Assembly: GCF_900105625.1 (NCBI RefSeq)
Contig: NZ_FNSD01000001.1
Coordinates: forward strand, 62,001-126,000
Source: Terriglobus roseus
GTDB lineage: Bacteria; Acidobacteriota; Terriglobia; Terriglobales; Acidobacteriaceae
Direction of reading: 5' to 3'
DNA: 64,000 bases
The stretch's first letter is position 1, and each line of letters begins with the position of its first letter. A program made the position numbers and the translations under genes. The notes beneath the pieces are model-generated. The model saw only the letters and a list, made by a program, of their open reading frames with translations, was not told where the DNA came from and did not search any database. Shown here piece after piece: positions 1-64,000 of this stretch.

Positions 1-22
1 CCGGGATACATAACCGGTTCGA

Positions 23-385
23 TCACGGCTTCAGACTCGTATGAAATTCAGCGTGATCCTGCGAGGGCAGCGTGATCTCCAGCGTACCCTCCTGGCCTTC
101 GTTCAGCCAGGGACCCGTCTGCGCGTGGTCTTGCCTTGCCGCATCCGTGAAGCTGACCTTGATGTTGCCGCTCCCAAGCAGCTTGAAGCGGTAGTGGAAG
201 CTGGCACCGGGGGCCAGAAGCTGCGTACCGAAGCTTGCGCTCGGGTAATCCACCTGAACGACGTTCAGGGGAGCATCGCTCGCATTGGTGATCGTGGCCT
301 GAATGTAGTGCGAGTGGCAGCCGATAAGGGCCACAGACGCGCCAAGAGTCGCACACAAAGCAAGGCCAGAAAGAAGACGACGCAT
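23..385 (-). CDS. small lipoprotein of unknown function
   Basis: Short predicted exported lipoprotein. From the ATG at 385 (120 aa) the N-terminus is two arginines, a hydrophobic stretch and a lipobox ending ALIGC, so the mature protein would begin at that Cys and sit in an envelope membrane. The rest is a small beta-rich domain with no motif I recognise. An upstream in-frame ATG at 418 overlaps the stop of the preceding response-regulator gene (ATGA), which suggests translational coupling, but it adds 11 residues before the signal sequence; neither start has a clear Shine-Dalgarno. Function unknown. Confidence 0.7.
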   Translation of the reverse strand: MRRLLSGLALCATLGASVALIGCHSHYIQATITNASDAPLNVVQVDYPSASFGTQLLAPGASFHYRFKLLGSGNIKVSFTDAARQDHAQTGPWLNEGQEGTLEITLPSQDHAEFHTSLKP

Positions 386-414
386 GAAGAGAAGGGTATC
401 AGGCCCGTCCTGCG

Positions 415-1272
415 TCATGCGAAGGAGTTGCCGGAGTGCCTCTCAAGAATGCGGGCACTCAGAACAACGCCGCTGCGGCCATCATGCAGCATGATGGGGA
501 AGGCAAGAACGCTCCAGGTGGCATTGCCTTCGTCTTCTCGGGGCTCCGTCAGCAGACCGCGCCGGGTCCGGTCGATGTAAGTCTCGCGCGTTGTCGAGAC
601 GGCATAGAGAACATCACGCCAGTCGCGCATGGTCTCTGCCATCTCCGCGAAGATGTTGCGGCCCGGGAACCAGTCACGCGGCTTCTGCAGGTACTCCGCC
701 GCGCTCTCATTCACGTAATGCCAGTTGCCTTCAGGATCGAGGATCTGCACCAGGACATCAATTCCGATGGCCATGGCGATGCGGCTGTAATAGAACTCAC
801 GCGCGTCCACCACGACGGGTGATCCCCGGCGCTTTGCCTCAAGGCCGCGCAAGGCTGAAAGAAGATCCTCGACCGAGCTATGCCCCTTCAGCAGATGCAT
901 GTCTTCCACACCACCAAACCTGCGCTCCAGCGTTGCAGAGAGGATGATGATGGGCACCTCCGGCCTGCGCTGACGCAGTTTCGCAGCGACCGCTGTACCG
1001 AATTTACCGGCACCCAGGTGATAATCCAGCACGGCAATGTCCGTGCTCTCAAGCAATTCATTCGCCTCTTCAATGGTGCTGGCAGGCAGGGACTCATAGC
1101 CGTTCTGACGAAGAATTGCGGAACGCAGCAGGAGATTTGCGGGGTCGTCGTCCAGCAGTAACACGCGAACCGCCTTCGGCTCCTGCGAGGCGGCGCTTTC
1201 GTCGCTGCGCGGCATAGAAAAGAGGTTCTTCAAGTCGGTCGTACCAGTCTCGGGTGTGTTCTCGTCAGCCAT
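415..1272 (-). CDS. receiver-PAS response regulator without DNA-binding output
   Basis: Predicted cytoplasmic signalling protein of about 285 aa. A receiver domain (residues about 35-150) has the acidic triad DDD at 41-43, the phospho-acceptor Asp83 in VLDYH, the Ser of the IIILSAT strand and the conserved Lys in LLKGH. A PAS-like domain follows (about 155-280; pattern VQILDPEGNWHYVNESAAEYL). There is no helix-turn-helix, kinase or GGDEF domain, so output must be by protein contact. The ATG at 1272 is preferred over an in-frame TTG at 1332 that abuts the lpxD stop. It lies just downstream of lpxD and overlaps the lipoprotein frame by 4 nt. No partner kinase is adjacent. Confidence 0.8.
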   Translation of the reverse strand: MADENTPETGTTDLKNLFSMPRSDESAASQEPKAVRVLLLDDDPANLLLRSAILRQNGYESLPASTIEEANELLESTDIAVLDYHLGAGKFGTAVAAKLRQRRPEVPIIILSATLERRFGGVEDMHLLKGHSSVEDLLSALRGLEAKRRGSPVVVDAREFYYSRIAMAIGIDVLVQILDPEGNWHYVNESAAEYLQKPRDWFPGRNIFAEMAETMRDWRDVLYAVSTTRETYIDRTRRGLLTEPREDEGNATWSVLAFPIMLHDGRSGVVLSARILERHSGNSFA

Positions 1273-1332
1273 ACTTGCAGGGTCAGATGCGAGGCAATGC
1301 GCGCCGGTCACCCTCTCTTCGCACATCTGCAA

Positions 1333-2346
1333 CTATTCCGGTGCGGTGTTGGTCTTGCGTAGCGAACGGATCTCCCGCAGCATCTCCGGCAGTCGCGCGA
1401 ATGCTGCGACAGAACGCAGCCATTGCCGGTTGTCCATTGCCGGATAGCCGCTGACGATCGCGCCTGCTGCCACGTCGCTTGGGATACCACTCTGCGCTGT
1501 GGCGACCGCACCGTCGCCCACCTTGCAGTGGCCAGCCACACCCACCTGACCAGCCAGAATCACTCGGTCGCCCACTTCGGTCGATCCCGCCAGGCCCACC
1601 TGAGCGCATAGCAGCGTGTTCTCGCCCACAGTTGATCCGTGGCCCACCTGCACCAGGTTGTCGATCTTGCTGCCGGCACCAATGCTGGTCTCGCCGATGC
1701 TTGCGCGGTCGACGCATGCGTTGGCCTGCACCTCCACACGATCGCCGAGCACGGTTGCACCGGACTGCACAATCTTTACCCAGGCCGCACCGTCGCGAGC
1801 GTAACCGAAGCCGTCCGCACCGATGACCGCTCCGTTCTGCAGCGTTACGTCGTCGCCAATCCGACAGAACTCCCGGACAACGGCATGTGCATGCGCAAAA
1901 AAACGATGGCCGATCCGGGCCCCCTGGTAGATCACGGCGTGCGGCAGCAGAATAGCGTCGTCGCCCATGACAACTCCCGCACCGACGACCACGTAGGCAC
2001 CCACGTGAGCGCCCGGCCCTATCCTCGCTGACGGGTCGATCACAGCAGTGGGGTGGATGCCAGGGACGTACTTTGGTGCGGTGTAGAAGATCTTGATCGT
2101 CTCCGCAAACGCGCGGTAGCAATTACGGATCCGCAGAGTTGACGTGCCTTCCAGCGTAGGAAAGTCGGGTTCGACGAGGATGGCAGCAGCCCTCGTCGAC
2201 TTGGCGAGCGGAGCGTACTTCGGGTTCGCGATGAAGGTGACCTGGTCGGGCCGTGCATGCTCGATCCCGGCAACACCAGTAATTTCAACATCGCCGTCGC
2301 CGACCAACTCCGCCCCAAGGCGGCTCGCAATCTCCGAGAGTTTCAT
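1333..2346 (-). CDS. lpxD: UDP-3-O-acylglucosamine N-acyltransferase LpxD
   Basis: Third enzyme of lipid A synthesis: transfers a 3-hydroxyacyl chain from acyl-ACP to the 2-amino group of UDP-3-O-acylglucosamine in the cytoplasm. The 337-aa length is normal. The N-terminal uridine-binding domain begins MKLSEIASRLGAELVGDG and carries FIANPKYAP. From about residue 100 the protein is a run of hexapeptide repeats forming a left-handed beta-helix. The catalytic His lies in LVQVGHGSTVGEN, and the ADGFGYA segment is typical of LpxD. It stands apart from the usual bamA-skp-lpxD-fabZ cluster here. Its presence indicates a lipid A-containing outer membrane. Confidence 0.95.
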   Translation of the reverse strand: MKLSEIASRLGAELVGDGDVEITGVAGIEHARPDQVTFIANPKYAPLAKSTRAAAILVEPDFPTLEGTSTLRIRNCYRAFAETIKIFYTAPKYVPGIHPTAVIDPSARIGPGAHVGAYVVVGAGVVMGDDAILLPHAVIYQGARIGHRFFAHAHAVVREFCRIGDDVTLQNGAVIGADGFGYARDGAAWVKIVQSGATVLGDRVEVQANACVDRASIGETSIGAGSKIDNLVQVGHGSTVGENTLLCAQVGLAGSTEVGDRVILAGQVGVAGHCKVGDGAVATAQSGIPSDVAAGAIVSGYPAMDNRQWLRSVAAFARLPEMLREIRSLRKTNTAPE

Positions 2347-2372
2347 GCCGTCAATCGTACTGCTTCGCGTCG

Positions 2373-2921
2373 CTACTGGGTACGGGCGTCGGGAGGCAGC
2401 TCCAGACTGAAAAGGTCGGGCTGAGTTTCCGTCGCGTCGGCAACGGCGACCGGCTTCTTCCGAGAGGGTGTCGTGACAACGGCCAGCACCTCCATCGACT
2501 CGATCGCAAGGCGCGGGATGAAGAGTCGCTGCGTGTTGCCGCGGATGTCGGGCGGGACGAGGTGGACGCCGAGATCCTGCGCCCAGCCGTCGGCCATTGT
2601 TAGGTCCAGTGGCGCAAGACCTTCAAAGACCTCTCTATCGCGCAGGGTGAGCCGGAGCCAGAGGCCCTCTGACCTCGGCCGCGCGAGGAAGGTCTTCCGG
2701 GTCAGTCGCTCCGGTGCGAAGGTATCGCCCGTATTAAAGTCGCGAACATAGGCCGCGTATTTCACGTCGGCGAGCGGGACCGGCTGGATGCGGCCGCTGA
2801 GATCGAGCAGATCGAGCATTGGCGGTTCACCCGTATAGGCAAGCCCACTTGCTGGCAGGTAGCCCCACAGCAGGCCCGGCAGGAAGCGCCGCACTACGAC
2901 TTTTTTGCGGCTCAGCGCCAT
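2373..2921 (-). CDS. conserved acidobacterial protein of unknown function
   Basis: 182-aa soluble protein with no signal peptide or membrane segment. The basic start (SRKKVVVRRF), the GYLP element and the core pattern VRDFNTGDTFAPERLTRKTFLARPRSEGLWLRL, quoted here only in part as VRDFN and RPRSEGLWLRL, are features I associate with a family widespread in Acidobacteria (inference from memory). A second conserved element is IRGNTQRLFIPR. No catalytic motif is evident. The ATG at 2921 is chosen because the basic N-terminus belongs to the family; GGGAG lies about 10 nt upstream. It precedes lpxD on the same strand, with a 26-bp gap. Confidence 0.65.
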   Translation of the reverse strand: MALSRKKVVVRRFLPGLLWGYLPASGLAYTGEPPMLDLLDLSGRIQPVPLADVKYAAYVRDFNTGDTFAPERLTRKTFLARPRSEGLWLRLTLRDREVFEGLAPLDLTMADGWAQDLGVHLVPPDIRGNTQRLFIPRLAIESMEVLAVVTTPSRKKPVAVADATETQPDLFSLELPPDARTQ

Positions 2922-3153
2922 CTGCCAGGTGCTCCCAGGAATTCATGCGATGAAAGTACGCACCTATTGTGGTCCCGCGTCTCTGCCGCCGCAACAAAAA
3001 TGCAGCCGTCAGGGGTATCCAAAGCGATAGCACCGTGCTACACTCGCATTTTGTGCCGAGGCTTTCACCCGTCGCTAAGCTGCTGAATCCGCGACGCTTA
3101 TCGGCATCTCGCGGCCGCCGTGATGGGCCGCGATCTTGGAGACTGAACGGCTC

Positions 3154-5073
3154 ATGGCTGATTATATCTATCTGCTGGAAACCCGCCTTTCGCCCGCGCA
3201 GCAGAGGGCCATCGGATCCATCCGTACTATTGCGCGCGAGTTCGATACCACCGTTTTTTTGACGGGCGGTGCGGTTCGCGATCTGACTGGTGGCGGCTCC
3301 GTTCGCGACCTCGACCTGACGGTTCAGGGTGATGTCTTCCGTTTGAAGAAATCATTGACAGCAGCAGGGGCTGAGATCGTGGGAGAAAATGCTCCCGCCT
3401 CGCAGCTGTTCCTGGTTTTCGCCGGCGGCGTCCGGGTCGAGCTAAGCTCGGCTGTATGTGTGTCGTGGCCTAAGCCCGGCAAGCCAAAGTTTGAGCCCGG
3501 CAGCATCACGGACGACCTGCGCCGCCGCGACTTTACGGCGAACGCCATGGCCATCTCCCTGAACGAAGGCTCCTATGGCTTGCTGATGGACCCGCTGAAC
3601 GGCGTGGCCGACATCGAGAACCGTGAGCTGCGCCTGGTGAGCAACTATGGTTTCATCGAGGACCCCTCCCGTCTGATCCGTGTGGCGCGTCTGATCGCAC
3701 GCCTCGGTTGGCAAATGGAAGAGAAAACTCGCCAGCGCTACGAGACGGCCAAAGAAGAAGGCTACGTCTCCGCGCTGAGCGACTGGAGCCGCGGCTACGA
3801 GCTGGAAGAGATCTTCCACGAGGAAGATCCGGTCCGCGTGCTGCGTGCCCTTGAGACCGAGGGCTGGCTGCCCGCCCTGTCCCCGTCGCTGACTGCTGCG
3901 AAGGCGAACACCGCCGCATTGGCCGAGCTGTATGAAAAGCAGGGCCAGTTGCAGATGCAGGGCATCCTGTCGCAGCCTGCAGCCGTTGCGTTCCCACTGG
4001 TCACGGCGAAGCTCGCCGCTCCAGAGGTCGCAAAGTTAAAGGCGATGTTCGTTCGTCCCGGCTTTGTCCGAGAGATCGATACCCTCGAGTCCCGCACCAG
4101 GGATTTCTCCGCGCAGTTCTCCTCGAAGGAGTCGGCCGTACCTTCCGCCGCCTGGCGCGTGCTGCATGCGTCTGAGCCGAATCTGGTCCTTGCGATGTCC
4201 TATGGCAGCAAGTCCTCTGCGGTCCAGTCGCGCCTGAAGACCTTTCTGACCGAGTCGCCCACCGCTCGCCAGCGCATTCCTTACGCGTTGTTGACGGAGA
4301 TGCGCATCACGCAGGATCTTCCGATCTACGCGGAACTACTCGATAAGCTGTTTTTCGAACTGATGGACGGCAAGCTGTCCACTCCGGAAGAGATGAAGGC
4401 TTACCTTGAGCCTTACTCGCCACCCGCGCCACCACCGCCTGTGAACCTTCGCCGCGCCCGCGCAAAGAAGGAAGCACGTCCCAGCCGCGCCAAGGCCAAA
4501 AAGGCTGCTGCGGTCACGGTGGCAGCCGAAGAAGAGGCCGCCGGTCTGGCATCAGGTCTAACCGAAGTTGGCGACCTGACCGGTCCCGATCGCGGACCAG
4601 AGCCGGCACCTCGCACACCAATCGCCAAGGTCGCACCGACACCTGCCCCGGCAAAGGTCGCTGTGCCCAAGAAGGCTGCTCCTGCGCCGGTTGTGGTGAA
4701 GGCTGCGGTTGAGCCGAAGCCCGTCGCCGCAAAGAAGTCAATCGCTCCGGTGAAAGCAGCGCCAGTCAAGGCTGTCCCAGCGAAGAAGGCAGCTCCGGCA
4801 AAGCAAGTCGCCAAGAAGGCGCCGGTGAAGGTTGTTGCCAAGAACGTTGTCGCCAAGAAGGGTGCACCGGCAAAGGCTGTGGCCAAGAAGGCACCTGTGA
4901 AGGTAGCCTCCAAGAAGGCAGCGCCGGTGAAGGCAGCCGCAAAGACGGTTGTCGCCAAGAAGGCAGTGCCGGCGAAGAAGGCGGCGCCTGCAAAAAAGGC
5001 GGCTCCGGCTAAGAAGGCTGCCCCCGCGAAGGCCGCGAAAAAGGCAGCCGCGAAGAAGTCCAGCCGCCGGTAA
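3154..5073 (+). CDS. class II tRNA nucleotidyltransferase / poly(A) polymerase with Lys-Ala-Pro tail
   Basis: Residues 1-420 are a class II nucleotidyltransferase of the CCA-adding/poly(A) polymerase superfamily. LTGGAVRDL near 37-44 is the GG motif, RDLDLTV near 51-57 holds the catalytic Asp pair, and the RRRDFTANAMA and DPSRLIRVARLIARL elements belong to the RNA- and nucleotide-binding neck. From about residue 430 to the end the protein is a low-complexity chain of AKKA, PAKK and APVK units, like histone H1 tails. Most family members lack such a tail. The ATG at 3154 is preferred over one at 3136 because the family homology starts there. Which reaction it catalyses (CCA addition or poly(A) synthesis) cannot be read from sequence alone. 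A strong terminator follows at 5108. Confidence 0.85.
   Translation: MADYIYLLETRLSPAQQRAIGSIRTIAREFDTTVFLTGGAVRDLTGGGSVRDLDLTVQGDVFRLKKSLTAAGAEIVGENAPASQLFLVFAGGVRVELSSAVCVSWPKPGKPKFEPGSITDDLRRRDFTANAMAISLNEGSYGLLMDPLNGVADIENRELRLVSNYGFIEDPSRLIRVARLIARLGWQMEEKTRQRYETAKEEGYVSALSDWSRGYELEEIFHEEDPVRVLRALETEGWLPALSPSLTAAKANTAALAELYEKQGQLQMQGILSQPAAVAFPLVTAKLAAPEVAKLKAMFVRPGFVREIDTLESRTRDFSAQFSSKESAVPSAAWRVLHASEPNLVLAMSYGSKSSAVQSRLKTFLTESPTARQRIPYALLTEMRITQDLPIYAELLDKLFFELMDGKLSTPEEMKAYLEPYSPPAPPPPVNLRRARAKKEARPSRAKAKKAAAVTVAAEEEAAGLASGLTEVGDLTGPDRGPEPAPRTPIAKVAPTPAPAKVAVPKKAAPAPVVVKAAVEPKPVAAKKSIAPVKAAPVKAVPAKKAAPAKQVAKKAPVKVVAKNVVAKKGAPAKAVAKKAPVKVASKKAAPVKAAAKTVVAKKAVPAKKAAPAKKAAPAKKAAPAKAAKKAAAKKSSRR
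4440..5070 (+). repeat. coding repeat for Lys/Ala/Pro-rich tail
   Basis: DNA built of degenerate GCC-AAG-AAG-GC(N)-type units that encode PAKKA/APVK repeats at the C-terminus of the nucleotidyltransferase. The last 100 bases are almost perfect tandem copies of PAKKA. Such tracts change length easily by slippage, so strain-to-strain length variation is likely. A long open frame on the opposite strand is only a consequence of this composition. Confidence 0.85.
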
Positions 5074-5107
5074 GTCGATCCGGAAAAGCCGCACAAAGTA
5101 AAATCAC

Positions 5108-5135
5108 GGGCCACCTTCGGGTGGCCCTTTGATTT
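5108..5135 (+). terminator. Rho-independent terminator
   Basis: Perfect 8-bp stem GGGCCACC / GGTGGCCC with a TTCG tetraloop (5108-5127), followed by TTTGATTT. It ends transcription of the nucleotidyltransferase gene. Confidence 0.9.
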
Positions 5136-5165
5136 GCCGCCAGCTTCGCATGCTAAGTTGGCGGC

Positions 5166-5792
5166 ATGAGATTTGTACGAGTCGTCCTTTGGGCTTTGTT
5201 GGCCGCCGCCGTCTGTTCGACCCTCTTTGTCTTCCTGGCTTGGCGAACCATTCCGAGCCGCAACTCTGCACAAGATCACTTCGACACGCTGATGGTGCTG
5301 GGGACGCCTGCGAAGGCAGATGGCACACCTTCGGCTGAACTGCGTGAGCGCATCGACGAAGGCGTCCGGGAGTACAAGGCGGGCGTGGCTCCGCACATCA
5401 TCATGACGGGCGGCGCGGCTCACAACAAATTCGTTGAGGGGCAGGTAATGGCTGACTACGCTGCGGCAGAGGGCGTGCCGCGTGATGCGATCATCGTCGA
5501 GGGCCAGGCGCAGGACACCATCCAGAACATTTGGTATAGCCACGCCATCATGGAAAAAAACGGCTGGCATTCCGCGGAGGTCATCAGTTCGCCCTACCAT
5601 TTACCGCGGACATCACTCATTCTCGAGCACTACACCGGTCCGTTGCGCTTTGACTGGCGCACCCATCCGGCACACTGGCCTGCCACCTACAACGCGTGGG
5701 ACAAGTTGAAGCGGGATTACCGAGAAGCAGTGACCTGCTTCGCAGTCCGGCGCGCAGGGTTTCAGCATTCAAACTACCTGCCAGCAAGCTGA
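5166..5792 (+). CDS. YdcF/SanA-like DUF218 membrane-anchored protein
   Basis: 208 aa. An N-terminal hydrophobic helix (VVLWALLAAAVCSTLFVFLAW) anchors it to the inner membrane with the DUF218 domain outside. The domain shows DTLMVLGTP, the HIIMTGGAAHN loop, VPRDAIIVEGQAQDT and SSPYHLPRT, the usual order in the YdcF/SanA/ElyC family. Family members affect envelope integrity and peptidoglycan or polysaccharide precursor handling; the reaction is not settled. It is preceded by a terminator, so it has its own promoter. The Shine-Dalgarno is weak. Confidence 0.8.
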   Translation: MRFVRVVLWALLAAAVCSTLFVFLAWRTIPSRNSAQDHFDTLMVLGTPAKADGTPSAELRERIDEGVREYKAGVAPHIIMTGGAAHNKFVEGQVMADYAAAEGVPRDAIIVEGQAQDTIQNIWYSHAIMEKNGWHSAEVISSPYHLPRTSLILEHYTGPLRFDWRTHPAHWPATYNAWDKLKRDYREAVTCFAVRRAGFQHSNYLPAS

Positions 5793-5857
5793 ACCAGGGA
5801 AGTAAACCCTCTGGAAAACCGTTCAACGTCTACTTGGGGCTATGACCGCAAGGTGCT

Positions 5858-6487
5858 CTATTTAAAAAAGAAAGGATTCCTCTCCACCTCGCGTCCGATG
5901 GTCGTTTCGGACCCGTGACCCGGCACTACGACGGTCTCCTGTGGCAGAGGAAACAGCTTCTCTCGGACGGAACGGAGGATTGTTGGAGTGTCACCACCCG
6001 GGAGATCTGTCCGGCCGATGCCATTGCGAAATAAGGTATCGCCAGCCAGTAAGAGGCTGCTCTGCGGGAAGGAAAGGGAAATGCTGCCCTGGGTGTGACC
6101 CGGCGTATGCAACACGGTCCCGGTTTCGCTCCCGACGATAAGCTTCGTGCCTTCTTCTGCGCTCGCATCGGGAGGCGCGACTTTGGGCACGGGGACTCCC
6201 ATCCATGCGGCCTGCTGCTCCATCCACGCCAGTTGGGCGAGATCGGCCTGGTGGTACACCACTGGCGCGCCAGTTTGTTCCGACAATACCTTCGCGCCGG
6301 CGATGTGATCCAGATGCCCATGGGTGACGACGATCTGTCGTAGCTTGAGGGCATGAGCGGCTAGGAAGGCGGTGATGCGCGCAAGGTCCGCGCCGGGATC
6401 GACAACGGTGGCGTCATGCGCCGTCTCGTCGTACAGGATCGAACAGTTGCATTGGAGCGGGCCGACGGGGAAGGTCTCACGTTGCAA
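5858..6487 (-). CDS. MBL-fold metallohydrolase (glyoxalase II-like)
   Basis: 209-aa cytoplasmic metallo-beta-lactamase fold hydrolase. The dinuclear metal motif is THGHLDH; further ligands are the His in HTPGHTQGS, the Asp in LLAGDTLFRNGIGRTD and the His in VVPGHG. This arrangement is that of the small glyoxalase II-like/YcbL group, which hydrolyses thioesters, though the substrate here is unknown. I place the start at the TTG at 6487 because AGGAG lies 7 nt before it and homology begins at its QRETFPVGPLQCNCS; the longer frame to 6622 adds a non-homologous Arg/Ser-rich stretch that runs into the secG terminator. Confidence 0.85.
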   Translation of the reverse strand: MQRETFPVGPLQCNCSILYDETAHDATVVDPGADLARITAFLAAHALKLRQIVVTHGHLDHIAGAKVLSEQTGAPVVYHQADLAQLAWMEQQAAWMGVPVPKVAPPDASAEEGTKLIVGSETGTVLHTPGHTQGSISLSFPQSSLLLAGDTLFRNGIGRTDLPGGDTPTILRSVREKLFPLPQETVVVPGHGSETTIGREVERNPFFFK

Positions 6488-6520
6488 GGGAGGACTCCTG
6501 GGGTGACTTGCGGGCAAAGC

Positions 6521-6549
6521 AAAAGGGCGCAGGCCAAAGCCTACGCCCT
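6521..6549 (-). terminator. terminator of secG
   Basis: Inverted repeat AGGGCG-C-AGGC / GCCT-A-CGCCCT with a CAAA loop (6524-6549); on the minus strand it is followed by TTTTGCTTT. It lies 18 nt after the secG stop. Confidence 0.8.
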
Positions 6550-6566
6550 GCGAGATCAGAGATGCG

Positions 6567-6863
6567 CTACTTCTTGGGGGTGCTCTGCTGTGTCTTGATG
6601 CCCGAGAGGACCGAGCGATCACTCGTGCGCGACATCAGGATCGTCAGGCTGATCGAGGTAATCATGAAGAGCACAGCCGACCACGTGGTCAGACGCGTCA
6701 GCAAATTGGCCGCGCCGCGAGGGCCGAAGGCAGTCTGCGAACCTTGTCCGCCGAAGGCTCCGGCCAGATCGGCACTCTTGCCTTGCTGCAGCAATACAAC
6801 GCCGATAAGAAACACGCAGATGATGACGTGAAGGATGACGAGAAAGATCAGAAGGGCGTTCAT
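6567..6863 (-). CDS. secG: preprotein translocase subunit SecG
   Basis: 98-aa small subunit of the SecYEG translocon in the inner membrane. Two membrane helices ([20 protein letters not shown] at the start and [17 protein letters not shown] later) flank the diagnostic [38 protein letters not shown] region, of which LLQQGK, GAFGG and FG are the family signature. The ATG at 6863 gives the normal length; the longer frame starting at 6926 has no homology. tpiA, its common neighbour, is not adjacent. Confidence 0.95.
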
Positions 6864-7237
6864 CGGTCTGGAGCTTGCCTCAATGCGCCGTTTTGAAGGG
6901 CGCGGTGCGCTTTGGGCGCAGATCAAAATTAGTGCGGTGTAACCGCGTGGTCTGAGTGATTAAGACCGCCTGGAGCAACGCGATGGAAGGGAAGCCAAAA
7001 GTTTCTCCTGCCAGCATTTCTGTCCAGATCTGAGTGTATCACCGGGCATCCCGGGGATAGCCCGGTAGTGTCATGTGACTTGATCCCGCGTAGATACCCG
7101 TATCTGAGTTGTGGCGCCTCTTCCACTTGTTCGGGAGGCCCGCTGTGACGACTGTGGCGCAGACCGCGCATGGCCGCTTTTGCTCGGACATCTGATCGGC
7201 GTCGGATCAGATCGCGCATACGAGGTCTTGCGAAGCA
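6864..7237. other. non-coding stretch between tRNA-Leu and secG
   Basis: About 370 bases with no convincing gene. A 115-codon open frame on the minus strand (6929-7276) runs through the tRNA terminator and is rich in Arg, Pro and His with no recognisable domain. A GC-rich dyad ACCGGGC / GCCCGGT is present near 7040-7065. The region probably holds the secG promoter, but I cannot point to convincing -35 and -10 boxes. Confidence 0.5.
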
Positions 7238-7271
7238 AAAGAAGGCCAGCCGTTTCGGGCTGACCTTCTTT
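7238..7271 (-). terminator. terminator after tRNA-Leu
   Basis: Stem AAAGAAGG-C-CAGCC / GGCTG-A-CCTTCTTT with one mismatch; on the minus strand it is followed by a T-rich run (TTTTGC). It lies 24 nt past the tRNA 3' end. Confidence 0.85.
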
Positions 7272-7294
7272 GTCATCTGCTAGAGATTCAGGAG

Positions 7295-7379
7295 TGGTGC
7301 GGAGGACGGGACTTGAACCCGTATGGTGTTACCCGCTAGCACCTCAAGCTAGTGCGTCTGCCAATTTCGCCACCTCCGC
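7295..7379 (-). tRNA. tRNA-Leu (anticodon GAG)
   Basis: Class II tRNA. Acceptor stem GCGGAGG/CCTCCGC, discriminator A and an encoded CCA. The anticodon arm CTAGC-TTGAGGT-GCTAG gives anticodon GAG, reading CUC/CUU Leu codons. A long variable arm and the TTCAAGT T-loop are present. Followed by a terminator. Confidence 0.95.
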
Positions 7380-7474
7380 ATACGGCCTCGCAAACTTCTG
7401 CATTGCCGTGGGAAGCCCCATCCAGAAGCGAGTATAGCAGAGCTTGAGCCCTGAACGAAGCGCGCGCACTTGCT

Positions 7475-8218
7475 CTATGCGAAGTGATGCAGAAGCTCTC
7501 GAAAACTGGAGAGGTGCAGCAACTGACGGCCATGCCGTGGCTCGCCTAACGCCTCACGCTCCAGCACCCATGTACTGGGGTGTGGCACGTAAACGGCATG
7601 CATGCCCGCAGCCAGCGCGGGGTTGGCATCGCTCCGAGGGCTGTTGCCGATCATCCATGTCACCGCTGGATCACAGCCGTAACGATCAAGCAATGCTTCA
7701 TACGCCGCAGTGTGCTTTTCGGGTAGCACTTCAACGTGGTGGAAGTGTTGGTGCAGACCAGAACGTGCAAGCTTCGCCGTTTGCTCCTCGTGATCGCCCT
7801 TGGTCACCAGAATCAACGTGTGCTTCGCAGCAAGCAGCGGCAGCGTATCGAATACGCCGTCCAGCAGCGTCAACTCCGCATCACGAATGCTGCCGGCACA
7901 TGCTGCCAGATGCTGATGGGCGTCAGCCGTGACCTCTGCTCCGGTCAGGTGTGCGTACCCCGCAATCAGAGATTGGTGAAACGCACCGGTACCGTAACCG
8001 TGTGTCTTGACGCGCTTCGCCTCAAGGCGGTCAAAGGCTTCGCGAACTTCGGTCGGAGACATCTCGGGATGGGCAACCAGATCGATGAAGCGATCGATCG
8101 CGCGCTCGAAGTAAATATTGTTTTCCCAGAGAGTGTCGTCCGCATCGATCATCAGCACCTGACCGTTCAACAGAGGAGCTGTCGGAGCAGTTGTAGAAGA
8201 GGAACTCGATATCGCCAT
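7475..8218 (-). CDS. HAD-superfamily hydrolase
   Basis: 247-aa cytoplasmic phosphatase-like protein. HAD motif I is LMIDADDTLW (nucleophile Asp25, acid Asp27), motif II Thr lies in LILVTKGD, motif III Lys in VLPEKH, and motif IV Asp in MIGNSPRSDANPALAAG. The helical cap sits between motifs I and II. The closest familiar group is the putative hydrolase/YjjG-like type; the substrate is unknown. The ATG at 8218 is preferred over a frame start at 8293, since homology begins only at LNGQVLMIDADDT. The gene is single, divergent from the kinase gene. Confidence 0.85.
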   Translation of the reverse strand: MAISSSSSTTAPTAPLLNGQVLMIDADDTLWENNIYFERAIDRFIDLVAHPEMSPTEVREAFDRLEAKRVKTHGYGTGAFHQSLIAGYAHLTGAEVTADAHQHLAACAGSIRDAELTLLDGVFDTLPLLAAKHTLILVTKGDHEEQTAKLARSGLHQHFHHVEVLPEKHTAAYEALLDRYGCDPAVTWMIGNSPRSDANPALAAGMHAVYVPHPSTWVLEREALGEPRHGRQLLHLSSFRELLHHFA

Positions 8219-8429
8219 AGACGCTCCAGTGTAGCAATCCCGGCCATCGCCGCGGTCATCTGTGAGGGACCAGCAAGGCATCTCCGTTGACACCGAGTGT
8301 GCAGCTCTTTGCCGCAGGATGGCATGTCATTCGGTATATGATTTCGCGATAGCCGTAGGTGACGAGCGCAGTCTTAGCGGATGGTCTCGCGAGGCACGCG
8401 ACGTTTGGGCCAGCACAGGGAGCCACGCA

Positions 8430-11399
8430 ATGGAGCAGAACGGTCCGCTGCAGTTTGGACCCTATGTTGTGCTGGAACAGATCGGAACTGGAGGCATGGG
8501 CGCGGTGTATCGCGCGCGCGACCGTCGCCTTGAGCGCGATGTCGCCATCAAGGTTCTGCATCGCCATCTGGAAATGGTTGGCGCACGGGAACGTTTTCTG
8601 CGCGAGGCTCGCGCAGTCTCTTCACTGAACCATCCGAACATCTCGACCATTTTTGACATTGGCGAGCAGGACGGCGATCCGTACCTGGTAATGGAACTGC
8701 TGCATGGCAAAAGCCTGAAAGAGCGCCTGGTGGATGGCGCTGCGGTGTCGGCCTCAGAATTGGAATTGATTGCGGTACAGGCTGCACAGGCCCTTGCTGC
8801 TGCCCATGCCAAAGGCATCGTTCATCGCGACATCAAGCCGGCAAACCTCTTCCTGGTCAACGGGCCACACGGCGAAAAGCAGTTGAAGGTGCTGGACTTC
8901 GGTCTTGCCAAGATGGAGTCGGACCGCGTGCTCTACGGGGACAAGGGGGGACTGACACGGACGGGCTCCACCGTGGGAACTGTTGAGTACATGTCGCCGG
9001 AGCAGGCGCGCGGGGAAGACCTGGATGCGCGGTCTGACTTGTTCTCACTTGGCGCTGTCCTGTACGAGCTTGCGACGGGTGATGTACCGTTTCGCGGCGC
9101 GACCAGTGCTGTGGTCTTCGCAGAACTGCTGGGCAACGATCCAGTGCCGCCCCGTACGCACAACTCGCACGTGTCACCGGCGATGGATGCAGTCATCCGC
9201 AAGCTCCTGGAGAAGAAGCGTGAGAACCGCATCCAGTCTGCAAAGGCCTTGCTGGAAGATCTGAAGACCGCGAGCGAGGCGGCCACAGCAGCGCCCGTGC
9301 TTGCAGCCCGACCATCTGCCTCGGCTATCACCGCTGCGCCGCCCATGACAGTCGCCGCCCCCATCACGGGAGCCTCACCTGTGACGACGCCTCCGACAAA
9401 AGCGCCTGGACCGAGTAACAATCCGCCGAAACACATCGTACCGGTGCCAGAGCCTACGGTTCGCGGCCCACGCATCAAGCCTTCCGGTAGCCGCCCTTCC
9501 GAGCTCTATAAGCGCGGCTCAGGCGGCAGGCCGTCCATGGTGCGTGAAGCGCCTCCGACTCGGGAGAGTGTCGCAACGAAGCTTCATGCGACGGCGCCAC
9601 CTTCGACGGAAGAGGAAGCGACGGGCGCAAGTCGGTGGTGGATGGCGGCGCTTGCTGTTCTGCTGCTTGCCGGTGCCGGGGCCATTCTTTACTTTCGTCC
9701 GAAGGCCGTTATGGCACCGGCCGTGGTGGCCCTCAGTGGGTCTCTGCAAGTGACACAGTTCGACAATGCGACGGGAGAACTCGCTCTGCAGGAGGCGCCC
9801 GCGGTAGCTATGCAGATTCTGCTGCAGGAAACGCCGTCGCTGCACCTTGCAGGTTACGCTCCGGCGGCCGACACGGTTGAACTGGACGCTTCGGAGCTGG
9901 CAAGACGGAGCGGCTCAGAGGCGTACCTGACCGGTTCCATATCGCGTGATGGAGAACGCTATCGCATCCACGCCGAGATCCTTAAGACCGCGGACGGCTC
10001 CAGGCTGGCGCAGGAGGATGCCGACGCCGCAACGATGACCGAACTGCCGGGCGCCTTCAGCCGGCTGGCAGCTGCGCTGCGTGCTCACCTGGGCGAGTCT
10101 CCAGCTCAGGCGGGCGCCATCCAGCTGGCATCTGAGGCTACCGCGTCTTTGCCTGCTCTGGCTCTGTACTCTCGAGGTGCGTCGCTTCTGCGGTCTGGAC
10201 AAGCACTGGCTGCAATCGAGCAGTTCAATAAGGCATTGGTAGAAGACCCGGGCTTTCCGACGGCGCGTCTCGGTCTCGTGGAAGCGTTACGCCAATCAGG
10301 TGCCGAGCCAGAGAGGCGACGGGCGGCTCTGGCGCTTGCGCCCCTTGCGCCGCAAGTGGGTATCTGTGAGAAAGCACGCATTGGGTATGAGACTGCCGAC
10401 GCTGCTAATGTGCTCGACGCAGCACAGGCTTGGGCGAAGCATTGTCCGAACCAGGCAGATGCGGAGATCGCAGTCTCGCGGCAGCTCCTCGCAGCCGGGA
10501 GGAGCGCTGCGGCGGAGGCAGCAGGCAACAGGGCCGTGGCGCTGGATCCCCCTGGCCGTGCAGCCATCACCGCATCCACGGAAGCCATGATTGCGCAGGG
10601 TCACTTCGAATCGGCACAGAAGCAACAAGCCCGTGCAGCGACGGCAAGTGCTTCCTCGCCCGGATTAATCCTGCTGGCTGCTTATCTTCGTGGCGACGTC
10701 GCCGCAGAGTCGGAAGTAGCAACATTGGCTGAGATTTCGCCTTCCTGGCAGGATCAGTGGAACTTCGTAACCTATCTCTCCAACCGAGGTCGTCTGGCGG
10801 AGGCGGCGCGGTTTGGAGCAGCAGTAGCTTCCCGGGTCGAAGTGCAGCCAGATGTAGCTTCGACGGCGATTCTGATGCGGACGCGTGTCGCGGCCATGCA
10901 GGCGATGGCCGGTCACTGCGAGGAAGGCGGTGTACTTGGAGACGGTGCCGGTGACCTGGCACAGTTCTACGCGGAGATCGCCAGCGCATGGTGCAGACAT
11001 GCGCCCGAAACGACTGACCCAGGCGATGCAAATCTGACGATGATCGCTCGCGCAGCGGCTCTATGGAGTAGCGGCAACCCACAGGAAGCGCTGAATATTC
11101 TCCAGTCAACCCACCCTGGCGTGGAGGCACCGATGGCTGCCATGCTGCGCGCAGAGTCACACCTCGCGCTCAAGCAGCAGGTACTGGCCATCGGCGACTA
11201 CAAGGCGGTCCTCTCCGGGCGTGGGGCAGCGGTGCTGACTGGTACGATCGTCTATCCCGCGGCGCAAGCGGGCCTGGCCACGGCGTATCACACGATGGGC
11301 GACGAACTTAACGCTACCCGCGTGGCAGACGACCTGAAGATGCTATGGACCGACGCATCGCCCGGCGAGCCGCTGCTCAAGCGCGCTCAGAAGCGATAG
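8430..11399 (+). CDS. PknB-type Ser/Thr protein kinase with TPR domain
   Basis: 989 aa. Residues 10-275 are a Hanks-type kinase with GTGGMG (19-24), the ATP-binding Lys41 in VAIK, catalytic HRDIKPAN (Asp134), DFG (156-158) and SPE in the activation segment, so it should be active. A Pro/Ala/Thr-rich linker (about 275-400) leads to one membrane helix (about 402-421, WWMAALAVLLLAGAG). The C-terminal region, outside the cytoplasm by this topology, is helical with TPR-like repeats (for example SLPALALYSRGASLLRSGQALAAIEQFNKALVEDP, seen near residue 570-605). The ATG at 8430 has AGGGAG about 8 nt before it; the longer frame from 8262 lacks homology. Such kinases are numerous in Acidobacteria; the target is unknown. 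Confidence 0.9.
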   Translation: MEQNGPLQFGPYVVLEQIGTGGMGAVYRARDRRLERDVAIKVLHRHLEMVGARERFLREARAVSSLNHPNISTIFDIGEQDGDPYLVMELLHGKSLKERLVDGAAVSASELELIAVQAAQALAAAHAKGIVHRDIKPANLFLVNGPHGEKQLKVLDFGLAKMESDRVLYGDKGGLTRTGSTVGTVEYMSPEQARGEDLDARSDLFSLGAVLYELATGDVPFRGATSAVVFAELLGNDPVPPRTHNSHVSPAMDAVIRKLLEKKRENRIQSAKALLEDLKTASEAATAAPVLAARPSASAITAAPPMTVAAPITGASPVTTPPTKAPGPSNNPPKHIVPVPEPTVRGPRIKPSGSRPSELYKRGSGGRPSMVREAPPTRESVATKLHATAPPSTEEEATGASRWWMAALAVLLLAGAGAILYFRPKAVMAPAVVALSGSLQVTQFDNATGELALQEAPAVAMQILLQETPSLHLAGYAPAADTVELDASELARRSGSEAYLTGSISRDGERYRIHAEILKTADGSRLAQEDADAATMTELPGAFSRLAAALRAHLGESPAQAGAIQLASEATASLPALALYSRGASLLRSGQALAAIEQFNKALVEDPGFPTARLGLVEALRQSGAEPERRRAALALAPLAPQVGICEKARIGYETADAANVLDAAQAWAKHCPNQADAEIAVSRQLLAAGRSAAAEAAGNRAVALDPPGRAAITASTEAMIAQGHFESAQKQQARAATASASSPGLILLAAYLRGDVAAESEVATLAEISPSWQDQWNFVTYLSNRGRLAEAARFGAAVASRVEVQPDVASTAILMRTRVAAMQAMAGHCEEGGVLGDGAGDLAQFYAEIASAWCRHAPETTDPGDANLTMIARAAALWSSGNPQEALNILQSTHPGVEAPMAAMLRAESHLALKQQVLAIGDYKAVLSGRGAAVLTGTIVYPAAQAGLATAYHTMGDELNATRVADDLKMLWTDASPGEPLLKRAQKR

Positions 11400-11427
11400 A
11401 GAAAGCACTTGAGACCCTTCCGCTGAC

Positions 11428-12687
11428 CTAATGCTTCGGAGTTGCAGCCTTCTGTGATTTCGTTAGATTCTCAGCCAGGAACAGGCCGCTCTTGCCCGCA
11501 CTGACGATATCGATATCGCCGTCGCCGTCGATGTCGGTTGATACCGTCTGCACACCACCACCCATGCGTCCGCCGTAGTCGACGATGTGGCGCGTCCACT
11601 CGACGCCGCCATTGGCCGGGTTAGCTTTATCGGCTGGCAGCTTGCGCCACTCATACCAGTACAGTCCAATCGGATCGCGTTCGCCGGGATCGCCGCCGTT
11701 GTGCGCGAAGTAGCGCTTGCCCGTCACGAAGTCGGGCTGGCCATCTCCGTTCATGTCGACGAGTTGTGAAGCGTGAGCCTGCGACCACGAACTATCGATC
11801 ACATGCTGTATCCACTTACCATCGGCAGTCTGCTCATACCAGGCCACGCCGTAGTCATGCGCCATGCCGGTCAACAGGTCTTTACGACCATCGCCATTGA
11901 TGTCGAGGAAGTGCATGTAACCGAACTGAGCACCACCGCGTGCCGCAGCTGCGGAGAGTCTCGCCTGGTCGGCCGGAGTGCCAGCAGGTGGAATGTACTT
12001 CCATCCCCAGTCGGTGGCATGGAAGACCCAGTCGCCTTCGGCGTGTATGTCCGCAGGTGCCTCGAGCCATCCCTTCGGTGTGAGGATGTCATTGCGGCCA
12101 TCGCCGTTGACATCGCCCACGCCGATCCCATGGCCGTAGCTAATCTTGGAGACGACGTGCTTTATCCACTTGCCATGGACGAGCTCAAACCAGGCGGCCG
12201 GCACGTTGGGACGATCGAACTCCGGGAGCAGCTCATTGGCCTTGCCGTCGTTGTTCAGATCGACCAGGAAGGCGAACTCCGTCGGGCCACTATCGTCAAT
12301 CTGCGTCTGCTTCCACGGCCCACCGGCCTTGCCCGGATTTTTGAGCCAGACGATGTCGTGCGCGAAGTAGCTGAACTGGAGGACATCCGTCCATCCGTCG
12401 CCGTCCACATCCATCGGCAGGTCAGAGAAGTTGTCGATGTAGCCGTTCAGGTAGTCGATCTGGCGCAACGGATGCTTCGTCCAGCGCGGAGCCTCGTACC
12501 AGCTTTCCCCTGAGATGATGTCGGGCTTGCCGTCGCGGTTCACATCTGTGACCGCGACCGTTTCACCGTATCCGGGGTCGATCATGCTCACGTGAAAGGC
12601 GATATCGGGCGACCTGCTCGCGGCGAGTAGCGCGGCAGCGCAACCGGCGATAGCGACCGACAACAGTGATTGCAGAGCAGTGCGCAT
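11428..12687 (-). CDS. secreted FG-GAP/VCBS repeat protein
   Basis: About 419 aa with a signal peptide (MRTALQSLLSVAIAGCAAAL). At least seven calcium-binding FG-GAP type loops of the pattern D-N-N/D-G-D-G-x-x-D-hydrophobic are visible: DVNRDGKPDI, DVDGDGWTDV, DLNNDGKAN, DVNGDGRNDI, DINGDGRKDL, DMNGDGQPDF and DIDGDGDIDI. These should fold into a seven-bladed beta-propeller. Exported; ligand unknown. An upstream ATG at 12720 would add 11 residues. The gene is convergent with the kinase gene, with a 28-bp gap. Confidence 0.85.
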   Translation of the reverse strand: MRTALQSLLSVAIAGCAAALLAASRSPDIAFHVSMIDPGYGETVAVTDVNRDGKPDIISGESWYEAPRWTKHPLRQIDYLNGYIDNFSDLPMDVDGDGWTDVLQFSYFAHDIVWLKNPGKAGGPWKQTQIDDSGPTEFAFLVDLNNDGKANELLPEFDRPNVPAAWFELVHGKWIKHVVSKISYGHGIGVGDVNGDGRNDILTPKGWLEAPADIHAEGDWVFHATDWGWKYIPPAGTPADQARLSAAAARGGAQFGYMHFLDINGDGRKDLLTGMAHDYGVAWYEQTADGKWIQHVIDSSWSQAHASQLVDMNGDGQPDFVTGKRYFAHNGGDPGERDPIGLYWYEWRKLPADKANPANGGVEWTRHIVDYGGRMGGGVQTVSTDIDGDGDIDIVSAGKSGLFLAENLTKSQKAATPKH

Positions 12688-12720
12688 GCGAGAAAAGCCC
12701 CTTGGATTGAAACGTCTCAT

Positions 12721-13265
12721 TCGGGGAGGATTCTAGCGGCTTCGAAGGGCAATGAGCAACGCGCACCCAACGCCGCGTACACCACTGAGTTCATTCGATA
12801 TCACTGGCATGGAGATGTCTGTCTCATGTTCCTGCAACACGGACCGAGCCTGCCAAGAACCAATTTCGATCGGGTACCGAGACCTGTGCAGGGTTCGCAT
12901 CTCTCCTTCGCTTCCGAATTTTCTTTTCTTTGCGACTGGGACCGGTCATAATTCCAGCGTTCCGCAACCCACATCATCTCCAGTTATATAAGTCCGAAAT
13001 GCAACGACATTCCGGTTCGTATGAAGGTGCCCGACACTGTATACAAGCAGGCCTGCGCATCATCGCGGCTATGTGTGAGCTTTCTTGATGTCTGACAGGT
13101 ATTTCAAGTGAGGAATGCCTTTGCAAAGCACGGGATGGCACAGCCCTTTACGACGAGCAAGAACAACATCGTCGCGACCTCACAGTCTGCGGCCGCGTAG
13201 AAGCTCAGATTTTTATGTAGGCAATAGCCTGCAAACAAACCAGCACCAGATGGGTGGTAATTAAT
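12721..13265. other. intergenic region before the lysozyme gene
   Basis: About 545 bases between divergent transcription units without a supportable gene. Open frames on the plus strand at 12670-12991 lack domain signals. The last 60 bases are AT-richer and hold a short dyad AGGCAATAGCCT (about 13219-13230). It must carry the promoters for both the FG-GAP and lysozyme genes, but none is clear. Confidence 0.5.
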
Positions 13266-13889
13266 ATGGCCATTGACGCGATCGTTGATCTTTCTCACCA
13301 TAACAATAAGACAGACCTGGAAGCAGCTCGTAGGAGCGGCATACTGGGTGTCATTCACAAGGCCACCCAGGGCCTCACTTATACCGACCCCTTCTATGCT
13401 CCGCATCGCACGGCAGCACGGGCAGCAGGGTTGTTATGGGGCGCCTACCATTTCGGCGATGGTTCCGACGGCCTGCAGCAGGCGGAGCGTTTTCTCAGCG
13501 TCGTGGGAGATCCACGGGGCATGCTTCTCGTGCTGGATTTTGAAGCCAACCCGGTCGGTCCGAGCATGTCTCTGGAAGAAGCTCGGGCGTTTGTAACTCA
13601 CGTGCAGTCCGCAACCGGAGTCTGGCCCGGACTTTATTGTGGTCACTACATCAAGGAGCTCCTCGGGCCGAAGAAGGATCCGGTGCTTGCGAACTGCTGG
13701 CTCTGGATCGCGCAATATGGTCCCACACCTGTAGTCCCGGCGACATGGAAGACATGGACGATGTGGCAGTATACCGATGGTGCCGCTGGTCTAAATCCAA
13801 AGCCAGTTCCGGGAATAGGATTATGTGATCGCGATCAGTTCAATGGAACGCAGGAGGGCCTGAACGACCTCTGGTCCGCCATTCACTGA
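13266..13889 (+). CDS. GH25 family lysozyme (muramidase)
   Basis: 207-aa glycoside hydrolase family 25 enzyme, cutting the MurNAc-GlcNAc beta-1,4 bond of peptidoglycan. The expected acids are in place: Asp8 in IVDLSHHN and Asp91/Glu93 in LVLDFEANP; GAYHFG and LWIAQYG ... WTMWQYTDG complete the barrel. There is no signal peptide, lipobox or wall-binding repeat, so it looks like a phage endolysin or a protein released by another route. The ATG at 13266 follows GGTGG by about 8 nt; an upstream GTG at 13254 would add four residues. It is the first of five co-directional genes. Confidence 0.9.
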   Translation: MAIDAIVDLSHHNNKTDLEAARRSGILGVIHKATQGLTYTDPFYAPHRTAARAAGLLWGAYHFGDGSDGLQQAERFLSVVGDPRGMLLVLDFEANPVGPSMSLEEARAFVTHVQSATGVWPGLYCGHYIKELLGPKKDPVLANCWLWIAQYGPTPVVPATWKTWTMWQYTDGAAGLNPKPVPGIGLCDRDQFNGTQEGLNDLWSAIH

Positions 13890-13936
13890 GTCGCTCGATG
13901 TTTCGATGACTCTGTCATGCCCGAAGTTATTACTCG

Positions 13937-14314
13937 ATGTCTTATGAGATGCAGAGAACCATGGGGGCGCGCTTGGACCCGTCGAAGCTACTCCATCAGG
14001 AAGCGCTTCTCTTTCTCTCCCTGGTGGGCGCAACGCTTATCTACAGGGCACTGACTGGGAGGCTCGTCACCTCGGGCCTCTTGTCAGACCGATTGAATGG
14101 CAGCACCAGTCCCGAGAGAGTTCAGTTGTTGATCGCCACCTTAGCGATCGCCGGACACTACCTGCGTGATGCGATTCACGGCAACGGCACAACGTTACCG
14201 AGTGTCAACATCACGTCGCTGCTTCTGTTCGGTGGAAGCAGTGGCATATATGCCGCCGTGAAATATGCCCGGCTTCAAAGACACTCGGGCAGTCAAAAGG
14301 GAGAGCTGAAATGA
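13937..14314 (+). CDS. small membrane protein, paralogue of next gene
   Basis: Up to 125 aa (ATGs at 13937, 13949 and 13961 are possible; no clear Shine-Dalgarno). Three hydrophobic stretches: EALLFLSLVGATLIYRAL, RVQLLIATLAIAGHYL and ITSLLLFGGSSGIYAAV. The order 'NGS.S..R.QLLI.T..IA ... LLLFG.SS.IYA..K' is shared with the following gene, so the two look like diverged tandem copies. It overlaps the next gene by ATGA. Placement after a lysozyme invites the idea of a holin-like or pore role, but that is inference only. Confidence 0.7.
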   Translation: MSYEMQRTMGARLDPSKLLHQEALLFLSLVGATLIYRALTGRLVTSGLLSDRLNGSTSPERVQLLIATLAIAGHYLRDAIHGNGTTLPSVNITSLLLFGGSSGIYAAVKYARLQRHSGSQKGELK

Positions 14315-14748
14315 CTTTGATGTTGTTGATTTGCAGCTATGGCGTCTGTCTCTTTATGGGACTGCTCTGTGCGACGTTGCTCTGGTTCATCTGGTCGGAC
14401 AAGATTGACCTGACCCGCCTGATTGCCGAGGCCAATGGATCCGCGAGTATGTCGAGGTTCCAACTCCTCATTTTTACCTTTGTTGTCGCGATCAGCCTTT
14501 TCATGATGACCGTAAGGACAGGAAGCTTCCCCCAGATTCCGGATGGAGTGCTCGTGCTTCTGGGAATCAGTGCGAGCACATACGCGGTCGGCAAGGGAAT
14601 TTCCTACAGTCGCGATGAAGGAGTGACTACGCCGCAGGAGCGGCAGGACACCCGCTATGTGGCTGAAACCATCTCAGCGACGGGAGCTGCCACCATTGCG
14701 ACCGCCGCCGGCATAGCATCATCCGGTGCAAGCAACACCGAAAACTAA
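14311..14748 (+). CDS. small membrane protein with SRFQLLIFTFV motif
   Basis: 145 aa with three predicted membrane helices (LLICSYGVCLFMGLLCATLL, FQLLIFTFVVAISLFMM, and VLVLLGISASTYAVGKG). Between helices 1 and 2 is LTRLIAEANGSASMSRFQ, a cytoplasmic-type loop; the tail (residues 95-145) is polar, Ala/Thr-rich. The pattern S-R-F-Q-L-L-I-F-T ... IP.GVL.LLGIS..TY is one I have seen in unannotated bacterial membrane proteins. Start fixed by GGGAGAG 5 nt upstream of the ATG and by ATGA overlap with the preceding paralogue. Function unknown. Confidence 0.75.
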   Translation: MTLMLLICSYGVCLFMGLLCATLLWFIWSDKIDLTRLIAEANGSASMSRFQLLIFTFVVAISLFMMTVRTGSFPQIPDGVLVLLGISASTYAVGKGISYSRDEGVTTPQERQDTRYVAETISATGAATIATAAGIASSGASNTEN

Positions 14749-14814
14749 AGCCCAGGCTTGGCAGATGCCCGCCAGAAAATCGAGACCACGCTGCCCCGAA
14801 AGACAGGAATGCCG

Positions 14815-16146
14815 ATGAAGAAAAGCGCACCGCGAGGTCGCTTGGTCCGGATCGTGGGGCCAATGATCCCTGTCGCGTTGGCTCTTGGGACTGCTGCCAT
14901 TTCACGCAGCCATAATCCACCGAAACCTCTCCCTTTTGCAGCTATCCAAATCAACGGAGACGACACATTGGCTGCGGCTGTGGCGAATGGCGCGCCGGTG
15001 CCATTGCTTGCCAAAGGGCACCCCGTGGACTGGTGGTTCGTCTTCAAGATGAACGCCGCCGTCTTCCCGGCTTGCGGTGGTGCCGTTGGATCCTGCCCGT
15101 TCGGTGGGACTGTCCAGCCATATAAAACATTTGGTCAGCAATATGTTTACGCGAGCAGCGAATCGCAATTTCTCCAGGATAGAGTTAAGGATTGCGTCGG
15201 CACGACTGATTCCGATCCCGTTGGAGCGAGCTTCAACGAGGTCTATAACGGAAACTACCACTACGTGCTCTGGAACGATCAGTTCTACGATGATCCACTT
15301 CCAATCCGGGGCGCACCTTGGGGACACTCCAAGGGAATGCTTGCATGGGATGATGCTGGTCAGGGATTTGTCATGCAGGTCTCAACACCTTCCTGGCCAG
15401 GCGCTGGAAACGTGAAGAGTCCAAGATTGACCGACGGGAACACGCTTGGGTGTATCAAAGATAACGACGTTAAGGTAAGCCAGCATTTTCTTGCTCTGCG
15501 TTTAACGAAGGACGATTTGATTCTCGTGCTGCAGGGGATGAAGAACTCCAGTGTCGTTACGAATCCGACTTCAAGTCAGCTGGTAAGTAATGGTGGCCCG
15601 TCCGATGTGCAGGCATTGGTCAACGGTCTGGGAAAGCTCTCTGACAGCGAGGCGCTTGTGCAGGGGACGCTTTCTTCAGGGTTCCGTTTCATCTCAAAGC
15701 CGTCCAGCATGAACGTACCGCCGTGGCAGATGGTATCGGCAACCTTGGGTGGTATTGGGCTTCGCGCGGCTACCTGGTGGGCCAACCCGGAAATCCCATC
15801 GACAACGACAGATTCGACGATCACTTGCTGGGATGAATCCCTGGGGACACCTGGACCTGTGGAGATTGCTACGGCTGGCACGTGGGAAGGAAGGGTCTTC
15901 TCGCTGGCAGGCGGTCTTGGAGCAAACTTTAATCATGCGAAGATTGGCGTATCCACGACCCGCACACAACCCTACGTCATCTTCGGTGATGAAAACCAAC
16001 AGGGGACTCTCGTCAAGAGCGCCGCAGGCAAATGCGACAGTAGTCAGAACGGCAGAGGCGGAATGTTCTATGCGATCTCTAGTCCGCAACTGAACGGCAG
16101 TATTGGTAACCTGATCGCTGGAGACACGGCGTCCTCAGGTAACTAA
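14815..16146 (+). CDS. secreted DNase II-family protein
   Basis: 443 aa with an N-terminal hydrophobic export segment (RIVGPMIPVALALGTAAI). The body matches deoxyribonuclease II, the acid, metal-independent nuclease of the phospholipase D-like fold: VDWWFVFK near the N-terminus, YHYVLWNDQ, then WGHSKGMLAWD with the first H-x-K (His171, Lys173), GQGFVMQVSTPSWP, a Cys in TLGCIKD, and the second H-x-K in FNHAKIGVS (His374, Lys376). Both catalytic pairs are intact. The family is best known from animals and a few bacteria such as Burkholderia. The ATG at 14815 has AGGA 7 nt upstream; an in-frame TTG at 14758 is less likely. It should act outside the cytoplasm. Confidence 0.85.
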   Translation: MKKSAPRGRLVRIVGPMIPVALALGTAAISRSHNPPKPLPFAAIQINGDDTLAAAVANGAPVPLLAKGHPVDWWFVFKMNAAVFPACGGAVGSCPFGGTVQPYKTFGQQYVYASSESQFLQDRVKDCVGTTDSDPVGASFNEVYNGNYHYVLWNDQFYDDPLPIRGAPWGHSKGMLAWDDAGQGFVMQVSTPSWPGAGNVKSPRLTDGNTLGCIKDNDVKVSQHFLALRLTKDDLILVLQGMKNSSVVTNPTSSQLVSNGGPSDVQALVNGLGKLSDSEALVQGTLSSGFRFISKPSSMNVPPWQMVSATLGGIGLRAATWWANPEIPSTTTDSTITCWDESLGTPGPVEIATAGTWEGRVFSLAGGLGANFNHAKIGVSTTRTQPYVIFGDENQQGTLVKSAAGKCDSSQNGRGGMFYAISSPQLNGSIGNLIAGDTASSGN

Positions 16147-16290
16147 TAATTTCCCGATAATCATCTTCCTGACCGTTGTTGCATAAGTCGCTCACTGCGC
16201 GCACGTTTCAATGGCATAAGTTACGGCGCACGGGCTGAAGGGCAAAGTCAGCAGTGTGCACGTAAGTAGATTGGTGCACCTTACGGTTTG

Positions 16291-16309
16291 AATAATGAAA
16301 ATAATTATC
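16291..16309. promoter_or_regulatory. Fur-box-like dyad
   Basis: AATAATGAAAATAATTATC matches the 19-bp Fur consensus GATAATGATAATCATTATC at 16 of 19 positions by eye. It abuts the -35 box of the promoter that follows, the position expected for a repressor. The surrounding DNA is unusually AT-rich, so a chance match cannot be excluded. Confidence 0.4.
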
Positions 16310-16337
16310 TTGACTTCGGATAGCCGCTTGTTAGGAT
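16310..16337 (+). promoter_or_regulatory. sigma-70 type promoter
   Basis: TTGACT (16310-16315), 16-bp spacer, TAGGAT (16332-16337). Predicted start of transcription near 16344, giving a leader of about 214 nt. Confidence 0.5.
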
Positions 16338-16557
16338 TCCACCACTGTGTCATGACGATGGCCGACAAGCCCCTGTTGCTGAAATATGCGACTCAGCGAT
16401 GGTGACATCGACGATTAGAGACTGCGGGACAGCGATGCTGGGATCGCATCGCACCTTGCCGCTGGTGACCGTGTGCGAATGCGGTGCCTTCTTGCTTCCT
16501 GCGCAAGGGACCTGAGCGGTCATATCACAGGGCACATCCTTCTTTGGGAGATTGAGC

Positions 16558-19500
16558 GTGGCCAAGTTTGCCCGAACCTTCACGGTTGCATTCACCCTCA
16601 TGGCCAGCGCCCTTTTCCAGTCCGGAAGGACCGTCTCATCCGCGCCGAAGGAGTCGCCTACTCCGAAGACAACTCCGGTCTCGGCTAAAGGGATTCCTGG
16701 TCAACAAGTCATGGGAGAGGGTCCATGGATCGCATCGTGCCGGTATTGGGCGGCCGTGTACCGTCCCGAGATCACAAAGGCCAATCCAAGTGCCACCACA
16801 GACGCCGCGGTGTCATCGATGCCTACGGCGGGGTGTGGCTCGCCGGAAGGCGTGGGCTGGAATATTCCGAGAGATGACGCCAAGGCCGGCAACACAGCGG
16901 CCTCGCCTGCCTCTGACATAACCTCCCTGATTGCCGTCGTTCCAGATCCTGTTCACAGCGGACTTTCGTTGGATTTCGACAGGACATTGGAGTCGGTCCT
17001 TCTTGCGGCGGCAGATGGACATTACCTGAGCGACTACTACTGGCTACCGTGGCAACATCGCAGCGAGTCAGCAAGTTCCGCTGCTCCATCGGATGAGCGG
17101 GATTCACAACGCGAGCGACTGCCTGGGCTGATTATCCTGCGCTATGTTCCAGAGACGAAGCAATGGCCCCGGAAGGAAAAACGAGCCTCCCCGTTGAAGA
17201 CGGGTGGCCCCGTCGCGCGTGCAACTGCCGATGACTCCTGGAAAAGCTATCGAAAGGTCGTATATCTCTTTCTGGTCGCTGAGACTCCAGCGCTTGGCAT
17301 CAATGGTGAGCAGTTACAGAATGCCTTGCGCTTCGAGGCGTATCTTCGCAATCGTCATCATGCTCATCTATCACTCCAGCACGACGGAGTGGATTCGACC
17401 GCGCCTCTTGAAACCGCAGAGACCCCACGGTTTGATCGATTAACGGGACGGGTTCACAGCCGCCTATCTTCGCGTGCACCGCTGGGTGGCACAACAGAAG
17501 TCCGAAATAGCGACAATGAAAAGACGACACGGGAAGGGAAGACTGCCGAAGTGCTCTCGGTGATTGGGCCGTCTTATTCCGGCACAGCCGCCTCACTTTA
17601 TGCAGGGTTGACGGCCAGTCTACCGGAGATGGGAAACCCCACGCTCTCGGTCATTGGAGTGACCAGTACGGCCATTGCCTCGCACGCGCTCGATCCGAAC
17701 GGGCAGGGCTCCTACCGATCATTTGGAGAGAATACCGGCTTTGAGCAGGACCGCTTTCTCGAAGCGCTCGTTCGGTCTGGGTTTGATCTGAGCCGGGTTG
17801 CCGTGCTGTCTGAGGCAGGCACCGTCTTCGGCTCAACGAGCGGAGAGACCGCCTCGAGTGCCTCAACGAAAACCTCAGGACGCGAGGGGGATCGCAATGA
17901 GTGTCCGACTGGCGAGCGGGGGTGTTACCGCCCCGGCGACAAGCCATTGAATAGCGTTGGCACGATCCTCAACCTGCGGTTTCCACGAGAGCTATCGGTG
18001 GTGCGCAACGCGATGGCCAGTGAGGTGAAAGGAGGAGCACCGACGCCATATCTCGGTTTCTCGCTCAAGGGCGATGCCGCGGACGATACGGTGGAGCATT
18101 TTTCAACGACGCAGACACCACTCTCCATCGAAGCGCAGTTGATGGCGATCGCAAATCAACTCAAGCGAGCACGGACACAGTTTGTGCTGATCTCCGCCTC
18201 TAACATTCTGGACGACGTATTCCTGGCAGACTTTCTGCACCGCGCCTGTCCTGATGCACGGATCGTCACATCGAGTGGCGGCGATCTTCTCTTTGAGCGG
18301 GAGGGTGAGAATGCGTCCTATGTTGGTTCGCTCTCGCTCTCACCGTATCTGCTGTCGTCACTTGACTTCACGCGGCGAACGCAGTGGCTGCACTCGGACT
18401 ATCACTCCGCGGAGATGTACAACGCGGCAAGCTTCGCATTCCGCAATTCGACTTCTCGTTCTGAGCCCGTCCTATCAGGCTATCTACGTCGCTCAAAGTC
18501 TCTTGCGGATGGAAAAACCCTGGTGAGCCAGATACCGCTGTGGGCTTCGGCCATCGGCGCGGACGGATACTACCCGCTTGGTCTTCTGAGTTGGTGCGGG
18601 AGTGACAGTTCGACCATCCTGCCAAGCATTTCGCTCGATCCAAAAGCGGGTGCGGCGCCCGCGCTGGCGCTCTGCACGGAAGACGACGTGCTGCCGCGAA
18701 AGGCGAATGCCGAACTGAACGACACGCAAGTGCGTGTTCCGGAATCGATTAACTCAAATTCAGGCATTGTTCCCGGCCTGCCATGGCAGATTCTTGCCGG
18801 CGTACTGTGCGTCGCATGTCTCATCCACACTGTCGGCCTGCTGGTGGCAGACCTATGGTCACCGTTCACACGGGATGTAGCCATTGACCAGAATGACTCA
18901 CCGCATCGACGAGCTGTCTATATCAACATCGGTGGATCGGTCCTGGCAGCGATGGCCTTCGTCGTTGCGTATCCTTTGCTGCGCGTAAGTCATTACTTTC
19001 ACGTAACACCGGGCTCCTTGTCGGTAGCCGCTGTGTTGATGTGCTGTGCCGCGTTTGTGTGCGTGTCAACCGCATGGAAGACCAGGCGTTACTTCTACCA
19101 TCCGAAATGCCGCCCTTACACCTTCTTCAATTTCGTTGCTGTGTTGGCACTCGCTGGGATCGTGCTCCTCTGGGCCCGCATCTGCAGCAGCGATACGTTG
19201 TATGGGTATCCAAATTTCGCGGGGCTCTATCATAGCTTCCGGTGTCTTCAGCCTTTCAGCGGCGTTAGTCCCATCTGCCCCGTGGTATTGGTGCTGTTTG
19301 CCTGGTATCTATGGGCTATCTATCAGACCGCAAGACTCCGGTTCTCGCATATTCACAGGCCGCGCCTTCCACGAAAGGTACCGGACGGTGCGAATCATGA
19401 AGCCTCTCCGATGTTTGTTCCGGACGATGTTCTGGAAGCGTGTGAGACGCCAAGGAGCACCTGTCTTTACGCAGACATGACGAGCTTGCTCATCACTCGT

Positions 19501-20706
19501 GAGATCGCCGCGCGCTTTCTGAGTAAGTCGTTCCATCGCTGGCTCGATACCGCGCTTGGATGTGTCTACGTGGTCCTCTTTCTTGGATGTCTCGTCTTGT
19601 TCCGAATTCACGGGCTTGATCGATTTGTCTTCAGGCCTGTCCTGTTTTCGTGGGGGCCGACGCTCTACGAAGCTCTTCTGAAGGCCCTCTTCTTCCCGCT
19701 ATTGATGGTGGCTCTCTCGGGTTGGCTGCGGGTGCTTTTCGTCTGGACGGCACTGAATCGCGGGTTGCTGGAACCCTTGGAGCGTATGCCAATCCGCTTC
19801 GCTTTTGATCGTTATAAGAGCGGCGGCTGGATGAGCATGCTCCGACAGAAAGGTCTGCATATTCGCTGGCGTGAGATGTCCCGGTCCACGGAGACCATCC
19901 GCCAGATCGTCCGCCATCCTGAACTCGCGCAGGATCCCCAACTGCAGTCAGAACTTCTGGCTCAGCATCAGATCATCAATCTGCAGATTCATAATCTGAT
20001 GAAGAGTATTGGCAGCGGCAAGAGATCCGCCTCTGGGTTGATCCCGGCGAGTGCGGCTGCTGTGGATGTAGAGGAACAATCATGTCCGTCGGAACAGCTT
20101 TGGGATATGCCCAAGGACTGCGCGGACACGTGCAGCATCTTTCACATTGAATCTGGCTACGCGGAGTTCAGCACGCTACTGGTTGGACGATACCTGATGG
20201 AACGCTGGGGTAAGAGAGTCGGTGGTGTCAATGACCCAGCACCGACGACAAAGCAGGACAAAGCCAATACAGACGAAGGGGTGACGGCTCCTGTTTCGCT
20301 GGAACAGCTTGCCGAGGACCTGATTGTCATTCGCTATGTCGCGCTGATTCGGGCGGTCCTACTCAACATCCGGTATCAGATGCTGATTGTCGGGAACACC
20401 TTCGTTCTTGCACTTATTGCGTGGAACTCATTTCCCTTTGAGCCACACGCCTTTATGGACTGGGGCTTCACGTTCCTGCTGGGCGCGCTCAGCGTGGGCT
20501 TCATTGGAGTCTTCGCCCAGATGCATCGCAGTGCAATTCTGAGCCGAATCACGGACACCACTCCCAACGAACTCGGATCGGATTTTTACCTCCGGATCGC
20601 CACTTTCGGCGCGGTCCCGCTGCTCACCTGGATTGCCTACGAGTTCCCGCAGATTGGAGGCACTGTCTACAAGTTGCTGCAGCCCGGCTTGCAGGGGATG
20701 AAGTAA
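16558..20706 (+). CDS. giant sensor-like protein: PBP-like domain plus about ten membrane helices
   Basis: 1382 aa. A signal-like N-terminus (FTVAFTLMASALFQ) leads to a periplasmic region of about 700 residues. Residues 320-700 resemble a type I periplasmic binding protein of the branched-chain amino acid group: VLSVIGPSYSGTAASLYAGL, LSVIGVTSTAIASHAL, SYRSFGENTGFEQDRFLEAL, VAVLSEAGTVFG, then a second lobe with FVLISASNILDDVFLADFL. From about residue 740 about ten membrane helices follow, interrupted by a charged helical cytoplasmic stretch (about 1100-1180). No kinase, GGDEF, ABC or channel signature is recognised. The GTG at 16558 has GGGAG 7 nt upstream; a TTG six bases earlier is too close. 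Separate promoter from the DNase II gene. Confidence 0.75.
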   Translation: MAKFARTFTVAFTLMASALFQSGRTVSSAPKESPTPKTTPVSAKGIPGQQVMGEGPWIASCRYWAAVYRPEITKANPSATTDAAVSSMPTAGCGSPEGVGWNIPRDDAKAGNTAASPASDITSLIAVVPDPVHSGLSLDFDRTLESVLLAAADGHYLSDYYWLPWQHRSESASSAAPSDERDSQRERLPGLIILRYVPETKQWPRKEKRASPLKTGGPVARATADDSWKSYRKVVYLFLVAETPALGINGEQLQNALRFEAYLRNRHHAHLSLQHDGVDSTAPLETAETPRFDRLTGRVHSRLSSRAPLGGTTEVRNSDNEKTTREGKTAEVLSVIGPSYSGTAASLYAGLTASLPEMGNPTLSVIGVTSTAIASHALDPNGQGSYRSFGENTGFEQDRFLEALVRSGFDLSRVAVLSEAGTVFGSTSGETASSASTKTSGREGDRNECPTGERGCYRPGDKPLNSVGTILNLRFPRELSVVRNAMASEVKGGAPTPYLGFSLKGDAADDTVEHFSTTQTPLSIEAQLMAIANQLKRARTQFVLISASNILDDVFLADFLHRACPDARIVTSSGGDLLFEREGENASYVGSLSLSPYLLSSLDFTRRTQWLHSDYHSAEMYNAASFAFRNSTSRSEPVLSGYLRRSKSLADGKTLVSQIPLWASAIGADGYYPLGLLSWCGSDSSTILPSISLDPKAGAAPALALCTEDDVLPRKANAELNDTQVRVPESINSNSGIVPGLPWQILAGVLCVACLIHTVGLLVADLWSPFTRDVAIDQNDSPHRRAVYINIGGSVLAAMAFVVAYPLLRVSHYFHVTPGSLSVAAVLMCCAAFVCVSTAWKTRRYFYHPKCRPYTFFNFVAVLALAGIVLLWARICSSDTLYGYPNFAGLYHSFRCLQPFSGVSPICPVVLVLFAWYLWAIYQTARLRFSHIHRPRLPRKVPDGANHEASPMFVPDDVLEACETPRSTCLYADMTSLLITREIAARFLSKSFHRWLDTALGCVYVVLFLGCLVLFRIHGLDRFVFRPVLFSWGPTLYEALLKALFFPLLMVALSGWLRVLFVWTALNRGLLEPLERMPIRFAFDRYKSGGWMSMLRQKGLHIRWREMSRSTETIRQIVRHPELAQDPQLQSELLAQHQIINLQIHNLMKSIGSGKRSASGLIPASAAAVDVEEQSCPSEQLWDMPKDCADTCSIFHIESGYAEFSTLLVGRYLMERWGKRVGGVNDPAPTTKQDKANTDEGVTAPVSLEQLAEDLIVIRYVALIRAVLLNIRYQMLIVGNTFVLALIAWNSFPFEPHAFMDWGFTFLLGALSVGFIGVFAQMHRSAILSRITDTTPNELGSDFYLRIATFGAVPLLTWIAYEFPQIGGTVYKLLQPGLQGMK

Positions 20707-20750
20707 AGCTCACGCCACGTGTGTTTCACGGCGGAGAGGCGACGGTGCCG

Positions 20751-21608
20751 TTAGTAGGTGATGGTTGCGGTGATGGAGTCGGAATAGTTTCCAATAGGAA
20801 CGATCTGACCGGCCGGTATCTTTCCGTACACCGTGATCGGTTGCAGCAAGCCGGTCGCTACGCCAGTGAGCGTGTCGGAACCGCTGGTCGCTCCCCAGTT
20901 GAGTGTCATGGCAGCATCGCGGTATAAGCCGTATGAGAGCATCCCCCCGTTTGGGCCCGCCATCTTCCGTGCACTGGGCGTTGCACCGGTCGTTGTCCCT
21001 GCACTGAGCGCGATGTCATAGGTGATGTTGGCGGTGCATGTAAGTGAGATGGTCGATGTGCTGGCGATGGCACTACCTCCGTAACTTCCAAAGGCCATCG
21101 ATGTTGAAAGCACAACGCAAAGCCCTGTCGCATTCGCGATCACTGGCACGTTTACGGAGTACGTTCCCCGGTTCGAAGTCACACTCACGGTCACGGCGTC
21201 TGTGTATTCGCCTTGCGGTGACGGTTGGCCTTGCAGCAGGACAGGATAGATATTGAAGCGCTGGACGCTGCCTGTACCCACACCGGCGACCACGTCTGTT
21301 CCAATCTCACTGCCCCAGTTCACGCTGTGTGCGGCGTCCTGGAAGAGCTGATAATTCAACTTGGCACCGCGGCTCCCTCGCATCGCGCGAACTGAATTCG
21401 ACGCGCCACCAGCGTTGCTCCTGAGACCGATGGTGTACGAAGTGGAGGGAGGGCATACCACGGAGACAGGTGTGACGCCTGTGGCAACGCGCGAGCCGGC
21501 ATAGGTTCCAAGGTGAATGGCTGGCACCGAGATCGAACACGGAGGATTCTGAGCGATTGCCGCAGGCGCCAGGAGGAGGCAGAGCCATAGGAGCAAGTGG
21601 TGTCTCAA
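20751..21608 (-). CDS. two-domain spore-coat-U (SCPU) protein, probable pilus tip adhesin
   Basis: About 285 aa, exported (LLLWLCLLLAPAAIAQ). Two tandem SCPU domains, each starting with a Cys near a first beta-strand (CSISVPAIHLGTYAG and LCVVLSTSMAFGSYGG) and each ending with the Y-x-D-x-(V/I)-x-V/I-x-(V/I) strand (EYTDAVTVSV, NYSDSITATITY). This is the architecture of the CsuE tip adhesin in archaic chaperone-usher pili. I place the start at the TTG at 21608: AAGGAG lies 8 nt upstream and the TTGA overlaps the usher stop, indicating translational coupling. Last gene of the pilus operon. Confidence 0.85.
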   Translation of the reverse strand: MRHHLLLWLCLLLAPAAIAQNPPCSISVPAIHLGTYAGSRVATGVTPVSVVCPPSTSYTIGLRSNAGGASNSVRAMRGSRGAKLNYQLFQDAAHSVNWGSEIGTDVVAGVGTGSVQRFNIYPVLLQGQPSPQGEYTDAVTVSVTSNRGTYSVNVPVIANATGLCVVLSTSMAFGSYGGSAIASTSTISLTCTANITYDIALSAGTTTGATPSARKMAGPNGGMLSYGLYRDAAMTLNWGATSGSDTLTGVATGLLQPITVYGKIPAGQIVPIGNYSDSITATITY

Positions 21609-23944
21609 TGTGTGCGCTCCTTGCAAGGGAAGGGGCCGAGCAGTGGGATGTCTCCGGGAGTCGGCTTGTAGGAGAAGCTTACTGTGCAGTGTTGGCCATC
21701 GGGCATCACGACGTCCAGTTCGTTCTTTGGTTCGAGGTCTTGAAGGAAGACACTGCCGTCATAGCCTACCGTCACAGCAGTTTTCGTCGACCGAAGGGTT
21801 GCCATGCTACCCACCGGCTCGGGAATGCCCGTGCTGTCGGTGATGTGGAGCAGCGCGCTATGACCAGCGCGGATCTTGAAGCGAACGATGACCCCGGAAA
21901 GGTCTCGTGGACGAAACGTTTGCGCGGCGTTCTCAATGGTTGCATCGATTGGAATGCCGGTCGGATCGATGGACAGGTGGTTCGGTTGGAACGACCGCAC
22001 ATTGGCAATCAACAGCTTGCCCGATCGTCCGGTGTCGCCCACGGGTCGGTTCTCTTCGAAAATCTTCACGTGACGCTCGGAGCCGGTGTCCACCACGGCG
22101 AAGCTGTCGAATATCTCGTTTGAGGCGAAGATCCTGCGGTCAACCAGCGAAAGCGCGCCCTGGGTCTCGACCCGGCCAGTCACCACACCGAGCGTCTGAT
22201 CGACGCCTCCGACGATGTAGCCAAGGTGAGACCGATATTGCACTTCGGCGAACTGATGATTGAAACTGCCCGCCTGGACATAAGCGCCGTAGCCCCACTG
22301 ACCTACGTCTGTCGCTGGTCGCCGCACCTGGATCTGTCCGCTGCCGTCCGAGGTGCCGGAGATGTCAACGGATACCCGCGAACCAAAGGCAAAGGTTATT
22401 CCACCCTGGAAGCCCTGACTGTTGTTACCACCGCCAATGCTACGAAACTCATTGGCATAGACCGTGACATGGCGAACCTGGACCGAGTAGTTGGCTGACA
22501 CGATGCGATTGCGCTGCGCCAGTTGCTGGGCAGAGAGGGATGCGTTGTAGTAGGACTCCTGGTTGACATCACCATAGGCCGCGCCGAAGGTACCGTAGTG
22601 TCGTGTGGTGTAGCCGATGTTGCCGCTGATCTGCGACCGTGCGATGGGCGCGTTGTTCAGCGCGGCGATGTCGGTATAGTCCTTACGCGTCAGCATGGCA
22701 TAGGCGCCGATACTAAACACTCGTCCGATACGCTCTGCCCCCAGCGATACCTGCTGCCCGTTGTGGCCATCGCCCAGACTTGAAGCAAACGAGGCCCGGA
22801 TGGTGCCAAGAGATCCAATGCGTACGATCCCACCGACACCAGGCGCGACCAAACCCTGGGCACCCTCTACCTTGCCTTCCACTGTGAAGTACGGGCTCAG
22901 TCCGCGACGATAGATGGCAGAGCCGGCAGCGTCGCCGTAGTGGTTGCTTTTATTGCCCCAGTCCAGGCGGACCAGACCAGCTTCCACAGCAAAAGTCTGT
23001 AACTTGGGCGCCAGCATCGCGGTACTCGCGTAGAAACGTTGTGTCACTGTCACTTGTTGCCCAAGCGCGTTCGTCACAGTAAGCGCGATGTTTCCAGCAC
23101 CCATTACGACTGGCAGTTGCGGCACCTGGAATGGTCCAGGCTCAACCTGCTGCGATAGAACCTGTGTTCCGTCAGCGAGGACATTGATGGTGGATGGGAC
23201 CGCTGCTGAACCGCGCACACTTGGAAGCGGGAAAGTTACAAGGTCAGGCCGTGTGCTGAAGTCAGAGCGAAGCTGTAAGCCCGTCAGATGTACTGGTCTT
23301 GTCCACGACAATCCTGTCGTAACGAAGTCACCCACGCTGTAACGCCGCATCGTGTCCACGTCCGCGTACTGATAGGTCGTGTCGAGCCGGACGGCGGCAT
23401 TCGGGCCGTACGGCCCGGGCACTCCGCCGGCGTAACCCAGCCAGCTTGAAGAGATACTCCCTCGGGGAAAAAACGCTCTTACATTCACCTGCCCGTTCAC
23501 GCCGCTATTGGAACTGGCCAAGGTGCTCAGCAGGTCATAGTTCAGGGTCACGCCAGCCGAGCTCTCGACGTTGCGATGCATCTCGGGATCCGCGGGATTA
23601 TCGAGCGTCAAATCGGAAGGCTTCAACGAGCGGCCATCGGTACTTAGGAACAGCACCTGCGCCTGCGTGTCGATGTGCCATACCGCCAGAGGAATCTTGT
23701 GAAGGTCCGTCCACTCAGACGTGCTGCCGGGAATCAGCAGACCCAGATCGCGTAGATCTTCCGTCCGCGCGAGAAGTGTGTCGTCATGTTGCGTGAACTC
23801 GACGATCTTGTGAGTCGCGCGACCGTCGACATTGACTTCCAGCAGCAGAGACTGGTCTTGACCGAAGCATGATCTGGAAGAGAAAACGCACATCAGAAAC
23901 AACAGACCACCCAGCAGCCAAGGCTGGTGGCACGATCTGATCAT
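21605..23944 (-). CDS. outer membrane usher of chaperone-usher pilus
   Basis: 779-aa usher (CsuD/FimD class). Signal peptide (LLGGLLFLMCVFSSRSCFGQ), N-terminal chaperone-binding domain, 24-strand pore with plug (for example FTVEGKVEGAQG and ASFASSLGDGHNGQQ repeats of GSLG-type strands), then C-terminal domains with the GYDGSVFLQDL and CTVSFSYKP elements. It binds chaperone-subunit complexes and secretes and assembles the pilus. It overlaps the chaperone stop by ATGA and the adhesin start by TTGA, so the three are a tightly coupled operon. Confidence 0.92.
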   Translation of the reverse strand: MIRSCHQPWLLGGLLFLMCVFSSRSCFGQDQSLLLEVNVDGRATHKIVEFTQHDDTLLARTEDLRDLGLLIPGSTSEWTDLHKIPLAVWHIDTQAQVLFLSTDGRSLKPSDLTLDNPADPEMHRNVESSAGVTLNYDLLSTLASSNSGVNGQVNVRAFFPRGSISSSWLGYAGGVPGPYGPNAAVRLDTTYQYADVDTMRRYSVGDFVTTGLSWTRPVHLTGLQLRSDFSTRPDLVTFPLPSVRGSAAVPSTINVLADGTQVLSQQVEPGPFQVPQLPVVMGAGNIALTVTNALGQQVTVTQRFYASTAMLAPKLQTFAVEAGLVRLDWGNKSNHYGDAAGSAIYRRGLSPYFTVEGKVEGAQGLVAPGVGGIVRIGSLGTIRASFASSLGDGHNGQQVSLGAERIGRVFSIGAYAMLTRKDYTDIAALNNAPIARSQISGNIGYTTRHYGTFGAAYGDVNQESYYNASLSAQQLAQRNRIVSANYSVQVRHVTVYANEFRSIGGGNNSQGFQGGITFAFGSRVSVDISGTSDGSGQIQVRRPATDVGQWGYGAYVQAGSFNHQFAEVQYRSHLGYIVGGVDQTLGVVTGRVETQGALSLVDRRIFASNEIFDSFAVVDTGSERHVKIFEENRPVGDTGRSGKLLIANVRSFQPNHLSIDPTGIPIDATIENAAQTFRPRDLSGVIVRFKIRAGHSALLHITDSTGIPEPVGSMATLRSTKTAVTVGYDGSVFLQDLEPKNELDVVMPDGQHCTVSFSYKPTPGDIPLLGPFPCKERTH

Positions 23945-24720
23945 GGTTGCTTGATCACGCGAACCTGTCGCACAAGGCCTCCCACATCTGTCTGCGCGGT
24001 CAGCGAGAAAGTGGCGGGGAGATCGTGGGAAGAGCCTTCAGCCTCAATAGGCCAACGTCGCTCTGCACCTGCAAGCACGTAGGGAAGTCCCGGTACGGCG
24101 GTCTTCCATGTGGTGCCATCCGGGGCTTTCAGATGGATGTCACGGACGGAATCGTGCCGCTGACCGCGATTTGTCACAACCAGGAATGACTTGCCCTCGT
24201 GATCGCCTTCCACGCGGAAATCGAACTCGGGAGCCGCATGCACATCGGATTCGACAAAAACCGGAATAGAAAGCCGCAGCAGTACAGCGATGCCTTTTGG
24301 CCGGGACGGCGACGGTAGTTGGTCAAGCAGTAATCGGTAAGTCGTCTCGCGGCCAGCAGTGGGTTGGCGCATGGCGACACGGACCACCTGGCTTTCACCT
24401 GGTTGGATCGTGGCCATCGGTGGGCTGATCAACATGGCGTCTGTGGCCTTCAACGGATCGTCATTCCCATCCTGGTTCCACGTGAAGGCGCGGCCTTGCA
24501 CTGTGATCGCTTCTGTAGAAGGGTTCTTCAGGGTGAGCGTGGCGATCTTCTGTCCGGGCAGAAGCACTACGTTGACGGGCTGCACCGCCAACGTCTGAGC
24601 GTGCGCAGTGCCCAGCGCGATCAAGAGCGGCGTCAGACCGAACAGAGATACGGTGACGGCACGGCAGCGCCGCCTCAGTCGTTGGGCGACGTTTGCCACT
24701 CGTTGTGAAGTTATGATCAT
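23941..24720 (-). CDS. periplasmic pilus chaperone
   Basis: About 259-aa periplasmic chaperone (CsuC/PapD class). After the signal region (VSLFGLTPLLIALGTAHAQ) it shows the two Ig-like domains: VQPVNVVLLPGQKIATLTLKNPS, ISPPMATIQPGESQVVRVA with the TTYRLLLDQLP strand, and the conserved Arg/Lys pocket implied by RVAMRQP. It caps pilin subunits by donor-strand complementation and hands them to the usher. The ATG at 24720 is chosen so that the signal peptide is near the start; a longer frame exists to 24801 but overlaps the stem-loop after the pilin gene. Confidence 0.88.
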   Translation of the reverse strand: MIITSQRVANVAQRLRRRCRAVTVSLFGLTPLLIALGTAHAQTLAVQPVNVVLLPGQKIATLTLKNPSTEAITVQGRAFTWNQDGNDDPLKATDAMLISPPMATIQPGESQVVRVAMRQPTAGRETTYRLLLDQLPSPSRPKGIAVLLRLSIPVFVESDVHAAPEFDFRVEGDHEGKSFLVVTNRGQRHDSVRDIHLKAPDGTTWKTAVPGLPYVLAGAERRWPIEAEGSSHDLPATFSLTAQTDVGGLVRQVRVIKQP

Positions 24721-24785
24721 CGCGGCAACACTATTAGGTTTGGAGAAAGAGGTGGACGGCCTGGATCGACCGCGCACAGGGATCG

Positions 24786-24836
24786 GTACGGCCCCCATCA
24801 AAATCGTGCCGGGGCACTGCGCAGATGGGGCCGTAC
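24786..24836 (-). terminator. strong stem-loop between pilin and chaperone genes
   Basis: GTACGGCC(C)CCATC at 24786-24799 pairs with GATGGGGCCGTAC at 24824-24836 with one bulged C; a nested GTGCC/GGCAC hairpin lies in the loop (about 24106 bases from nothing else relevant; positions 24806-24816). No T-run follows on the minus strand, so it may be a partial terminator or an mRNA-stabilising structure that raises pilin output over chaperone and usher. Confidence 0.55.
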
Positions 24837-24847
24837 GACAAGCGACC

Positions 24848-25360
24848 TTAATAGGTGACCGTTACAGTGATCGTGTCGGTGTAGTTGTCGATTGCTCCAA
24901 CCGTGCCAGCGGCAATCTGTCCGTAGACGGTAGCTGTCTGAGGCAGGCCGGTGCCGACGACGGCAGCGGGAGTATCCGTCCCCGGAGTGTTACCCCAATT
25001 CACAGTATGAGCCGAGTCCTGATACAAGCCGTATGCCAGGAGATTGGAAGCCGTTCCTCCCGTCATTTTACGCGCAGTGACCGACGCTCCGGTGCCGGTT
25101 CCGGCGCTCAATCCCGTTGTATAACTTGTCGTTGCCGTGCAGGATACAGTCAAGGTGCCGGTGGCGTTAGCCGCGGCTGCGCCTACGGGGTTGTAAGTGC
25201 CGAAGGCGACCGAAGTCGCACTTACAACGCAGGCCTTGATGACATTCGCGGAAACACCAAATGTTGTCGTGGCCGTAAGTGCAGATGCTGTAGGGGATGT
25301 CGCTGGAAGCAGCATCGCAAACGAGAGGGCTGCCAGGGGAAGGGGACGCAGACGGATCAT
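24848..25360 (-). CDS. SCPU-domain major pilin (CsuA/B-like)
   Basis: About 170-aa exported subunit. Signal peptide (PLPLAALSFAMLLPATSPTASA) then one SCPU domain: FGVSANVIKACVVSATSVAFGTYNP with the domain Cys, a second Cys in LTVSCTATTSY, YGLYQDSAHTVNWGN, and the closing NYTDTITVTVTY. A single-domain SCPU protein at the head of a chaperone-usher operon is the expected major shaft subunit. The ATG at 25360 follows AAGG by a normal distance; an in-frame start at 25414 only lengthens the signal peptide. Confidence 0.85.
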   Translation of the reverse strand: MIRLRPLPLAALSFAMLLPATSPTASALTATTTFGVSANVIKACVVSATSVAFGTYNPVGAAAANATGTLTVSCTATTSYTTGLSAGTGTGASVTARKMTGGTASNLLAYGLYQDSAHTVNWGNTPGTDTPAAVVGTGLPQTATVYGQIAAGTVGAIDNYTDTITVTVTY

Positions 25361-25657
25361 GGAAAGCCTTGTCAATCGGGGGATTGTGTCTCCGATCCAG
25401 TCTGAAACATTCACGCTGAATACCGACGAGAATGGCCCTTATCCGGGGGAGCGATCCAGAGATTATCACTCTCATTTCAGATAACAATCCCCCATGCCTC
25501 AGAGTGATATCAAAATGAAACAAAACAATGCAGGCACGAATTTATAGCAGGAGACGTTTATGGCAGGGTCTGCATCCCCCCGCCTACGTCGAAAGGGGTA
25601 GGCCAGCTAACCTTCCGTGTAAGAGCTAACCCGGCTCACCTGTGGACGATGACGAGT

Positions 25658-25686
25658 GTGCGGGGACTATATCGATCCCCGCACAA
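25658..25686 (-). terminator. hairpin downstream of the TonB receptor gene
   Basis: Perfect 10-bp inverted repeat TGTGCGGGGA / TCCCCGCACA with a 9-nt loop, just past the receptor stop codon. There is no clear T-run on either strand, so it may act as a stability element or weak terminator. Confidence 0.6.
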
Positions 25687-25694
25687 ACTTAGCT

Positions 25695-28600
25695 CTAAAA
25701 CAGCAGCTTCAATCCGAACTGTAGCTGTCGCGGGTTATTCGCCTGTGACGTGATGGCACCAAAGCTGGTGCTTGCCACGCTTGTGTTGGGATTGCTGAAC
25801 TGAACGTGATTGAAGACGTTGAATGCCTCAGCCCGGAACTGTAGCTTGACACGCTCTGCAGCTCCGAAGTCTTTGAAGAGGGAAAGGTCCGTTGAGTTGA
25901 GGCCGGGGCCTCGCAGCGTGTTGTAGTATGCCGGTCCGTTGCCCAGCGTGAAGGCCTTTGGTTGCGAGAAGTGCGTTGTGTCGAACGACCTGTTCAGACG
26001 CGTGTGCAGGTCTGTGTGAAGTGTTGCGTTTTGACCGTCCCAGTTTGCGTACTCCGTCGGGTTACCCAGACCCGAGACATTGCTCGCGGTAATCTGAAGT
26101 GGCGTACCGCCCTGGATGGTGGTGACGCCATTGACAGCCCATCCTCCCACGAGGATGTCCTGCCAGGGCGATATGGTTCCGGCAAACCGCCGACCGCGAC
26201 CGAATGGAAGATCGTAGATGTAGGAAGCGACAAAGCGATTCCGAACGTCCTGCGAACTGACGGCGAAGTCAGCCATGGGATGGAAGCTGTCCTGATGAGT
26301 CGTTCCGTTGTCGAAGTTTCGTGCCCATGTATAGGAAGCCTGCACTTGTAAACCACGGCTGAACCGCTTATTCGCACGGAACTGGAAGGCGTCGTACTGC
26401 GTGTTGCCACCGGAGAGGAAGAGCGGCAGCACACTGGTGAACTGCGAGTACTGCTTCAACAACTGACTACGCGCGATGGTGTTTGCATTGAAGGGCGCAA
26501 CGTTGATTACGCCGAAGTAGGGATTCGCGACCTGATCTGAGAGGCTTGAGCCATAGCTCAGGTCGGATGCTGGGAGCTGATCGTAGTCGATACCACCTTC
26601 GCGGCTCTGCTGTTGCTTACGTCCCCGGTTGCCGACGTACGTCATGTTTATCGTCACATCCTTGCCAAGCGCCTGCTGCACATCCAGCACCCACTGTTCC
26701 GCGTATGGAGTCGGTGTGTTCTGGATGGCGCCTTCGATCTGACTACCGATGCCGGTCAGCAGACCAGCCGAGGCGCCCGGAGGCGCAGAGAAGCCCTGTG
26801 GGAAGGGATTGTCCAGCGTATTCAACGGCGTGATGCCGTCGTTGCCGGCACTGCTGGCCCATGTGTTCTGCACACGGAAGCCGTAGGGACCGACGGTACC
26901 TGCCGCAGCTTGTGCCGAGGGGCCGTAGACGACGGAAGCACCACCGTGCACGACGGTGCTCGGCGTGGCCGACCACGCGAAGCCAAATCGGGGCGCCAGG
27001 TTGTTATTGTCGATGTGGTACTGATGGCGACTCTTGCCGTCGACACCCACGAAGACCAGCCCTCCCTTCAAGCCCGGCACTGCATTCTGCAAGGGTGAGG
27101 CGGCGTTGGGATCGAAATAATTCATGCGGTTGTAGCGCTCAGTCCGTGGGGTATCGATGTCATACCGCACACCGAGGTTCAGCGTGAGCGTCTTAACGAT
27201 GTGCCAGTCATCCTGAAGATAGCCCGCAAAATAGTAGCTCTGCGAAGCATCATCCTTGAAGTTCTGGATGAGGTCACCGGTTCCTGTACCCAGTAACAGG
27301 GATGCGATGGAGTTGCCGGCGTTTATATTCGCAGTCTGCGGGTCGGGGCCCTGCGTGAAGCTTTGCGAGAAGTTGAAGAGGCCAGCACTGTCGTTACTTT
27401 CATGGTCATTCACGCGGATCAACCGACCGTCAAACCCCGCCTTAAAGATATGCGAGCCGCGCTCAACGGTGATCGAAGACAGCAGGCTGTAGCTCATAAA
27501 GGCGTTGTGCCGGTTGCCTTCGTTGCCGAGCGTCGTGTAGCCGCTGGCGCCAAACGTCGGAAAGATCGCCGTCCCGCCAGCGGCATTCAAGGTACTGGGT
27601 AGGCCTAACGATGAAGCCTGGTACCCAAGGCTGGTGTTCAGGTAGTTGTAGAGCGTGCGCGCAAAGCCAAGGCGCGTGTCCCAGATGGTGTGCGGATTCA
27701 GCGTGTTTGTGTAACCGATCGTGAGACCACGCGCGTAATCCTCACCGTTGATCAGACCTTCAGCGACCGCAAGGTTCTGTGGGAAGAGTGCATTCGGCGC
27801 GCTGCTGTAGTAACGATTGGCGTAACGGGCAAAGATCTTCTGAGTGTCGGTGAGGTTGTGGTCGACACGTACGTCCCACGCCGTGGTCTGCGTGATCGTG
27901 CTCCCGCTGGCGAAGTAATTATTCGCGTGGGTTACTGCATCGCCGTTGGACGTGGCCTGTGGATAGAACTGCATGACCGATGCCGCTACCTTGCTCCATA
28001 AAGCGGAAGGGATGACGTTCCCCGCAAAGGCATCGCGAATGTAACGCGACTGGCCCGTCTGGCCGAAGTTGGGATTCTGGCGCGTGGTGAAAGGGTTATA
28101 GATCGCGATGAGCTTGCCGTTGGAAGCGAACGTTTGTGAGAAGTCGCCGACCCGTTGCTGTGCCGTGGGTACGGTGGTAGTCAACGATTGAAATTGGTTC
28201 TGCCGGAGAAGCTCCGCATTCAGCAGGAAGAAGGTTTTGTCGCGACGGATGGGACCGGTGAACGTGCCACCGTATTGATTGCGATGAAACGCCGGGAGCG
28301 CTTTGCCGTTTTGATTTGAGAAGTAATCGTTCGCATCGAGAGCATTGTTCCGCAGGAACTCGAAGAGGCTGCCGTGGAAGCGGTTGGCGCCGCTCTTGTA
28401 CACGACGTTGACGATGCCACCGGCAGTGCGGCCATACTCGGCTGCGTAGTTCTGCGCGAGAATGCGGTATTCGCCGATGGCGTCAATGGAAGGGAAGACG
28501 CCGATACCCGAGTTGCCATTAACGGTAGGAAAGCCCGCGGGAGACCCATCGACGAGCACGTCGGTGTATCCCTGTCGTGTGCCGTTGATGGAGAAGCTAT

Positions 28601-29132
28601 TAGAGTTGTAGTCGTCGCCGGTGCTGCCCTGAAAGCCGGGGACGAGCGAGACAAGCTGGTACGGGTTGCGTGTGTTCAACGGAAGATCGCGCAGAGAGGT
28701 TCCATTGACCTCATCGCTGACCGTGGAGGTGACCGGATCCAGGCCGGCGACATCTGCGGTGACGCTAACTACCTGTTGCACGTCACCGACCTCGAGCGTG
28801 ATGTCCTGCCTGGCGTGCTGGTCAAGGTCGAGCCGGATGCCTTGCTGCTCATAGGTACGGAAGCCGGGGGCAGTTGCTGTCATGCGATAGGAACCCGGCG
28901 CCAATCCAAGGAGAGTGTAGTCGGAATGGCTATCGGTGGTTAGGCGCTTCTGCTCGTTTGTTGCGGCGTCAATGATCGTAATGGTTGCACCGGGAATGGC
29001 CGCGCCACTGGCGTCACGCACGGTCCCGGCAATACTGGCGCCCGTGGTTTGCGCGATGAGAGATGAGCCGGCAAAGGCAACGGTGATCGCGGCTACACAA
29101 AGCGGCCGGAGCTTTCTTGCAGAGAAGTCCAT
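25695..29132 (-). CDS. Oar-like TonB-dependent receptor with carboxypeptidase-regulatory domain
   Basis: About 1145-aa outer membrane receptor. Signal peptide (LCVAAITVAFAGSSLIAQ), then a beta-sandwich CarboxypepD_reg domain (about 30-115: TTGASIAGTVRDASGAAIPGA, SDYTLLGLAPGSYRM), a plug (EVNGTSLRDLPLNTRNPYQL, SFSINGTRQGYTDVLVDGS), and a 22-strand barrel ending in Phe (LKLLF). This expanded family is typical of Acidobacteria and takes up oligosaccharides or binds matrix. The ATG at 29132 is preferred over a TTG at 29141. Neighbours (divergent regulator, GH92 enzyme) suggest a mannose-rich glycan as substrate, which is inference. Confidence 0.93.
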   Translation of the reverse strand: MDFSARKLRPLCVAAITVAFAGSSLIAQTTGASIAGTVRDASGAAIPGATITIIDAATNEQKRLTTDSHSDYTLLGLAPGSYRMTATAPGFRTYEQQGIRLDLDQHARQDITLEVGDVQQVVSVTADVAGLDPVTSTVSDEVNGTSLRDLPLNTRNPYQLVSLVPGFQGSTGDDYNSNSFSINGTRQGYTDVLVDGSPAGFPTVNGNSGIGVFPSIDAIGEYRILAQNYAAEYGRTAGGIVNVVYKSGANRFHGSLFEFLRNNALDANDYFSNQNGKALPAFHRNQYGGTFTGPIRRDKTFFLLNAELLRQNQFQSLTTTVPTAQQRVGDFSQTFASNGKLIAIYNPFTTRQNPNFGQTGQSRYIRDAFAGNVIPSALWSKVAASVMQFYPQATSNGDAVTHANNYFASGSTITQTTAWDVRVDHNLTDTQKIFARYANRYYSSAPNALFPQNLAVAEGLINGEDYARGLTIGYTNTLNPHTIWDTRLGFARTLYNYLNTSLGYQASSLGLPSTLNAAGGTAIFPTFGASGYTTLGNEGNRHNAFMSYSLLSSITVERGSHIFKAGFDGRLIRVNDHESNDSAGLFNFSQSFTQGPDPQTANINAGNSIASLLLGTGTGDLIQNFKDDASQSYYFAGYLQDDWHIVKTLTLNLGVRYDIDTPRTERYNRMNYFDPNAASPLQNAVPGLKGGLVFVGVDGKSRHQYHIDNNNLAPRFGFAWSATPSTVVHGGASVVYGPSAQAAAGTVGPYGFRVQNTWASSAGNDGITPLNTLDNPFPQGFSAPPGASAGLLTGIGSQIEGAIQNTPTPYAEQWVLDVQQALGKDVTINMTYVGNRGRKQQQSREGGIDYDQLPASDLSYGSSLSDQVANPYFGVINVAPFNANTIARSQLLKQYSQFTSVLPLFLSGGNTQYDAFQFRANKRFSRGLQVQASYTWARNFDNGTTHQDSFHPMADFAVSSQDVRNRFVASYIYDLPFGRGRRFAGTISPWQDILVGGWAVNGVTTIQGGTPLQITASNVSGLGNPTEYANWDGQNATLHTDLHTRLNRSFDTTHFSQPKAFTLGNGPAYYNTLRGPGLNSTDLSLFKDFGAAERVKLQFRAEAFNVFNHVQFSNPNTSVASTSFGAITSQANNPRQLQFGLKLLF

Positions 29133-29209
29133 GACAGGCAATTCCTTTCAGCGAAGGCTGAGTTGTGGGTTTCCTGCTCACCTTAGGGCGCGAACTGATG
29201 TGACTTGGA

Positions 29210-29229
29210 GTGACATCTCTGAGATTCAC
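29210..29229. promoter_or_regulatory. candidate operator dyad (GTGA...TCAC) in divergent region
   Basis: Imperfect dyad GTGACATCTC-T-GAGATTCAC. A second, perfect one, GGTGA-T-TCACC, lies at 29306-29316. Both are in the 220-bp region between the divergent TonB receptor and regulator genes, a natural place for operators shared by the two. Confidence 0.35.
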
Positions 29230-29353
29230 CACTTGTTGACCGTCCGCGTTGAAGACAAAGGACTTTACTATTCCCATGCTTCACGTATGGCGGGAGGTGA
29301 CGTGGGGTGATTCACCGAAGCGTAATGGGCCCGGGCTATCTCTTAAATACGGG

Positions 29354-30679
29354 ATGATGATGACGGCCCTTGAGCTTGAGAGCAACGCGGAGGTTGACGC
29401 CCCTACGAGCGACGCTCGATGGTCTCTGGTGGAGCGCATCCTGGCAACGAATGCCTTTCAGCGTTCACCACGCCTGTCTGAGTTTCTGCGTCACGCAACA
29501 GAAATGACCCTCGCAGGGAATGAAGACCAGCTCAGTGAACAGAGAGTTGGCACACGCGTGTTTGGCCGCGCGGAAGACTACGACTGTTCGGCCGACACGG
29601 TGGTGCGGTCGAGTGCGTTACGTCTGCGCCGCCAGTTGGAACTCTACTTTCAGAGGGATGGTTCATCCGAACCGGTAGTGCTCACGCTGCCACGGGGCGG
29701 CTACCGTGTCGTCTTCGAATCAAGGCCGATGGTGGTCCCTGTATCGCCTGACGCAGATCCCAGTGCGCCTCCAGAGACGGCGCTCGATCCCACCGAGATG
29801 AGGGCCCCAATCGCTCCAGAGGTCACCGCGGGTTCGAGTGTTCGTACGAGCAGGGCATTGCTCTCGTTGACGATCCTTCTACTGCTGGCTTTTGCCGTGG
29901 AGTCTTATCTGCTGCTGACGAAGAAGCCATCTCGGGTCACGCCCCCAACGAGCGTGTTGTGGTCCGTGCTGTTTACAGCGAACCATCCGACCCGCATCGT
30001 TCTCGGCGATTCCGGGTTAGTTCTATTCCATGCGGTGACGCATCGGTACCTGAGCCTCGCAGACTACGTCGCACATCGGTACGACGTGCCCTCGGAGGCG
30101 CGTGATCCTGACTTCGCAAGATTTCTGTCGCAACGTCGCTATACCTCCATCGTGGACGCGGATGCGCTAGCCCGCTTCGCTCGACTTCCTGAAGCATCTC
30201 CGGATCGCACGTTCGTGAAGTTTGCGCGCGACATGCGCCTCGAAGACCTGAAAGACGGCAACGTGATTTTGTTGGGCGCACAGGAGGCGGATCCGTGGGT
30301 CGAGATGTTTGAGCGGTCGATGGATTTTCAATTCGTTGGACCGACGAAAGACGCGGACGCACATTTCACTGACCGGAGAGCCGCGTCAGGACGGCCACAG
30401 ATGTACAGCACTACGGGAGGCCGTGTTTTCGCGGTAGTCGCTTTCCTGCCGAATCTGAATAACTCTGGGAATGTGCTTTTGCTCGAAGGCTTGAACATGA
30501 CCGGCACAGAGTCTGCGCTGGACTTCATCCTTGAGAAAGAGCGTATCGAACCCCTGCTAAAGAAGCTGCGAAAGCCAGACGGGACACTGCCGTACTTCGA
30601 AATCCTGATTGAGTGCCGCGCGGTGACGGATGAAGCGACACCCGCTGAGGTCATCCAGGTTCGCCTTCACCCGCATTGA
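29354..30679 (+). CDS. membrane-anchored putative regulator with winged-helix-like N-terminus
   Basis: About 441 aa. Residues 15-125 carry a conserved block: ILATNAFQRSPRLSEFLRH, the LSEQRVGTRVFGR element, DTVVRSSALRLRRQLELYF and LPRGGYRVVFE, the last resembling the wing of OmpR/CadC-type DNA-binding domains (inference). I know this block from N-termini of adenylate-cyclase and TPR proteins in Acidobacteria and Proteobacteria. A membrane helix (LLSLTILLLLAFAVESYLLL) follows, then a C-terminal domain of about 240 residues without a recognised fold. The start at 29354 is one of three adjacent ATGs; an upstream frame begins at 29249. Divergent from the TonB receptor, hence a likely regulator of it. 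Confidence 0.7.
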   Translation: MMMTALELESNAEVDAPTSDARWSLVERILATNAFQRSPRLSEFLRHATEMTLAGNEDQLSEQRVGTRVFGRAEDYDCSADTVVRSSALRLRRQLELYFQRDGSSEPVVLTLPRGGYRVVFESRPMVVPVSPDADPSAPPETALDPTEMRAPIAPEVTAGSSVRTSRALLSLTILLLLAFAVESYLLLTKKPSRVTPPTSVLWSVLFTANHPTRIVLGDSGLVLFHAVTHRYLSLADYVAHRYDVPSEARDPDFARFLSQRRYTSIVDADALARFARLPEASPDRTFVKFARDMRLEDLKDGNVILLGAQEADPWVEMFERSMDFQFVGPTKDADAHFTDRRAASGRPQMYSTTGGRVFAVVAFLPNLNNSGNVLLLEGLNMTGTESALDFILEKERIEPLLKKLRKPDGTLPYFEILIECRAVTDEATPAEVIQVRLHPH

Positions 30680-30882
30680 ATGCGACTGCCGGCGCAGCTT
30701 CGCCCTGAAGTTGCCGGCACTCCTGCATAAGGAAAACGATTGGTTTCGTTCGCAGCGACGGACCTGTGCAGTCAGAGTCTGCGGCTGTCCGGTATAACTT
30801 CTAGCAGCCAAGCGCAGGCAGGGAAACGTCCGTGAAAGATGTGGGCGGTCGACTGGCAGGCGCGACCCAGAAAGGTGAATTC

Positions 30883-33132
30883 GTGAAGCTCCGCCATCTT
30901 CTCTTCCTGCTGCTCCCTTTTCAAATAGCTGCTGCACAGAAACACGGTAGTCAGACTGACTACACGCAGTCCGTTGATCCATTCATTGGCGTTGACTGGG
31001 GAGGAAACACCTTCGTCGGATCCACGGTTCCATTCGGCATGTTGAAGGTTGGGCCCGACATGGAGACCTTCGACGGGAGGCGCTCAGGCTTTGGCTATTC
31101 CAGCAATGGCGTCATTCTTGGCTTTTCGCATCTTCATCTGAGTGGCGCATCCGGCAAATACGGCAACATTCTCGTCGCTCCGGTATCCGGGCCGCTCAAC
31201 ATCACCGACATCAAGACGCCACGTACTGAGGAAATTGCGAAGCCCGGTTACTACGCCGCAACGCTGACACGGCCCCAGGTGCGTGCCGAACTGACCAGCA
31301 GTCGTCGTGTCGGTTTTCATCGCTATACCTTTCTCAGGGCTGGCGAGTCGCACCTTACGGTGAATGTTGCTGCGGCGCTGAACCTGGGCACAGGCTGGGA
31401 GGCCCAGAACTTTCTCGGCGCTGAGGTACATGTTCTTTCGAACAAAGAGGTCCAGGGCGTAGCGCGCTTCCGCGGTGGCTGGAACAGGGGTGGCGAGTAC
31501 CGCGTCTTTTACGACATGCAGTTGGACACGCCCGCTACGACTGTGCGGACATGGAATGGAAGTGAATTGAGCGCGGAGCGAGATGTGGTGGTCCATACCG
31601 ATAAAGCCATCGGAGCCTCCTTTGATTTCAATGCGCGCGCGCGCCAGGTTGTTCAAGCCAAGGTTGGTATCTCCTTCCTGAGTGCGACGCAGGCCCGCGA
31701 CAACATTCAGGCGGAGATTCCCGGCTGGTCTTTCGAGTCGGTACGTCATGAAAATACAGCGCTTTGGAATACGGAGCTGGCGAAGCTGCAACTGAAGGGC
31801 GAAACCGACACGCAGCGCAGGAAGCTCTACACGGCGATGTATCACGTGATGATGATGCCGGTCGATCGCACGGGAGAAAACCCCGTCTGGACATCGACCG
31901 AACCCTATTACGACGACTACTACGCGATCTGGGATACATACCGCACCTCCAGTCCGTTGCTGACGTTGATTTCGCCGGACCGCCAGCGCGACATCATCCG
32001 GTCGTTGATCGATATCTATCGGCACACGGGCTACATGCCCGACGCACGCAGCGGGAATGATAACGGCCGCACGCAGGGCGGCTCCAATGCCAATGTTGTG
32101 ATTGCCGACGCCTACGTCAAAGGCTTGAAGGGGATTGACTACCGCACAGCGTTCGAAGCGATGTTGCACGATGCGGAAGTCCCTCCGAAGGACGCGCAGA
32201 AAGAAGGCCGCGGCGGACTGAAGGACTATAACGAACGCGGCTTCATCACCACAGCCGACGAACGTGCAGGCTCACGCACCGTGGAGTATGCCTACGATGA
32301 CTACGCCATAGCAGAGGTCGCTTGTGGTCTCGGCGAGCAGGGGCAGATGGTCAAAGCTCTGGCTCGAACCCACAACTTTGAACACTTGTGGGATCCCAGC
32401 ATGACCGAGTCCGGTTTCAAGGGTTTTCTTCGCCCGCGCAAGCCGGATGGATCGTGGGCCGAGCCTTACCTCGTTGTCCGGGGCACGTGGCCCGACTTCA
32501 TGTATGAAGGTGATATCTGGACCTATTCGCTCTATGCTCCGCAGGACATGCGTCGTCTGATACAGATGGCGGGTGGCGACCAGCAGTTCAATGATCGAAT
32601 GGACTTCATTTTCTCGCGCGGACATTTCGATATTTCCAATGAACCCGGCTTCCTGATGCCGGTTCTTTACAACTACAGCGGGCGACCCGACAAAAGCGCT
32701 GACATCGCGCATCTCCTGCTGGAAAAGGCGTTCACTGATACGCGTGCAGGCATACCAGGCAATGACGATTCAGGCGCCATGTCGAGCTGGCTACTCTTCC
32801 AGACACTCGGTATCTTCCCGGTTGCAGGGCAGGACATCTATCTCATCAGCTCGCCTTCCGTACCAGATGCGTCACTCGCGCTGGCAAACGGAAAGCAGCT
32901 TCATATCGTTGCTGAAGGCCTTGATCCGTCTGGTCTCAATCGCTATGTCCAATCCGCAACGCTGAATGGGCGCGACCTGAAAACCAGTTGGTTTCACCAT
33001 GCGGAGATAGCGGATGGTGGCACGCTTATCTTGAAGATGGGATCAGCTCCGTCGGCATGGGGAAGGGCGACTCCACCGCCTTCGTTGAGTGACCCATCCT
33101 TTGCTTTTTGCGGAAAGCAAGAGCACCGCTGA
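30883..33132 (+). CDS. GH92 alpha-mannosidase
   Basis: About 749-aa exported glycoside hydrolase family 92 enzyme, a calcium-dependent exo-alpha-mannosidase family acting on alpha-1,2 (or other alpha) mannosyl links. The signal peptide (LRHLLFLLLPFQIAAAQ) starts at the GTG at 30883, which has AAGG 7 nt upstream; a GTG at 30832 is also possible. Family elements: VDPFIGVDWGGNTFVGSTVPFG, GFSHLHLSGASGKYG, the (alpha/alpha)6 barrel with DYYAIWDTYRTSSPLLTL, YEGDIWTYSLYAPQD, and GNDDSGAMSSWLLFQTLGIFPVAGQ with the catalytic acid region. Lies downstream of the TonB receptor/regulator pair. Confidence 0.93.
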   Translation: MKLRHLLFLLLPFQIAAAQKHGSQTDYTQSVDPFIGVDWGGNTFVGSTVPFGMLKVGPDMETFDGRRSGFGYSSNGVILGFSHLHLSGASGKYGNILVAPVSGPLNITDIKTPRTEEIAKPGYYAATLTRPQVRAELTSSRRVGFHRYTFLRAGESHLTVNVAAALNLGTGWEAQNFLGAEVHVLSNKEVQGVARFRGGWNRGGEYRVFYDMQLDTPATTVRTWNGSELSAERDVVVHTDKAIGASFDFNARARQVVQAKVGISFLSATQARDNIQAEIPGWSFESVRHENTALWNTELAKLQLKGETDTQRRKLYTAMYHVMMMPVDRTGENPVWTSTEPYYDDYYAIWDTYRTSSPLLTLISPDRQRDIIRSLIDIYRHTGYMPDARSGNDNGRTQGGSNANVVIADAYVKGLKGIDYRTAFEAMLHDAEVPPKDAQKEGRGGLKDYNERGFITTADERAGSRTVEYAYDDYAIAEVACGLGEQGQMVKALARTHNFEHLWDPSMTESGFKGFLRPRKPDGSWAEPYLVVRGTWPDFMYEGDIWTYSLYAPQDMRRLIQMAGGDQQFNDRMDFIFSRGHFDISNEPGFLMPVLYNYSGRPDKSADIAHLLLEKAFTDTRAGIPGNDDSGAMSSWLLFQTLGIFPVAGQDIYLISSPSVPDASLALANGKQLHIVAEGLDPSGLNRYVQSATLNGRDLKTSWFHHAEIADGGTLILKMGSAPSAWGRATPPPSLSDPSFAFCGKQEHR

Positions 33133-33141
33133 GATAAACCC

Positions 33142-34527
33142 CTATGTCAGAGGCAGCTCCAACTCGGCACGGCAGCCTTGTTGCCCGTCGGTCCGGTTAG
33201 CAAGGCGGACACTTCCCCTGTGTGCCTGCGCGATCTGCTGCGCGAGCGCCAGACCGATTCCCGAGCCCTGGAGCTTCGTGGTGTAGAACGGCACGAATAG
33301 ATTGTCGGCATTCGTCAAGCCGATACCGTTATCGGTCACGGATAGATACAGGCACTTCTCATCCCGCCCCCATTGGATCTCCACGAGCGGTACCCTGTCA
33401 GCGCGGAGGACGTCCTGACTCATACAGGCTTCTGCTGAATTCCGCACGATATTGATGAGCGCCTGCTGAATCTGATCTGCGTCGATGAGGATGGATACGT
33501 CTTCGCCGGGCACCACGTCAACGGGGACACGTGTTTCGAGATGCGCCACGCGCTGGATCAGTCCGGCGATCGACACCGATGCACGTCGCGGTGTGGGAAG
33601 GGCGAGCAGTTGACGATAAGCCTGCAGGAATCGATTGAGAGAATCCGCACGGGTCTCGATAATTTCAAGACCGCTTTCGATGTCCGCCTGTTCGTCCGGA
33701 GGAAGCGGAAGGCGCTGACGCAGGCTGCCCGCGATGGACTTGATCGGTGCAAGCGAGTTATTGATCTCATGCCCAAGGACACGAACCAGCCGCTCCCATG
33801 CGACTCGTTCCTCTTCGCGCAGAGCGGCTGAGATATCGGACAGCAGGAAGAGCGTATGCGGAATGCCCTGCAGTCGAAAGGTGCTCCGGCGGACAAGCCA
33901 GCGTGCAGTGCTGGGCGGGAAGCTCACCGCATCTTTGGCAGCTAGCAGGGCTTCCAGGTCGAGCTCGAAGACATTACGGTTGAGGGCATCTTTGCGCTGT
34001 AGTCCAAGCGAGTGTTCGGCTGCAGGGTTCAGCATCCGGAGCGCGCCTTCATGGTCAAACGCCAGGATGGGCGTCGTCATGGTGCTCATCACGCGATCGA
34101 GCAGGGCAACGGCTTCCATTGCTCCGGCACGCTGCGACTGCAGGCCATCCGCAAGGCGGTTGAGCTCAAGCGCGAGGTCGCCCATGGCATCATTGCGTCG
34201 GCCTCCACGCGCGCGAAAGGAATAATCTTCCGTGCGTAGTGCCGAGACGACGTTCGCCAGCGTCTGCAGCGGGTGCTTGATCTGCTCCATAAGAAGAGAA
34301 ATCGCGAAGGCCCAGACAATGAGAAAGCAGCCAATGACAATGGCGCATGTAACCGGCTCGACCGCGGACTGGTAGAGCACAAACAGCGTTAGCAACAGCC
34401 CAGGCAGACTTAGGAGCCAGAGGAACAACCAGATGCGACGCTCGAAGTAGAGACGACGGCGTGAGCGGCCGAGCGGGATGCGCCGCGGGAGTGCGTTCCC
34501 GCCCCGGTCATCCCGCTCAGATGCCAT
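33142..34527 (-). CDS. NtrY-like sensor histidine kinase
   Basis: 461 aa. Two membrane helices (LFLWLLSLPGLLLTLFVLY and VTCAIVIGCFLIVWAFAISL, residues 33-80) with almost no periplasmic loop, a HAMP-like segment (81-140), a PAS-like domain (145-235), a dimerisation helix with phospho-acceptor His253 in VLGHEINNSLAPIK, and an ATPase domain with N box (ALINIVRNSAEA), DNGIGL, FYTTK and GSGIGLAL. It should phosphorylate the adjacent NtrC-type regulator, whose 3' end it overlaps by 11 nt. The lack of a periplasmic sensor suggests a membrane or cytoplasmic stimulus. Last gene of the efflux operon; convergent with GH92. Confidence 0.92.
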   Translation of the reverse strand: MASERDDRGGNALPRRIPLGRSRRRLYFERRIWLFLWLLSLPGLLLTLFVLYQSAVEPVTCAIVIGCFLIVWAFAISLLMEQIKHPLQTLANVVSALRTEDYSFRARGGRRNDAMGDLALELNRLADGLQSQRAGAMEAVALLDRVMSTMTTPILAFDHEGALRMLNPAAEHSLGLQRKDALNRNVFELDLEALLAAKDAVSFPPSTARWLVRRSTFRLQGIPHTLFLLSDISAALREEERVAWERLVRVLGHEINNSLAPIKSIAGSLRQRLPLPPDEQADIESGLEIIETRADSLNRFLQAYRQLLALPTPRRASVSIAGLIQRVAHLETRVPVDVVPGEDVSILIDADQIQQALINIVRNSAEACMSQDVLRADRVPLVEIQWGRDEKCLYLSVTDNGIGLTNADNLFVPFYTTKLQGSGIGLALAQQIAQAHRGSVRLANRTDGQQGCRAELELPLT

Positions 34528-35923
34528 GCTTCTCCATGCGGCGATAGAGCGCGCCGCGGCTCAGTCCCAGGGCCTCCGCGGCACTACTGACATTGCCGTT
34601 GGCGCGCGTAAGCGCCTTACGGATGAGAATTGCCTCGACCGCTTCTAGACTAAGTTCGTCGAGACTCGGAGGTGCACCGCGATGCGATTGCAGTCCCAGG
34701 TCTGCGACAGCGATCCGCTCTCCGCGCGCCATCAACACCGCTCGCTCCATGGTGTGGTCGAGTTCGCGTACATTGCCGGGCCACGGGTACTGCAGAAGTA
34801 TCTGCATTGCTGCAGACTCGAACCCAAGCAGTGGCCTGCGATAACGCCCGGAATAGCGTGCGAGAAAGTGAGCCGCAAGGGCCGGAATGTCCTCGCGGCG
34901 ATCGCGCAAGGCAGGCAGGCGGATCTCGACAGTATTCAGGCGGAAAAGAAGATCATTGCGGAAACGTCCGTCAGAAGCTTCGCTCTGCAGGTCCGCATTA
35001 GTTGCGGAGAGGACACGGACATCCACGGATTGCGTGCGTGAGGAGCCGACGCGTTCCATCTCGCCCGACTCCAGCACGCGGAGCAGCTTGGCCTGCTGGC
35101 GCATGGGTATGTTGGCAATTTCATCGAGAAACAGCGTGCCGCCATTCGCAAGTTCGAAACGGCCGATGCGGTCTGTCCGCGCGTCAGTGAACGCGCCGCG
35201 AACGTGCCCGAAAAGCTCACTCTCGAAGGTTCCGTCAGAGAGCGCACCGGTATTAACAGCCACCAGCGTCCGCGAGGCACGGTGCGAGAGGCGATGCAGC
35301 ATCTGTGCGATGACCTCTTTGCCGGTCCCATGCTCACCGGTGATCAGAACGTTGGCATCGGACGGGCCGATGCGCGTCATAAGGTCTACGATCGGCTGCA
35401 TGGCGGGCGCATGTGCGATGAAGTCAGGTGCTCCAGCGGCGCGCAGTAGCTGATTCTCTGCCTCGAGGCGAAGTGTCTGCTTCTGGCTGCGATAGAGCTC
35501 GATCTGTGTGCGGAGGATGCTAAGAAGACGTTCGTTGTCCCAGGGCTTTTGAATGAAGTCGCCTGCACCCGCACGAATTGCTTCGACGGCGATATCGATG
35601 TTTCCCCATGCGGTCATCACCACGATCGGCATCGGCGCATATTGATCGCGAATGCGTGCAATCAGTTCGATGCCCTCCTGCCCGGAGGTGGTATGACGCG
35701 TGTAGTTCAGGTCAATAAGTGCCACGTCGAAGCTGCTGTGTGAGAGCGTGTCGAGCACGAGCGATGGCGTGTTGACAGCCTCAACTACATAGCCCTGCGG
35801 TTTGAGCAAGAGGCGTAACGCATCAAGGATGTGTGGCTGATCATCCGCGACGAGGACGCGGCACGGACGCTTGTCCGTGCTGAGACCTGCAGTGTCCGGG
35901 GTGCTGGCTTGTTCCGCGATCAT
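34517..35923 (-). CDS. NtrC-family sigma-54 response regulator (GAFTDA variant)
   Basis: 468 aa in three parts. Receiver: Asp27/Asp28, phospho-acceptor Asp71 in VALIDLNY, Lys126 in FIQKPW. AAA+ ATPase: Walker A is GEHGTGKE (196-203) rather than GESGTGKE, Walker B is GGTLFLDEI, and the sigma-54 loop reads GAFTDA (243-248) instead of GAFTGA. DNA-binding: Fis-type helix-turn-helix at the end (NVSSAAEALGLSRGALYRRMEKHGI, last 25 residues, quoted only as evidence of type by its SRGALYRR). It likely activates this efflux operon through a sigma-54 promoter. The gene lies 16 bp after tolC and overlaps the kinase gene. Confidence 0.93.
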   Translation of the reverse strand: MIAEQASTPDTAGLSTDKRPCRVLVADDQPHILDALRLLLKPQGYVVEAVNTPSLVLDTLSHSSFDVALIDLNYTRHTTSGQEGIELIARIRDQYAPMPIVVMTAWGNIDIAVEAIRAGAGDFIQKPWDNERLLSILRTQIELYRSQKQTLRLEAENQLLRAAGAPDFIAHAPAMQPIVDLMTRIGPSDANVLITGEHGTGKEVIAQMLHRLSHRASRTLVAVNTGALSDGTFESELFGHVRGAFTDARTDRIGRFELANGGTLFLDEIANIPMRQQAKLLRVLESGEMERVGSSRTQSVDVRVLSATNADLQSEASDGRFRNDLLFRLNTVEIRLPALRDRREDIPALAAHFLARYSGRYRRPLLGFESAAMQILLQYPWPGNVRELDHTMERAVLMARGERIAVADLGLQSHRGAPPSLDELSLEAVEAILIRKALTRANGNVSSAAEALGLSRGALYRRMEKHGI

Positions 35924-35938
35924 GCCTGTCCTTCTAGG

Positions 35939-37849
35939 TTATTGCGCTCGCGCCGTGACGACGCCGGTCCTGGCTGATTCTATCGAAATGCCATTTGCGT
36001 TGAGCGTGGAACCGATCGCACGGTCCAGTTCAATCCTTGCCTTTTGATACGACGTCATCGCAGCGACGAGCGTGGATTCCGCTGTTGAAAGGTCTTTTTG
36101 GGCACCAAGCGTCTGAACATTTGACCCCGCTCCAAGGTCTTGTTCTTTCTTCGTGATGTCGAAGGTCTTTGAGGCGAGATCACGAGACTTCTGCGCGGCG
36201 ACGACTCGAGCCTGACTCTGCTGCAGAGCGTACTGCGCATTGCGGACTTCAATGCGGATCTGCTTCTTCAGTTGTTGCAGGCGGAGTTCAGCCTGGCGGG
36301 TTTCGAGCTCGGACCGATATTGGTCGGACTTGGCTACGCGGTTGCGAATAGGGACGTTGACCGCGATGCCCACGTAATAGTCCGGTGCACTGTTGTTGAA
36401 AGCGTTCGCCATAGACCCGCCAAAGTTGCTGGGAGCTGTCGAGACGACGTTCGATGCAGGGTTCCGCTCGCCGGCCAGGCCTGTGCCTCCGTAAAAACCG
36501 GTAAGCGCTACGCTGGGCAGTAGAGCGTTACGTGCGGCATCACGGCTGATACTCCGGTTCTGCAGATCGATATCCGACTCCGAAAGTTCAAGCCGCGCGC
36601 TCAGCGCCTGCGCAATGATGTCCTCCGTCGCCTCTGTCGCGGCGGTGACCGGTGTTGTGCTTTGGTCGGTCGGATGGACCGGCATCGCCTCCAGAATGGG
36701 ATCGTCGAGATTACGCGTCAAAGCGTTCTTGATGAGCAGTTCCTGGAATTGCAGGGCCGACTTTGCGATCGTCAGGTCCTGCTCACGATTCGCTACCTCC
36801 GCCTCGTCCTTCATGACTTCCATGGCGGGAATGGCTTCGAGCGCAAGCTGCTTCCGTCCGTTGTCGAGAGTGCTTTGCGCAAAGGCCAACGCCCGATCTT
36901 TCACCTGCTCGTCTTCGTAGGCCGCCACCAGATCCCAGTACATGTTGGCGATCTGCGTAACGGTCGTGATGATTTGCAGCTTGAATGCCTCATCCGAGAT
37001 CTTCTGGTTGTTCTTCGCGATGCGCAGGAAACGCAGATTGGGCCCTAGCCCAAAGCCGGCGAGCAGTTGCTGTTGCACCTGGACGTGATAGTAGGTGTTG
37101 AGTGTTGGGTTCAGGAAGGTGTAGGGACTGTTCTGCGCAGTGCGATTATTTTGCAGGACCGCTGAGACGGTGGTTCCGGTAGCGAAAGACTGAACGAAGT
37201 TCACGTTGCCATTTACGGTGTTCTGCTGCAGCCGCTGCACTCCATAGACAGAAGTATTGGAGAGGGGCTGCGTGTAGTGCTCAAGGTTCAGGTTCCCGCT
37301 GAGCGTGGGATCGTACGACTGCACGTTGGTGCCGGTACCGAGTGTCGATTGCACCAGTCCCGACGCGCCTGAACCTGCACCGCCCGCGCCACCGGAAGTA
37401 CCTCCAGCGCCGGCGCCACTCGCTGAAGATCCGAAGCCACCGACACCGCCTCCGGGTGTGTTTTGAACGACACCTGTATTCACACCGCGGAAAGATGCAC
37501 CAGCCCGCGTTCGCAGGATGTCTGCCTGCGCGATCGGCAGGTTGTAGCGCGCGATGGCGATGTCGAGGTTGTTCTCAAGCGCCAGGTCAATGGCGTCGCG
37601 CAGCGAGAGTTGGATTGCACCGTCGCGAATCAGAGCGTCGAGCCGCGGCGAGTTGGCCAGGTTCGGACTTGGAACCAGTGTCGCGCGGTAGGTGTTGACG
37701 GGATTCCATGAGTGCGGAATATCCAGACGCAACGCGGGCGTAGCCGACGCTGCCGGTGTCTTTGCGGCCGAAGTCGAGACCTGCTGTGCCGGCGTAACCA
37801 GCGCGGGTACGAGCATTGCCACAACGATGCTTTGCTTGAAAAATGTCAT
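35939..37849 (-). CDS. TolC-family outer membrane efflux protein
   Basis: 636 aa, longer than E. coli TolC because of a Gly/Ser/Ala-rich insert (about residues 125-165). Signal peptide (SIVVAMLVPALVTPAQQ), then the two OEP repeats: SLRDAIDLALENNLDIAIARYN and SARLELSESDIDLQNRSI, with the second repeat's VPIRNRVAKSDQYRSELETRQAEL and long coiled helices. Forms the trimeric outer membrane channel for the MFP-ABC transporter encoded upstream. Overlaps the permease gene by ATGA. Confidence 0.9.
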   Translation of the reverse strand: MTFFKQSIVVAMLVPALVTPAQQVSTSAAKTPAASATPALRLDIPHSWNPVNTYRATLVPSPNLANSPRLDALIRDGAIQLSLRDAIDLALENNLDIAIARYNLPIAQADILRTRAGASFRGVNTGVVQNTPGGGVGGFGSSASGAGAGGTSGGAGGAGSGASGLVQSTLGTGTNVQSYDPTLSGNLNLEHYTQPLSNTSVYGVQRLQQNTVNGNVNFVQSFATGTTVSAVLQNNRTAQNSPYTFLNPTLNTYYHVQVQQQLLAGFGLGPNLRFLRIAKNNQKISDEAFKLQIITTVTQIANMYWDLVAAYEDEQVKDRALAFAQSTLDNGRKQLALEAIPAMEVMKDEAEVANREQDLTIAKSALQFQELLIKNALTRNLDDPILEAMPVHPTDQSTTPVTAATEATEDIIAQALSARLELSESDIDLQNRSISRDAARNALLPSVALTGFYGGTGLAGERNPASNVVSTAPSNFGGSMANAFNNSAPDYYVGIAVNVPIRNRVAKSDQYRSELETRQAELRLQQLKKQIRIEVRNAQYALQQSQARVVAAQKSRDLASKTFDITKKEQDLGAGSNVQTLGAQKDLSTAESTLVAAMTSYQKARIELDRAIGSTLNANGISIESARTGVVTARAQ

Positions 37850-40386
37850 TCGGTACGCAACGCTTTCACAGGATCAGTAGAGGCAGCACGTAATGCGGGA
37901 ACCAGACTTGCGACCCACGCAGCGAGCAGCAACGCGCCCACGGCAAAGAGGATGGAGAGTCCATCCACACCAGTAATGCCATAGAGCAACGTCTTCAGGT
38001 ACCGGCTGCAGAGGAAGACAACAGGAACCCCGATTACAAGGCCCACGATGCTTTGCAGCATGGCCTCCATCATGACGGATCGGACCACAAGCGGTCGGCT
38101 TGCGCCAAGCGCCATTCGAATCCCGATCTCTGCGGTGCGGCGCACAACAAGGTACGCTGTGACGCCATAGAGCCCGACCGACGCGAGTGCGAGTGCCAGC
38201 AATCCGAACATGCCCGTGAGTCGCGACAACAGACGTTCCTGGTTGAAGCGGCCATCGATCTGTTTCTCAAAAGTGCTGTACTCTACGACCGTCAAATTCG
38301 GGTCGATCGCTGCGAAGGTCCGACGGACTTGCGATTCAAGCCCTTCGATCGGACGGTCGAGCTGCAGCATCATGGCACCGACATACAGCGAGCGTACGGA
38401 GGGGCCGTCGGACTCGGGCGCCTGCTGCAATAGCGGCCGGAAGTACATGGCGCGCTGCGGCTCTTTCTCGTTGTTGTACTTTGCATCGGTCACGACGCCG
38501 ACGATCTCGATTTCATGTGCACTCTTCAGACCACCCAGGCCAAAATGATGTCCGATCGGATCCTGCCCATTCGGAAAGAACTTCTTCACGAAGGCCTGAT
38601 TGACGACTGCGACAGCAGGAGATGTGGCCGTGTCCTGGGGGCCTATCCAGCGGCCACGAACGAGCTTGTGGCCAACAAGCTGCAGGAAGTCCGGGCTCAC
38701 ACGGGTCCAGGACGAACCAATCTGGTCATGAAGGCCCGGCTCGCCTTTGCCTTCAATCTGCACACCTTCACCCCAGTTATTGCCCTCCAGGGGGGAATAC
38801 GTCGCGAGGCCAACTCGGGCGACTCCCGGGATGGCGCGGAAGCGATCCTGCAGGTTGTCATAGAGCGCTTGCAGTGCCGCAGGTTTGAAGCCTGCATCGT
38901 AAGGGCTCAGATGTACCACAACCCGATTTTCGCGGATCACTCCGAAGTCCTGATGTTGCAGCTTGTTCAAGCTGCGCGTGAGCATGCTGGCAGCGACTAA
39001 CAGAACGAGGGAGAGAGCCGCCTGCAGGATGACAAGCGTCCGCTGCAGGATGGGTGCGCTATCCCGCGTGGAACGGTTGGCTCCGCGCAATGCCTCCGCA
39101 GGATCGGAGTGCGAGGTGATCCAAGCAGGTGCAACGCCAAAGACGATGCCGGTCAGCAACGACAGAACGAACGCGAAGAGCAACACCAGCGGTGACGGGC
39201 TTGCCTGGATGGGAAGGCCGACGGCATCGGGAAAGGCGAGCGCGATCAGCGCACGCGTGCCCAGGTAGGCAACGACGAGACCCGCGACGCCACCGATGAT
39301 TGAGAGCGTGATGCTTTCCGTAAGCATCTGCCGAATCAGTGTGGAGCGCTGTGCTCCAAGTGCCATACGGATTGAGGTCTGTGTGCGTCGGGCAAGTCCG
39401 CGCACCAGCACCAGGTTCGCAATATTAGCGCAGGCGATAAGCAACACGAGTGCGGAGATCGCCATAAGCAGGTGAAGTCCGGATCCGAAGTTTTGCTGCA
39501 TATTGCCGACGCCAATGGCGGCGGGAACGATGATGGTGTGAGTTTTCTGCAGATCGGCTTCGGCGCCAGCACGTTTATAGACGCCAAGTTGCGGCAACCA
39601 CTGTCGGAGTTCACCGCTGACCTTCGCCTGTAGCGGACCGATCTGCACGCCTGGCTTGACGCGGCCCATCATGTAGACCCAGTTGGCCTCGTGGCGATGC
39701 AGGATGGACGTCGACGTCATGACTGGCTCGCTCGAGAAGGGAAGATAGATATCCGGCGGAGCATCGTTCATGCGTTCGCCGTAGAAGGCGGGTGGCGTGA
39801 TGCCGACGACAGTCACCGGATGCGTGTTAACGGCGACCGTGGCGCCGACAATGGACGGGTCACTCGCGAAGATGCGCTGCCAAGCACCGTAAGAGAGGAC
39901 CGCGGCGATCGGCGCGCCCTCGCGATCGTCCGATGTCGAAAGCATGCGTCCCGCACCCGGCTCAACGCCCAGCATGGAGAAGTAGTTTCCGCTGATGAAT
40001 TCGCTGCGGACGGAATGCGGCTGCTCTCCCTGACCTTCGCGCCGCACGGTGACCCTGTCTCCGCCAGAGGCCTGCATTGCGGCAAGCTGCTCAAACTCAG
40101 GTGTGTGGTCGCGTACGTATTGGTAGAGGTCGTAGGCAAAGATGGAGTACTTGTCTTCGTCCGGAATACCGCCATTGACGCAGCAGTCATCGTTATCACC
40201 GATGCGATACAGCATCTTTGGTTCTTTCACCGGCAGGTCGCGCAGCAGCACCGCATTCACCAGGGTGAAGATGGATGCATTGGCGCCGATACCCAGCGCG
40301 AGCGTCAGCACTGCGGTAAGGGTGAAGCCCGGGGCATTGCGAAGCTGTCGAAGCGCAAGACGGATGTCGCTGATGAGTTGTCCCAT
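37846..40386 (-). CDS. MacB/FtsX-type ABC permease (acidobacterial duplicated type)
   Basis: 846 aa, far longer than E. coli MacB's membrane part, with two FtsX/MacB_PCD units. N-terminal DIRLALRQLRNAPGFTLTAVL leads into helix 1 and a large periplasmic domain (about 45-275), then FtsX helices (LHLLMAISALVLLIACANIANLVLVRGLARRTQTSIRMALGA, seen at about 310-350). The second unit repeats this, ending LALALASVGLYGVTAYLVVRRTAEIGIRMALGA (near 740-775). This duplicated form is expanded in Acidobacteria. AGGAGG lies 5 nt before the ATG. Works with the ATPase and MFP upstream and TolC downstream; substrate unknown (macrolides, peptides or lipids are the family range). Confidence 0.92.
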   Translation of the reverse strand: MGQLISDIRLALRQLRNAPGFTLTAVLTLALGIGANASIFTLVNAVLLRDLPVKEPKMLYRIGDNDDCCVNGGIPDEDKYSIFAYDLYQYVRDHTPEFEQLAAMQASGGDRVTVRREGQGEQPHSVRSEFISGNYFSMLGVEPGAGRMLSTSDDREGAPIAAVLSYGAWQRIFASDPSIVGATVAVNTHPVTVVGITPPAFYGERMNDAPPDIYLPFSSEPVMTSTSILHRHEANWVYMMGRVKPGVQIGPLQAKVSGELRQWLPQLGVYKRAGAEADLQKTHTIIVPAAIGVGNMQQNFGSGLHLLMAISALVLLIACANIANLVLVRGLARRTQTSIRMALGAQRSTLIRQMLTESITLSIIGGVAGLVVAYLGTRALIALAFPDAVGLPIQASPSPLVLLFAFVLSLLTGIVFGVAPAWITSHSDPAEALRGANRSTRDSAPILQRTLVILQAALSLVLLVAASMLTRSLNKLQHQDFGVIRENRVVVHLSPYDAGFKPAALQALYDNLQDRFRAIPGVARVGLATYSPLEGNNWGEGVQIEGKGEPGLHDQIGSSWTRVSPDFLQLVGHKLVRGRWIGPQDTATSPAVAVVNQAFVKKFFPNGQDPIGHHFGLGGLKSAHEIEIVGVVTDAKYNNEKEPQRAMYFRPLLQQAPESDGPSVRSLYVGAMMLQLDRPIEGLESQVRRTFAAIDPNLTVVEYSTFEKQIDGRFNQERLLSRLTGMFGLLALALASVGLYGVTAYLVVRRTAEIGIRMALGASRPLVVRSVMMEAMLQSIVGLVIGVPVVFLCSRYLKTLLYGITGVDGLSILFAVGALLLAAWVASLVPALRAASTDPVKALRTE

Positions 40387-40407
40387 ACTGCCCTCCTGGG
40401 TGTGCGC

Positions 40408-41118
40408 TTAGACTTCTGCAAGCAGGCGGTTGAGTTCGCCTTCCGCAACGACCTTGCCGTCGAACAGATGCACCTGGCGCTGTGCATGGGCGGCGAAGCG
40501 TGGATCGTGGGTCACCATGCAGATGGTTGCGCCGTCGGCATGCAGCTCTTGCAGCAGCTTCATCACAGCCTCACCATTACGCGAATCAAGATTTCCCGTG
40601 GGCTCGTCGGCCAGCAGGATGGAGGGTGTGCCAGCGAGCGCTCGAGCCACAGCCACGCGCTGCTGCTGGCCGCCGGATAGCTGCGCAGGGAAATGACGCA
40701 TCCGATGCGCCATGTTGACGCGCTCGAGCGCCTCGCCCGCGCGTCGCTTTCGCTCCGTCGCGCTCATACCCGGACGGTAAGTCAGTGGAAGCTCGACGTT
40801 CTCGGCAACGGTGAGATCGCCGATTAGATTGAAGCTCTGAAAGATAAAACCAATTTCCTGGTTGCGGATGCGGGAACGGTCCGCGAAGTTTAGATTCGCA
40901 ACCTGCTTGCCGTTGAGCTGGTACTGGCCGCCCGTGGGCGTGTCCAGCAGTCCAATGATGGAGAGCAGCGTCGATTTCCCGCACCCTGAAGGCCCGGACA
41001 TCGCAACGTATTCGCCACGTTCGATCGTCAGGTGAATTCCACTCAGTGCGTGGGTCTCGATTTCGTCGGTGTAAAAGACCTTCGTGAGGCCTTCAATGTG
41101 GATGAGCGGTTCAGCCAT
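40408..41118 (-). CDS. ABC transporter ATPase, MacB/LolD type
   Basis: 236-aa nucleotide-binding subunit. Walker A GPSGCGKST, Q-loop in IGFIFQSFNLIGDLT, signature LSGGQQQRVAVARAL, Walker B ILLADEPTGNLDS, H-loop in MVTHDPRFA. LADEPTGNLD is typical of the MacB/LolD/FtsE group that powers FtsX-type permeases. GGAGG lies 8 nt before the ATG. Second gene of the operon. Confidence 0.95.
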   Translation of the reverse strand: MAEPLIHIEGLTKVFYTDEIETHALSGIHLTIERGEYVAMSGPSGCGKSTLLSIIGLLDTPTGGQYQLNGKQVANLNFADRSRIRNQEIGFIFQSFNLIGDLTVAENVELPLTYRPGMSATERKRRAGEALERVNMAHRMRHFPAQLSGGQQQRVAVARALAGTPSILLADEPTGNLDSRNGEAVMKLLQELHADGATICMVTHDPRFAAHAQRQVHLFDGKVVAEGELNRLLAEV

Positions 41119-41134
41119 GGCAAGATCCTCCGGA

Positions 41135-42394
41135 CTACTCGATTCGAATGCGGTCAGTGTTGTCCCAACGTGTCATGTCGGAAAGGATGACGGTGTCACC
41201 CTCGGTCAGGCCCTCGATGACCTGCAAGCTGTTCACTGAAGCTTTGCCTGCTTTGACAGGTACGCGGATTGCAGACTTGCCGTCGACGGAAAGTTTGAAG
41301 AGACTGAGCGTGCTGTTTTCGTTACCACTGGAAGGCCGGCCAACATAGAGCACATTCGTCATGCGGTCGAGGTCAATCGTGCCATCTACGCTGAGGTCAG
41401 GCCGCGCGCCCTGCGGCAGTGTGCCAGCCAGTTCGACATCCACGGTTACGGTGCCCGCGACTACCGCAGGATCGATACGCATGACCTTGCCGTTAATGAC
41501 GCCATTGTGAGTGTCGACCTCAGCAGGCTGGCCGATCTGGATCTCGCGTGCCTGCGTCTCTGCGATCTTCAGACTCGCCTTCAACTGGTCCGGCTGGACG
41601 ACCTTTGCCAACGTCGTTCCGGGCGCCACATGTTCGCCCACCTGGTGGGGCAGATCAACCAGCACGCCGCTGATGCCGGCGCGAACGCTCAGTGCTTCCT
41701 GTTGCTTTTGCTTCAGAGCCAGAAGTGCCTGAGCCTGCTGCACCTTTGTCTGCTGCACAGCCAGCTGGGTTTCGATTGCCTTTTCGTTCAATTGAAGGCG
41801 CTGCGCCTCAATGTCATTACGGGTCGTAAGTTCGTCGGCCTTGCCCTTGGAGGCCTTGTAGCTGAGTCCGCTGATGACGCCGAGGTCATAGAGCGACTTG
41901 TCCGTGCTGGCTTGCAGCTGCGCCTGATCGTGATCTGCATGCACGGTCGCGGCGCCGGCGCGCTGCGTCATCAGATCGCTCTGAAGCTTGGCGCGGGTAT
42001 TCGTGTAGTCTGCCTGCGCGGCCTTGAGCTGAAGCTGTGCGTCCAGAAGCTCTTGCTGCACCTGCGGATCAACCAGGTCCATCAGCAACGTGTCCGGCTC
42101 AACGCGTGCGCCCGGCAGCACGCGAATGCGGACGACCGTGGCTTCGGTTTCAGCAGGGATGAGACGGATTCGGTCTTCGCGCGGAACAAGCGTACCGGGA
42201 CCGCGCACCTGCCGTAACATGGGACCGCGCTTTACGGTATCCGTCCAGATCGACGCGCGCTCAACGACGGGACTGGCTGGTTTCAGCCTCAACGCGAACA
42301 CCGCGCCCGTTGCCACGAGCACAGTAATCACCGCCCCAAGGGTGATCTGACGCCGCAATCGCTTCTTCTTTAGGTCAGGCCTTTGAATGTCCAT
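41135..42394 (-). CDS. HlyD-family membrane fusion protein
   Basis: 419-aa periplasmic adaptor. One N-terminal membrane helix (ITLGAVITVLVATGAVFAL), a barrel-sandwich (GTLVPREDRIRLIPAETEATVVRI, VLPGARVEPDTLLMDL), a long coiled-coil hairpin rich in Gln/Ala/Lys (about 125-235), the second lipoyl half (GVLVDLPHQVGEHVAPGTTLAKV) and beta-barrel/membrane-proximal parts. It bridges the ABC permease and TolC. No Shine-Dalgarno is visible and the proposed sigma-54 element would leave a very short leader, so this start may be near-leaderless. Confidence 0.9.
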   Translation of the reverse strand: MDIQRPDLKKKRLRRQITLGAVITVLVATGAVFALRLKPASPVVERASIWTDTVKRGPMLRQVRGPGTLVPREDRIRLIPAETEATVVRIRVLPGARVEPDTLLMDLVDPQVQQELLDAQLQLKAAQADYTNTRAKLQSDLMTQRAGAATVHADHDQAQLQASTDKSLYDLGVISGLSYKASKGKADELTTRNDIEAQRLQLNEKAIETQLAVQQTKVQQAQALLALKQKQQEALSVRAGISGVLVDLPHQVGEHVAPGTTLAKVVQPDQLKASLKIAETQAREIQIGQPAEVDTHNGVINGKVMRIDPAVVAGTVTVDVELAGTLPQGARPDLSVDGTIDLDRMTNVLYVGRPSSGNENSTLSLFKLSVDGKSAIRVPVKAGKASVNSLQVIEGLTEGDTVILSDMTRWDNTDRIRIE

Positions 42395-42409
42395 TCGCGA
42401 CTGACAAGG

Positions 42410-42426
42410 TGCACGAAGGGGTCCAA
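42410..42426 (-). promoter_or_regulatory. possible sigma-54 (-24/-12) promoter
   Basis: Minus strand TTGGACCCCTTCGTGCA keeps the invariant GG and GC with the required 10-nt spacing and TTGG...TGCA ends of the consensus TTGGCAC-N5-TTGCA. It fits an operon that encodes its own NtrC-type activator. Doubt: the predicted start of transcription (about 42399) is only 5 nt before the first ATG. Confidence 0.35.
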
Positions 42427-42497
42427 AGAGCAGCTAAGCAGAATGAGCTACTTACGAGGGTAAGGGCTCGAGGAGGATGTTCGATAGCAGAACGCGC

Positions 42498-42513
42498 TGT
42501 CCATTTCCGGACA
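42498..42513. promoter_or_regulatory. candidate enhancer site TGTCC-N6-GGACA
   Basis: Perfect inverted repeat TGTCC ATTTCC GGACA, about 75-100 bp upstream of the possible -24 element, the usual distance for an NtrC-type activator dimer. Confidence 0.35.
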
Positions 42514-42619
42514 CTCGCAGCGCTCTCTCGTGTCTACCTGCTTAGAAAAGTTGTCGTCGGTTTACTTAGGGGCTTTCACGTCAGACGAGCAGGTCGCTCA
42601 AGTCATCGAAAGATAAAGG

Positions 42620-42707
42620 TGGCGGAGAGACAGGGATTCGAACCCTGGATACCTTGCGGTATACACGCTTTCCAAGCGTGCGCCTTCAGCCACTCGGCCA
42701 TCTCTCC
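42620..42707 (-). tRNA. tRNA-Ser (anticodon GGA)
   Basis: Class II tRNA with acceptor stem GGAGAGA/TCTCTCC, discriminator G and encoded CCA. Anticodon arm ACGCT-TGGAAAG-CGT region gives anticodon GGA (UCC/UCU codons). Long variable arm (TATACCGCAAGGTAT) and TTCGAAT T-loop. No integrase or att repeat is near. Confidence 0.95.
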
Positions 42708-42831
42708 GCGTAGATCTATTTTACACGAGTGTAAGCGTCACCCCTTTGGGCGCCATGCTTGTTCTTGGAGGCGTGGGCGGGATATGGTTTTTCTCTGGAC
42801 AGGTGCTGCATGACAGCCCTAAGGAGATCCA

Positions 42832-44742
42832 TTGCCGATCGCAGGATGCCTGGGTGACTCGCCGGAGTTGAAGCGTGCGACCGAGTCTTCACTTCGCCGC
42901 ATGCAGTTCAAAGAGGGCAGCGAGACGACAGTGCAGGAGTGCGGCAGCGCAATCCTCGGAGCCGTCGCGGACGGCAAGTCGTTCGCTGGGGACGACAACC
43001 TTCTTCCTGTCGATGTGGTCTTTGATGGCCGTCTGTTTGAGGGAAGAGAGCTTCGCGCCGCGTTGGAATTGCCCGCAGACTGCAATGAGGCGGCGATTGC
43101 GGCATCTGCTTACGTCGCATGGGGAGCGGAGTTTCCGGACCGCCTCGATGGCGAATATGCCTTTGCACTCTGGGACCGTCGGCAGAAGCGATTGGTGCTG
43201 GGCCGCGATGCGATGTCTCGGGTATCTCTCTTCTATAGCAGGCCAGAGTCCGGTCTGTGTTTCGCCAGCGAACCCATGGGGTTGATGGGATGGAATGGCG
43301 TCGACACTTCATTGAACGAGCGTGCCGTGGCGATGGCACTCAGTCTTACCCCTCCCGAACCTCAGGAGGAGCTGCCAACGCTCCAGAAGGGGATATTTTC
43401 CCTAAGGGGCGGACACGTCATGCTCATCGGCTCGGATCGAGCCGAGAGCATGATTGATTTCTGGCAGCCGCTAAAGGTGCCACAGCTTGTAGTCAAGGAT
43501 TGGCGCGAGTATGGCGATGCACTGCGTGCGGCATTGCTGCGTGCTGTCCGTGTTCGACTGCCGGTGGAAGGCTTGGTGGCGTCGCAGCTGAGTTCAGGCT
43601 TCGACAGTTCAGGTGTAACGGCCCTGACCGCGCAAGTGCTTGCACGACAGAATCGTCCCTTGATTGCCTACACCTCCGTGCCCGCGCATTCGGTCAACGC
43701 AAAAGAAATCATGGGCGACCGATTCAGTAACGAATGGCCCCTTGCCGCGCAGGTTGCAGCCATGTATCCAAACGTGGAACATGTGGCGGTTCCTACGGAT
43801 GCCGTCGACTGGTGGGAATCTCTCGATGTGATGGGGGATAACTGCGGGGCACCGGCTGGTTTCATCCGAAACTCCCGATGGTATCTCGGGATCCTGACGG
43901 ACGCGCAGCGGCGAGGCGCAGTGACTATGATGGAGGGCCAGGCCGGCAACCTGACGTCAAGCTACAACGGCGGTTTTGGTCTCTACGATTTGCGCAGCCG
44001 CAAACAGTGGGGCCTGCTCTATCGCGCGTTGCGTAACCGTCGAAAGCATGGTGGAAACTGGAAGTCTTTGCTGAGTTCGACCTGGATGCCGTCGCGCAAT
44101 GCAATGGCACGCATTCAGCGCCTGCGACGGAGGGAAGTGCCGGGTCTCTTCGATCTATCGATGATGAGGCGGGATTTTTATGAAAATTCGGGCCTGGCGA
44201 AGACAGAGCATTCGGCGATGGGCGCGACGGTCGAGGGCGACAGAACCAACGGAGCTGCCTGGCGCTTTTCAATCCTGCGCGCCAGCGAGATGGGCATGAT
44301 GAGGTCTATGCAGCGACGTGCGTTCGGCATGGAACGGGAAGATCCCACGGCCGACCGCCGCTTGGTGGAACTTTGCCTAGGCATTCCAGATGAGGCTTTC
44401 GCGCCAGAGGGGATCAAGCGTGAGCTCTATCGCCACGGATTCCGAAATGATCTTCCTGCGGAACTTCTCTCAGAGCCGTTACGCGGTCTGCAATCGAGTG
44501 ATTTTCTGCAGATGTTTGAAGCATGGATACCCGAGTGGCGCGCAGAACTTGATCGGCTCGATCAATCGGCACTGGCTGGCATGTGCCTTGATCTGCCGCG
44601 GATGCGCAAACTGCTGGACGATTGGCCCACGATGGTAGCGACCAACCGTTCGTCTGCCGACATGGCCTACAACTACACTTTCGGTGGTGCGCTGGCGATG
44701 GGACGATTTCTTCGGCGGATGGAAGAGCGAACTGGACAATGA
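42832..44742 (+). CDS. asparagine synthase-like protein without N-terminal Cys nucleophile
   Basis: 636 aa. The N-terminal half follows the class II glutamine amidotransferase fold (LDGEYAFALWDRRQKRLVLGRDAMSR, FASEPMGLM) and the C-terminal half the asparagine synthase ATP-pyrophosphatase fold, with PP-loop LSSGFDSSGVTA near residues 250-262. True AsnB begins MCGIAG; here the frame begins M-P-I-A-G-C, so the catalytic Cys2 is missing and glutamine hydrolysis is unlikely. This is as in lasso peptide cyclases and some beta-lactam synthetases, which only adenylate a carboxylate. No lasso B protein or precursor is seen nearby. The TTG start has AAGGAG 6 nt upstream. Confidence 0.85.
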   Translation: MPIAGCLGDSPELKRATESSLRRMQFKEGSETTVQECGSAILGAVADGKSFAGDDNLLPVDVVFDGRLFEGRELRAALELPADCNEAAIAASAYVAWGAEFPDRLDGEYAFALWDRRQKRLVLGRDAMSRVSLFYSRPESGLCFASEPMGLMGWNGVDTSLNERAVAMALSLTPPEPQEELPTLQKGIFSLRGGHVMLIGSDRAESMIDFWQPLKVPQLVVKDWREYGDALRAALLRAVRVRLPVEGLVASQLSSGFDSSGVTALTAQVLARQNRPLIAYTSVPAHSVNAKEIMGDRFSNEWPLAAQVAAMYPNVEHVAVPTDAVDWWESLDVMGDNCGAPAGFIRNSRWYLGILTDAQRRGAVTMMEGQAGNLTSSYNGGFGLYDLRSRKQWGLLYRALRNRRKHGGNWKSLLSSTWMPSRNAMARIQRLRRREVPGLFDLSMMRRDFYENSGLAKTEHSAMGATVEGDRTNGAAWRFSILRASEMGMMRSMQRRAFGMEREDPTADRRLVELCLGIPDEAFAPEGIKRELYRHGFRNDLPAELLSEPLRGLQSSDFLQMFEAWIPEWRAELDRLDQSALAGMCLDLPRMRKLLDDWPTMVATNRSSADMAYNYTFGGALAMGRFLRRMEERTGQ

Positions 44743-44748
44743 TGCAGA

Positions 44749-44785
44749 AGATGGGGCCGGCGATGATCGCCGGCCCCATCTGTTT
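44749..44785. terminator. bidirectional terminator
   Basis: Perfect 15-bp stem (44749-44763 with 44767-44781) containing GGGGCCGGCGA/TCGCCGGCCCC with a TGA loop, followed by GTTTGT. It separates the convergent asparagine synthase-like and metal-RND genes. Confidence 0.85.
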
Positions 44786-44801
44786 GTGGTGAAAGTTGCG
44801 T

Positions 44802-47800
44802 TTACACGTGCTCCTGGTCGAAGTGCTTCGGGATGCGGCGTGCCATGAGCGGCGTAAGTAGCAGGACCGATAACACCGTGGTGAGCATGCCGCCGACGAC
44901 GACGCGTGCCAGCGGCTGTTGTGCCTGTGCTCCGATGCCGTTGCTGATCGCTGCAGGTAGCAGGCCGAGACCCGCCGACATACATGCCATCAATACCGGA
45001 CGCATCTCGTCCAAGGCGCCTTCACGCAAACCAGCCTTTGCGCCGTGATGTTGCTGAGCGCGCCGGATACCCGAGAGAAAGACGACCGCGCCCAACGTCG
45101 CAACGCCAGTGAGCGAGGTGAAGCCCACGGCCGCCGAGATGGAGAACGAGGTGTGCGTGACCAGCAATGCAAGGATTCCGCCGATGGCCGCGAAGGGGAG
45201 CGTCGCCAATACAATGAACGCATCCAGCCATGTGTTGAACTGCGTGTAGAGAAGGATCAGGATGGCGAGCAGGCTGATGGGAATGATGAGTGCCAGCCGC
45301 TTCTGTTCCTTCTTCAGCGAGTCGAACTCGCCAGCCCACGCGTAAGTGTAGCCGTGGGGCAGCGTGATCTTGTCATTGAGCTGCTTCTGCAGATCAGTGA
45401 TGGTGGCGGCGAGGTCACGGCCACGCACACTGAACTTGATGGGAATGTAACGCCGGCCGGCCTCACGATAGATCTGGAAGCTGCCCTGGCGCACCCCGAT
45501 GTCCGCAACGGAGGAGAGCGGCACGGAGCTGCCATCACCAGCGGGCAGCATGATGGATCCCACGCTGTCCGGACTGTTGCGATACTGGCTTGGATAGCGC
45601 ACGGTGATGTCAAAGCGGCGGTCGCCTTCGATCATCTGTGTGACCGGCGCACCGCCCACCGCAGCCTGGATCGCTGCGTTGACGTCTGCCGGTGCAACCC
45701 CGTAACGTGATGCCTTCGCACGATCCACGCGAACCACCAGCGACGGCTGTCCATCGACCTTGAAGATGCCGACATCCTGCACGCCTTGCACATGCTCCAT
45801 CACGTTCTGTACGTTGATCGCCTGCTTGCTGAGCACGTCCAGGTCGTCACCAAAGATCTTCAGTGAATTCTCACCCTTGACGCCGCTCATGGCCTCTTCC
45901 ACGTTGTCCTGGATCTGTTGTGAGAAACCGAAGACCGCGCCCGGGTACTTGCTGAGCTGGTGCTGCATCTGCTCGATCAGCTTTTCCTTGGAGCCGTGAA
46001 CATCCTTGGGCCACTCGCTCTCGTCCTTCAAATCTACGAGGAACTCAAGGTTGTTGAAGGTCGTGACGTCCGTGCCGTCATTGGGGCGTCCGAGCTGCGA
46101 GACGACCTGCTTGACCTCAGGGAACTTGAGGAACTCCGCGCGGAACTCATCAACGGTCTTCGATGCGAGATCGAAGGAGACATCCTGAGGCAACGTTGCG
46201 CGAATCCACAGATTGCCTTCTTCCAGCGGCGGCATAAATTCGCCGCCAACTGCGTAGATGAACAGGAACCCCGCAACCACCAGTGAGATACCCGCGGTGA
46301 TCCAGACCAGCCTGGAGTGGCGCAGTGTCAACGTGAAGGCACGGTTGTAGTAATGGCGAAACCAGTTCGAGAGCCACGTGCCTTCGCCGGCGTGCGCGTC
46401 CTCTGCTTCGGGAACTGCAGCGGGTGGCCCCTTCGGTGCCAGCACAAATGCGAGTACAGGAGCGAACACCAGGCCGAAGAGCAGGGCACCAATGAGTGCG
46501 AAGCCATACGTCACGGACATGGGCGCGAAGATCTTGCCGGGCACGCCCTCCATGGTGAACAGAGGGATGAACGCGACAAGGATGATCGCGGTCGAGAAGA
46601 GCACCGGCCGTGAAGCTTCCTGCACCCCTTCGATAATCAATGTTGCCAAATCATCTTCTGGCAGCCGCCGCGAGAGTTTGCGGTGGATATTTTCCAGGAC
46701 GACGATCGAAGCGTCGACAAGAATGCCGAAGTCGATCGCGCCGATGGAAATCAGGTTTGCAGAGTGGCCGGTGGCGGCCATCATCGAGAAGGCGAACAAG
46801 ACCGCGAAGGGAATCGTCGCTGCCGCAATGATGGTGGTTCGTACGTCGCCCAGCATGAAGAGCAGGATCAGCGTCACGAGCACAAGGCCGGTGATGATGA
46901 CGTGCTTCACAGTGTGTTCCGTGCGGTCGATCAGGTTGGTGCGATCGCTGATGGTGTCGATGCGCATACCGGCTGGGAGCAGGCCGTGGTTGAGATCCTT
47001 GATCTTCGCCTTCAGGCCCTCAAGCGCCGGAATCGACTCCTCATCCTTGTTGAGCAGCACGATGCCTTCGATGACGTCACTCTGCTTGTTTCGACCGATC
47101 TTACCCAGCCGCTGCTGCGAACCCTCCTTCACGGTCGCAACATCGCCAACAAGCACGGGGACGCCCTTGTTCTGCGCGATGACGATCTGTTCGATATCGC
47201 CAACGGTATGAAGCTGCCCGACAGCGCGAACGTTGACGCTCTGTTCTCCCAGTGTGACGTAGTTGCCACCAGCATTTGCGTTGGAGTTGCTGACAGCCGT
47301 CGTCAACTGCGGTAGCGTCACTCCATGTGCCAGCAGCTTTTGCGGATCAGCCTCGATCTGGTACTGCTTTACTTCGCCACCGAAGGTGGTGATGTCGATG
47401 ATGCCGGGTACCTGCTTCAGCTCGCGCCTTACAAGCCAGTCCTGCGTGGCTGTAAGGTCATTGAGTGTGTAAGGACCGGTAAGTTGATAACGGTAGATTT
47501 CGCCAATTGGCGACCAGGGCGATAGCTGCGGCTGCAGTCCCGTTGGAAGCTGGATTAACTGCAGGCGATCCAGGACTTCCTGGCGATCGTGGAAGTAATC
47601 ACTGTTGAAAGTGAAATAGAGCTTCACATCGCTAAGCCCGAAGATAGAAATCGATCGCACACCATCGAGGTGTGGCATACCGAAGAGCGAGGTTTCGATG
47701 GGTGCGGTGACCTGCTGTTCCATCTCCTCGGCAGACCACGCAGGATTCTGCGTGATGATTTCGACGAGTGGAGGCGAGGGATCCGGGTACGCTTCGACGT

Positions 47801-47900
47801 CAAGCTGCAGCGCACCAAAGGTGCCTGCAACTAACATGCAGGCGAGCAGGATCAGGACCAGCGCACGCAGGCGCAGGAGAAGGCGAATGATGGCTGCCAT
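44802..47900 (-). CDS. heavy-metal efflux RND transporter (CzcA/CusA family)
   Basis: 1032-aa proton-driven inner membrane pump. Twelve helices with two large periplasmic loops; start helix LRALVLILLACMLVAGTFGAL. TM4 carries GAIDFGILVDASIVVLENIHRKL, the heavy-metal RND signature DFG-x3-D-A-S, which differs from the DGA of classic CzcA, so the metal (Cu/Ag versus Co/Zn/Cd) stays open. SPPLVEIITQNPAWSAEEMEQQVT and GEFMPPLEEGNLWIRATLP are further family marks. Forms a tripartite pump with the two downstream-of-promoter genes at 47.9-50.3 kb; it is 2 nt from the adaptor gene. Confidence 0.94.
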   Translation of the reverse strand: MAAIIRLLLRLRALVLILLACMLVAGTFGALQLDVEAYPDPSPPLVEIITQNPAWSAEEMEQQVTAPIETSLFGMPHLDGVRSISIFGLSDVKLYFTFNSDYFHDRQEVLDRLQLIQLPTGLQPQLSPWSPIGEIYRYQLTGPYTLNDLTATQDWLVRRELKQVPGIIDITTFGGEVKQYQIEADPQKLLAHGVTLPQLTTAVSNSNANAGGNYVTLGEQSVNVRAVGQLHTVGDIEQIVIAQNKGVPVLVGDVATVKEGSQQRLGKIGRNKQSDVIEGIVLLNKDEESIPALEGLKAKIKDLNHGLLPAGMRIDTISDRTNLIDRTEHTVKHVIITGLVLVTLILLFMLGDVRTTIIAAATIPFAVLFAFSMMAATGHSANLISIGAIDFGILVDASIVVLENIHRKLSRRLPEDDLATLIIEGVQEASRPVLFSTAIILVAFIPLFTMEGVPGKIFAPMSVTYGFALIGALLFGLVFAPVLAFVLAPKGPPAAVPEAEDAHAGEGTWLSNWFRHYYNRAFTLTLRHSRLVWITAGISLVVAGFLFIYAVGGEFMPPLEEGNLWIRATLPQDVSFDLASKTVDEFRAEFLKFPEVKQVVSQLGRPNDGTDVTTFNNLEFLVDLKDESEWPKDVHGSKEKLIEQMQHQLSKYPGAVFGFSQQIQDNVEEAMSGVKGENSLKIFGDDLDVLSKQAINVQNVMEHVQGVQDVGIFKVDGQPSLVVRVDRAKASRYGVAPADVNAAIQAAVGGAPVTQMIEGDRRFDITVRYPSQYRNSPDSVGSIMLPAGDGSSVPLSSVADIGVRQGSFQIYREAGRRYIPIKFSVRGRDLAATITDLQKQLNDKITLPHGYTYAWAGEFDSLKKEQKRLALIIPISLLAILILLYTQFNTWLDAFIVLATLPFAAIGGILALLVTHTSFSISAAVGFTSLTGVATLGAVVFLSGIRRAQQHHGAKAGLREGALDEMRPVLMACMSAGLGLLPAAISNGIGAQAQQPLARVVVGGMLTTVLSVLLLTPLMARRIPKHFDQEHV

Positions 47901-47902
47901 CG

Positions 47903-49003
47903 TTAGTCTCCCGCCGCCGGTGCGCGCAGGAAGCTGGCGCCCGTTTTTACGACCTTTTCGCCGTTCTGCAGACCATTGAGGATTTCGACGTCATCGCCGT
48001 GTGCTCCGCCGACCTTCACCTGTCGCAACGCGAACTTGCCGTCGGCACCCTGCACGTAGACTTCGGCGTTCTCGCCGTCGTGAATGACCGCCGTTGCCGG
48101 TACCACTACGACCGCGCTGGCAGGACGTGCAATCTGCAAGCTCGCAAACATCGCAGGCTTCAAGCGATGTCCGGGGTTGGGAAGCACGACGCGGGCACGT
48201 AGCGTGTGGGTCGTAGGATCGAAGACATCCCCGACGTTTGCTAGCGTTCCGTGGAAGACTTCGTTCGGATACGCTTGCACGGTCACATCGACATGCTCCG
48301 ACCGCTTCAGCAGTGCCAGGTCGCGTTCAAAGACTTCGCCTTCAACCCAAACTGTGTCGAGGTTTGCGATGGTCGCTATGCCGCTTGTCGCATTGTCGAC
48401 TGACTTTTGCAGTTCGCCGTTGGCAGCGCCCACTTCGATGACCGTACCGCTGATAGGCGAAGTGATGGGAGCGATGTCGCTGGTGCTGTTTTCATTGAAG
48501 CCAAGCTCGTGTAGCCGCTGGCGGGTGCGCTCAAGCTCTGCGTGGTCCTGACCTGCGGTGGCCTGAAGTTCGATGTACGCAGCCTGGGAGAGAACCTCAT
48601 GATCCAGCAGGAGCTTGCCGCGCGTCATGGCACGATCGGCGCGGTCTGCCTCGACCTTGGCCTTCTCATAGTCCGAGCGAGCTGAGGCGACATCGCCACT
48701 TTGCAACATGGCGACGACCTGCCCCTTACGGACATCCTGTCCAGCAATGACCTTCAACTCAACGATGCGACCGGAAAGCGGCGGGAAGATGTGTACCAGC
48801 TTGGTCGGGTCGGCTTCGACGTGCGCGGGCACCATGAGCTGATCGTTCAGCGAGGTTGTGTGGGCTGTGGTGATGGTCAGGTTCGCTGCAGGCAGATCGG
48901 CCTGCGGCGCTTCCTTCTTTTCTTTGCAGCCGACGGTTGTCAGCAGCAGCAGGGCAGCGGCGCCAGCAAAGGCAGCGGCTCGGGTGCTCGTGTGGGCACT
49001 CAT
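47903..49003 (-). CDS. RND efflux periplasmic adaptor (CzcB/CusB-like)
   Basis: 366 aa with a lipoprotein-type N-terminus (AGAAALLLLTTVGCKEK, lipobox TVGC). Barrel-sandwich halves at IFPPLSGRIVELKVIAGQDVRKGQVVAML and ITSPISGTVIEVG, a helical hairpin between them, then beta-barrel (TVWVEGEVFERDLALL) and membrane-proximal domain (VVVPATAVIHDGENAEVYV). It links the RND pump to the outer membrane channel. TAATG overlap with the preceding channel gene. Confidence 0.92.
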   Translation of the reverse strand: MSAHTSTRAAAFAGAAALLLLTTVGCKEKKEAPQADLPAANLTITTAHTTSLNDQLMVPAHVEADPTKLVHIFPPLSGRIVELKVIAGQDVRKGQVVAMLQSGDVASARSDYEKAKVEADRADRAMTRGKLLLDHEVLSQAAYIELQATAGQDHAELERTRQRLHELGFNENSTSDIAPITSPISGTVIEVGAANGELQKSVDNATSGIATIANLDTVWVEGEVFERDLALLKRSEHVDVTVQAYPNEVFHGTLANVGDVFDPTTHTLRARVVLPNPGHRLKPAMFASLQIARPASAVVVVPATAVIHDGENAEVYVQGADGKFALRQVKVGGAHGDDVEILNGLQNGEKVVKTGASFLRAPAAGD

Positions 49004-50262
49004 TATGGATTCACCTCAGTCGCCGTGGCGTAGGAGAGTTGGTGCAGCGCGGTTTGCGCCGTGGCCTGCGCATTCAGCGCGGCCAGGTTTGTCTGGCGGT
49101 AGTCCTGCAGAGCCGAGAGATAGTCCAGCAGGGTTGCATCGCCGTTACGGTAGGCAAATTCAAGGTTGTCGCGCACGTGTGCTGCTTCTGCCAGGTACTT
49201 GGTTTGGTAACGTGCGTTCTGCGCCACCGCTGCCTGGTACGCGGCGTAGGCCTGATCGACGTCACTGATGACCTGGTTGACCTGCTGTTGCAGAAGGAGG
49301 CGGCTGCTCTCCGCCTCGCGCCGTGAGCGTTCCTTTTCACCTTGGTTTTTATCGAAGATCCGCAGAGGAATCGACAGGTTGAAACCTGCAGTGCTTCCAG
49401 TTCCGGAGTGTTCGTATTCCAGTCCGAACTGCGGGTCCGTCTTCCCATTGGCATCCGCGAGTCGGATCGCCGCTTCGTTTGCGCGCACCTGGCGGCTCGC
49501 TGCAAGAAGATCAGGACGAGCGGCGATTGCAGCGTCTTCCAGTTGCTTCTCCGTACTGGAAAGCTGTGGCAGATCGAGGGTGCCGACGATGTCAAAGTTC
49601 GCTACACCATGCGGCTCACCCAGCAACACCTGAAGCTGCTCGCTGGCTTGCGTCAGGTTCAGTTGAGCGTTGGTCTGGTCATTCTCAAAGCCCGCAAGCT
49701 GCAGCTCGATCCGCTCGAAGTCAGTGCGATCAACATCACCAGCGTCGAGACGAACCTTCATCAGTTCGACCGTGCGGCGATAGCCCGTAAGGTTGTCATT
49801 GGCAATCGCGAGTGCAAGCTTCGCCTGCAGCATCTTCGTGAAGGCGCTGCGGACGTTGAAGTCGAGGCTGCGGCGCTGATCGTCGAACTGCGCAGAGGCG
49901 ACGCCGGTGTTGGCCCGTGCCGCGTCCAGACGCAGACCGCGCTTGCCGCCGGTCTCGAACGTGCGCTGCAGACCTATGCCGTAGAAAGGCGGCCCGTTGG
50001 GGTCGGAAGTAGAGAGCGTGGACTGCGTGCCTTCGCCAGCGATGATGGGATTCAGGCGGAGGCCTGCGGTGATTTCAAGAGCTTGCACGGCGGACACATG
50101 TGTTTGTGCGCCTTGCAGACCCGGACTGTGCAGGCGGGCGTAATCGACAGCTTGTGCCATCGTGAGTGGTTGGCCTGACGCAGTCGGCGGCGATGGCGCT
50201 ACCGTCTGTGCAAAAGCCACGGCCTGCAGCAAGAGACTGCCGGTCAGAAGAAGACTTCTCAT
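49003..50262 (-). CDS. TolC-like outer membrane channel of metal efflux system (CzcC-like)
   Basis: 419 aa. Signal peptide (LLLTGSLLLQAVAFAQ), then OEP repeats: TMAQAVDYARLHSPGLQGAQTHVSAVQ and AAIAARPDLLAASRQVRANEAAI, with long helices rich in Ala/Gln. The RND context marks it as the CzcC/CusC component. It precedes adaptor and pump in one operon and follows the small membrane protein gene by 84 bp. Confidence 0.9.
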   Translation of the reverse strand: MRSLLLTGSLLLQAVAFAQTVAPSPPTASGQPLTMAQAVDYARLHSPGLQGAQTHVSAVQALEITAGLRLNPIIAGEGTQSTLSTSDPNGPPFYGIGLQRTFETGGKRGLRLDAARANTGVASAQFDDQRRSLDFNVRSAFTKMLQAKLALAIANDNLTGYRRTVELMKVRLDAGDVDRTDFERIELQLAGFENDQTNAQLNLTQASEQLQVLLGEPHGVANFDIVGTLDLPQLSSTEKQLEDAAIAARPDLLAASRQVRANEAAIRLADANGKTDPQFGLEYEHSGTGSTAGFNLSIPLRIFDKNQGEKERSRREAESSRLLLQQQVNQVISDVDQAYAAYQAAVAQNARYQTKYLAEAAHVRDNLEFAYRNGDATLLDYLSALQDYRQTNLAALNAQATAQTALHQLSYATATEVNP

Positions 50263-50346
50263 ACGAATAGGGGTTCCTCAGCGCTGGAGCGTTGCGGATG
50301 GAGTTTCCTTAGGGTCGATCGGCGAACGATTCAGCCGAAGGGACGA

Positions 50347-50763
50347 CTAGGCGATGGAGGAGATTGGGGGCGGACGAGGAGATTCCGGCCTGACACCGGG
50401 ACGATCTGTCAGGCGCAGCAATTCCGTGGGTCGGATCAGCCGCCGGGCAGATGCGAGGCGTGGCTGTTGCAGCATCGCCATCAGCAAAGGCATGATCTCA
50501 GCCGGTGTACCCATGGGGTCGTCCGGTGATCCCAGCAGGAGCGTATCGCCAAGGTGGCGGCTGCTGGTTTCAGTGTCCAGCTTCGCACGCTGCAGATCGT
50601 CTGTCATGGACAAGGCAGGAAACAGCACCAGGGCAATCAGCGCCGTGCAGCCGAGCGCAACCAGGAGGGAACACCGCAACTTGCCGCGCTGATGGCCGAG
50701 CACCGCCATATAGGCGAGCGCTCCAGCAACCGACAGCCACAACAGATTGAGCAGATGTTCCAC
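50347..50763 (-). CDS. small membrane protein heading the metal-RND operon
   Basis: 138 aa from a GTG start. Two hydrophobic helices (LLNLLWLSVAGALAYMAVLG and CSLLVALGCTALIALVLFPALS) and a Pro/Arg-rich tail. No Cys/His/Met metal-binding cluster is visible. Its place as first gene suggests a part in metal efflux; the sequence gives no function. Confidence 0.65.
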   Translation of the reverse strand: MEHLLNLLWLSVAGALAYMAVLGHQRGKLRCSLLVALGCTALIALVLFPALSMTDDLQRAKLDTETSSRHLGDTLLLGSPDDPMGTPAEIMPLLMAMLQQPRLASARRLIRPTELLRLTDRPGVRPESPRPPPISSIA

Positions 50764-51080
50764 TATTTCGGATCATAGTCGAGACTGGGGTCGGAGCGGA
50801 AACCTCAATTCGCCTAAGTGCCACGAATTGTTCAACTCAACCGGAATCTGGCACCAGATCCCGAGGTTCTTTCTCTGGCGCGCCGTGCCGGTCGAGAACG
50901 GAGCTCCGGAACACGATTGCTTACAGGTCCAGTGTCGGTCACTCCAAGATGCGGGGCGAAAACGTCGTAAAGCCCGATAAGCGATGTCCGATAATGCATA
51001 TTCTGTACAGTAGACTTGCAGCTGGTTAGCTCCCCGCGTAACCCCGCCGAACGCAAGGCGTATCCTTAACCCGAGGACGT
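50764..51080. other. intergenic region between divergent units
   Basis: 317 bases, no supportable gene. It must carry promoters for the metal-RND operon (leftward) and for the rightward small ORF/radical SAM pair. An AT-richer patch GATAATGCATATTCTGTACA lies at about 50991-51010; I cannot assign -35/-10 boxes with confidence. Confidence 0.45.
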
Positions 51081-51488
51081 GTGTTCGAAGAATGGCTTAC
51101 AAGACGTCGCTTGCGGTTCTCTCCCGGAGATCCGTGGCAGCGTGTGGCCCGGACGTCCCTCGTACTCTTGTTGCTGATCTTAGTCATCAGTCCAGTCACC
51201 CAGAACGTCTGGAGTGGTGACAACTTCCTTCACGGGCACGACACTGAATCAAGTTTGATCCTTGGGTTGACCATGGCGTCCGTCGCCGTGCTGCGGATGC
51301 GAAGCAGCAGGATTGATATCGATGAAACGCTTCGACGTTTCCGAGATCTTCTGTCTGCCATCTTCAGCGCCTGGTTACCCTCGTGTTTGCCGGGCCTTGC
51401 TCATGGCCTCGAACAGCTTGTTTCGATACCGCACAGCCGAGGTCGTCCCGCCGGGAACGCGGGATACCAGCTTCCAATCCTGGTCTGA
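51081..51488 (+). CDS. possible small membrane protein
   Basis: 135-codon frame from a GTG. Two hydrophobic stretches (VARTSLVLLLLILVISPV and ESSLILGLTMASVAVL) look like membrane helices, and WLTRRRLRFSPGDPWQR is a plausible cytoplasmic start. The last 50 residues have no clear character. GAGGA is only 1 nt before the GTG, too close for a ribosome site, so the start may be wrong. No family recognised; expression is uncertain. Confidence 0.4.
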   Translation: MFEEWLTRRRLRFSPGDPWQRVARTSLVLLLLILVISPVTQNVWSGDNFLHGHDTESSLILGLTMASVAVLRMRSSRIDIDETLRRFRDLLSAIFSAWLPSCLPGLAHGLEQLVSIPHSRGRPAGNAGYQLPILV

Positions 51489-51573
51489 TCTCCTCTTAGG
51501 TGACTTCTCGTCTTCCAGACGACCTTCCGTTCCCCTTTTCGGCTGCTTACGCGCAGTACCTAGGAAGATAGAT

Positions 51574-52590
51574 ATGAAAACAAAAGAAGTTCTCGCCGCC
51601 TGGCGAGGAATCCTTGTCGGCCGCGCTCCCTCGATCTCCATCGAAATCACCAAGGAATGCCCGTTGCGCTGTCCGGGCTGTTACGCATTCGACGCCGCCC
51701 ATCTCGGGGGCGGCACGACCCTTCGGGAGCTCTCCGACTTTAAGGGTGATGAACTCGTGCAAAAAATTCTGAAGCTTGTTGATCGACACAAGCCGCTTCA
51801 TGTGTCGCTGGTCGGCGGCGACCCACTGGTTCGTTACCGCGAAGTGGAACAGTTGCTGCCTGAGATGGAGCGACGCGGTGTCCACACCCAGATCGTCACG
51901 AGCGCTTTTCGGGTGATTCCAGCAGAGTGGCAGAAGTACGAGCGACTGAACGTCGTAATTTCAGTGGATGGCCTTCCCGCGGAGCATGACGTCAGACGTA
52001 AGCCTGCCACTTACGAGCGAATTTTGAAGAACATCCAGGGATCGAAAGTCACTATCCATTGCACGGTGACGGCGCAGATTGCCGACCGGCCCGGATATCT
52101 GGATGAATTCCTTGGCTTTTGGTCGACAGTTCCGGAAGTCAAGAAGGTCTGGTTCAGCCTGTTCACACCGCAACGTGGAGCGACTGATCCGGAGATTCTG
52201 TCTCCATCACAGCGAGCCGCCGTGATGGCTGATCTGTCCGTGTTACGACGGAAATACCCATTCCTGGATATGCCCGAAGCCGTGATCGCGGAGATCGAGC
52301 AGCCGCCGCAAAACCCTGATGAATGCATCTTCGCCAGGACCACAGCAACATTTTCTGCGGATCTTAAAACCGCCATCACACCCTGCCAGTTCGGTGGTGA
52401 TCCGGACTGCTCGCAGTGCGGGTGCATCGCATCCATGGGGCTGGCCGCTGTCGGCCATCATCGAGTGATCGGGGCGCTCACGGCGGGACATCTCTTCATG
52501 GGGTCGGCCAAGATCGGTGCGTTCTGGAATCGGTTGACCCGCAAGCCGGAACCCATTCCGGTGCCGGCCTCTCCCTTCCAGATTCTTTGA
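51574..52590 (+). CDS. radical SAM protein with C-terminal Cys cluster
   Basis: 338 aa. The SAM-binding [4Fe-4S] motif is CPLRCPGC (C-x3-C-x2-C) near residue 29, followed by SLVGGDPLVR (GGE-like) and VVISVDGLPAEHDVRR. Near the C-terminus CQFGGDPDCSQCGC supplies four more Cys, as in SPASM/twitch maturases with auxiliary clusters. The ATG at 51574 follows AGGA at a normal distance; the frame reaches back to 51313 without homology. The substrate is unknown; peptide maturation is possible, but no obvious precursor gene is adjacent. Confidence 0.85.
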   Translation: MKTKEVLAAWRGILVGRAPSISIEITKECPLRCPGCYAFDAAHLGGGTTLRELSDFKGDELVQKILKLVDRHKPLHVSLVGGDPLVRYREVEQLLPEMERRGVHTQIVTSAFRVIPAEWQKYERLNVVISVDGLPAEHDVRRKPATYERILKNIQGSKVTIHCTVTAQIADRPGYLDEFLGFWSTVPEVKKVWFSLFTPQRGATDPEILSPSQRAAVMADLSVLRRKYPFLDMPEAVIAEIEQPPQNPDECIFARTTATFSADLKTAITPCQFGGDPDCSQCGCIASMGLAAVGHHRVIGALTAGHLFMGSAKIGAFWNRLTRKPEPIPVPASPFQIL

Positions 52591-52598
52591 ACCGGGTA

Positions 52599-52637
52599 GA
52601 CAAGCTGTGCCGTTCCAATCTATCGGCACAGCTTGTC
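52599..52637. terminator. hairpin between convergent genes
   Basis: Perfect 14-bp stem GACAAGCTGTGCCG / CGGCACAGCTTGTC with an 11-nt loop, between the radical SAM and ThiS-like genes. No strong T-run. Confidence 0.65.
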
Positions 52638-52660
52638 ACACGGTGACGCCTGGGTTCCCC

Positions 52661-52933
52661 TTAGTTCGTCTGCATGATGCGCGACGTGCTCAGGAAGTAT
52701 CGAGTGTCGTTCGTGCCGCCCCCGACAAAATGGACAACCTCGAACCGATCTCCGGATTCGATCGGCGTTGCTCCCCAGGTGCTTCGAGGCACGATGTCGC
52801 CGTTGCGTTCCAATGCGACACGGTCTGCGCGGAAACCCAGAGCCGCTACCAGCGCGGTCACGTCCGGCTTCTCGCCAAGATCGGCAAAGGTGCGCTCGGC
52901 GCCATTCAGAATTACCGTTACTGCTCCAGCCAT
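52661..52933 (-). CDS. ThiS/MoaD-like sulfur carrier with tail beyond Gly-Gly
   Basis: 90 aa with a ubiquitin-like beta-grasp fold. VTVILNGAERTF, VTALVAALGF, VALERNGDIVPRSTW and DRFEVVHFVGGG follow ThiS closely. A ThiS must end in Gly-Gly to be adenylated and thiocarboxylated by ThiF. Here GGG (71-73) is followed by 17 residues ending MQTN before the stop. The tail would need proteolytic removal, as for the JAMM-processed carriers of other pathways, or is the remnant of a ThiS-ThiG fusion (thiG is not in the window). It is downstream of thiD, which supports a thiamine role. Confidence 0.8.
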   Translation of the reverse strand: MAGAVTVILNGAERTFADLGEKPDVTALVAALGFRADRVALERNGDIVPRSTWGATPIESGDRFEVVHFVGGGTNDTRYFLSTSRIMQTN

Positions 52934-52968
52934 GGGCCCAGTTTACCAAGGCTAAGACGGTCGTCTGA

Positions 52969-53292
52969 CTAGCTTCCTGTGACCGGAAGGTTCAACAGAT
53001 GCATGAGTGCCAATTGCGCCCGCTGGTGCCACGATTGAATCAATTCACACTCTGCAAAAACCTTCCGAGAGCAAGACATCAGCGTGCGGATCGCTGCTCC
53101 GTCCGACGGGTTCTCAATCTGTTCGTACAGGCGAGAGTCGGCAAGGTACTCGACCGCATGACCGAGGATCTCGAGTGCTCGGCCCTGCGTTGGTGTGGTC
53201 CGGCGGCGGATGACCGGAGCACGCGGTTGCCGAGACTTGGGAGTGAAGTCAGCATGAGAACCGAGGGTGGTTGCATGGGCAGCGATTGACAT
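52969..53292 (-). CDS. conserved acidobacterial protein of unknown function
   Basis: 107 aa, soluble. A basic Pro/Arg-rich start, then a helical core ALEILGHAVEYLADSRLYEQ and IRTLMSCSRKVFAECELIQSW, a pattern I associate with short hypothetical proteins of Acidobacteria (inference from memory). No catalytic motif. It sits between thiD and the ThiS-like gene with gaps of 31 and 35 bp, so it is probably cotranscribed with them. Confidence 0.65.
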   Translation of the reverse strand: MSIAAHATTLGSHADFTPKSRQPRAPVIRRRTTPTQGRALEILGHAVEYLADSRLYEQIENPSDGAAIRTLMSCSRKVFAECELIQSWHQRAQLALMHLLNLPVTGS

Positions 53293-53323
53293 ACTGCTCT
53301 CATCGGCCCCTTGCTGAGTGTCT

Positions 53324-54142
53324 TTAGAAGTTCGGCTGTCCCAAGATCGGCCACAGAAGATTCATGGGACCCCGCCCCGCTCCGCGTGGGGTGGCGGTCC
53401 GCATCGCCTGCGCGACATAAGCCTTTGCAGCCGCCGCCGCGTCCGGCCAATTCTGCCCGGCCAGCCGACCGCACAGCAGTGCGCTTGAGAACGCACAGCC
53501 GGTGCCGTGGGTCGCACTGGTCTCAATGCGGTCGCCCGGCAATGTAGTCCAGATACCGCCTGCCAGTAGAAGATCGTCGGGCTTTGGGCGATGGCCTCCG
53601 GTCGCGACGATGACGAGGTTGGGATGCTTTCGAGCGAGTGATTCGGCCGCGTCGTGGATGCCTTCTTCTGTCTCACAAGGAAGCCCGGAAAGAACAGCAA
53701 GCTCCTCCGTGTTTGGAGTCATGGCATCGATCAGTGGTAGTAACTCTTCGACAAGAGCGCGGATCCCCTCATCTTCCAGCAACGCTCTCCCCGAGCTGGA
53801 ACGTAGCACCGGATCAAGGACGACCAGGGGCCGCCACGGGAGAGATTCTAAAAACTCGACGACGCAGCGCACCTGTTGTAATCCGCCCAGCATTCCGATC
53901 TTGATTCCTGCAGGCGGCAGATCGGCCCACAGCTCCGTCAGTGTCTGCGAAAGAAGCTCAGGCATAACAAGCTCCACGCGCCGCACACCGACTGTCGACT
54001 GTACCGTGAGCGCCGTGATGGCTGCCGTGCCGAAGACTCTGTGCGCGGCGAAGACCGCCAGGTCAGCCGTGATGCCTGCGCCCGAGGACGGGTCGAAGCC
54101 TGCAAGCGTCAGGGCGGTAGGTGTCGTTTGGTCCATCGTCAT
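53324..54142 (-). CDS. thiD: hydroxymethylpyrimidine/phosphomethylpyrimidine kinase ThiD
   Basis: 272-aa ribokinase-fold enzyme that phosphorylates HMP and HMP-P to HMP-PP for thiamine synthesis. LTLAGFDPSSGAGITADLAVF at the start, ALTVQSTVGV, IKIGMLGG, VVLDPVLRSSSG, the DAMTPNTEELAVLSG strand and the anion-hole ATHGTGCAFSSAL with catalytic Cys/Asp-equivalent region are all present. Two ATGs (54142, 54136) are close together. Divergent from pyrF, with 42 bp between, so promoters overlap. Confidence 0.93.
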   Translation of the reverse strand: MTMDQTTPTALTLAGFDPSSGAGITADLAVFAAHRVFGTAAITALTVQSTVGVRRVELVMPELLSQTLTELWADLPPAGIKIGMLGGLQQVRCVVEFLESLPWRPLVVLDPVLRSSSGRALLEDEGIRALVEELLPLIDAMTPNTEELAVLSGLPCETEEGIHDAAESLARKHPNLVIVATGGHRPKPDDLLLAGGIWTTLPGDRIETSATHGTGCAFSSALLCGRLAGQNWPDAAAAAKAYVAQAMRTATPRGAGRGPMNLLWPILGQPNF

Positions 54143-54184
54143 CCGGTACTCAGCATAGCCTGACGCCGCATCTACACTGGAGAC

Positions 54185-54895
54185 ATGGACCCCCTTGACC
54201 GACTGATTGTCGCCCTTGACTACTCCTCACGCGCGGAGGCAATGGCCTTCGTCGACCAACTGGACGGCACAGTACGCTGGCTAAAGGTCGGTCTGGAGCT
54301 CTACCTTGCCGAGGGACGACCGATGGTGGAGGCACTGCGCGCGCGTGGCTTCGAGGTCTTTCTGGATCTAAAACTGCACGACATCCCCAACACAGTTGCT
54401 GGCGCTGTGCGCTCTGCCGAAGCGTGTGGCGCAGCACTCCTCACGCTGCATGCTGCCGGTGGTCCTGCCATGCTGTCCGCCGCGGCAGAAGCTGCCGCCA
54501 AGCTGGCACAGCCGCCCAGGCTTCTCGCAGTGACGGTCCTGACCAGCATGGATGCGGCACAGCTGAAAGCCATCGGTGTTGAGGTCACGGCGCGTGAGCA
54601 AGTGGTGCGGCTCGGCGAGATGGCGGTCGCGGCAGGTGTCAACGGCCTCGTTTGCTCATCAGAGGAGATCATTCCGCTGAGGTCGAGTGCCGCGCAGGAC
54701 GCAAAGCTCGTGGTCCCGGGGATTCGCCCGGCGGGTGCCGCGAAGGACGACCAGAGCCGCATTGCGACGGCGGGGGATGCCATACGCTACGGAGCAGACA
54801 TGCTGGTGGTGGGTCGGCCGATCACACGCGCCGCTGATCCCGCCGCAGCCGCGGCTGCCTTGTTCGCTGAGATCAACTCGGCCCAAAGAGACTAG
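54185..54895 (+). CDS. pyrF: orotidine-5'-phosphate decarboxylase PyrF
   Basis: 236-aa TIM-barrel enzyme making UMP from OMP, the last step of pyrimidine synthesis. LIVALDYSS, WLKVGLELYL, the catalytic loop VFLDLKLHDIPNTV (Asp-Lys-Asp), TLHAAGG, LAVTVLTSM, and the phosphate-binding VVPGIRP and YGADMLVVGRPIT are in order. Single gene, followed by a strong terminator. Confidence 0.95.
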   Translation: MDPLDRLIVALDYSSRAEAMAFVDQLDGTVRWLKVGLELYLAEGRPMVEALRARGFEVFLDLKLHDIPNTVAGAVRSAEACGAALLTLHAAGGPAMLSAAAEAAAKLAQPPRLLAVTVLTSMDAAQLKAIGVEVTAREQVVRLGEMAVAAGVNGLVCSSEEIIPLRSSAAQDAKLVVPGIRPAGAAKDDQSRIATAGDAIRYGADMLVVGRPITRAADPAAAAAALFAEINSAQRD

Positions 54896-54920
54896 GCAGC
54901 GCAGATCAAGCCCGGCACAG

Positions 54921-54960
54921 AAAAGAAAGACCCGGCGCCGAGGCGCCGGGTCTTTCTTTT
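54921..54960. terminator. bidirectional terminator after pyrF
   Basis: Inverted repeat over the whole 40 bases: CCCGGCGC/GCGCCGGG core with AAAAGAAAGA and TCTTTCTTTT arms. The A- and T-runs let it work in both directions, for pyrF and for the zinc-ribbon gene. Confidence 0.92.
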
Positions 54961-54989
54961 AGATCCTGTTCAGTTGATGTCGCGTGGGA

Positions 54990-55169
54990 CTACAGACGCT
55001 CAAAGAAATCGCATGCTGAGCACGAAATGTAGATGCCACCGGGGGTTCCGCGTTCACGGTCCTTTACGCGCTTTACGATACGCGTCGGCTTGCTGCACTT
55101 CGGGCAGTCGGTGCTCTTTGTGGTGTCCATCGCCTTTTTGCGATCACCGGTTTTGGCAATCTTCGCCAT
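54990..55169 (-). CDS. 59-aa zinc-ribbon protein
   Basis: Very small protein starting MAKIAKTGDRKKAMDTTK. Two CxxC pairs, CPKC (22-25) and CSAC (50-53), are spaced by a basic strand (PTRIVKRVKDRERG), the form of a zinc ribbon, so it may bind nucleic acid or act with ribosome/RNA polymerase. AGAGGA lies about 7 nt before the ATG, and the pyrF-side terminator follows the stop by 30 nt, which together support a real gene. It is too short for most automated cut-offs. Confidence 0.75.
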   Translation of the reverse strand: MAKIAKTGDRKKAMDTTKSTDCPKCSKPTRIVKRVKDRERGTPGGIYISCSACDFFERL

Positions 55170-55306
55170 GGGGTGTTCCTCTCTGCGGCGCCTTCCGTGC
55201 GCCTGATGGGATCTTGATTCGCGGGTATTCCGGCGACGCAGGATGCGCAGCCAGGTTGCGAGCAGCCACAGGGAGACCGTGGGCTCTGTCGCTCAACAGA
55301 ATCAGT

Positions 55307-56443
55307 TTACATCAGGTGAGGCATCGCGTTGGAAGCGAGGCTTTTCTTCACCGCAGGATCAGGAGTGGGCGCCGGGGATGCCTTCCCTTTCTCGGCGTCA
55401 GGGCGTTCGCCTGGAGCACGAAGCGACGGCGCTTTCGGCTGGGCTGCTTCCGAGTCGGCAGTTCCCTTCGCGGCAAGAGGCGCGTCGCCCAGGGATATCT
55501 CGTGCGTGAGCGCTGGATCCCGGTAGCCGGCCATCTGGTCTTTATCGTTGATTTCAATTGCCTTACCCAGCGCGGCTGTCTTCATCAGGACTACTCGATC
55601 CCCGCGGAAGCGGACAAAACGGATGGTCTGCGGCGTGTGACCGTAGATCCATTCCTCAAAGACCTCTCCATCGGTACTGTCTGCCGCACGCTCCCGCAGT
55701 TTGCTCTCCGGTTGGCCGAGGGACGCCAGGACCATGCGGCGATTCATGCCCACGTATACCTCGTGTTCTTCAATCGCCTTCTTGATCGGCTCTGGCAGCG
55801 TGTCCGCAAAGGCCTGCTCGGAGCTTTTAAGACCGAAATCGAGCAGCGGCTCCAGTAGCGACTTCAACTCGGCGGCAGAAAGACGTGGCGTTGCCCCCTC
55901 AAAGAGGAGCGTGATGCGCGTCCCGGTAGGCCGCTCGCCTACCTGTCCATCGCCCGCCAAAGGCATGTTGTTAATCGAAATATGGCGGAGAAACCGATGC
56001 GGAAGGTAAGGACCGCCGTTCACATCGATATTGATCCGATCCGCCAGAACGGCGATATCTGTGACCATGATGCGGTCGCCCGCGCCGGCACACATGCCGT
56101 CTTTGTACATGCGTGCCTGCAGGGTCTTGCTATCGACAGTCAGTTTGCCATTCGCGTGGAGGACGAGTCCGGGCGCTCCAAGCGGTAGCGCGCGATGTGC
56201 GAACCCCTGCTCCATCAGCAGCATGCGGACCAGTTCGCGTCGGCCGGAGATGTCCATCGGCTCTTGCGTAAACTCCACGCGGGTCGGCTTGAAGTCGAGC
56301 AGTGGATCGCCGATCGCGGTGTCAGCCCCGACAACGAAGACATCGCGCTGGACCTGCGGACCCACGACAGCCTGGGAGAATGCAGACGAAGTAAGGGCTG
56401 CGACTGAAAGGAGGAGAAGCGCGGAGGTGGTTGCTGCACGCAT
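55307..56443 (-). CDS. secreted protein of unknown function
   Basis: About 378 aa with a signal peptide (TTSALLLLSVAALTSSAFSQ). A central region (about 165-300) shows HISINNMPLAGDGQVGERPTGTRITLLF, then VYVGMNRRMVLASLGQPESKLRER, which is like a BamE/SmpA-type element (G-M-x-x-x-x-V-x-x-x-L-G-x-P), and EEWIYGHTPQTIRFVRFRGDRV. The C-terminal 80 residues are low-complexity Ala/Pro/Lys. The ATG at 56443 puts the signal peptide at the start; the frame continues to 56494. I do not recognise the family. Confidence 0.7.
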   Translation of the reverse strand: MRAATTSALLLLSVAALTSSAFSQAVVGPQVQRDVFVVGADTAIGDPLLDFKPTRVEFTQEPMDISGRRELVRMLLMEQGFAHRALPLGAPGLVLHANGKLTVDSKTLQARMYKDGMCAGAGDRIMVTDIAVLADRINIDVNGGPYLPHRFLRHISINNMPLAGDGQVGERPTGTRITLLFEGATPRLSAAELKSLLEPLLDFGLKSSEQAFADTLPEPIKKAIEEHEVYVGMNRRMVLASLGQPESKLRERAADSTDGEVFEEWIYGHTPQTIRFVRFRGDRVVLMKTAALGKAIEINDKDQMAGYRDPALTHEISLGDAPLAAKGTADSEAAQPKAPSLRAPGERPDAEKGKASPAPTPDPAVKKSLASNAMPHLM

Positions 56444-56533
56444 GGGAGGGGACCCGATGCACGCAATGTAGACCCAACCGGGGTTGTAATGCAAGTGCGG
56501 AGATGGACTTTGTTCGAGGAACCACCAAGCCTG

Positions 56534-57544
56534 TTACAAAATTGGGTCCGGCGGGGCAGAGGTGGACGGAGGTGCCGGCGCGATCCCGCCAATCTGAACC
56601 AACGGCGCGGCTGCGGCATGCTTCTTCTCTTCCCGAATATGCTCTTCAGGCGGTGCGACGACGACTGGTGCACCGGCACCCTCGATAGGTTGCCATGTGT
56701 AGTGCCACGCGTAGTCCTTCGTGATGCGGTAGAGCGCGATCAACGCTGCGATCAAGATCAGCACGCCGAACACGGAAGCCTCCGGACCAAACGGGCCGCC
56801 GGTCAACCAGGCCGGTCCGCCTGTGTCGCTTTGGACGATGCCGTAAGTGACAGGCGTGTACGGAGAGTTAGCGCCGAAGAGCAGTTGCAGGCTAAGCGTC
56901 CAGCCCATCTGGATGCCCAACGGCAGCCAGATGGCGCGCGTGCGCAAGTAACCTGCGACGAACAACGACGCAGCCAGAGCCATGAAGATCAGGCCTCTCC
57001 CCTGTCCTCCCTGCCCGGACACCGCCAGACAAACCACAACGAAAAGGATCGCCGACATCGCCCATGCCGGACCGGTAGCCCGCACCAGCAGACGGACCGG
57101 AAGGCCAGCCAATACCAGTTGCACGACGAGCGCAAATGCGGTCAGAACGAGCGCGCTGATCAAAAAATGTGTAAGCGCAATGCCGGCAAAGCCAAAGGTG
57201 AAGTCCAGGTTTCCTGTGAGCATGGCCGGCAACACCAAAGCAATCGCGATGGCCCATCCGAGAGCCGCACCGCGACCAAACTCAGTTGCGATCCCGGGCC
57301 TGCGTACAAAGCCGATGCTGCTAAGCGGCCGAAGATCCTGAATATAGGTACGTGCGATGGCGTAGAATCCGCCAGCCAGCAGCGCTGCTGCGACCCCCTC
57401 GCGGACCAGGTCTTCCCAGAGCGCAGGCACGAGCTTTGTTGTCTCACCGGCGACCGCCAGCGTCAGCACGATCCACGCAGCCGAGAGCAAAAACAGCGAT
57501 GCCGTGCGATTCGTGCGAGGTCTTGTGGGTGGAGTACCGTTCAT
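56534..57544 (-). CDS. CPBP-like membrane protein lacking catalytic motifs
   Basis: 336 aa with about eight membrane helices. The order resembles the CPBP (Abi/Rce1) intramembrane protease family: LTAFALVVQLVLAGLPVRLLVRATGPAWAM lies where EExxxRG should be, and LRTRAIWLPLGIQMGWTLSLQLLFG where the H-x-x-x-N/W motif should be. The Glu pair and His are replaced (VQ and Q), so protease activity is unlikely. The C-terminal 50 residues are a soluble Pro/Ala-rich tail. Upstream of the gene at 55307 by 91 bp. Confidence 0.7.
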   Translation of the reverse strand: MNGTPPTRPRTNRTASLFLLSAAWIVLTLAVAGETTKLVPALWEDLVREGVAAALLAGGFYAIARTYIQDLRPLSSIGFVRRPGIATEFGRGAALGWAIAIALVLPAMLTGNLDFTFGFAGIALTHFLISALVLTAFALVVQLVLAGLPVRLLVRATGPAWAMSAILFVVVCLAVSGQGGQGRGLIFMALAASLFVAGYLRTRAIWLPLGIQMGWTLSLQLLFGANSPYTPVTYGIVQSDTGGPAWLTGGPFGPEASVFGVLILIAALIALYRITKDYAWHYTWQPIEGAGAPVVVAPPEEHIREEKKHAAAAPLVQIGGIAPAPPSTSAPPDPIL

Positions 57545-57580
57545 CCGCTTGTGCGCCTTCCCTGTTTGACGAAGGCCGAG

Positions 57581-58432
57581 CTATACCGTGGACTTGGCCG
57601 TGGTGTAGAACTGCGCGATGTTCCGGAACTTCTGGTAGCGGCTCTCCAGCAGCTCTTCGATGGACTTGGACTTCAACTCTCCGAAGTGGTGCTGAAGACA
57701 TCCCCGAACATGCTGCAGGGCGCGGTCGGGATCGGCCTGCGCTCCACCCGGCGGCTCAGCAATGACATCATCCACGCAGCCCATGCGAGAGACGTCCGGG
57801 GCCGTGTACTTCAGTGCATCCGCTGCGGCCTGACGCTTTGCCGCGTCCTTCCACATGATGGACGCACAGCCCTCGGGTGAGATGACCGAGTAGATGGAAT
57901 TCTCCATCATCAGGACACGGTCCGCTACGGCTAGAGCAAGCGCTCCACCACTGCCGCCCTCGCCCGTAATGGTCGTGATGGTGGGTACGCGAAGTCGGGA
58001 CATTTCGATCAGGTTCCGTGCAATCGCCTCGCCCTGACCGCGTTCTTCCGCACCCAGGCCGGGGTAGGCACCGGCTAGATCCAGAAAGGAGAAGACGGGG
58101 CGGCCAAACTTTTCGGCAATCTTCATCGCCCGCAACGCTTTGCGGTAGCCTTCCGGCTCAGGCGAGCCGAAGCGAAACTGCATGCGCTCCTTGGTGGTGC
58201 GGCCCTTGCGGTTGCACAGAACAAGGACTTCGTCTTCGCCAAAGCGAGCCATTGCGGCGTACATCGCTGCGTCGTTGCCGAAGCTGCGATCGCCGTGGAT
58301 CTCACTCTGGTCCGTGAAAAGCGCGTCGATGAAGTTCATGGGGTGAAGGCGCTGCGGGTCACGCGCAACCTCTGTCTTTCGCCACGCCTCGGATACGGGC
58401 GGGGCTACGGGCTTTGCTTCTATCTCTGCCAT
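57581..58432 (-). CDS. accA: acetyl-CoA carboxylase carboxyltransferase subunit alpha
   Basis: About 283-aa alpha subunit of the acetyl-CoA carboxylase transferase, making malonyl-CoA for fatty acid synthesis with AccD. HPMNFIDALFTDQSEIHGDRSFGND, GRTTKERMQFRFGSPEPEGYRKALR, DLAGAYPGLGAEERGQGEAIARNL, TTITGEGGSGGALALAVADRVLM and YSVISPEGCASIMWKD are classic AccA; each is cited only by its key part. It is about 30 residues shorter than E. coli AccA at the N-terminus. The ATG at 58432 is preferred over a TTG at 58441. AccD is not in the window. Confidence 0.94.
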   Translation of the reverse strand: MAEIEAKPVAPPVSEAWRKTEVARDPQRLHPMNFIDALFTDQSEIHGDRSFGNDAAMYAAMARFGEDEVLVLCNRKGRTTKERMQFRFGSPEPEGYRKALRAMKIAEKFGRPVFSFLDLAGAYPGLGAEERGQGEAIARNLIEMSRLRVPTITTITGEGGSGGALALAVADRVLMMENSIYSVISPEGCASIMWKDAAKRQAAADALKYTAPDVSRMGCVDDVIAEPPGGAQADPDRALQHVRGCLQHHFGELKSKSIEELLESRYQKFRNIAQFYTTAKSTV

Positions 58433-58474
58433 GCGTTTCAATCCGCGCTGCAGGGCTCACAGCGACTTCGCCGA

Positions 58475-58891
58475 TTATACGTTCTTACGACCCATCATCC
58501 CGTCGATAGCGAACGCATTCGATTCCACAAGCCACAGCATGACGAAGAAGACCAGGCTGTACTGCAACTGCGTCCCTGCGCCAGCCCAGTTTTGCGTAGA
58601 CGTGGTGCCAAAGGTCAGCGCGATCATGAAGAGGGATCCGCCGATCAGCGCCAGGCGTGTGAAGAGGCCCAGGATGAGCAGCGTTCCCAGCGTGAGCTCG
58701 ATGAAGGGCGTCGCATACAGGAAGGCCAGCGAGAGCGTGTGTGGGAGCGGCCCTTTGTCCATGCCTGCTGCGGCACCGTTGGCAAAGGCACCTACACCGC
58801 TCAAGATGCGGAAGAAGCCGTGACCGAAGATATTGACGCCCAATGCTAGTCGCATCAGCGCGTATGCAATTGCCTTATGATCGCGAAGCAT
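58475..58891 (-). CDS. DoxX-family membrane protein
   Basis: 138 aa with four membrane helices. ALMRLALGVNIFGHGFFRI, YATPFIELTLGTLLILGLFTRLALIGG and the Gly-rich loops fit DoxX/MauE-type proteins, which support quinone-linked or thiol redox steps. GGAGG lies 5 nt before the ATG. Likely separate from accA (42-bp gap); specific role unknown. Confidence 0.85.
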   Translation of the reverse strand: MLRDHKAIAYALMRLALGVNIFGHGFFRILSGVGAFANGAAAGMDKGPLPHTLSLAFLYATPFIELTLGTLLILGLFTRLALIGGSLFMIALTFGTTSTQNWAGAGTQLQYSLVFFVMLWLVESNAFAIDGMMGRKNV

Positions 58892-58951
58892 GTTGCCTCC
58901 GTGAAGTGACCCATTCCGGATAGATCCGTACGTTCGTCCGAGCTTACCTCG

Positions 58952-60290
58952 TCAGAAGATGATCCGCATCCTAACGCCGAGTAAGGCGGTCGTGTAGGCC
59001 TTCGCGCTGTTTGTGGGGTGGATGGAAACCTGGAGATCGGGGCCGAGTTCGAGACTTTGCGTCATACGGACGCGGTAAAAGCTCTCGAAAAGACTCTCGT
59101 GATGACGGGCCGTGTGACTGGGGTCCGTCAGGGTGAAAGAGGCACCGAACATGTCTCCCCTTCTGCCGAATGGGTGGATGTTTACGATGCCAGCATCGAA
59201 GACACGTTTAATGTTAGAACCGCTGTCGGTCCCGATCCCAATTCGGCCGAAGGGTTGCCCAGCCGTTCTTGAACTCGTAGTCCGAGCCGAAGCCGACACC
59301 CGCGCCGCTACCCTGCGTCGCAGTGTCATCCCGCCACACCAGGAAGCGATACAGGTGCTCCTGCTGCGTAGGCGATCCGCTCTTCCACCCGAATTCGACC
59401 GCATTCATGTATTTCTTGTCTACGAGCGTCTTCAGGTTCTTCTGCTGAGCTCCTTCCGTGTCGACAGTGACGGCATGAATGTAGATGTGCTTCGTAGCTT
59501 GGTACTCCAAAGCAGCCCCACCTGCGTAGGTTCCGTCCGACGGAATGGTCAGGTTGCCGTCGTTCTCTGCATTCAGAAATTGAGTGCGCTCGTCGTCGTT
59601 GTAAAGGCTCAGACTGATGAATTCGTTCGGGTGGATCTTCCCGACGTAGAAGGCAAACTTCTTTTTGTAAAAATCCTGGCGATAGTACAGAACGTTCAGA
59701 GTGATCGGCTCCTGAGGGCCGCCTCCCGGCAGGCAATTGAGGACGAGGCCCGATCCGAGCGAGTCGCTCAGATTGAATTGCTGACTCACACCGATGTTCG
59801 TGCCAGAACGAACCAGCATGCTGAACGAGCCCGCGTTTCCGCCGTGATCGTACGCTTTCCAGCCGCCTACCAAATCGAAACGTCCGGTCGCCCAGTTGTG
59901 GCGCACGTGATCAGGCGTCGTCGTCGCGTATTGATTCACGACGGTGTAGGTCGCGGCGAAGCTGAGACCCTCAGACTTCCGAAGGCGGTTCATCGCGGTG
60001 TCCACTGGTTTGAGGATGGGATGAAAGAGATCGTTATGAAAGAGGGGATCAGCCGGCACCTTGGCCAGCACCGCTACGTCCTGATCGAGCGCCTGGCCTG
60101 GATAGATCCTCGGCGCCTCTGTTTTGTCTTCTGCCTGAGACTGGACTTGAACATGCGCCGAAGCGTGCGGAGCGCCGGACCCAATCTGGGCTGACAAACT
60201 GGCAGTGAAGAACGAGCAGAGGAGAGCGAAGCAAAGCTCTCGGAGCCCTGCCCGCAGGTGCGGCAGACTGGTTTCTGGGGAATTCGTCAT
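58952..60290 (-). pseudogene. OprB-type carbohydrate porin broken by one frameshift
   Basis: The frame from 60290 (signal peptide LCFALLCSFFTASLSAQ) codes for an OprB carbohydrate-selective porin to ATLRPNWDRDRQRF and stops at 59214. The missing barrel end (TDSGSNIKRVFDAGIV ... LLGVRMRIIF) continues in a different frame to 58952. Removing one base from the GGG at 59252-59254 joins FKNGWAT to FGRIGIGTD and gives about 445 aa, the normal length, ending in the outer-membrane-protein signature Phe. So it is a very recent frameshift or a sequencing error. No slippery run longer than three bases is present. Substrate would be sugars. Confidence 0.85.
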
Positions 60291-60383
60291 TCTTCTCGTT
60301 CGTGATCAGCCGAGAAATTCTCCCCGCGACAAAGAGTTGATTCGCCGCGGGGGCTCAGGGATTCACGCTCGACCAAGAGCGAA

Positions 60384-63300
60384 TTAGTTAATCACCTTAA
60401 CACCACCAGCGCCGACGAGATCCTCGACCTGCTCGATGAAGAGCTTGTCAGCACACACGTTGAAGCCAACCGGTTCGAGTACCGCGCAGAATTCACCCGG
60501 CTCTTCCAGATCAAGCAACACCTTGCCGGGACCCGGCTTCGCAGTAAAGATGCTGAGCAGCTTCTCAAGCAGCGCGGCGTCCGGGTTGTGCAACGGAACC
60601 TTGATGCGCAGCGCCTCCGGCAGCCTGATCTTAACGTCCTCAAGCGCCTCGATCTTGGTGACAGAGAGTTTAGGTGCGGAGTCTTCTTCGCCGCGCAGCG
60701 AGCCACGCACGAGAACCGGCACATCGATCTTCAGTGCCTCCTGCAGCTTCTCGTAGTCCTTCGGAAAGGCGATGATGTCGATCTTGCCGTGAGTATCCTC
60801 AAGGATCGCTGAGGCGTACATCTCGCCGCTGCGCTTGCTCTTCGCAACTTTCAGAGCAGAGATCACTCCGGCAATCTGGATCTCCGCCTGAGGTTCGCGC
60901 TGTCCGCGTTGGAAGACCACGGGCTCCGGCTTCATCTCGCATGCGGTGGCGGTGTCCACCACGCCCTTGATGTTCCGCAACTTCTCGCGGTACTTGTCCA
61001 TGGGGTGCCCGCTGACAAAGAAGCCGAGCACTTCCTTCTCGTTCTGCAGTCGGGTGTGTTCGTCCCATTCCGGCATCTGCGGCAGTTCATCTTCTGCAGT
61101 TTCCTGCGCGCCAGCTGGCCCCGCGTCGAACAGACCGAACAGACCACTCTGCCCACTGGCCGCGTCACGCTGCGACTTCTGCGCACGTTCCATGGCTTTG
61201 TCGACAGCGTTGTAGACGCGCGCGCGTGGCCCAAAGCTGTCCATCGCGCCCGCCTTGATCAGCGACTCCAGCACACGCTTGTTCAGCAGTCGCAATTCGA
61301 CGGACTCGCAGAAGTCCCACAGCGAAGCGAACCCCTTCTTCCCTTCCGCCTGCAGCTCGCGGCGGGAGGCAACAATGGTCTCGATGGCGTTGCCACCCAC
61401 ATTCTTAATCGCAGCCAGCCCGAAGCGAATGCCGCCGTCGCTCGGCGTGAAGTTTGAGTCGGAAATCTGTACGTCCGGCGGCAGAACGGTAATGCCCATC
61501 TCCCGGCACTCGCCGATGTACTTCACGACGTTCTCAGGCTTTGAGGTTTCGCTGGTTAGCAGCGCTGCCATGAACTCGACGGGATAGTGCGTTTTCAGCC
61601 AGGCCGTGTGATACGCGAGGAGTGCGTAGGCGGACGAGTGCGATTTGTTAAAGCCGTAGCCCGCGAACTGCAGGATCAGATCGAAAAGTGCGCCAGCCTT
61701 TTCCTTGGGATGCTTGCGTTCGGCAGCACCGGCCATGAACAACTCACGCTGCACTTCCATCGCGGCTGGGTCTTTCTTACCCATAGCGCGACGCAGAAGA
61801 TCGGCGCCGCCGAGCGAGTAGCCCGCGATGACGGATGAGATTTGCATGACCTGTTCCTGGTAGACGATGACGCCCAGCGTCTCCTTCAACAGGCCTTCCA
61901 GATCCGGCAGCATGTATTCAACAGCGCGGCGACCCCACTTGCGTTCGATGAAGTCATCAATCATGCCGCCCTGGATTGGACCCGGACGATAGAGCGCGTT
62001 GAGTGCCGTCAGATCTTCGACAGTCGTCGGCTTGTAGCGCCGCAAAACGTCGCGCATACCGCCCGATTCAAACTGGAACACGCCCGAAGTCAGCGCGCGA
62101 TGGAAGACTTTCTCGTAGGTCACCTGGTCGTCGAGGTCGATGGTCGCCATGTCGATCGTGACGCCCTGGTGCTGCTTTATGAGCTTCAAGCAATCATCGA
62201 TGACGGTCAGCGTCGTTAGCCCAAGGAAGTCCATCTTGAGCAGACCCATCTTCTCGACGGCCTTCATGTCATACGCGGTGACAAGATCGTCCGTCTTCGT
62301 GAGCGTGACAGGCACAAGCTCCGTCAGCGGCTGCGGTGCGATGACGACGCCGGCCGCGTGAACACCGGCGCCACGCACAAGACCTTCCAGGCGCAAGGCG
62401 GTGTCGATGACTTCACGGATCTGAGGGTTGCTCTCGTAGACGGCGGCCAGTGGTGGCGAGTCCTTCAGCGCCTGATCGATGGTGATGCCGATGGTCGCGG
62501 GAATCATCTTCGCGATGCGGTCGATCTCACCGTAGGGAATCTCCAGCGCACGGCCAACGTCCTTGATGGCGGCCTTCGCAGCCATGGTGTTGAACGTGAT
62601 GATCTGCGCGACCTGGTCCGCGCCATACTTACGCTTGACGTAGTCGATGACCTCGCCGCGACGGTTCATGCAGAAGTCGATGTCGATATCGGGCATGCTC
62701 ACGCGCTCAGGATTCAGGAAGCGTTCGAACAGCAGCTCGTTCTGCAGCGGGTCGACGTCCGTGATCTCCATGACGTACGCGACGAGCGAACCCGCAGCCG
62801 ATCCGCGGCCCGGTCCAACCGGGATGTTCTGCTCCTTTGCGTAGCGGATGAAGTCCCACACGATCATGAAGTAGCCGGGGAACTTCATGCTCTTGATGCA
62901 ATCCAGTTCGCGCTGCAGACGAGCTTCGTACGCGTCGATCTCGTAACGCAGCAGACCACGCGACCGCAGATGCGATACCGCGGTGCTGAGCCGCTTCTTC
63001 AGACCCTCACGGCAGACAGCCTCGAAGTAATCGTCGAGGGACATGCCTTCGGGGACCGGGAACGCCGGGAAGGGGTCGTCCACCTTCTTCAGCTTCACGT
63101 TGCAGCGGTCAACGAACTGCATGGTGCGCGTGCAGACTTCCTCATGGCCAGCGAAGGTGCGATGCATCTCCTCCGCGGACTTGATGTAGAACTCCTGCGT
63201 GTCGAATTTGAACCGGTTCGGATCGTTCATGGATCCAGCGGTCTGTACGCACAGCAGGATCTCGTGTGCTCGGCTGTCGTCGGCTGCGACATAGTGTGAA

Positions 63301-63911
63301 TCGTTGGTCGCGATCAGCGGGATGTCGAGGTCCCTCTCCATCCGGAAGAGCTGGTCGCACACGCCTTTATCGGGCTCCAAGCCGTGATCCTGAATCTCGA
63401 GGAAGAAGTTGCCCTTGCCGAACATGTCCTGAAACATGCCCGCACTACGCTTCGCCTCTTCGTACTTGTCCTTCATCAGGTGCTGATTGATCTCACCGGC
63501 AAGGCAGCCACTGAAAGCGATAAGGCCTTCTGTGTGCTTCGACAGGAACTCCTTCGAAACACGCGGCTTGCGGTAGAAGCCATGCACCGCTGCTTCACTG
63601 GTCAGGCGCACCAGATTGCGGTAGCCGGCGTCGTTCTCTGCCAAAACCAGGAAGTGGTTATAGCCGCCGCTCCGTTCACGATGGTCATCGGTCTGCGACA
63701 GGTAAAGCTCGCAGCCGATGATGGGCTTGATGCCCTTCTTCTGCATGGCGTCTGCAAAGTGCACCGCACCGAAGATGTTGCCGTGGTCGGTCATGGCAGC
63801 GCCCGTCTGGCCCAGCTTACTCATGTGCGCGGCGAGTTTGTCGACGTCGCAGGCGCCGTCCAGAAGGCTGTAATCGGTGTGGAGATGCAGGTGCGTGAAA
63901 TCAACGGCCAT
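60384..63911 (-). CDS. dnaE: DNA polymerase III alpha subunit DnaE
   Basis: 1175-aa replicative polymerase, DnaE1 type. N-terminal PHP domain with FTHLHLHTDYSLLDGA and MTDHGNIFG, KPIIGCELYL and LVLAENDAGYRNLVRL; palm with catalytic Asp in SMPDIDIDFCMNRRGEV; GRGSAAGSLVAY, fingers with VYQEQVMQISSVIAGYSLGGADLLRRAMGKK, and a C-terminal OB fold (IQIAGVISALKVAKSKRSG). The PHP domain keeps most metal-binding His/Asp residues, so it may have its own nuclease activity, as in many non-Proteobacteria. ATG at 63911. Confidence 0.96.
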   Translation of the reverse strand: MAVDFTHLHLHTDYSLLDGACDVDKLAAHMSKLGQTGAAMTDHGNIFGAVHFADAMQKKGIKPIIGCELYLSQTDDHRERSGGYNHFLVLAENDAGYRNLVRLTSEAAVHGFYRKPRVSKEFLSKHTEGLIAFSGCLAGEINQHLMKDKYEEAKRSAGMFQDMFGKGNFFLEIQDHGLEPDKGVCDQLFRMERDLDIPLIATNDSHYVAADDSRAHEILLCVQTAGSMNDPNRFKFDTQEFYIKSAEEMHRTFAGHEEVCTRTMQFVDRCNVKLKKVDDPFPAFPVPEGMSLDDYFEAVCREGLKKRLSTAVSHLRSRGLLRYEIDAYEARLQRELDCIKSMKFPGYFMIVWDFIRYAKEQNIPVGPGRGSAAGSLVAYVMEITDVDPLQNELLFERFLNPERVSMPDIDIDFCMNRRGEVIDYVKRKYGADQVAQIITFNTMAAKAAIKDVGRALEIPYGEIDRIAKMIPATIGITIDQALKDSPPLAAVYESNPQIREVIDTALRLEGLVRGAGVHAAGVVIAPQPLTELVPVTLTKTDDLVTAYDMKAVEKMGLLKMDFLGLTTLTVIDDCLKLIKQHQGVTIDMATIDLDDQVTYEKVFHRALTSGVFQFESGGMRDVLRRYKPTTVEDLTALNALYRPGPIQGGMIDDFIERKWGRRAVEYMLPDLEGLLKETLGVIVYQEQVMQISSVIAGYSLGGADLLRRAMGKKDPAAMEVQRELFMAGAAERKHPKEKAGALFDLILQFAGYGFNKSHSSAYALLAYHTAWLKTHYPVEFMAALLTSETSKPENVVKYIGECREMGITVLPPDVQISDSNFTPSDGGIRFGLAAIKNVGGNAIETIVASRRELQAEGKKGFASLWDFCESVELRLLNKRVLESLIKAGAMDSFGPRARVYNAVDKAMERAQKSQRDAASGQSGLFGLFDAGPAGAQETAEDELPQMPEWDEHTRLQNEKEVLGFFVSGHPMDKYREKLRNIKGVVDTATACEMKPEPVVFQRGQREPQAEIQIAGVISALKVAKSKRSGEMYASAILEDTHGKIDIIAFPKDYEKLQEALKIDVPVLVRGSLRGEEDSAPKLSVTKIEALEDVKIRLPEALRIKVPLHNPDAALLEKLLSIFTAKPGPGKVLLDLEEPGEFCAVLEPVGFNVCADKLFIEQVEDLVGAGGVKVIN

Positions 63912-64000
63912 GGATCGATTCTAGGCCGCGAGCGGTGTGGTAGATGCCTCTGGAAAAGCCGTCCCAATTACGTGACGGTCTCTCCCCTGCCCAGCTGTGC
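63912..64000. other. region upstream of dnaE
   Basis: Window edge. It holds the dnaE start region on the minus strand; no gene or clear promoter is visible in these 89 bases. Confidence 0.4.

What the first reader, a model, noticed from the sequence alone, without database searches (positions are those of the whole stretch)
13266..20706. Lysozyme, paired membrane proteins, DNase II and giant sensor as one locus
Five same-strand genes join two macromolecule-degrading enzymes (peptidoglycan and DNA) with two small paralogous membrane proteins and a very large receptor-like membrane protein. The lysozyme has no signal peptide, as in phage endolysins, and the pair after it could serve for export or as a pore. 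The nuclease is exported. This could be a contact-killing, lysis, nutrient-from-DNA or defence system. I know of no described system with this set; all functional claims are inference.
Basis: partly seen in the sequence, partly recalled or inferred. Interest (0 to 1): 0.8.

Follow-up and report, generated by a model that had tools for sequence, protein, structure and literature searches.

The report
Tagged nuclease with paired membrane proteins
Three neighbouring genes form a recurring bacterial module in which two small membrane proteins travel with an interchangeable enzyme, usually of a DNA-related type and carrying a matching front-end tag; the lysozyme and the giant membrane protein beside it are optional neighbours.

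Summary
The core is g2-g3-g4: two small paralogous membrane proteins plus a DNase II. In 30 distinct g3 loci (several phyla), a g2 precedes g3 in 29 (one more has an interrupted frame), and the next gene is exchangeable: DNase II in 5, an unnamed predicted OB-fold family in 13, Endonuclease_NS in 1, a peptidoglycan hydrolase in 3, none recognised in 7, contig edge in 1. The 19 nuclease/OB-type partners share an N-terminal tag (basic stretch, then P-[LVI]-[AGL]-[LIV]-[AGS]-[LF]) in 17 of 19, against 3 of 282 other hydrophobic N-termini; the pattern was drawn from these sequences. Three relatives of these enzymes away from a g2-g3 pair have ordinary signal-like N-termini. I infer that the pair reads the tag and places the enzyme at the envelope; whether it guards against incoming DNA or scavenges DNA is open. 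No homologue of the GH25 lysozyme or of the giant protein lies in any of the other 29 loci. The giant protein is a separate family; in two congeners it sits beside a contractile injection system. It occurs in 7 of 22 g3-bearing genomes (24 of 396 in the phylum draw), but far from g3.

The parts
13266..13889 (+). g1: GH25 lysozyme, 207 aa (in-frame GTG at 13254 also possible), no hydrophobic N-terminus; optional neighbour, not part of the conserved unit
   Evidence: Pfam PF01183 3.4e-31; PHROG endolysin 4.4e-37; best phage match Wolbachia phage WO lysozyme, 48.8%; PDB GH25 muramidases; no homologue in the other 29 g3 loci; relatives without the pair
13937..14314 (+). g2: small membrane protein, 125 aa, first half of the pair
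   Evidence: g2 profile found directly upstream of g3 in 29 of 30 loci; no Pfam, PHROG, NCBIfam or PADLOC match at E up to 1
14311..14748 (+). g3: small membrane protein, 145 aa, second half of the pair; overlaps g2 by 4 nt
   Evidence: 22 relatives in genome contigs; AlphaFold model with helices 2-28, 47-70, 78-102 and a helical tail, pLDDT 77; invariant G43 A45 S46 Q51 F55 V58 P74 G85 S87 K95 in 20 rows; only library match a weak PHROG 'membrane protein', E 0.028
14446..14484 (+). conserved SMSRFQLLIFTFV core at the start of the second predicted transmembrane helix of g3
   Evidence: alignments A5/A8
14815..16146 (+). g4: DNase II, 443 aa, partner enzyme of the pair
   Evidence: Pfam PF03265 2.8e-18; both H-x-K motifs kept (GHSK in 5 of 5 rows, NHAK in the 4 rows that reach it); adjacent to the pair in 5 loci
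14869..14886 (+). N-terminal tag PVALAL of g4, preceded by a basic stretch
   Evidence: tag pattern in 17 of 19 nuclease/OB partners versus 3 of 282 other hydrophobic N-termini
16303..16348 (+). promoter-like stretch upstream of g5 (TTGACT-16-TAGGAT with TG)
   Evidence: blastn 76% over 50 columns with the region upstream of the G013 orthologue (L031), E 0.002; similar by eye in G003; scan hit 16310-16337, in a scan whose number of hits did not exceed shuffles
16558..20706 (+). g5: giant polytopic membrane protein, about 1382 aa, large N-terminal part and some 8-10 hydrophobic segments in the second half; separate family
   Evidence: hydropathy; homologues in 13 of 150 relatives and 24 of 396 phylum genomes, own genome counted; next to a contractile injection system in G013 and G003

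Best explanation
g2-g3-g4 is a modular envelope system. Two small paralogous membrane proteins (three predicted transmembrane helices in g3) form an inner-membrane device that recognises a short N-terminal tag (basic residues, then P-[LVI]-[AGL]-[LIV]-[AGS]-[LF]) on a co-encoded enzyme and exports and/or tethers it at the periplasmic face. The usual partner is of a DNA-related type (here DNase II, elsewhere Endonuclease_NS or a predicted OB-fold protein); in some lineages it is a peptidoglycan hydrolase without the tag. I think the most likely job is to hold a nuclease where foreign DNA enters (phage, plasmid, transforming DNA), with DNA scavenging a close second. Shown: conserved gene order, partner exchange, the shared tag, and its absence in three unlinked relatives. 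Inferred: contact between pair and tag, export, location and role. g1 (GH25) and g5 (giant protein) are accessory neighbours in this strain; the g5 orthologues of two congeners sit beside a contractile injection system.
For: Gene order: g2 upstream of g3 in 29 of 30 loci over several phyla. Partner directly downstream, same strand: DNase II 5, OB-fold family 13, Endonuclease_NS 1, Amidase_2 2, M15 1 of 29 loci not cut by a contig edge. Tag: 17 of 19 nuclease/OB partners in three unrelated families; 3 of 282 background ORFs with a hydrophobic N-terminus; 0 of 3 unlinked relatives tested (L063, L186, L062), which have stronger, signal-like N-termini. Partner labels on the g3 tree: 7 changes (5 is the minimum), shuffled mean 15.5; the 5 DNase II loci share a supported branch with one OB-type locus. 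H-x-K motifs kept. OB-type partner: Foldseek's best matches are proteins that I recall to hold OB folds, many of them nucleic-acid binders.
Against: Seven pairs (5 Nostocaceae, L100, L101) have no recognised nuclease or wall hydrolase next to them, and three partners are tagless peptidoglycan hydrolases, so the pair cannot be only a tag-reading nuclease exporter. One DNase II partner (L183) lacks the tag, and one OB-type partner (L099) has it only with a final I. The tag pattern was drawn from the same sequences it was then counted on, and members of one enzyme family are not independent. A fourth unlinked DNase II (L185) shows by eye neither tag nor signal. Topology is unsettled: a PG-binding tail in L094 and by eye a Big-like tail in L084, L087 and L089 suggest the C-terminus is outside, while the charges of the window protein, read by eye, point the other way. 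Foldseek matches of the OB family are weak (best E 3.5e-3) and no catalytic activity is known for it. No PADLOC match for g1-g5. That no immunity gene stands out is by eye only; none was searched for. No test of export, binding or phage resistance exists.
Confidence: 0.55

Rival explanations
1. Holin/endolysin-like lysis or release cassette: g2-g3 act as holins that let the signal-less GH25 (elsewhere amidase or M15) reach the wall and release or co-release the nuclease, as in type 10 secretion.
For: Pair of small membrane proteins; GH25 47 nt upstream of g2 without a hydrophobic N-terminus; Amidase_2 or M15 downstream of pairs in Geobacteraceae and Nostoc; a hydrolase-C14 caspase protein beside the amidase in L239.
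Against: No holin family matched in PHROGs; of 20 g3 members one matches endolysin families, as expected from the PG-binding tail of L094. GH25 next to the pair only in this strain among 30 loci. Of 22 recognised partners 19 are nuclease/OB-type and 17 carry the tag. No spanin stood out by eye, but none was searched for.
Confidence: 0.2
2. DNA scavenging or uptake: the pair holds a surface nuclease that degrades environmental DNA for phosphate, nitrogen or transformation.
For: DNase II is an acid nuclease by family knowledge (recalled), plausible in acid-soil bacteria; OB-type partners could bind single strands.
Against: By eye no phosphatase or competence gene recurs beside the module; MacB-like transporter genes do lie beside L080, L183 and L090, in L080 and L183 probably by shared ancestry. 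Peptidoglycan-hydrolase partners do not fit.
Confidence: 0.25
3. All five genes form one contact-killing or defence operon.
For: Same strand, short gaps from g1 to g4; g5 is over-represented in g3-bearing genomes: 7 of 22 versus 24 of 396; Fisher p 2.6e-4, computed against 21 of 392 after taking out the four g3 genomes of the draw, not corrected for kinship.
Against: No homologue of g1 or g5 in the other 29 g3 loci. In the seven genomes with both, g5 is on another contig in six and about 185 kb away in one. g5 has a promoter-like stretch of its own, and its orthologues sit at an injection-system locus in two congeners. g1 relatives lack the pair.
Confidence: 0.05

Closest known systems
SNIPE, membrane-bound anti-phage nuclease (PMC13190303; abstract, outline and section 9 read)
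   Same: A nuclease is held at the membrane by its N-terminal region.
   Different: SNIPE is one protein with a GIY-YIG nuclease and DUF4041; here there are two extra membrane proteins, exchangeable unrelated enzymes, and (inferred) periplasmic placement.
Type 10 secretion system, holin-endolysin-spanin cassette (PMC10847048; passages read)
   Same: Small membrane protein(s) beside a wall hydrolase; enzymes without standard signals.
   Different: No recognised holin family, no spanin noticed, most partners nuclease/OB-type with a tag, wall hydrolase variable or absent.
EndA-type membrane nuclease of natural transformation (recalled, not searched)
   Same: Endonuclease_NS-type enzyme anchored by its N-terminus at the cell surface; L097 carries that enzyme family.
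   Different: A dedicated membrane pair; other enzyme families take its place; no competence genes noticed beside it.
CisA of the Streptomyces contractile injection system (PMC12237407; passages read), for g5 only
   Same: Membrane protein encoded beside an injection system; CisA has a domain resembling periplasmic substrate-binding domains, and g5 by eye a comparable N-terminal part.
   Different: CisA is a single-pass protein (468 residues as modelled in the paper); g5 is about 1382 aa with many hydrophobic segments, and its family mostly occurs away from such systems.

Membership tests
DNase II (PF03265), g4 | Family profile over the curated cut-off and two H-x-K motifs | tested here: met
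   66.6 bits versus cut-off 23; GHSK and NHAK conserved; that these are the catalytic motifs is recalled
GH25 lysozyme, g1 | Family profile over the cut-off and D-x-E active-site motif | tested here: met
   109.4 bits versus 27; LDFE aligned with LDIE of 2x8r; the motif's role is recalled
Phage holin families | Match of g2/g3 to a holin profile | tested here: not met
   No holin in PHROGs for g2 or g3 or for 20 g3 members at E up to 0.01
Holin function | Timed membrane permeabilisation | not testable with these tools
   needs an experiment
Type 10 secretion system | Holin + endolysin + spanin cluster | tested here: inconclusive
   Wall hydrolase beside the pair in the window (GH25), L092, L239 and L094; spanins not searched for by profile
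SNIPE | GIY-YIG nuclease with DUF4041 | tested here: not met
   Pfam and PADLOC scans of g1-g5 give neither
eCIS component or cargo, g2-g4 | Location in or beside an injection-system cluster | tested here: not met
   Own system lies about 150 kb away; in G386 about 660 kb away. Of ten other pair-bearing genomes searched, Pvc16_N is in G386, G531 and G534 and not in G014, G024, G086, G525, G535, G540, G541
eCIS-associated protein, g5 | Constant linkage or co-occurrence with the system | tested here: inconclusive
   Adjacent in G013 and G003; Pvc16_N in 12 of 37 g5 genomes searched versus 4 of 18 genomes without g5: no general association
Known defence families (PADLOC) | Profile match | tested here: not met
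   No match for g1-g5 at E up to 1

The most novel reading that the evidence does not exclude
The pair is a new, dedicated membrane device that reads a P-L-A-x-A-L-type tag and stations interchangeable nucleases (and, in other lineages, wall hydrolases) on the outer face of the inner membrane, so that foreign DNA is cut while crossing the envelope: an innate, sequence-blind immunity before entry that spares the chromosome by location alone.
Probability: 0.22. Interest if true: 0.85.

Novelty: categorically new. Interest (0 to 1): 0.62.

Why it matters
A matching tag on three unrelated enzyme families next to the same uncharacterised membrane pair points to a recognition event that none of the four family libraries names. 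If the pair exports or tethers tagged enzymes, it is a small, testable protein-targeting system; if the role is DNA exclusion, it is a defence that discriminates by place instead of sequence. It also gives a genomic context for DNase II in these bacteria, where it is rare (4 of 396 phylum genomes).

Tried and rejected
One five-gene operon: rejected. GH25 as constant partner: rejected. g5 as a general injection-system part: not supported (Pvc16_N in 12 of 37 g5 genomes against 4 of 18 without). Known defence system: no PADLOC match for g1-g5. Spread by phages or plasmids: g3, DNase II and g5 not found in plasmids; one g3 relative (L093) not found in phages; no g3 relative in viral contigs by the pattern search. 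Weak g3-type hits, mostly longer proteins with g3-type repeats, were mapped and kept out of the 30-locus count; by eye no nuclease beside them, except that one (L062) lies next to an OB-family protein with an ordinary signal-like N-terminus. PDB sequence searches with DNase II, OB-family and g5 profiles gave no convincing match, and the g3 model had no PDB match. My first hand count missed the OB-family partner in L096, L098 and L099 and the upstream g2 in several loci because a greedy ORF picker chose the wrong frame; profiles corrected this. The first tag background (14 of 878) still held partner proteins and used another length limit for loci; the cleaned one is 4 of 1024 ORFs and 3 of 282 with a hydrophobic N-terminus, from which the L097 partner was not taken out. 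The g5 neighbour count leaves out five fragment loci (L038, L041, L043, L045, L046). Papers: the listings (titles and starts of abstracts seen; one search found none) show no description of this module; these were searches for related themes in one open library, so absence from print is not established.

Full report
What is there. The five ORFs exist as described. g1 is a GH25 lysozyme without a hydrophobic N-terminus. g2 (125 aa) and g3 (145 aa) overlap by 4 nt and are paralogues. g4 is a DNase II with both H-x-K motifs. g5 is a giant membrane protein without a Pfam family. I number genes by position.

Which genes belong together. In 150 relatives (own genome counted) g5 was found in 13, g3 in 6, two of them weakly, DNase II in 3 and g1 in 6. 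In G014 (89% complete), g2-g3-DNase II occur and g5 was not found. A scan of genome contigs (84,980 species, by strict patterns, so a lower bound) gave 22 g3 loci, L080-L101. I added the window, one locus from the phylum search (G386, L183), one from Geobacteraceae (G568, L239) and five from Nostocaceae: 30 loci. Some loci are close kin (L093/L095; the five Nostocaceae). Profile searches place g2 directly upstream of g3 in 29 of 30; in L085 its frame is interrupted. No homologue of g1 or g5 lies in the other 29 loci, some of which are short.

Exchangeable partner. The gene after g3, on the same strand, is a DNase II in 5 loci (window, L080, L081, L082, L183), a member of an unnamed family in 13 (L083-L087, L089, L090, L091, L093, L095, L096, L098, L099), an Endonuclease_NS in 1 (L097, E 1e-48), an Amidase_2 in 2 (L092, L239) and an M15/VanY peptidase in 1 (L094). 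In 7 (L100, L101, L246-L250) I recognised no such enzyme (only L101's next protein was scanned: no Pfam family), and L088 ends at the contig edge. The unnamed family has invariant D, H and E residues; its AlphaFold model (mean pLDDT 66, much of the core 80-92) matches best proteins that I recall to contain OB folds, many of them nucleic-acid binders, at weak E-values (3.5e-3 at best). On a tree of the 30 g3 proteins the five DNase II loci share a supported branch with one OB-type locus; all labels together need 7 changes (5 is the minimum), against 15.5 for shuffled labels. Partners are thus mostly inherited with the pair and sometimes exchanged.

The tag. Partners from the three unrelated nuclease/OB families begin with a basic stretch followed by P-[LVI]-[AGL]-[LIV]-[AGS]-[LF]: 4 of 5 DNase II, 12 of 13 OB-type (the 13th ends in I), 1 of 1 Endonuclease_NS. 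Among other ORFs of at least 150 aa in the fetched loci it is in 4 of 1024, and in 3 of the 282 with a hydrophobic N-terminus. Two DNase II proteins (L063, L186) and one OB-type protein (L062, beside a longer g3-repeat protein) that are not next to a g2-g3 pair lack it and have stronger, signal-like N-termini; a further unlinked DNase II (L185) has by eye neither. The peptidoglycan hydrolases and g1 lack the tag. The pattern was drawn from the same sequences, and homologous partners are not independent, so the Fisher values overstate the evidence; agreement between three unrelated families, and loss in unlinked relatives, are what carry the argument. This is the strongest hint that the pair recognises its partner.

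How the pair may work. The g3 model has three long helices and a helical tail (pLDDT 77, no PDB match). In L094 the tail carries a peptidoglycan-binding domain, and in L084, L087 and L089 by eye a Big-like domain, which suggests a C-terminus outside; the charges of the window protein, read by eye, do not clearly agree. From this I infer an inner-membrane device that holds or passes the tagged enzyme at the periplasmic face. No immunity gene stood out in the maps (none was searched for), which would fit an enzyme kept away from the chromosome better than a toxin aimed at kin. Exclusion of incoming DNA, DNA scavenging and a holin-like release cassette remain open; I rank them in that order.

The optional neighbours. 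g1 relatives in G066, G058 and G073 (60-65% identical) and partial ones in G022 and G136 show no g2-g3-like gene nearby; the G058 contig ends about 760 nt after the gene. g5 belongs to a family found in 24 of 396 genomes of the phylum. In congeners G013 and G003 its orthologue lies divergent to the sheath gene of a contractile injection system. The matching system of the window's genome (G000:C1, about 213-235 kb; matched by gene order and sequence by eye) has no g5 in that slot, so g5 was probably moved from that slot to its place here; the direction is inferred. A promoter-like stretch is shared with G013 by alignment and with G003 by eye. The marker Pvc16_N is not generally tied to g5 (12 of 37 against 4 of 18). 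Of 37 g5 loci mapped (31, 6; five fragment loci left out), six have a lytic or DNA-degrading enzyme on the same strand within about 420 nt: patatins (L036, L138, L139), a muramidase (L148), a gasdermin-subtilase-M15 array (L034) and the window's DNase II; two more (L031, L032) lie beside the injection system. No chance-level control was run for this. g5 occurs in 7 of 22 g3-bearing genomes against 24 of 396 in the phylum draw; p is 2.6e-4 against 21 of 392, without correction for kinship, and the 22 include other phyla. In those seven genomes g5 is on another contig in six and about 185 kb away in one. So g5 and the module may serve related ends, but not as one operon.

Verdict. The unit is g2-g3-g4. 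The pair matches no named family in the libraries searched, and its most informative feature, the shared tag of its partners, was not in the original observation.

Noticed in passing
L034 (G057:C4), 6300-15878, minus strand: Same-strand array bacterial gasdermin (PADLOC bGSDM E 3.6e-74), subtilase, M15 peptidase, g5 homologue: a possible new gasdermin neighbourhood.
   Followed up: partly
L239 (G568, family of the Geobacter genome), 4771-8276, minus strand: Membrane pair, then Amidase_2 with SH3, then a protein with a C14 caspase domain (E 4.8e-31) and a weak hydrolase match.
   Followed up: partly
L097 5422-6627 and L063 7197-8318: Tle1-like phospholipase genes beside the Endonuclease_NS pair locus and beside an unlinked DNase II; the latter region also holds a GH46/PG-binding protein.
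   Followed up: no
L097 6561-7259, minus strand: A weak OB-family match (E 3e-8) on the other strand, upstream of the pair.
   Followed up: no
G000:C1:213000-235423 (L072, L073), outside the window: The window's genome carries a contractile injection system whose g5 slot is empty compared with G013 and G003.
   Followed up: partly
L061, L062, L187-L201: Longer proteins with g3-type repeats, several with a secreted-looking N-terminal part; function unknown, no constant neighbour seen by eye.
   Followed up: partly
L240 10799-14596: 1265-aa protein without a Pfam match, 24 nt upstream of a g5 homologue.
   Followed up: no
window 20751-25414, minus strand: By eye, a chaperone-usher-like cluster with small secreted proteins next to g5, on the other strand.
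   Followed up: no
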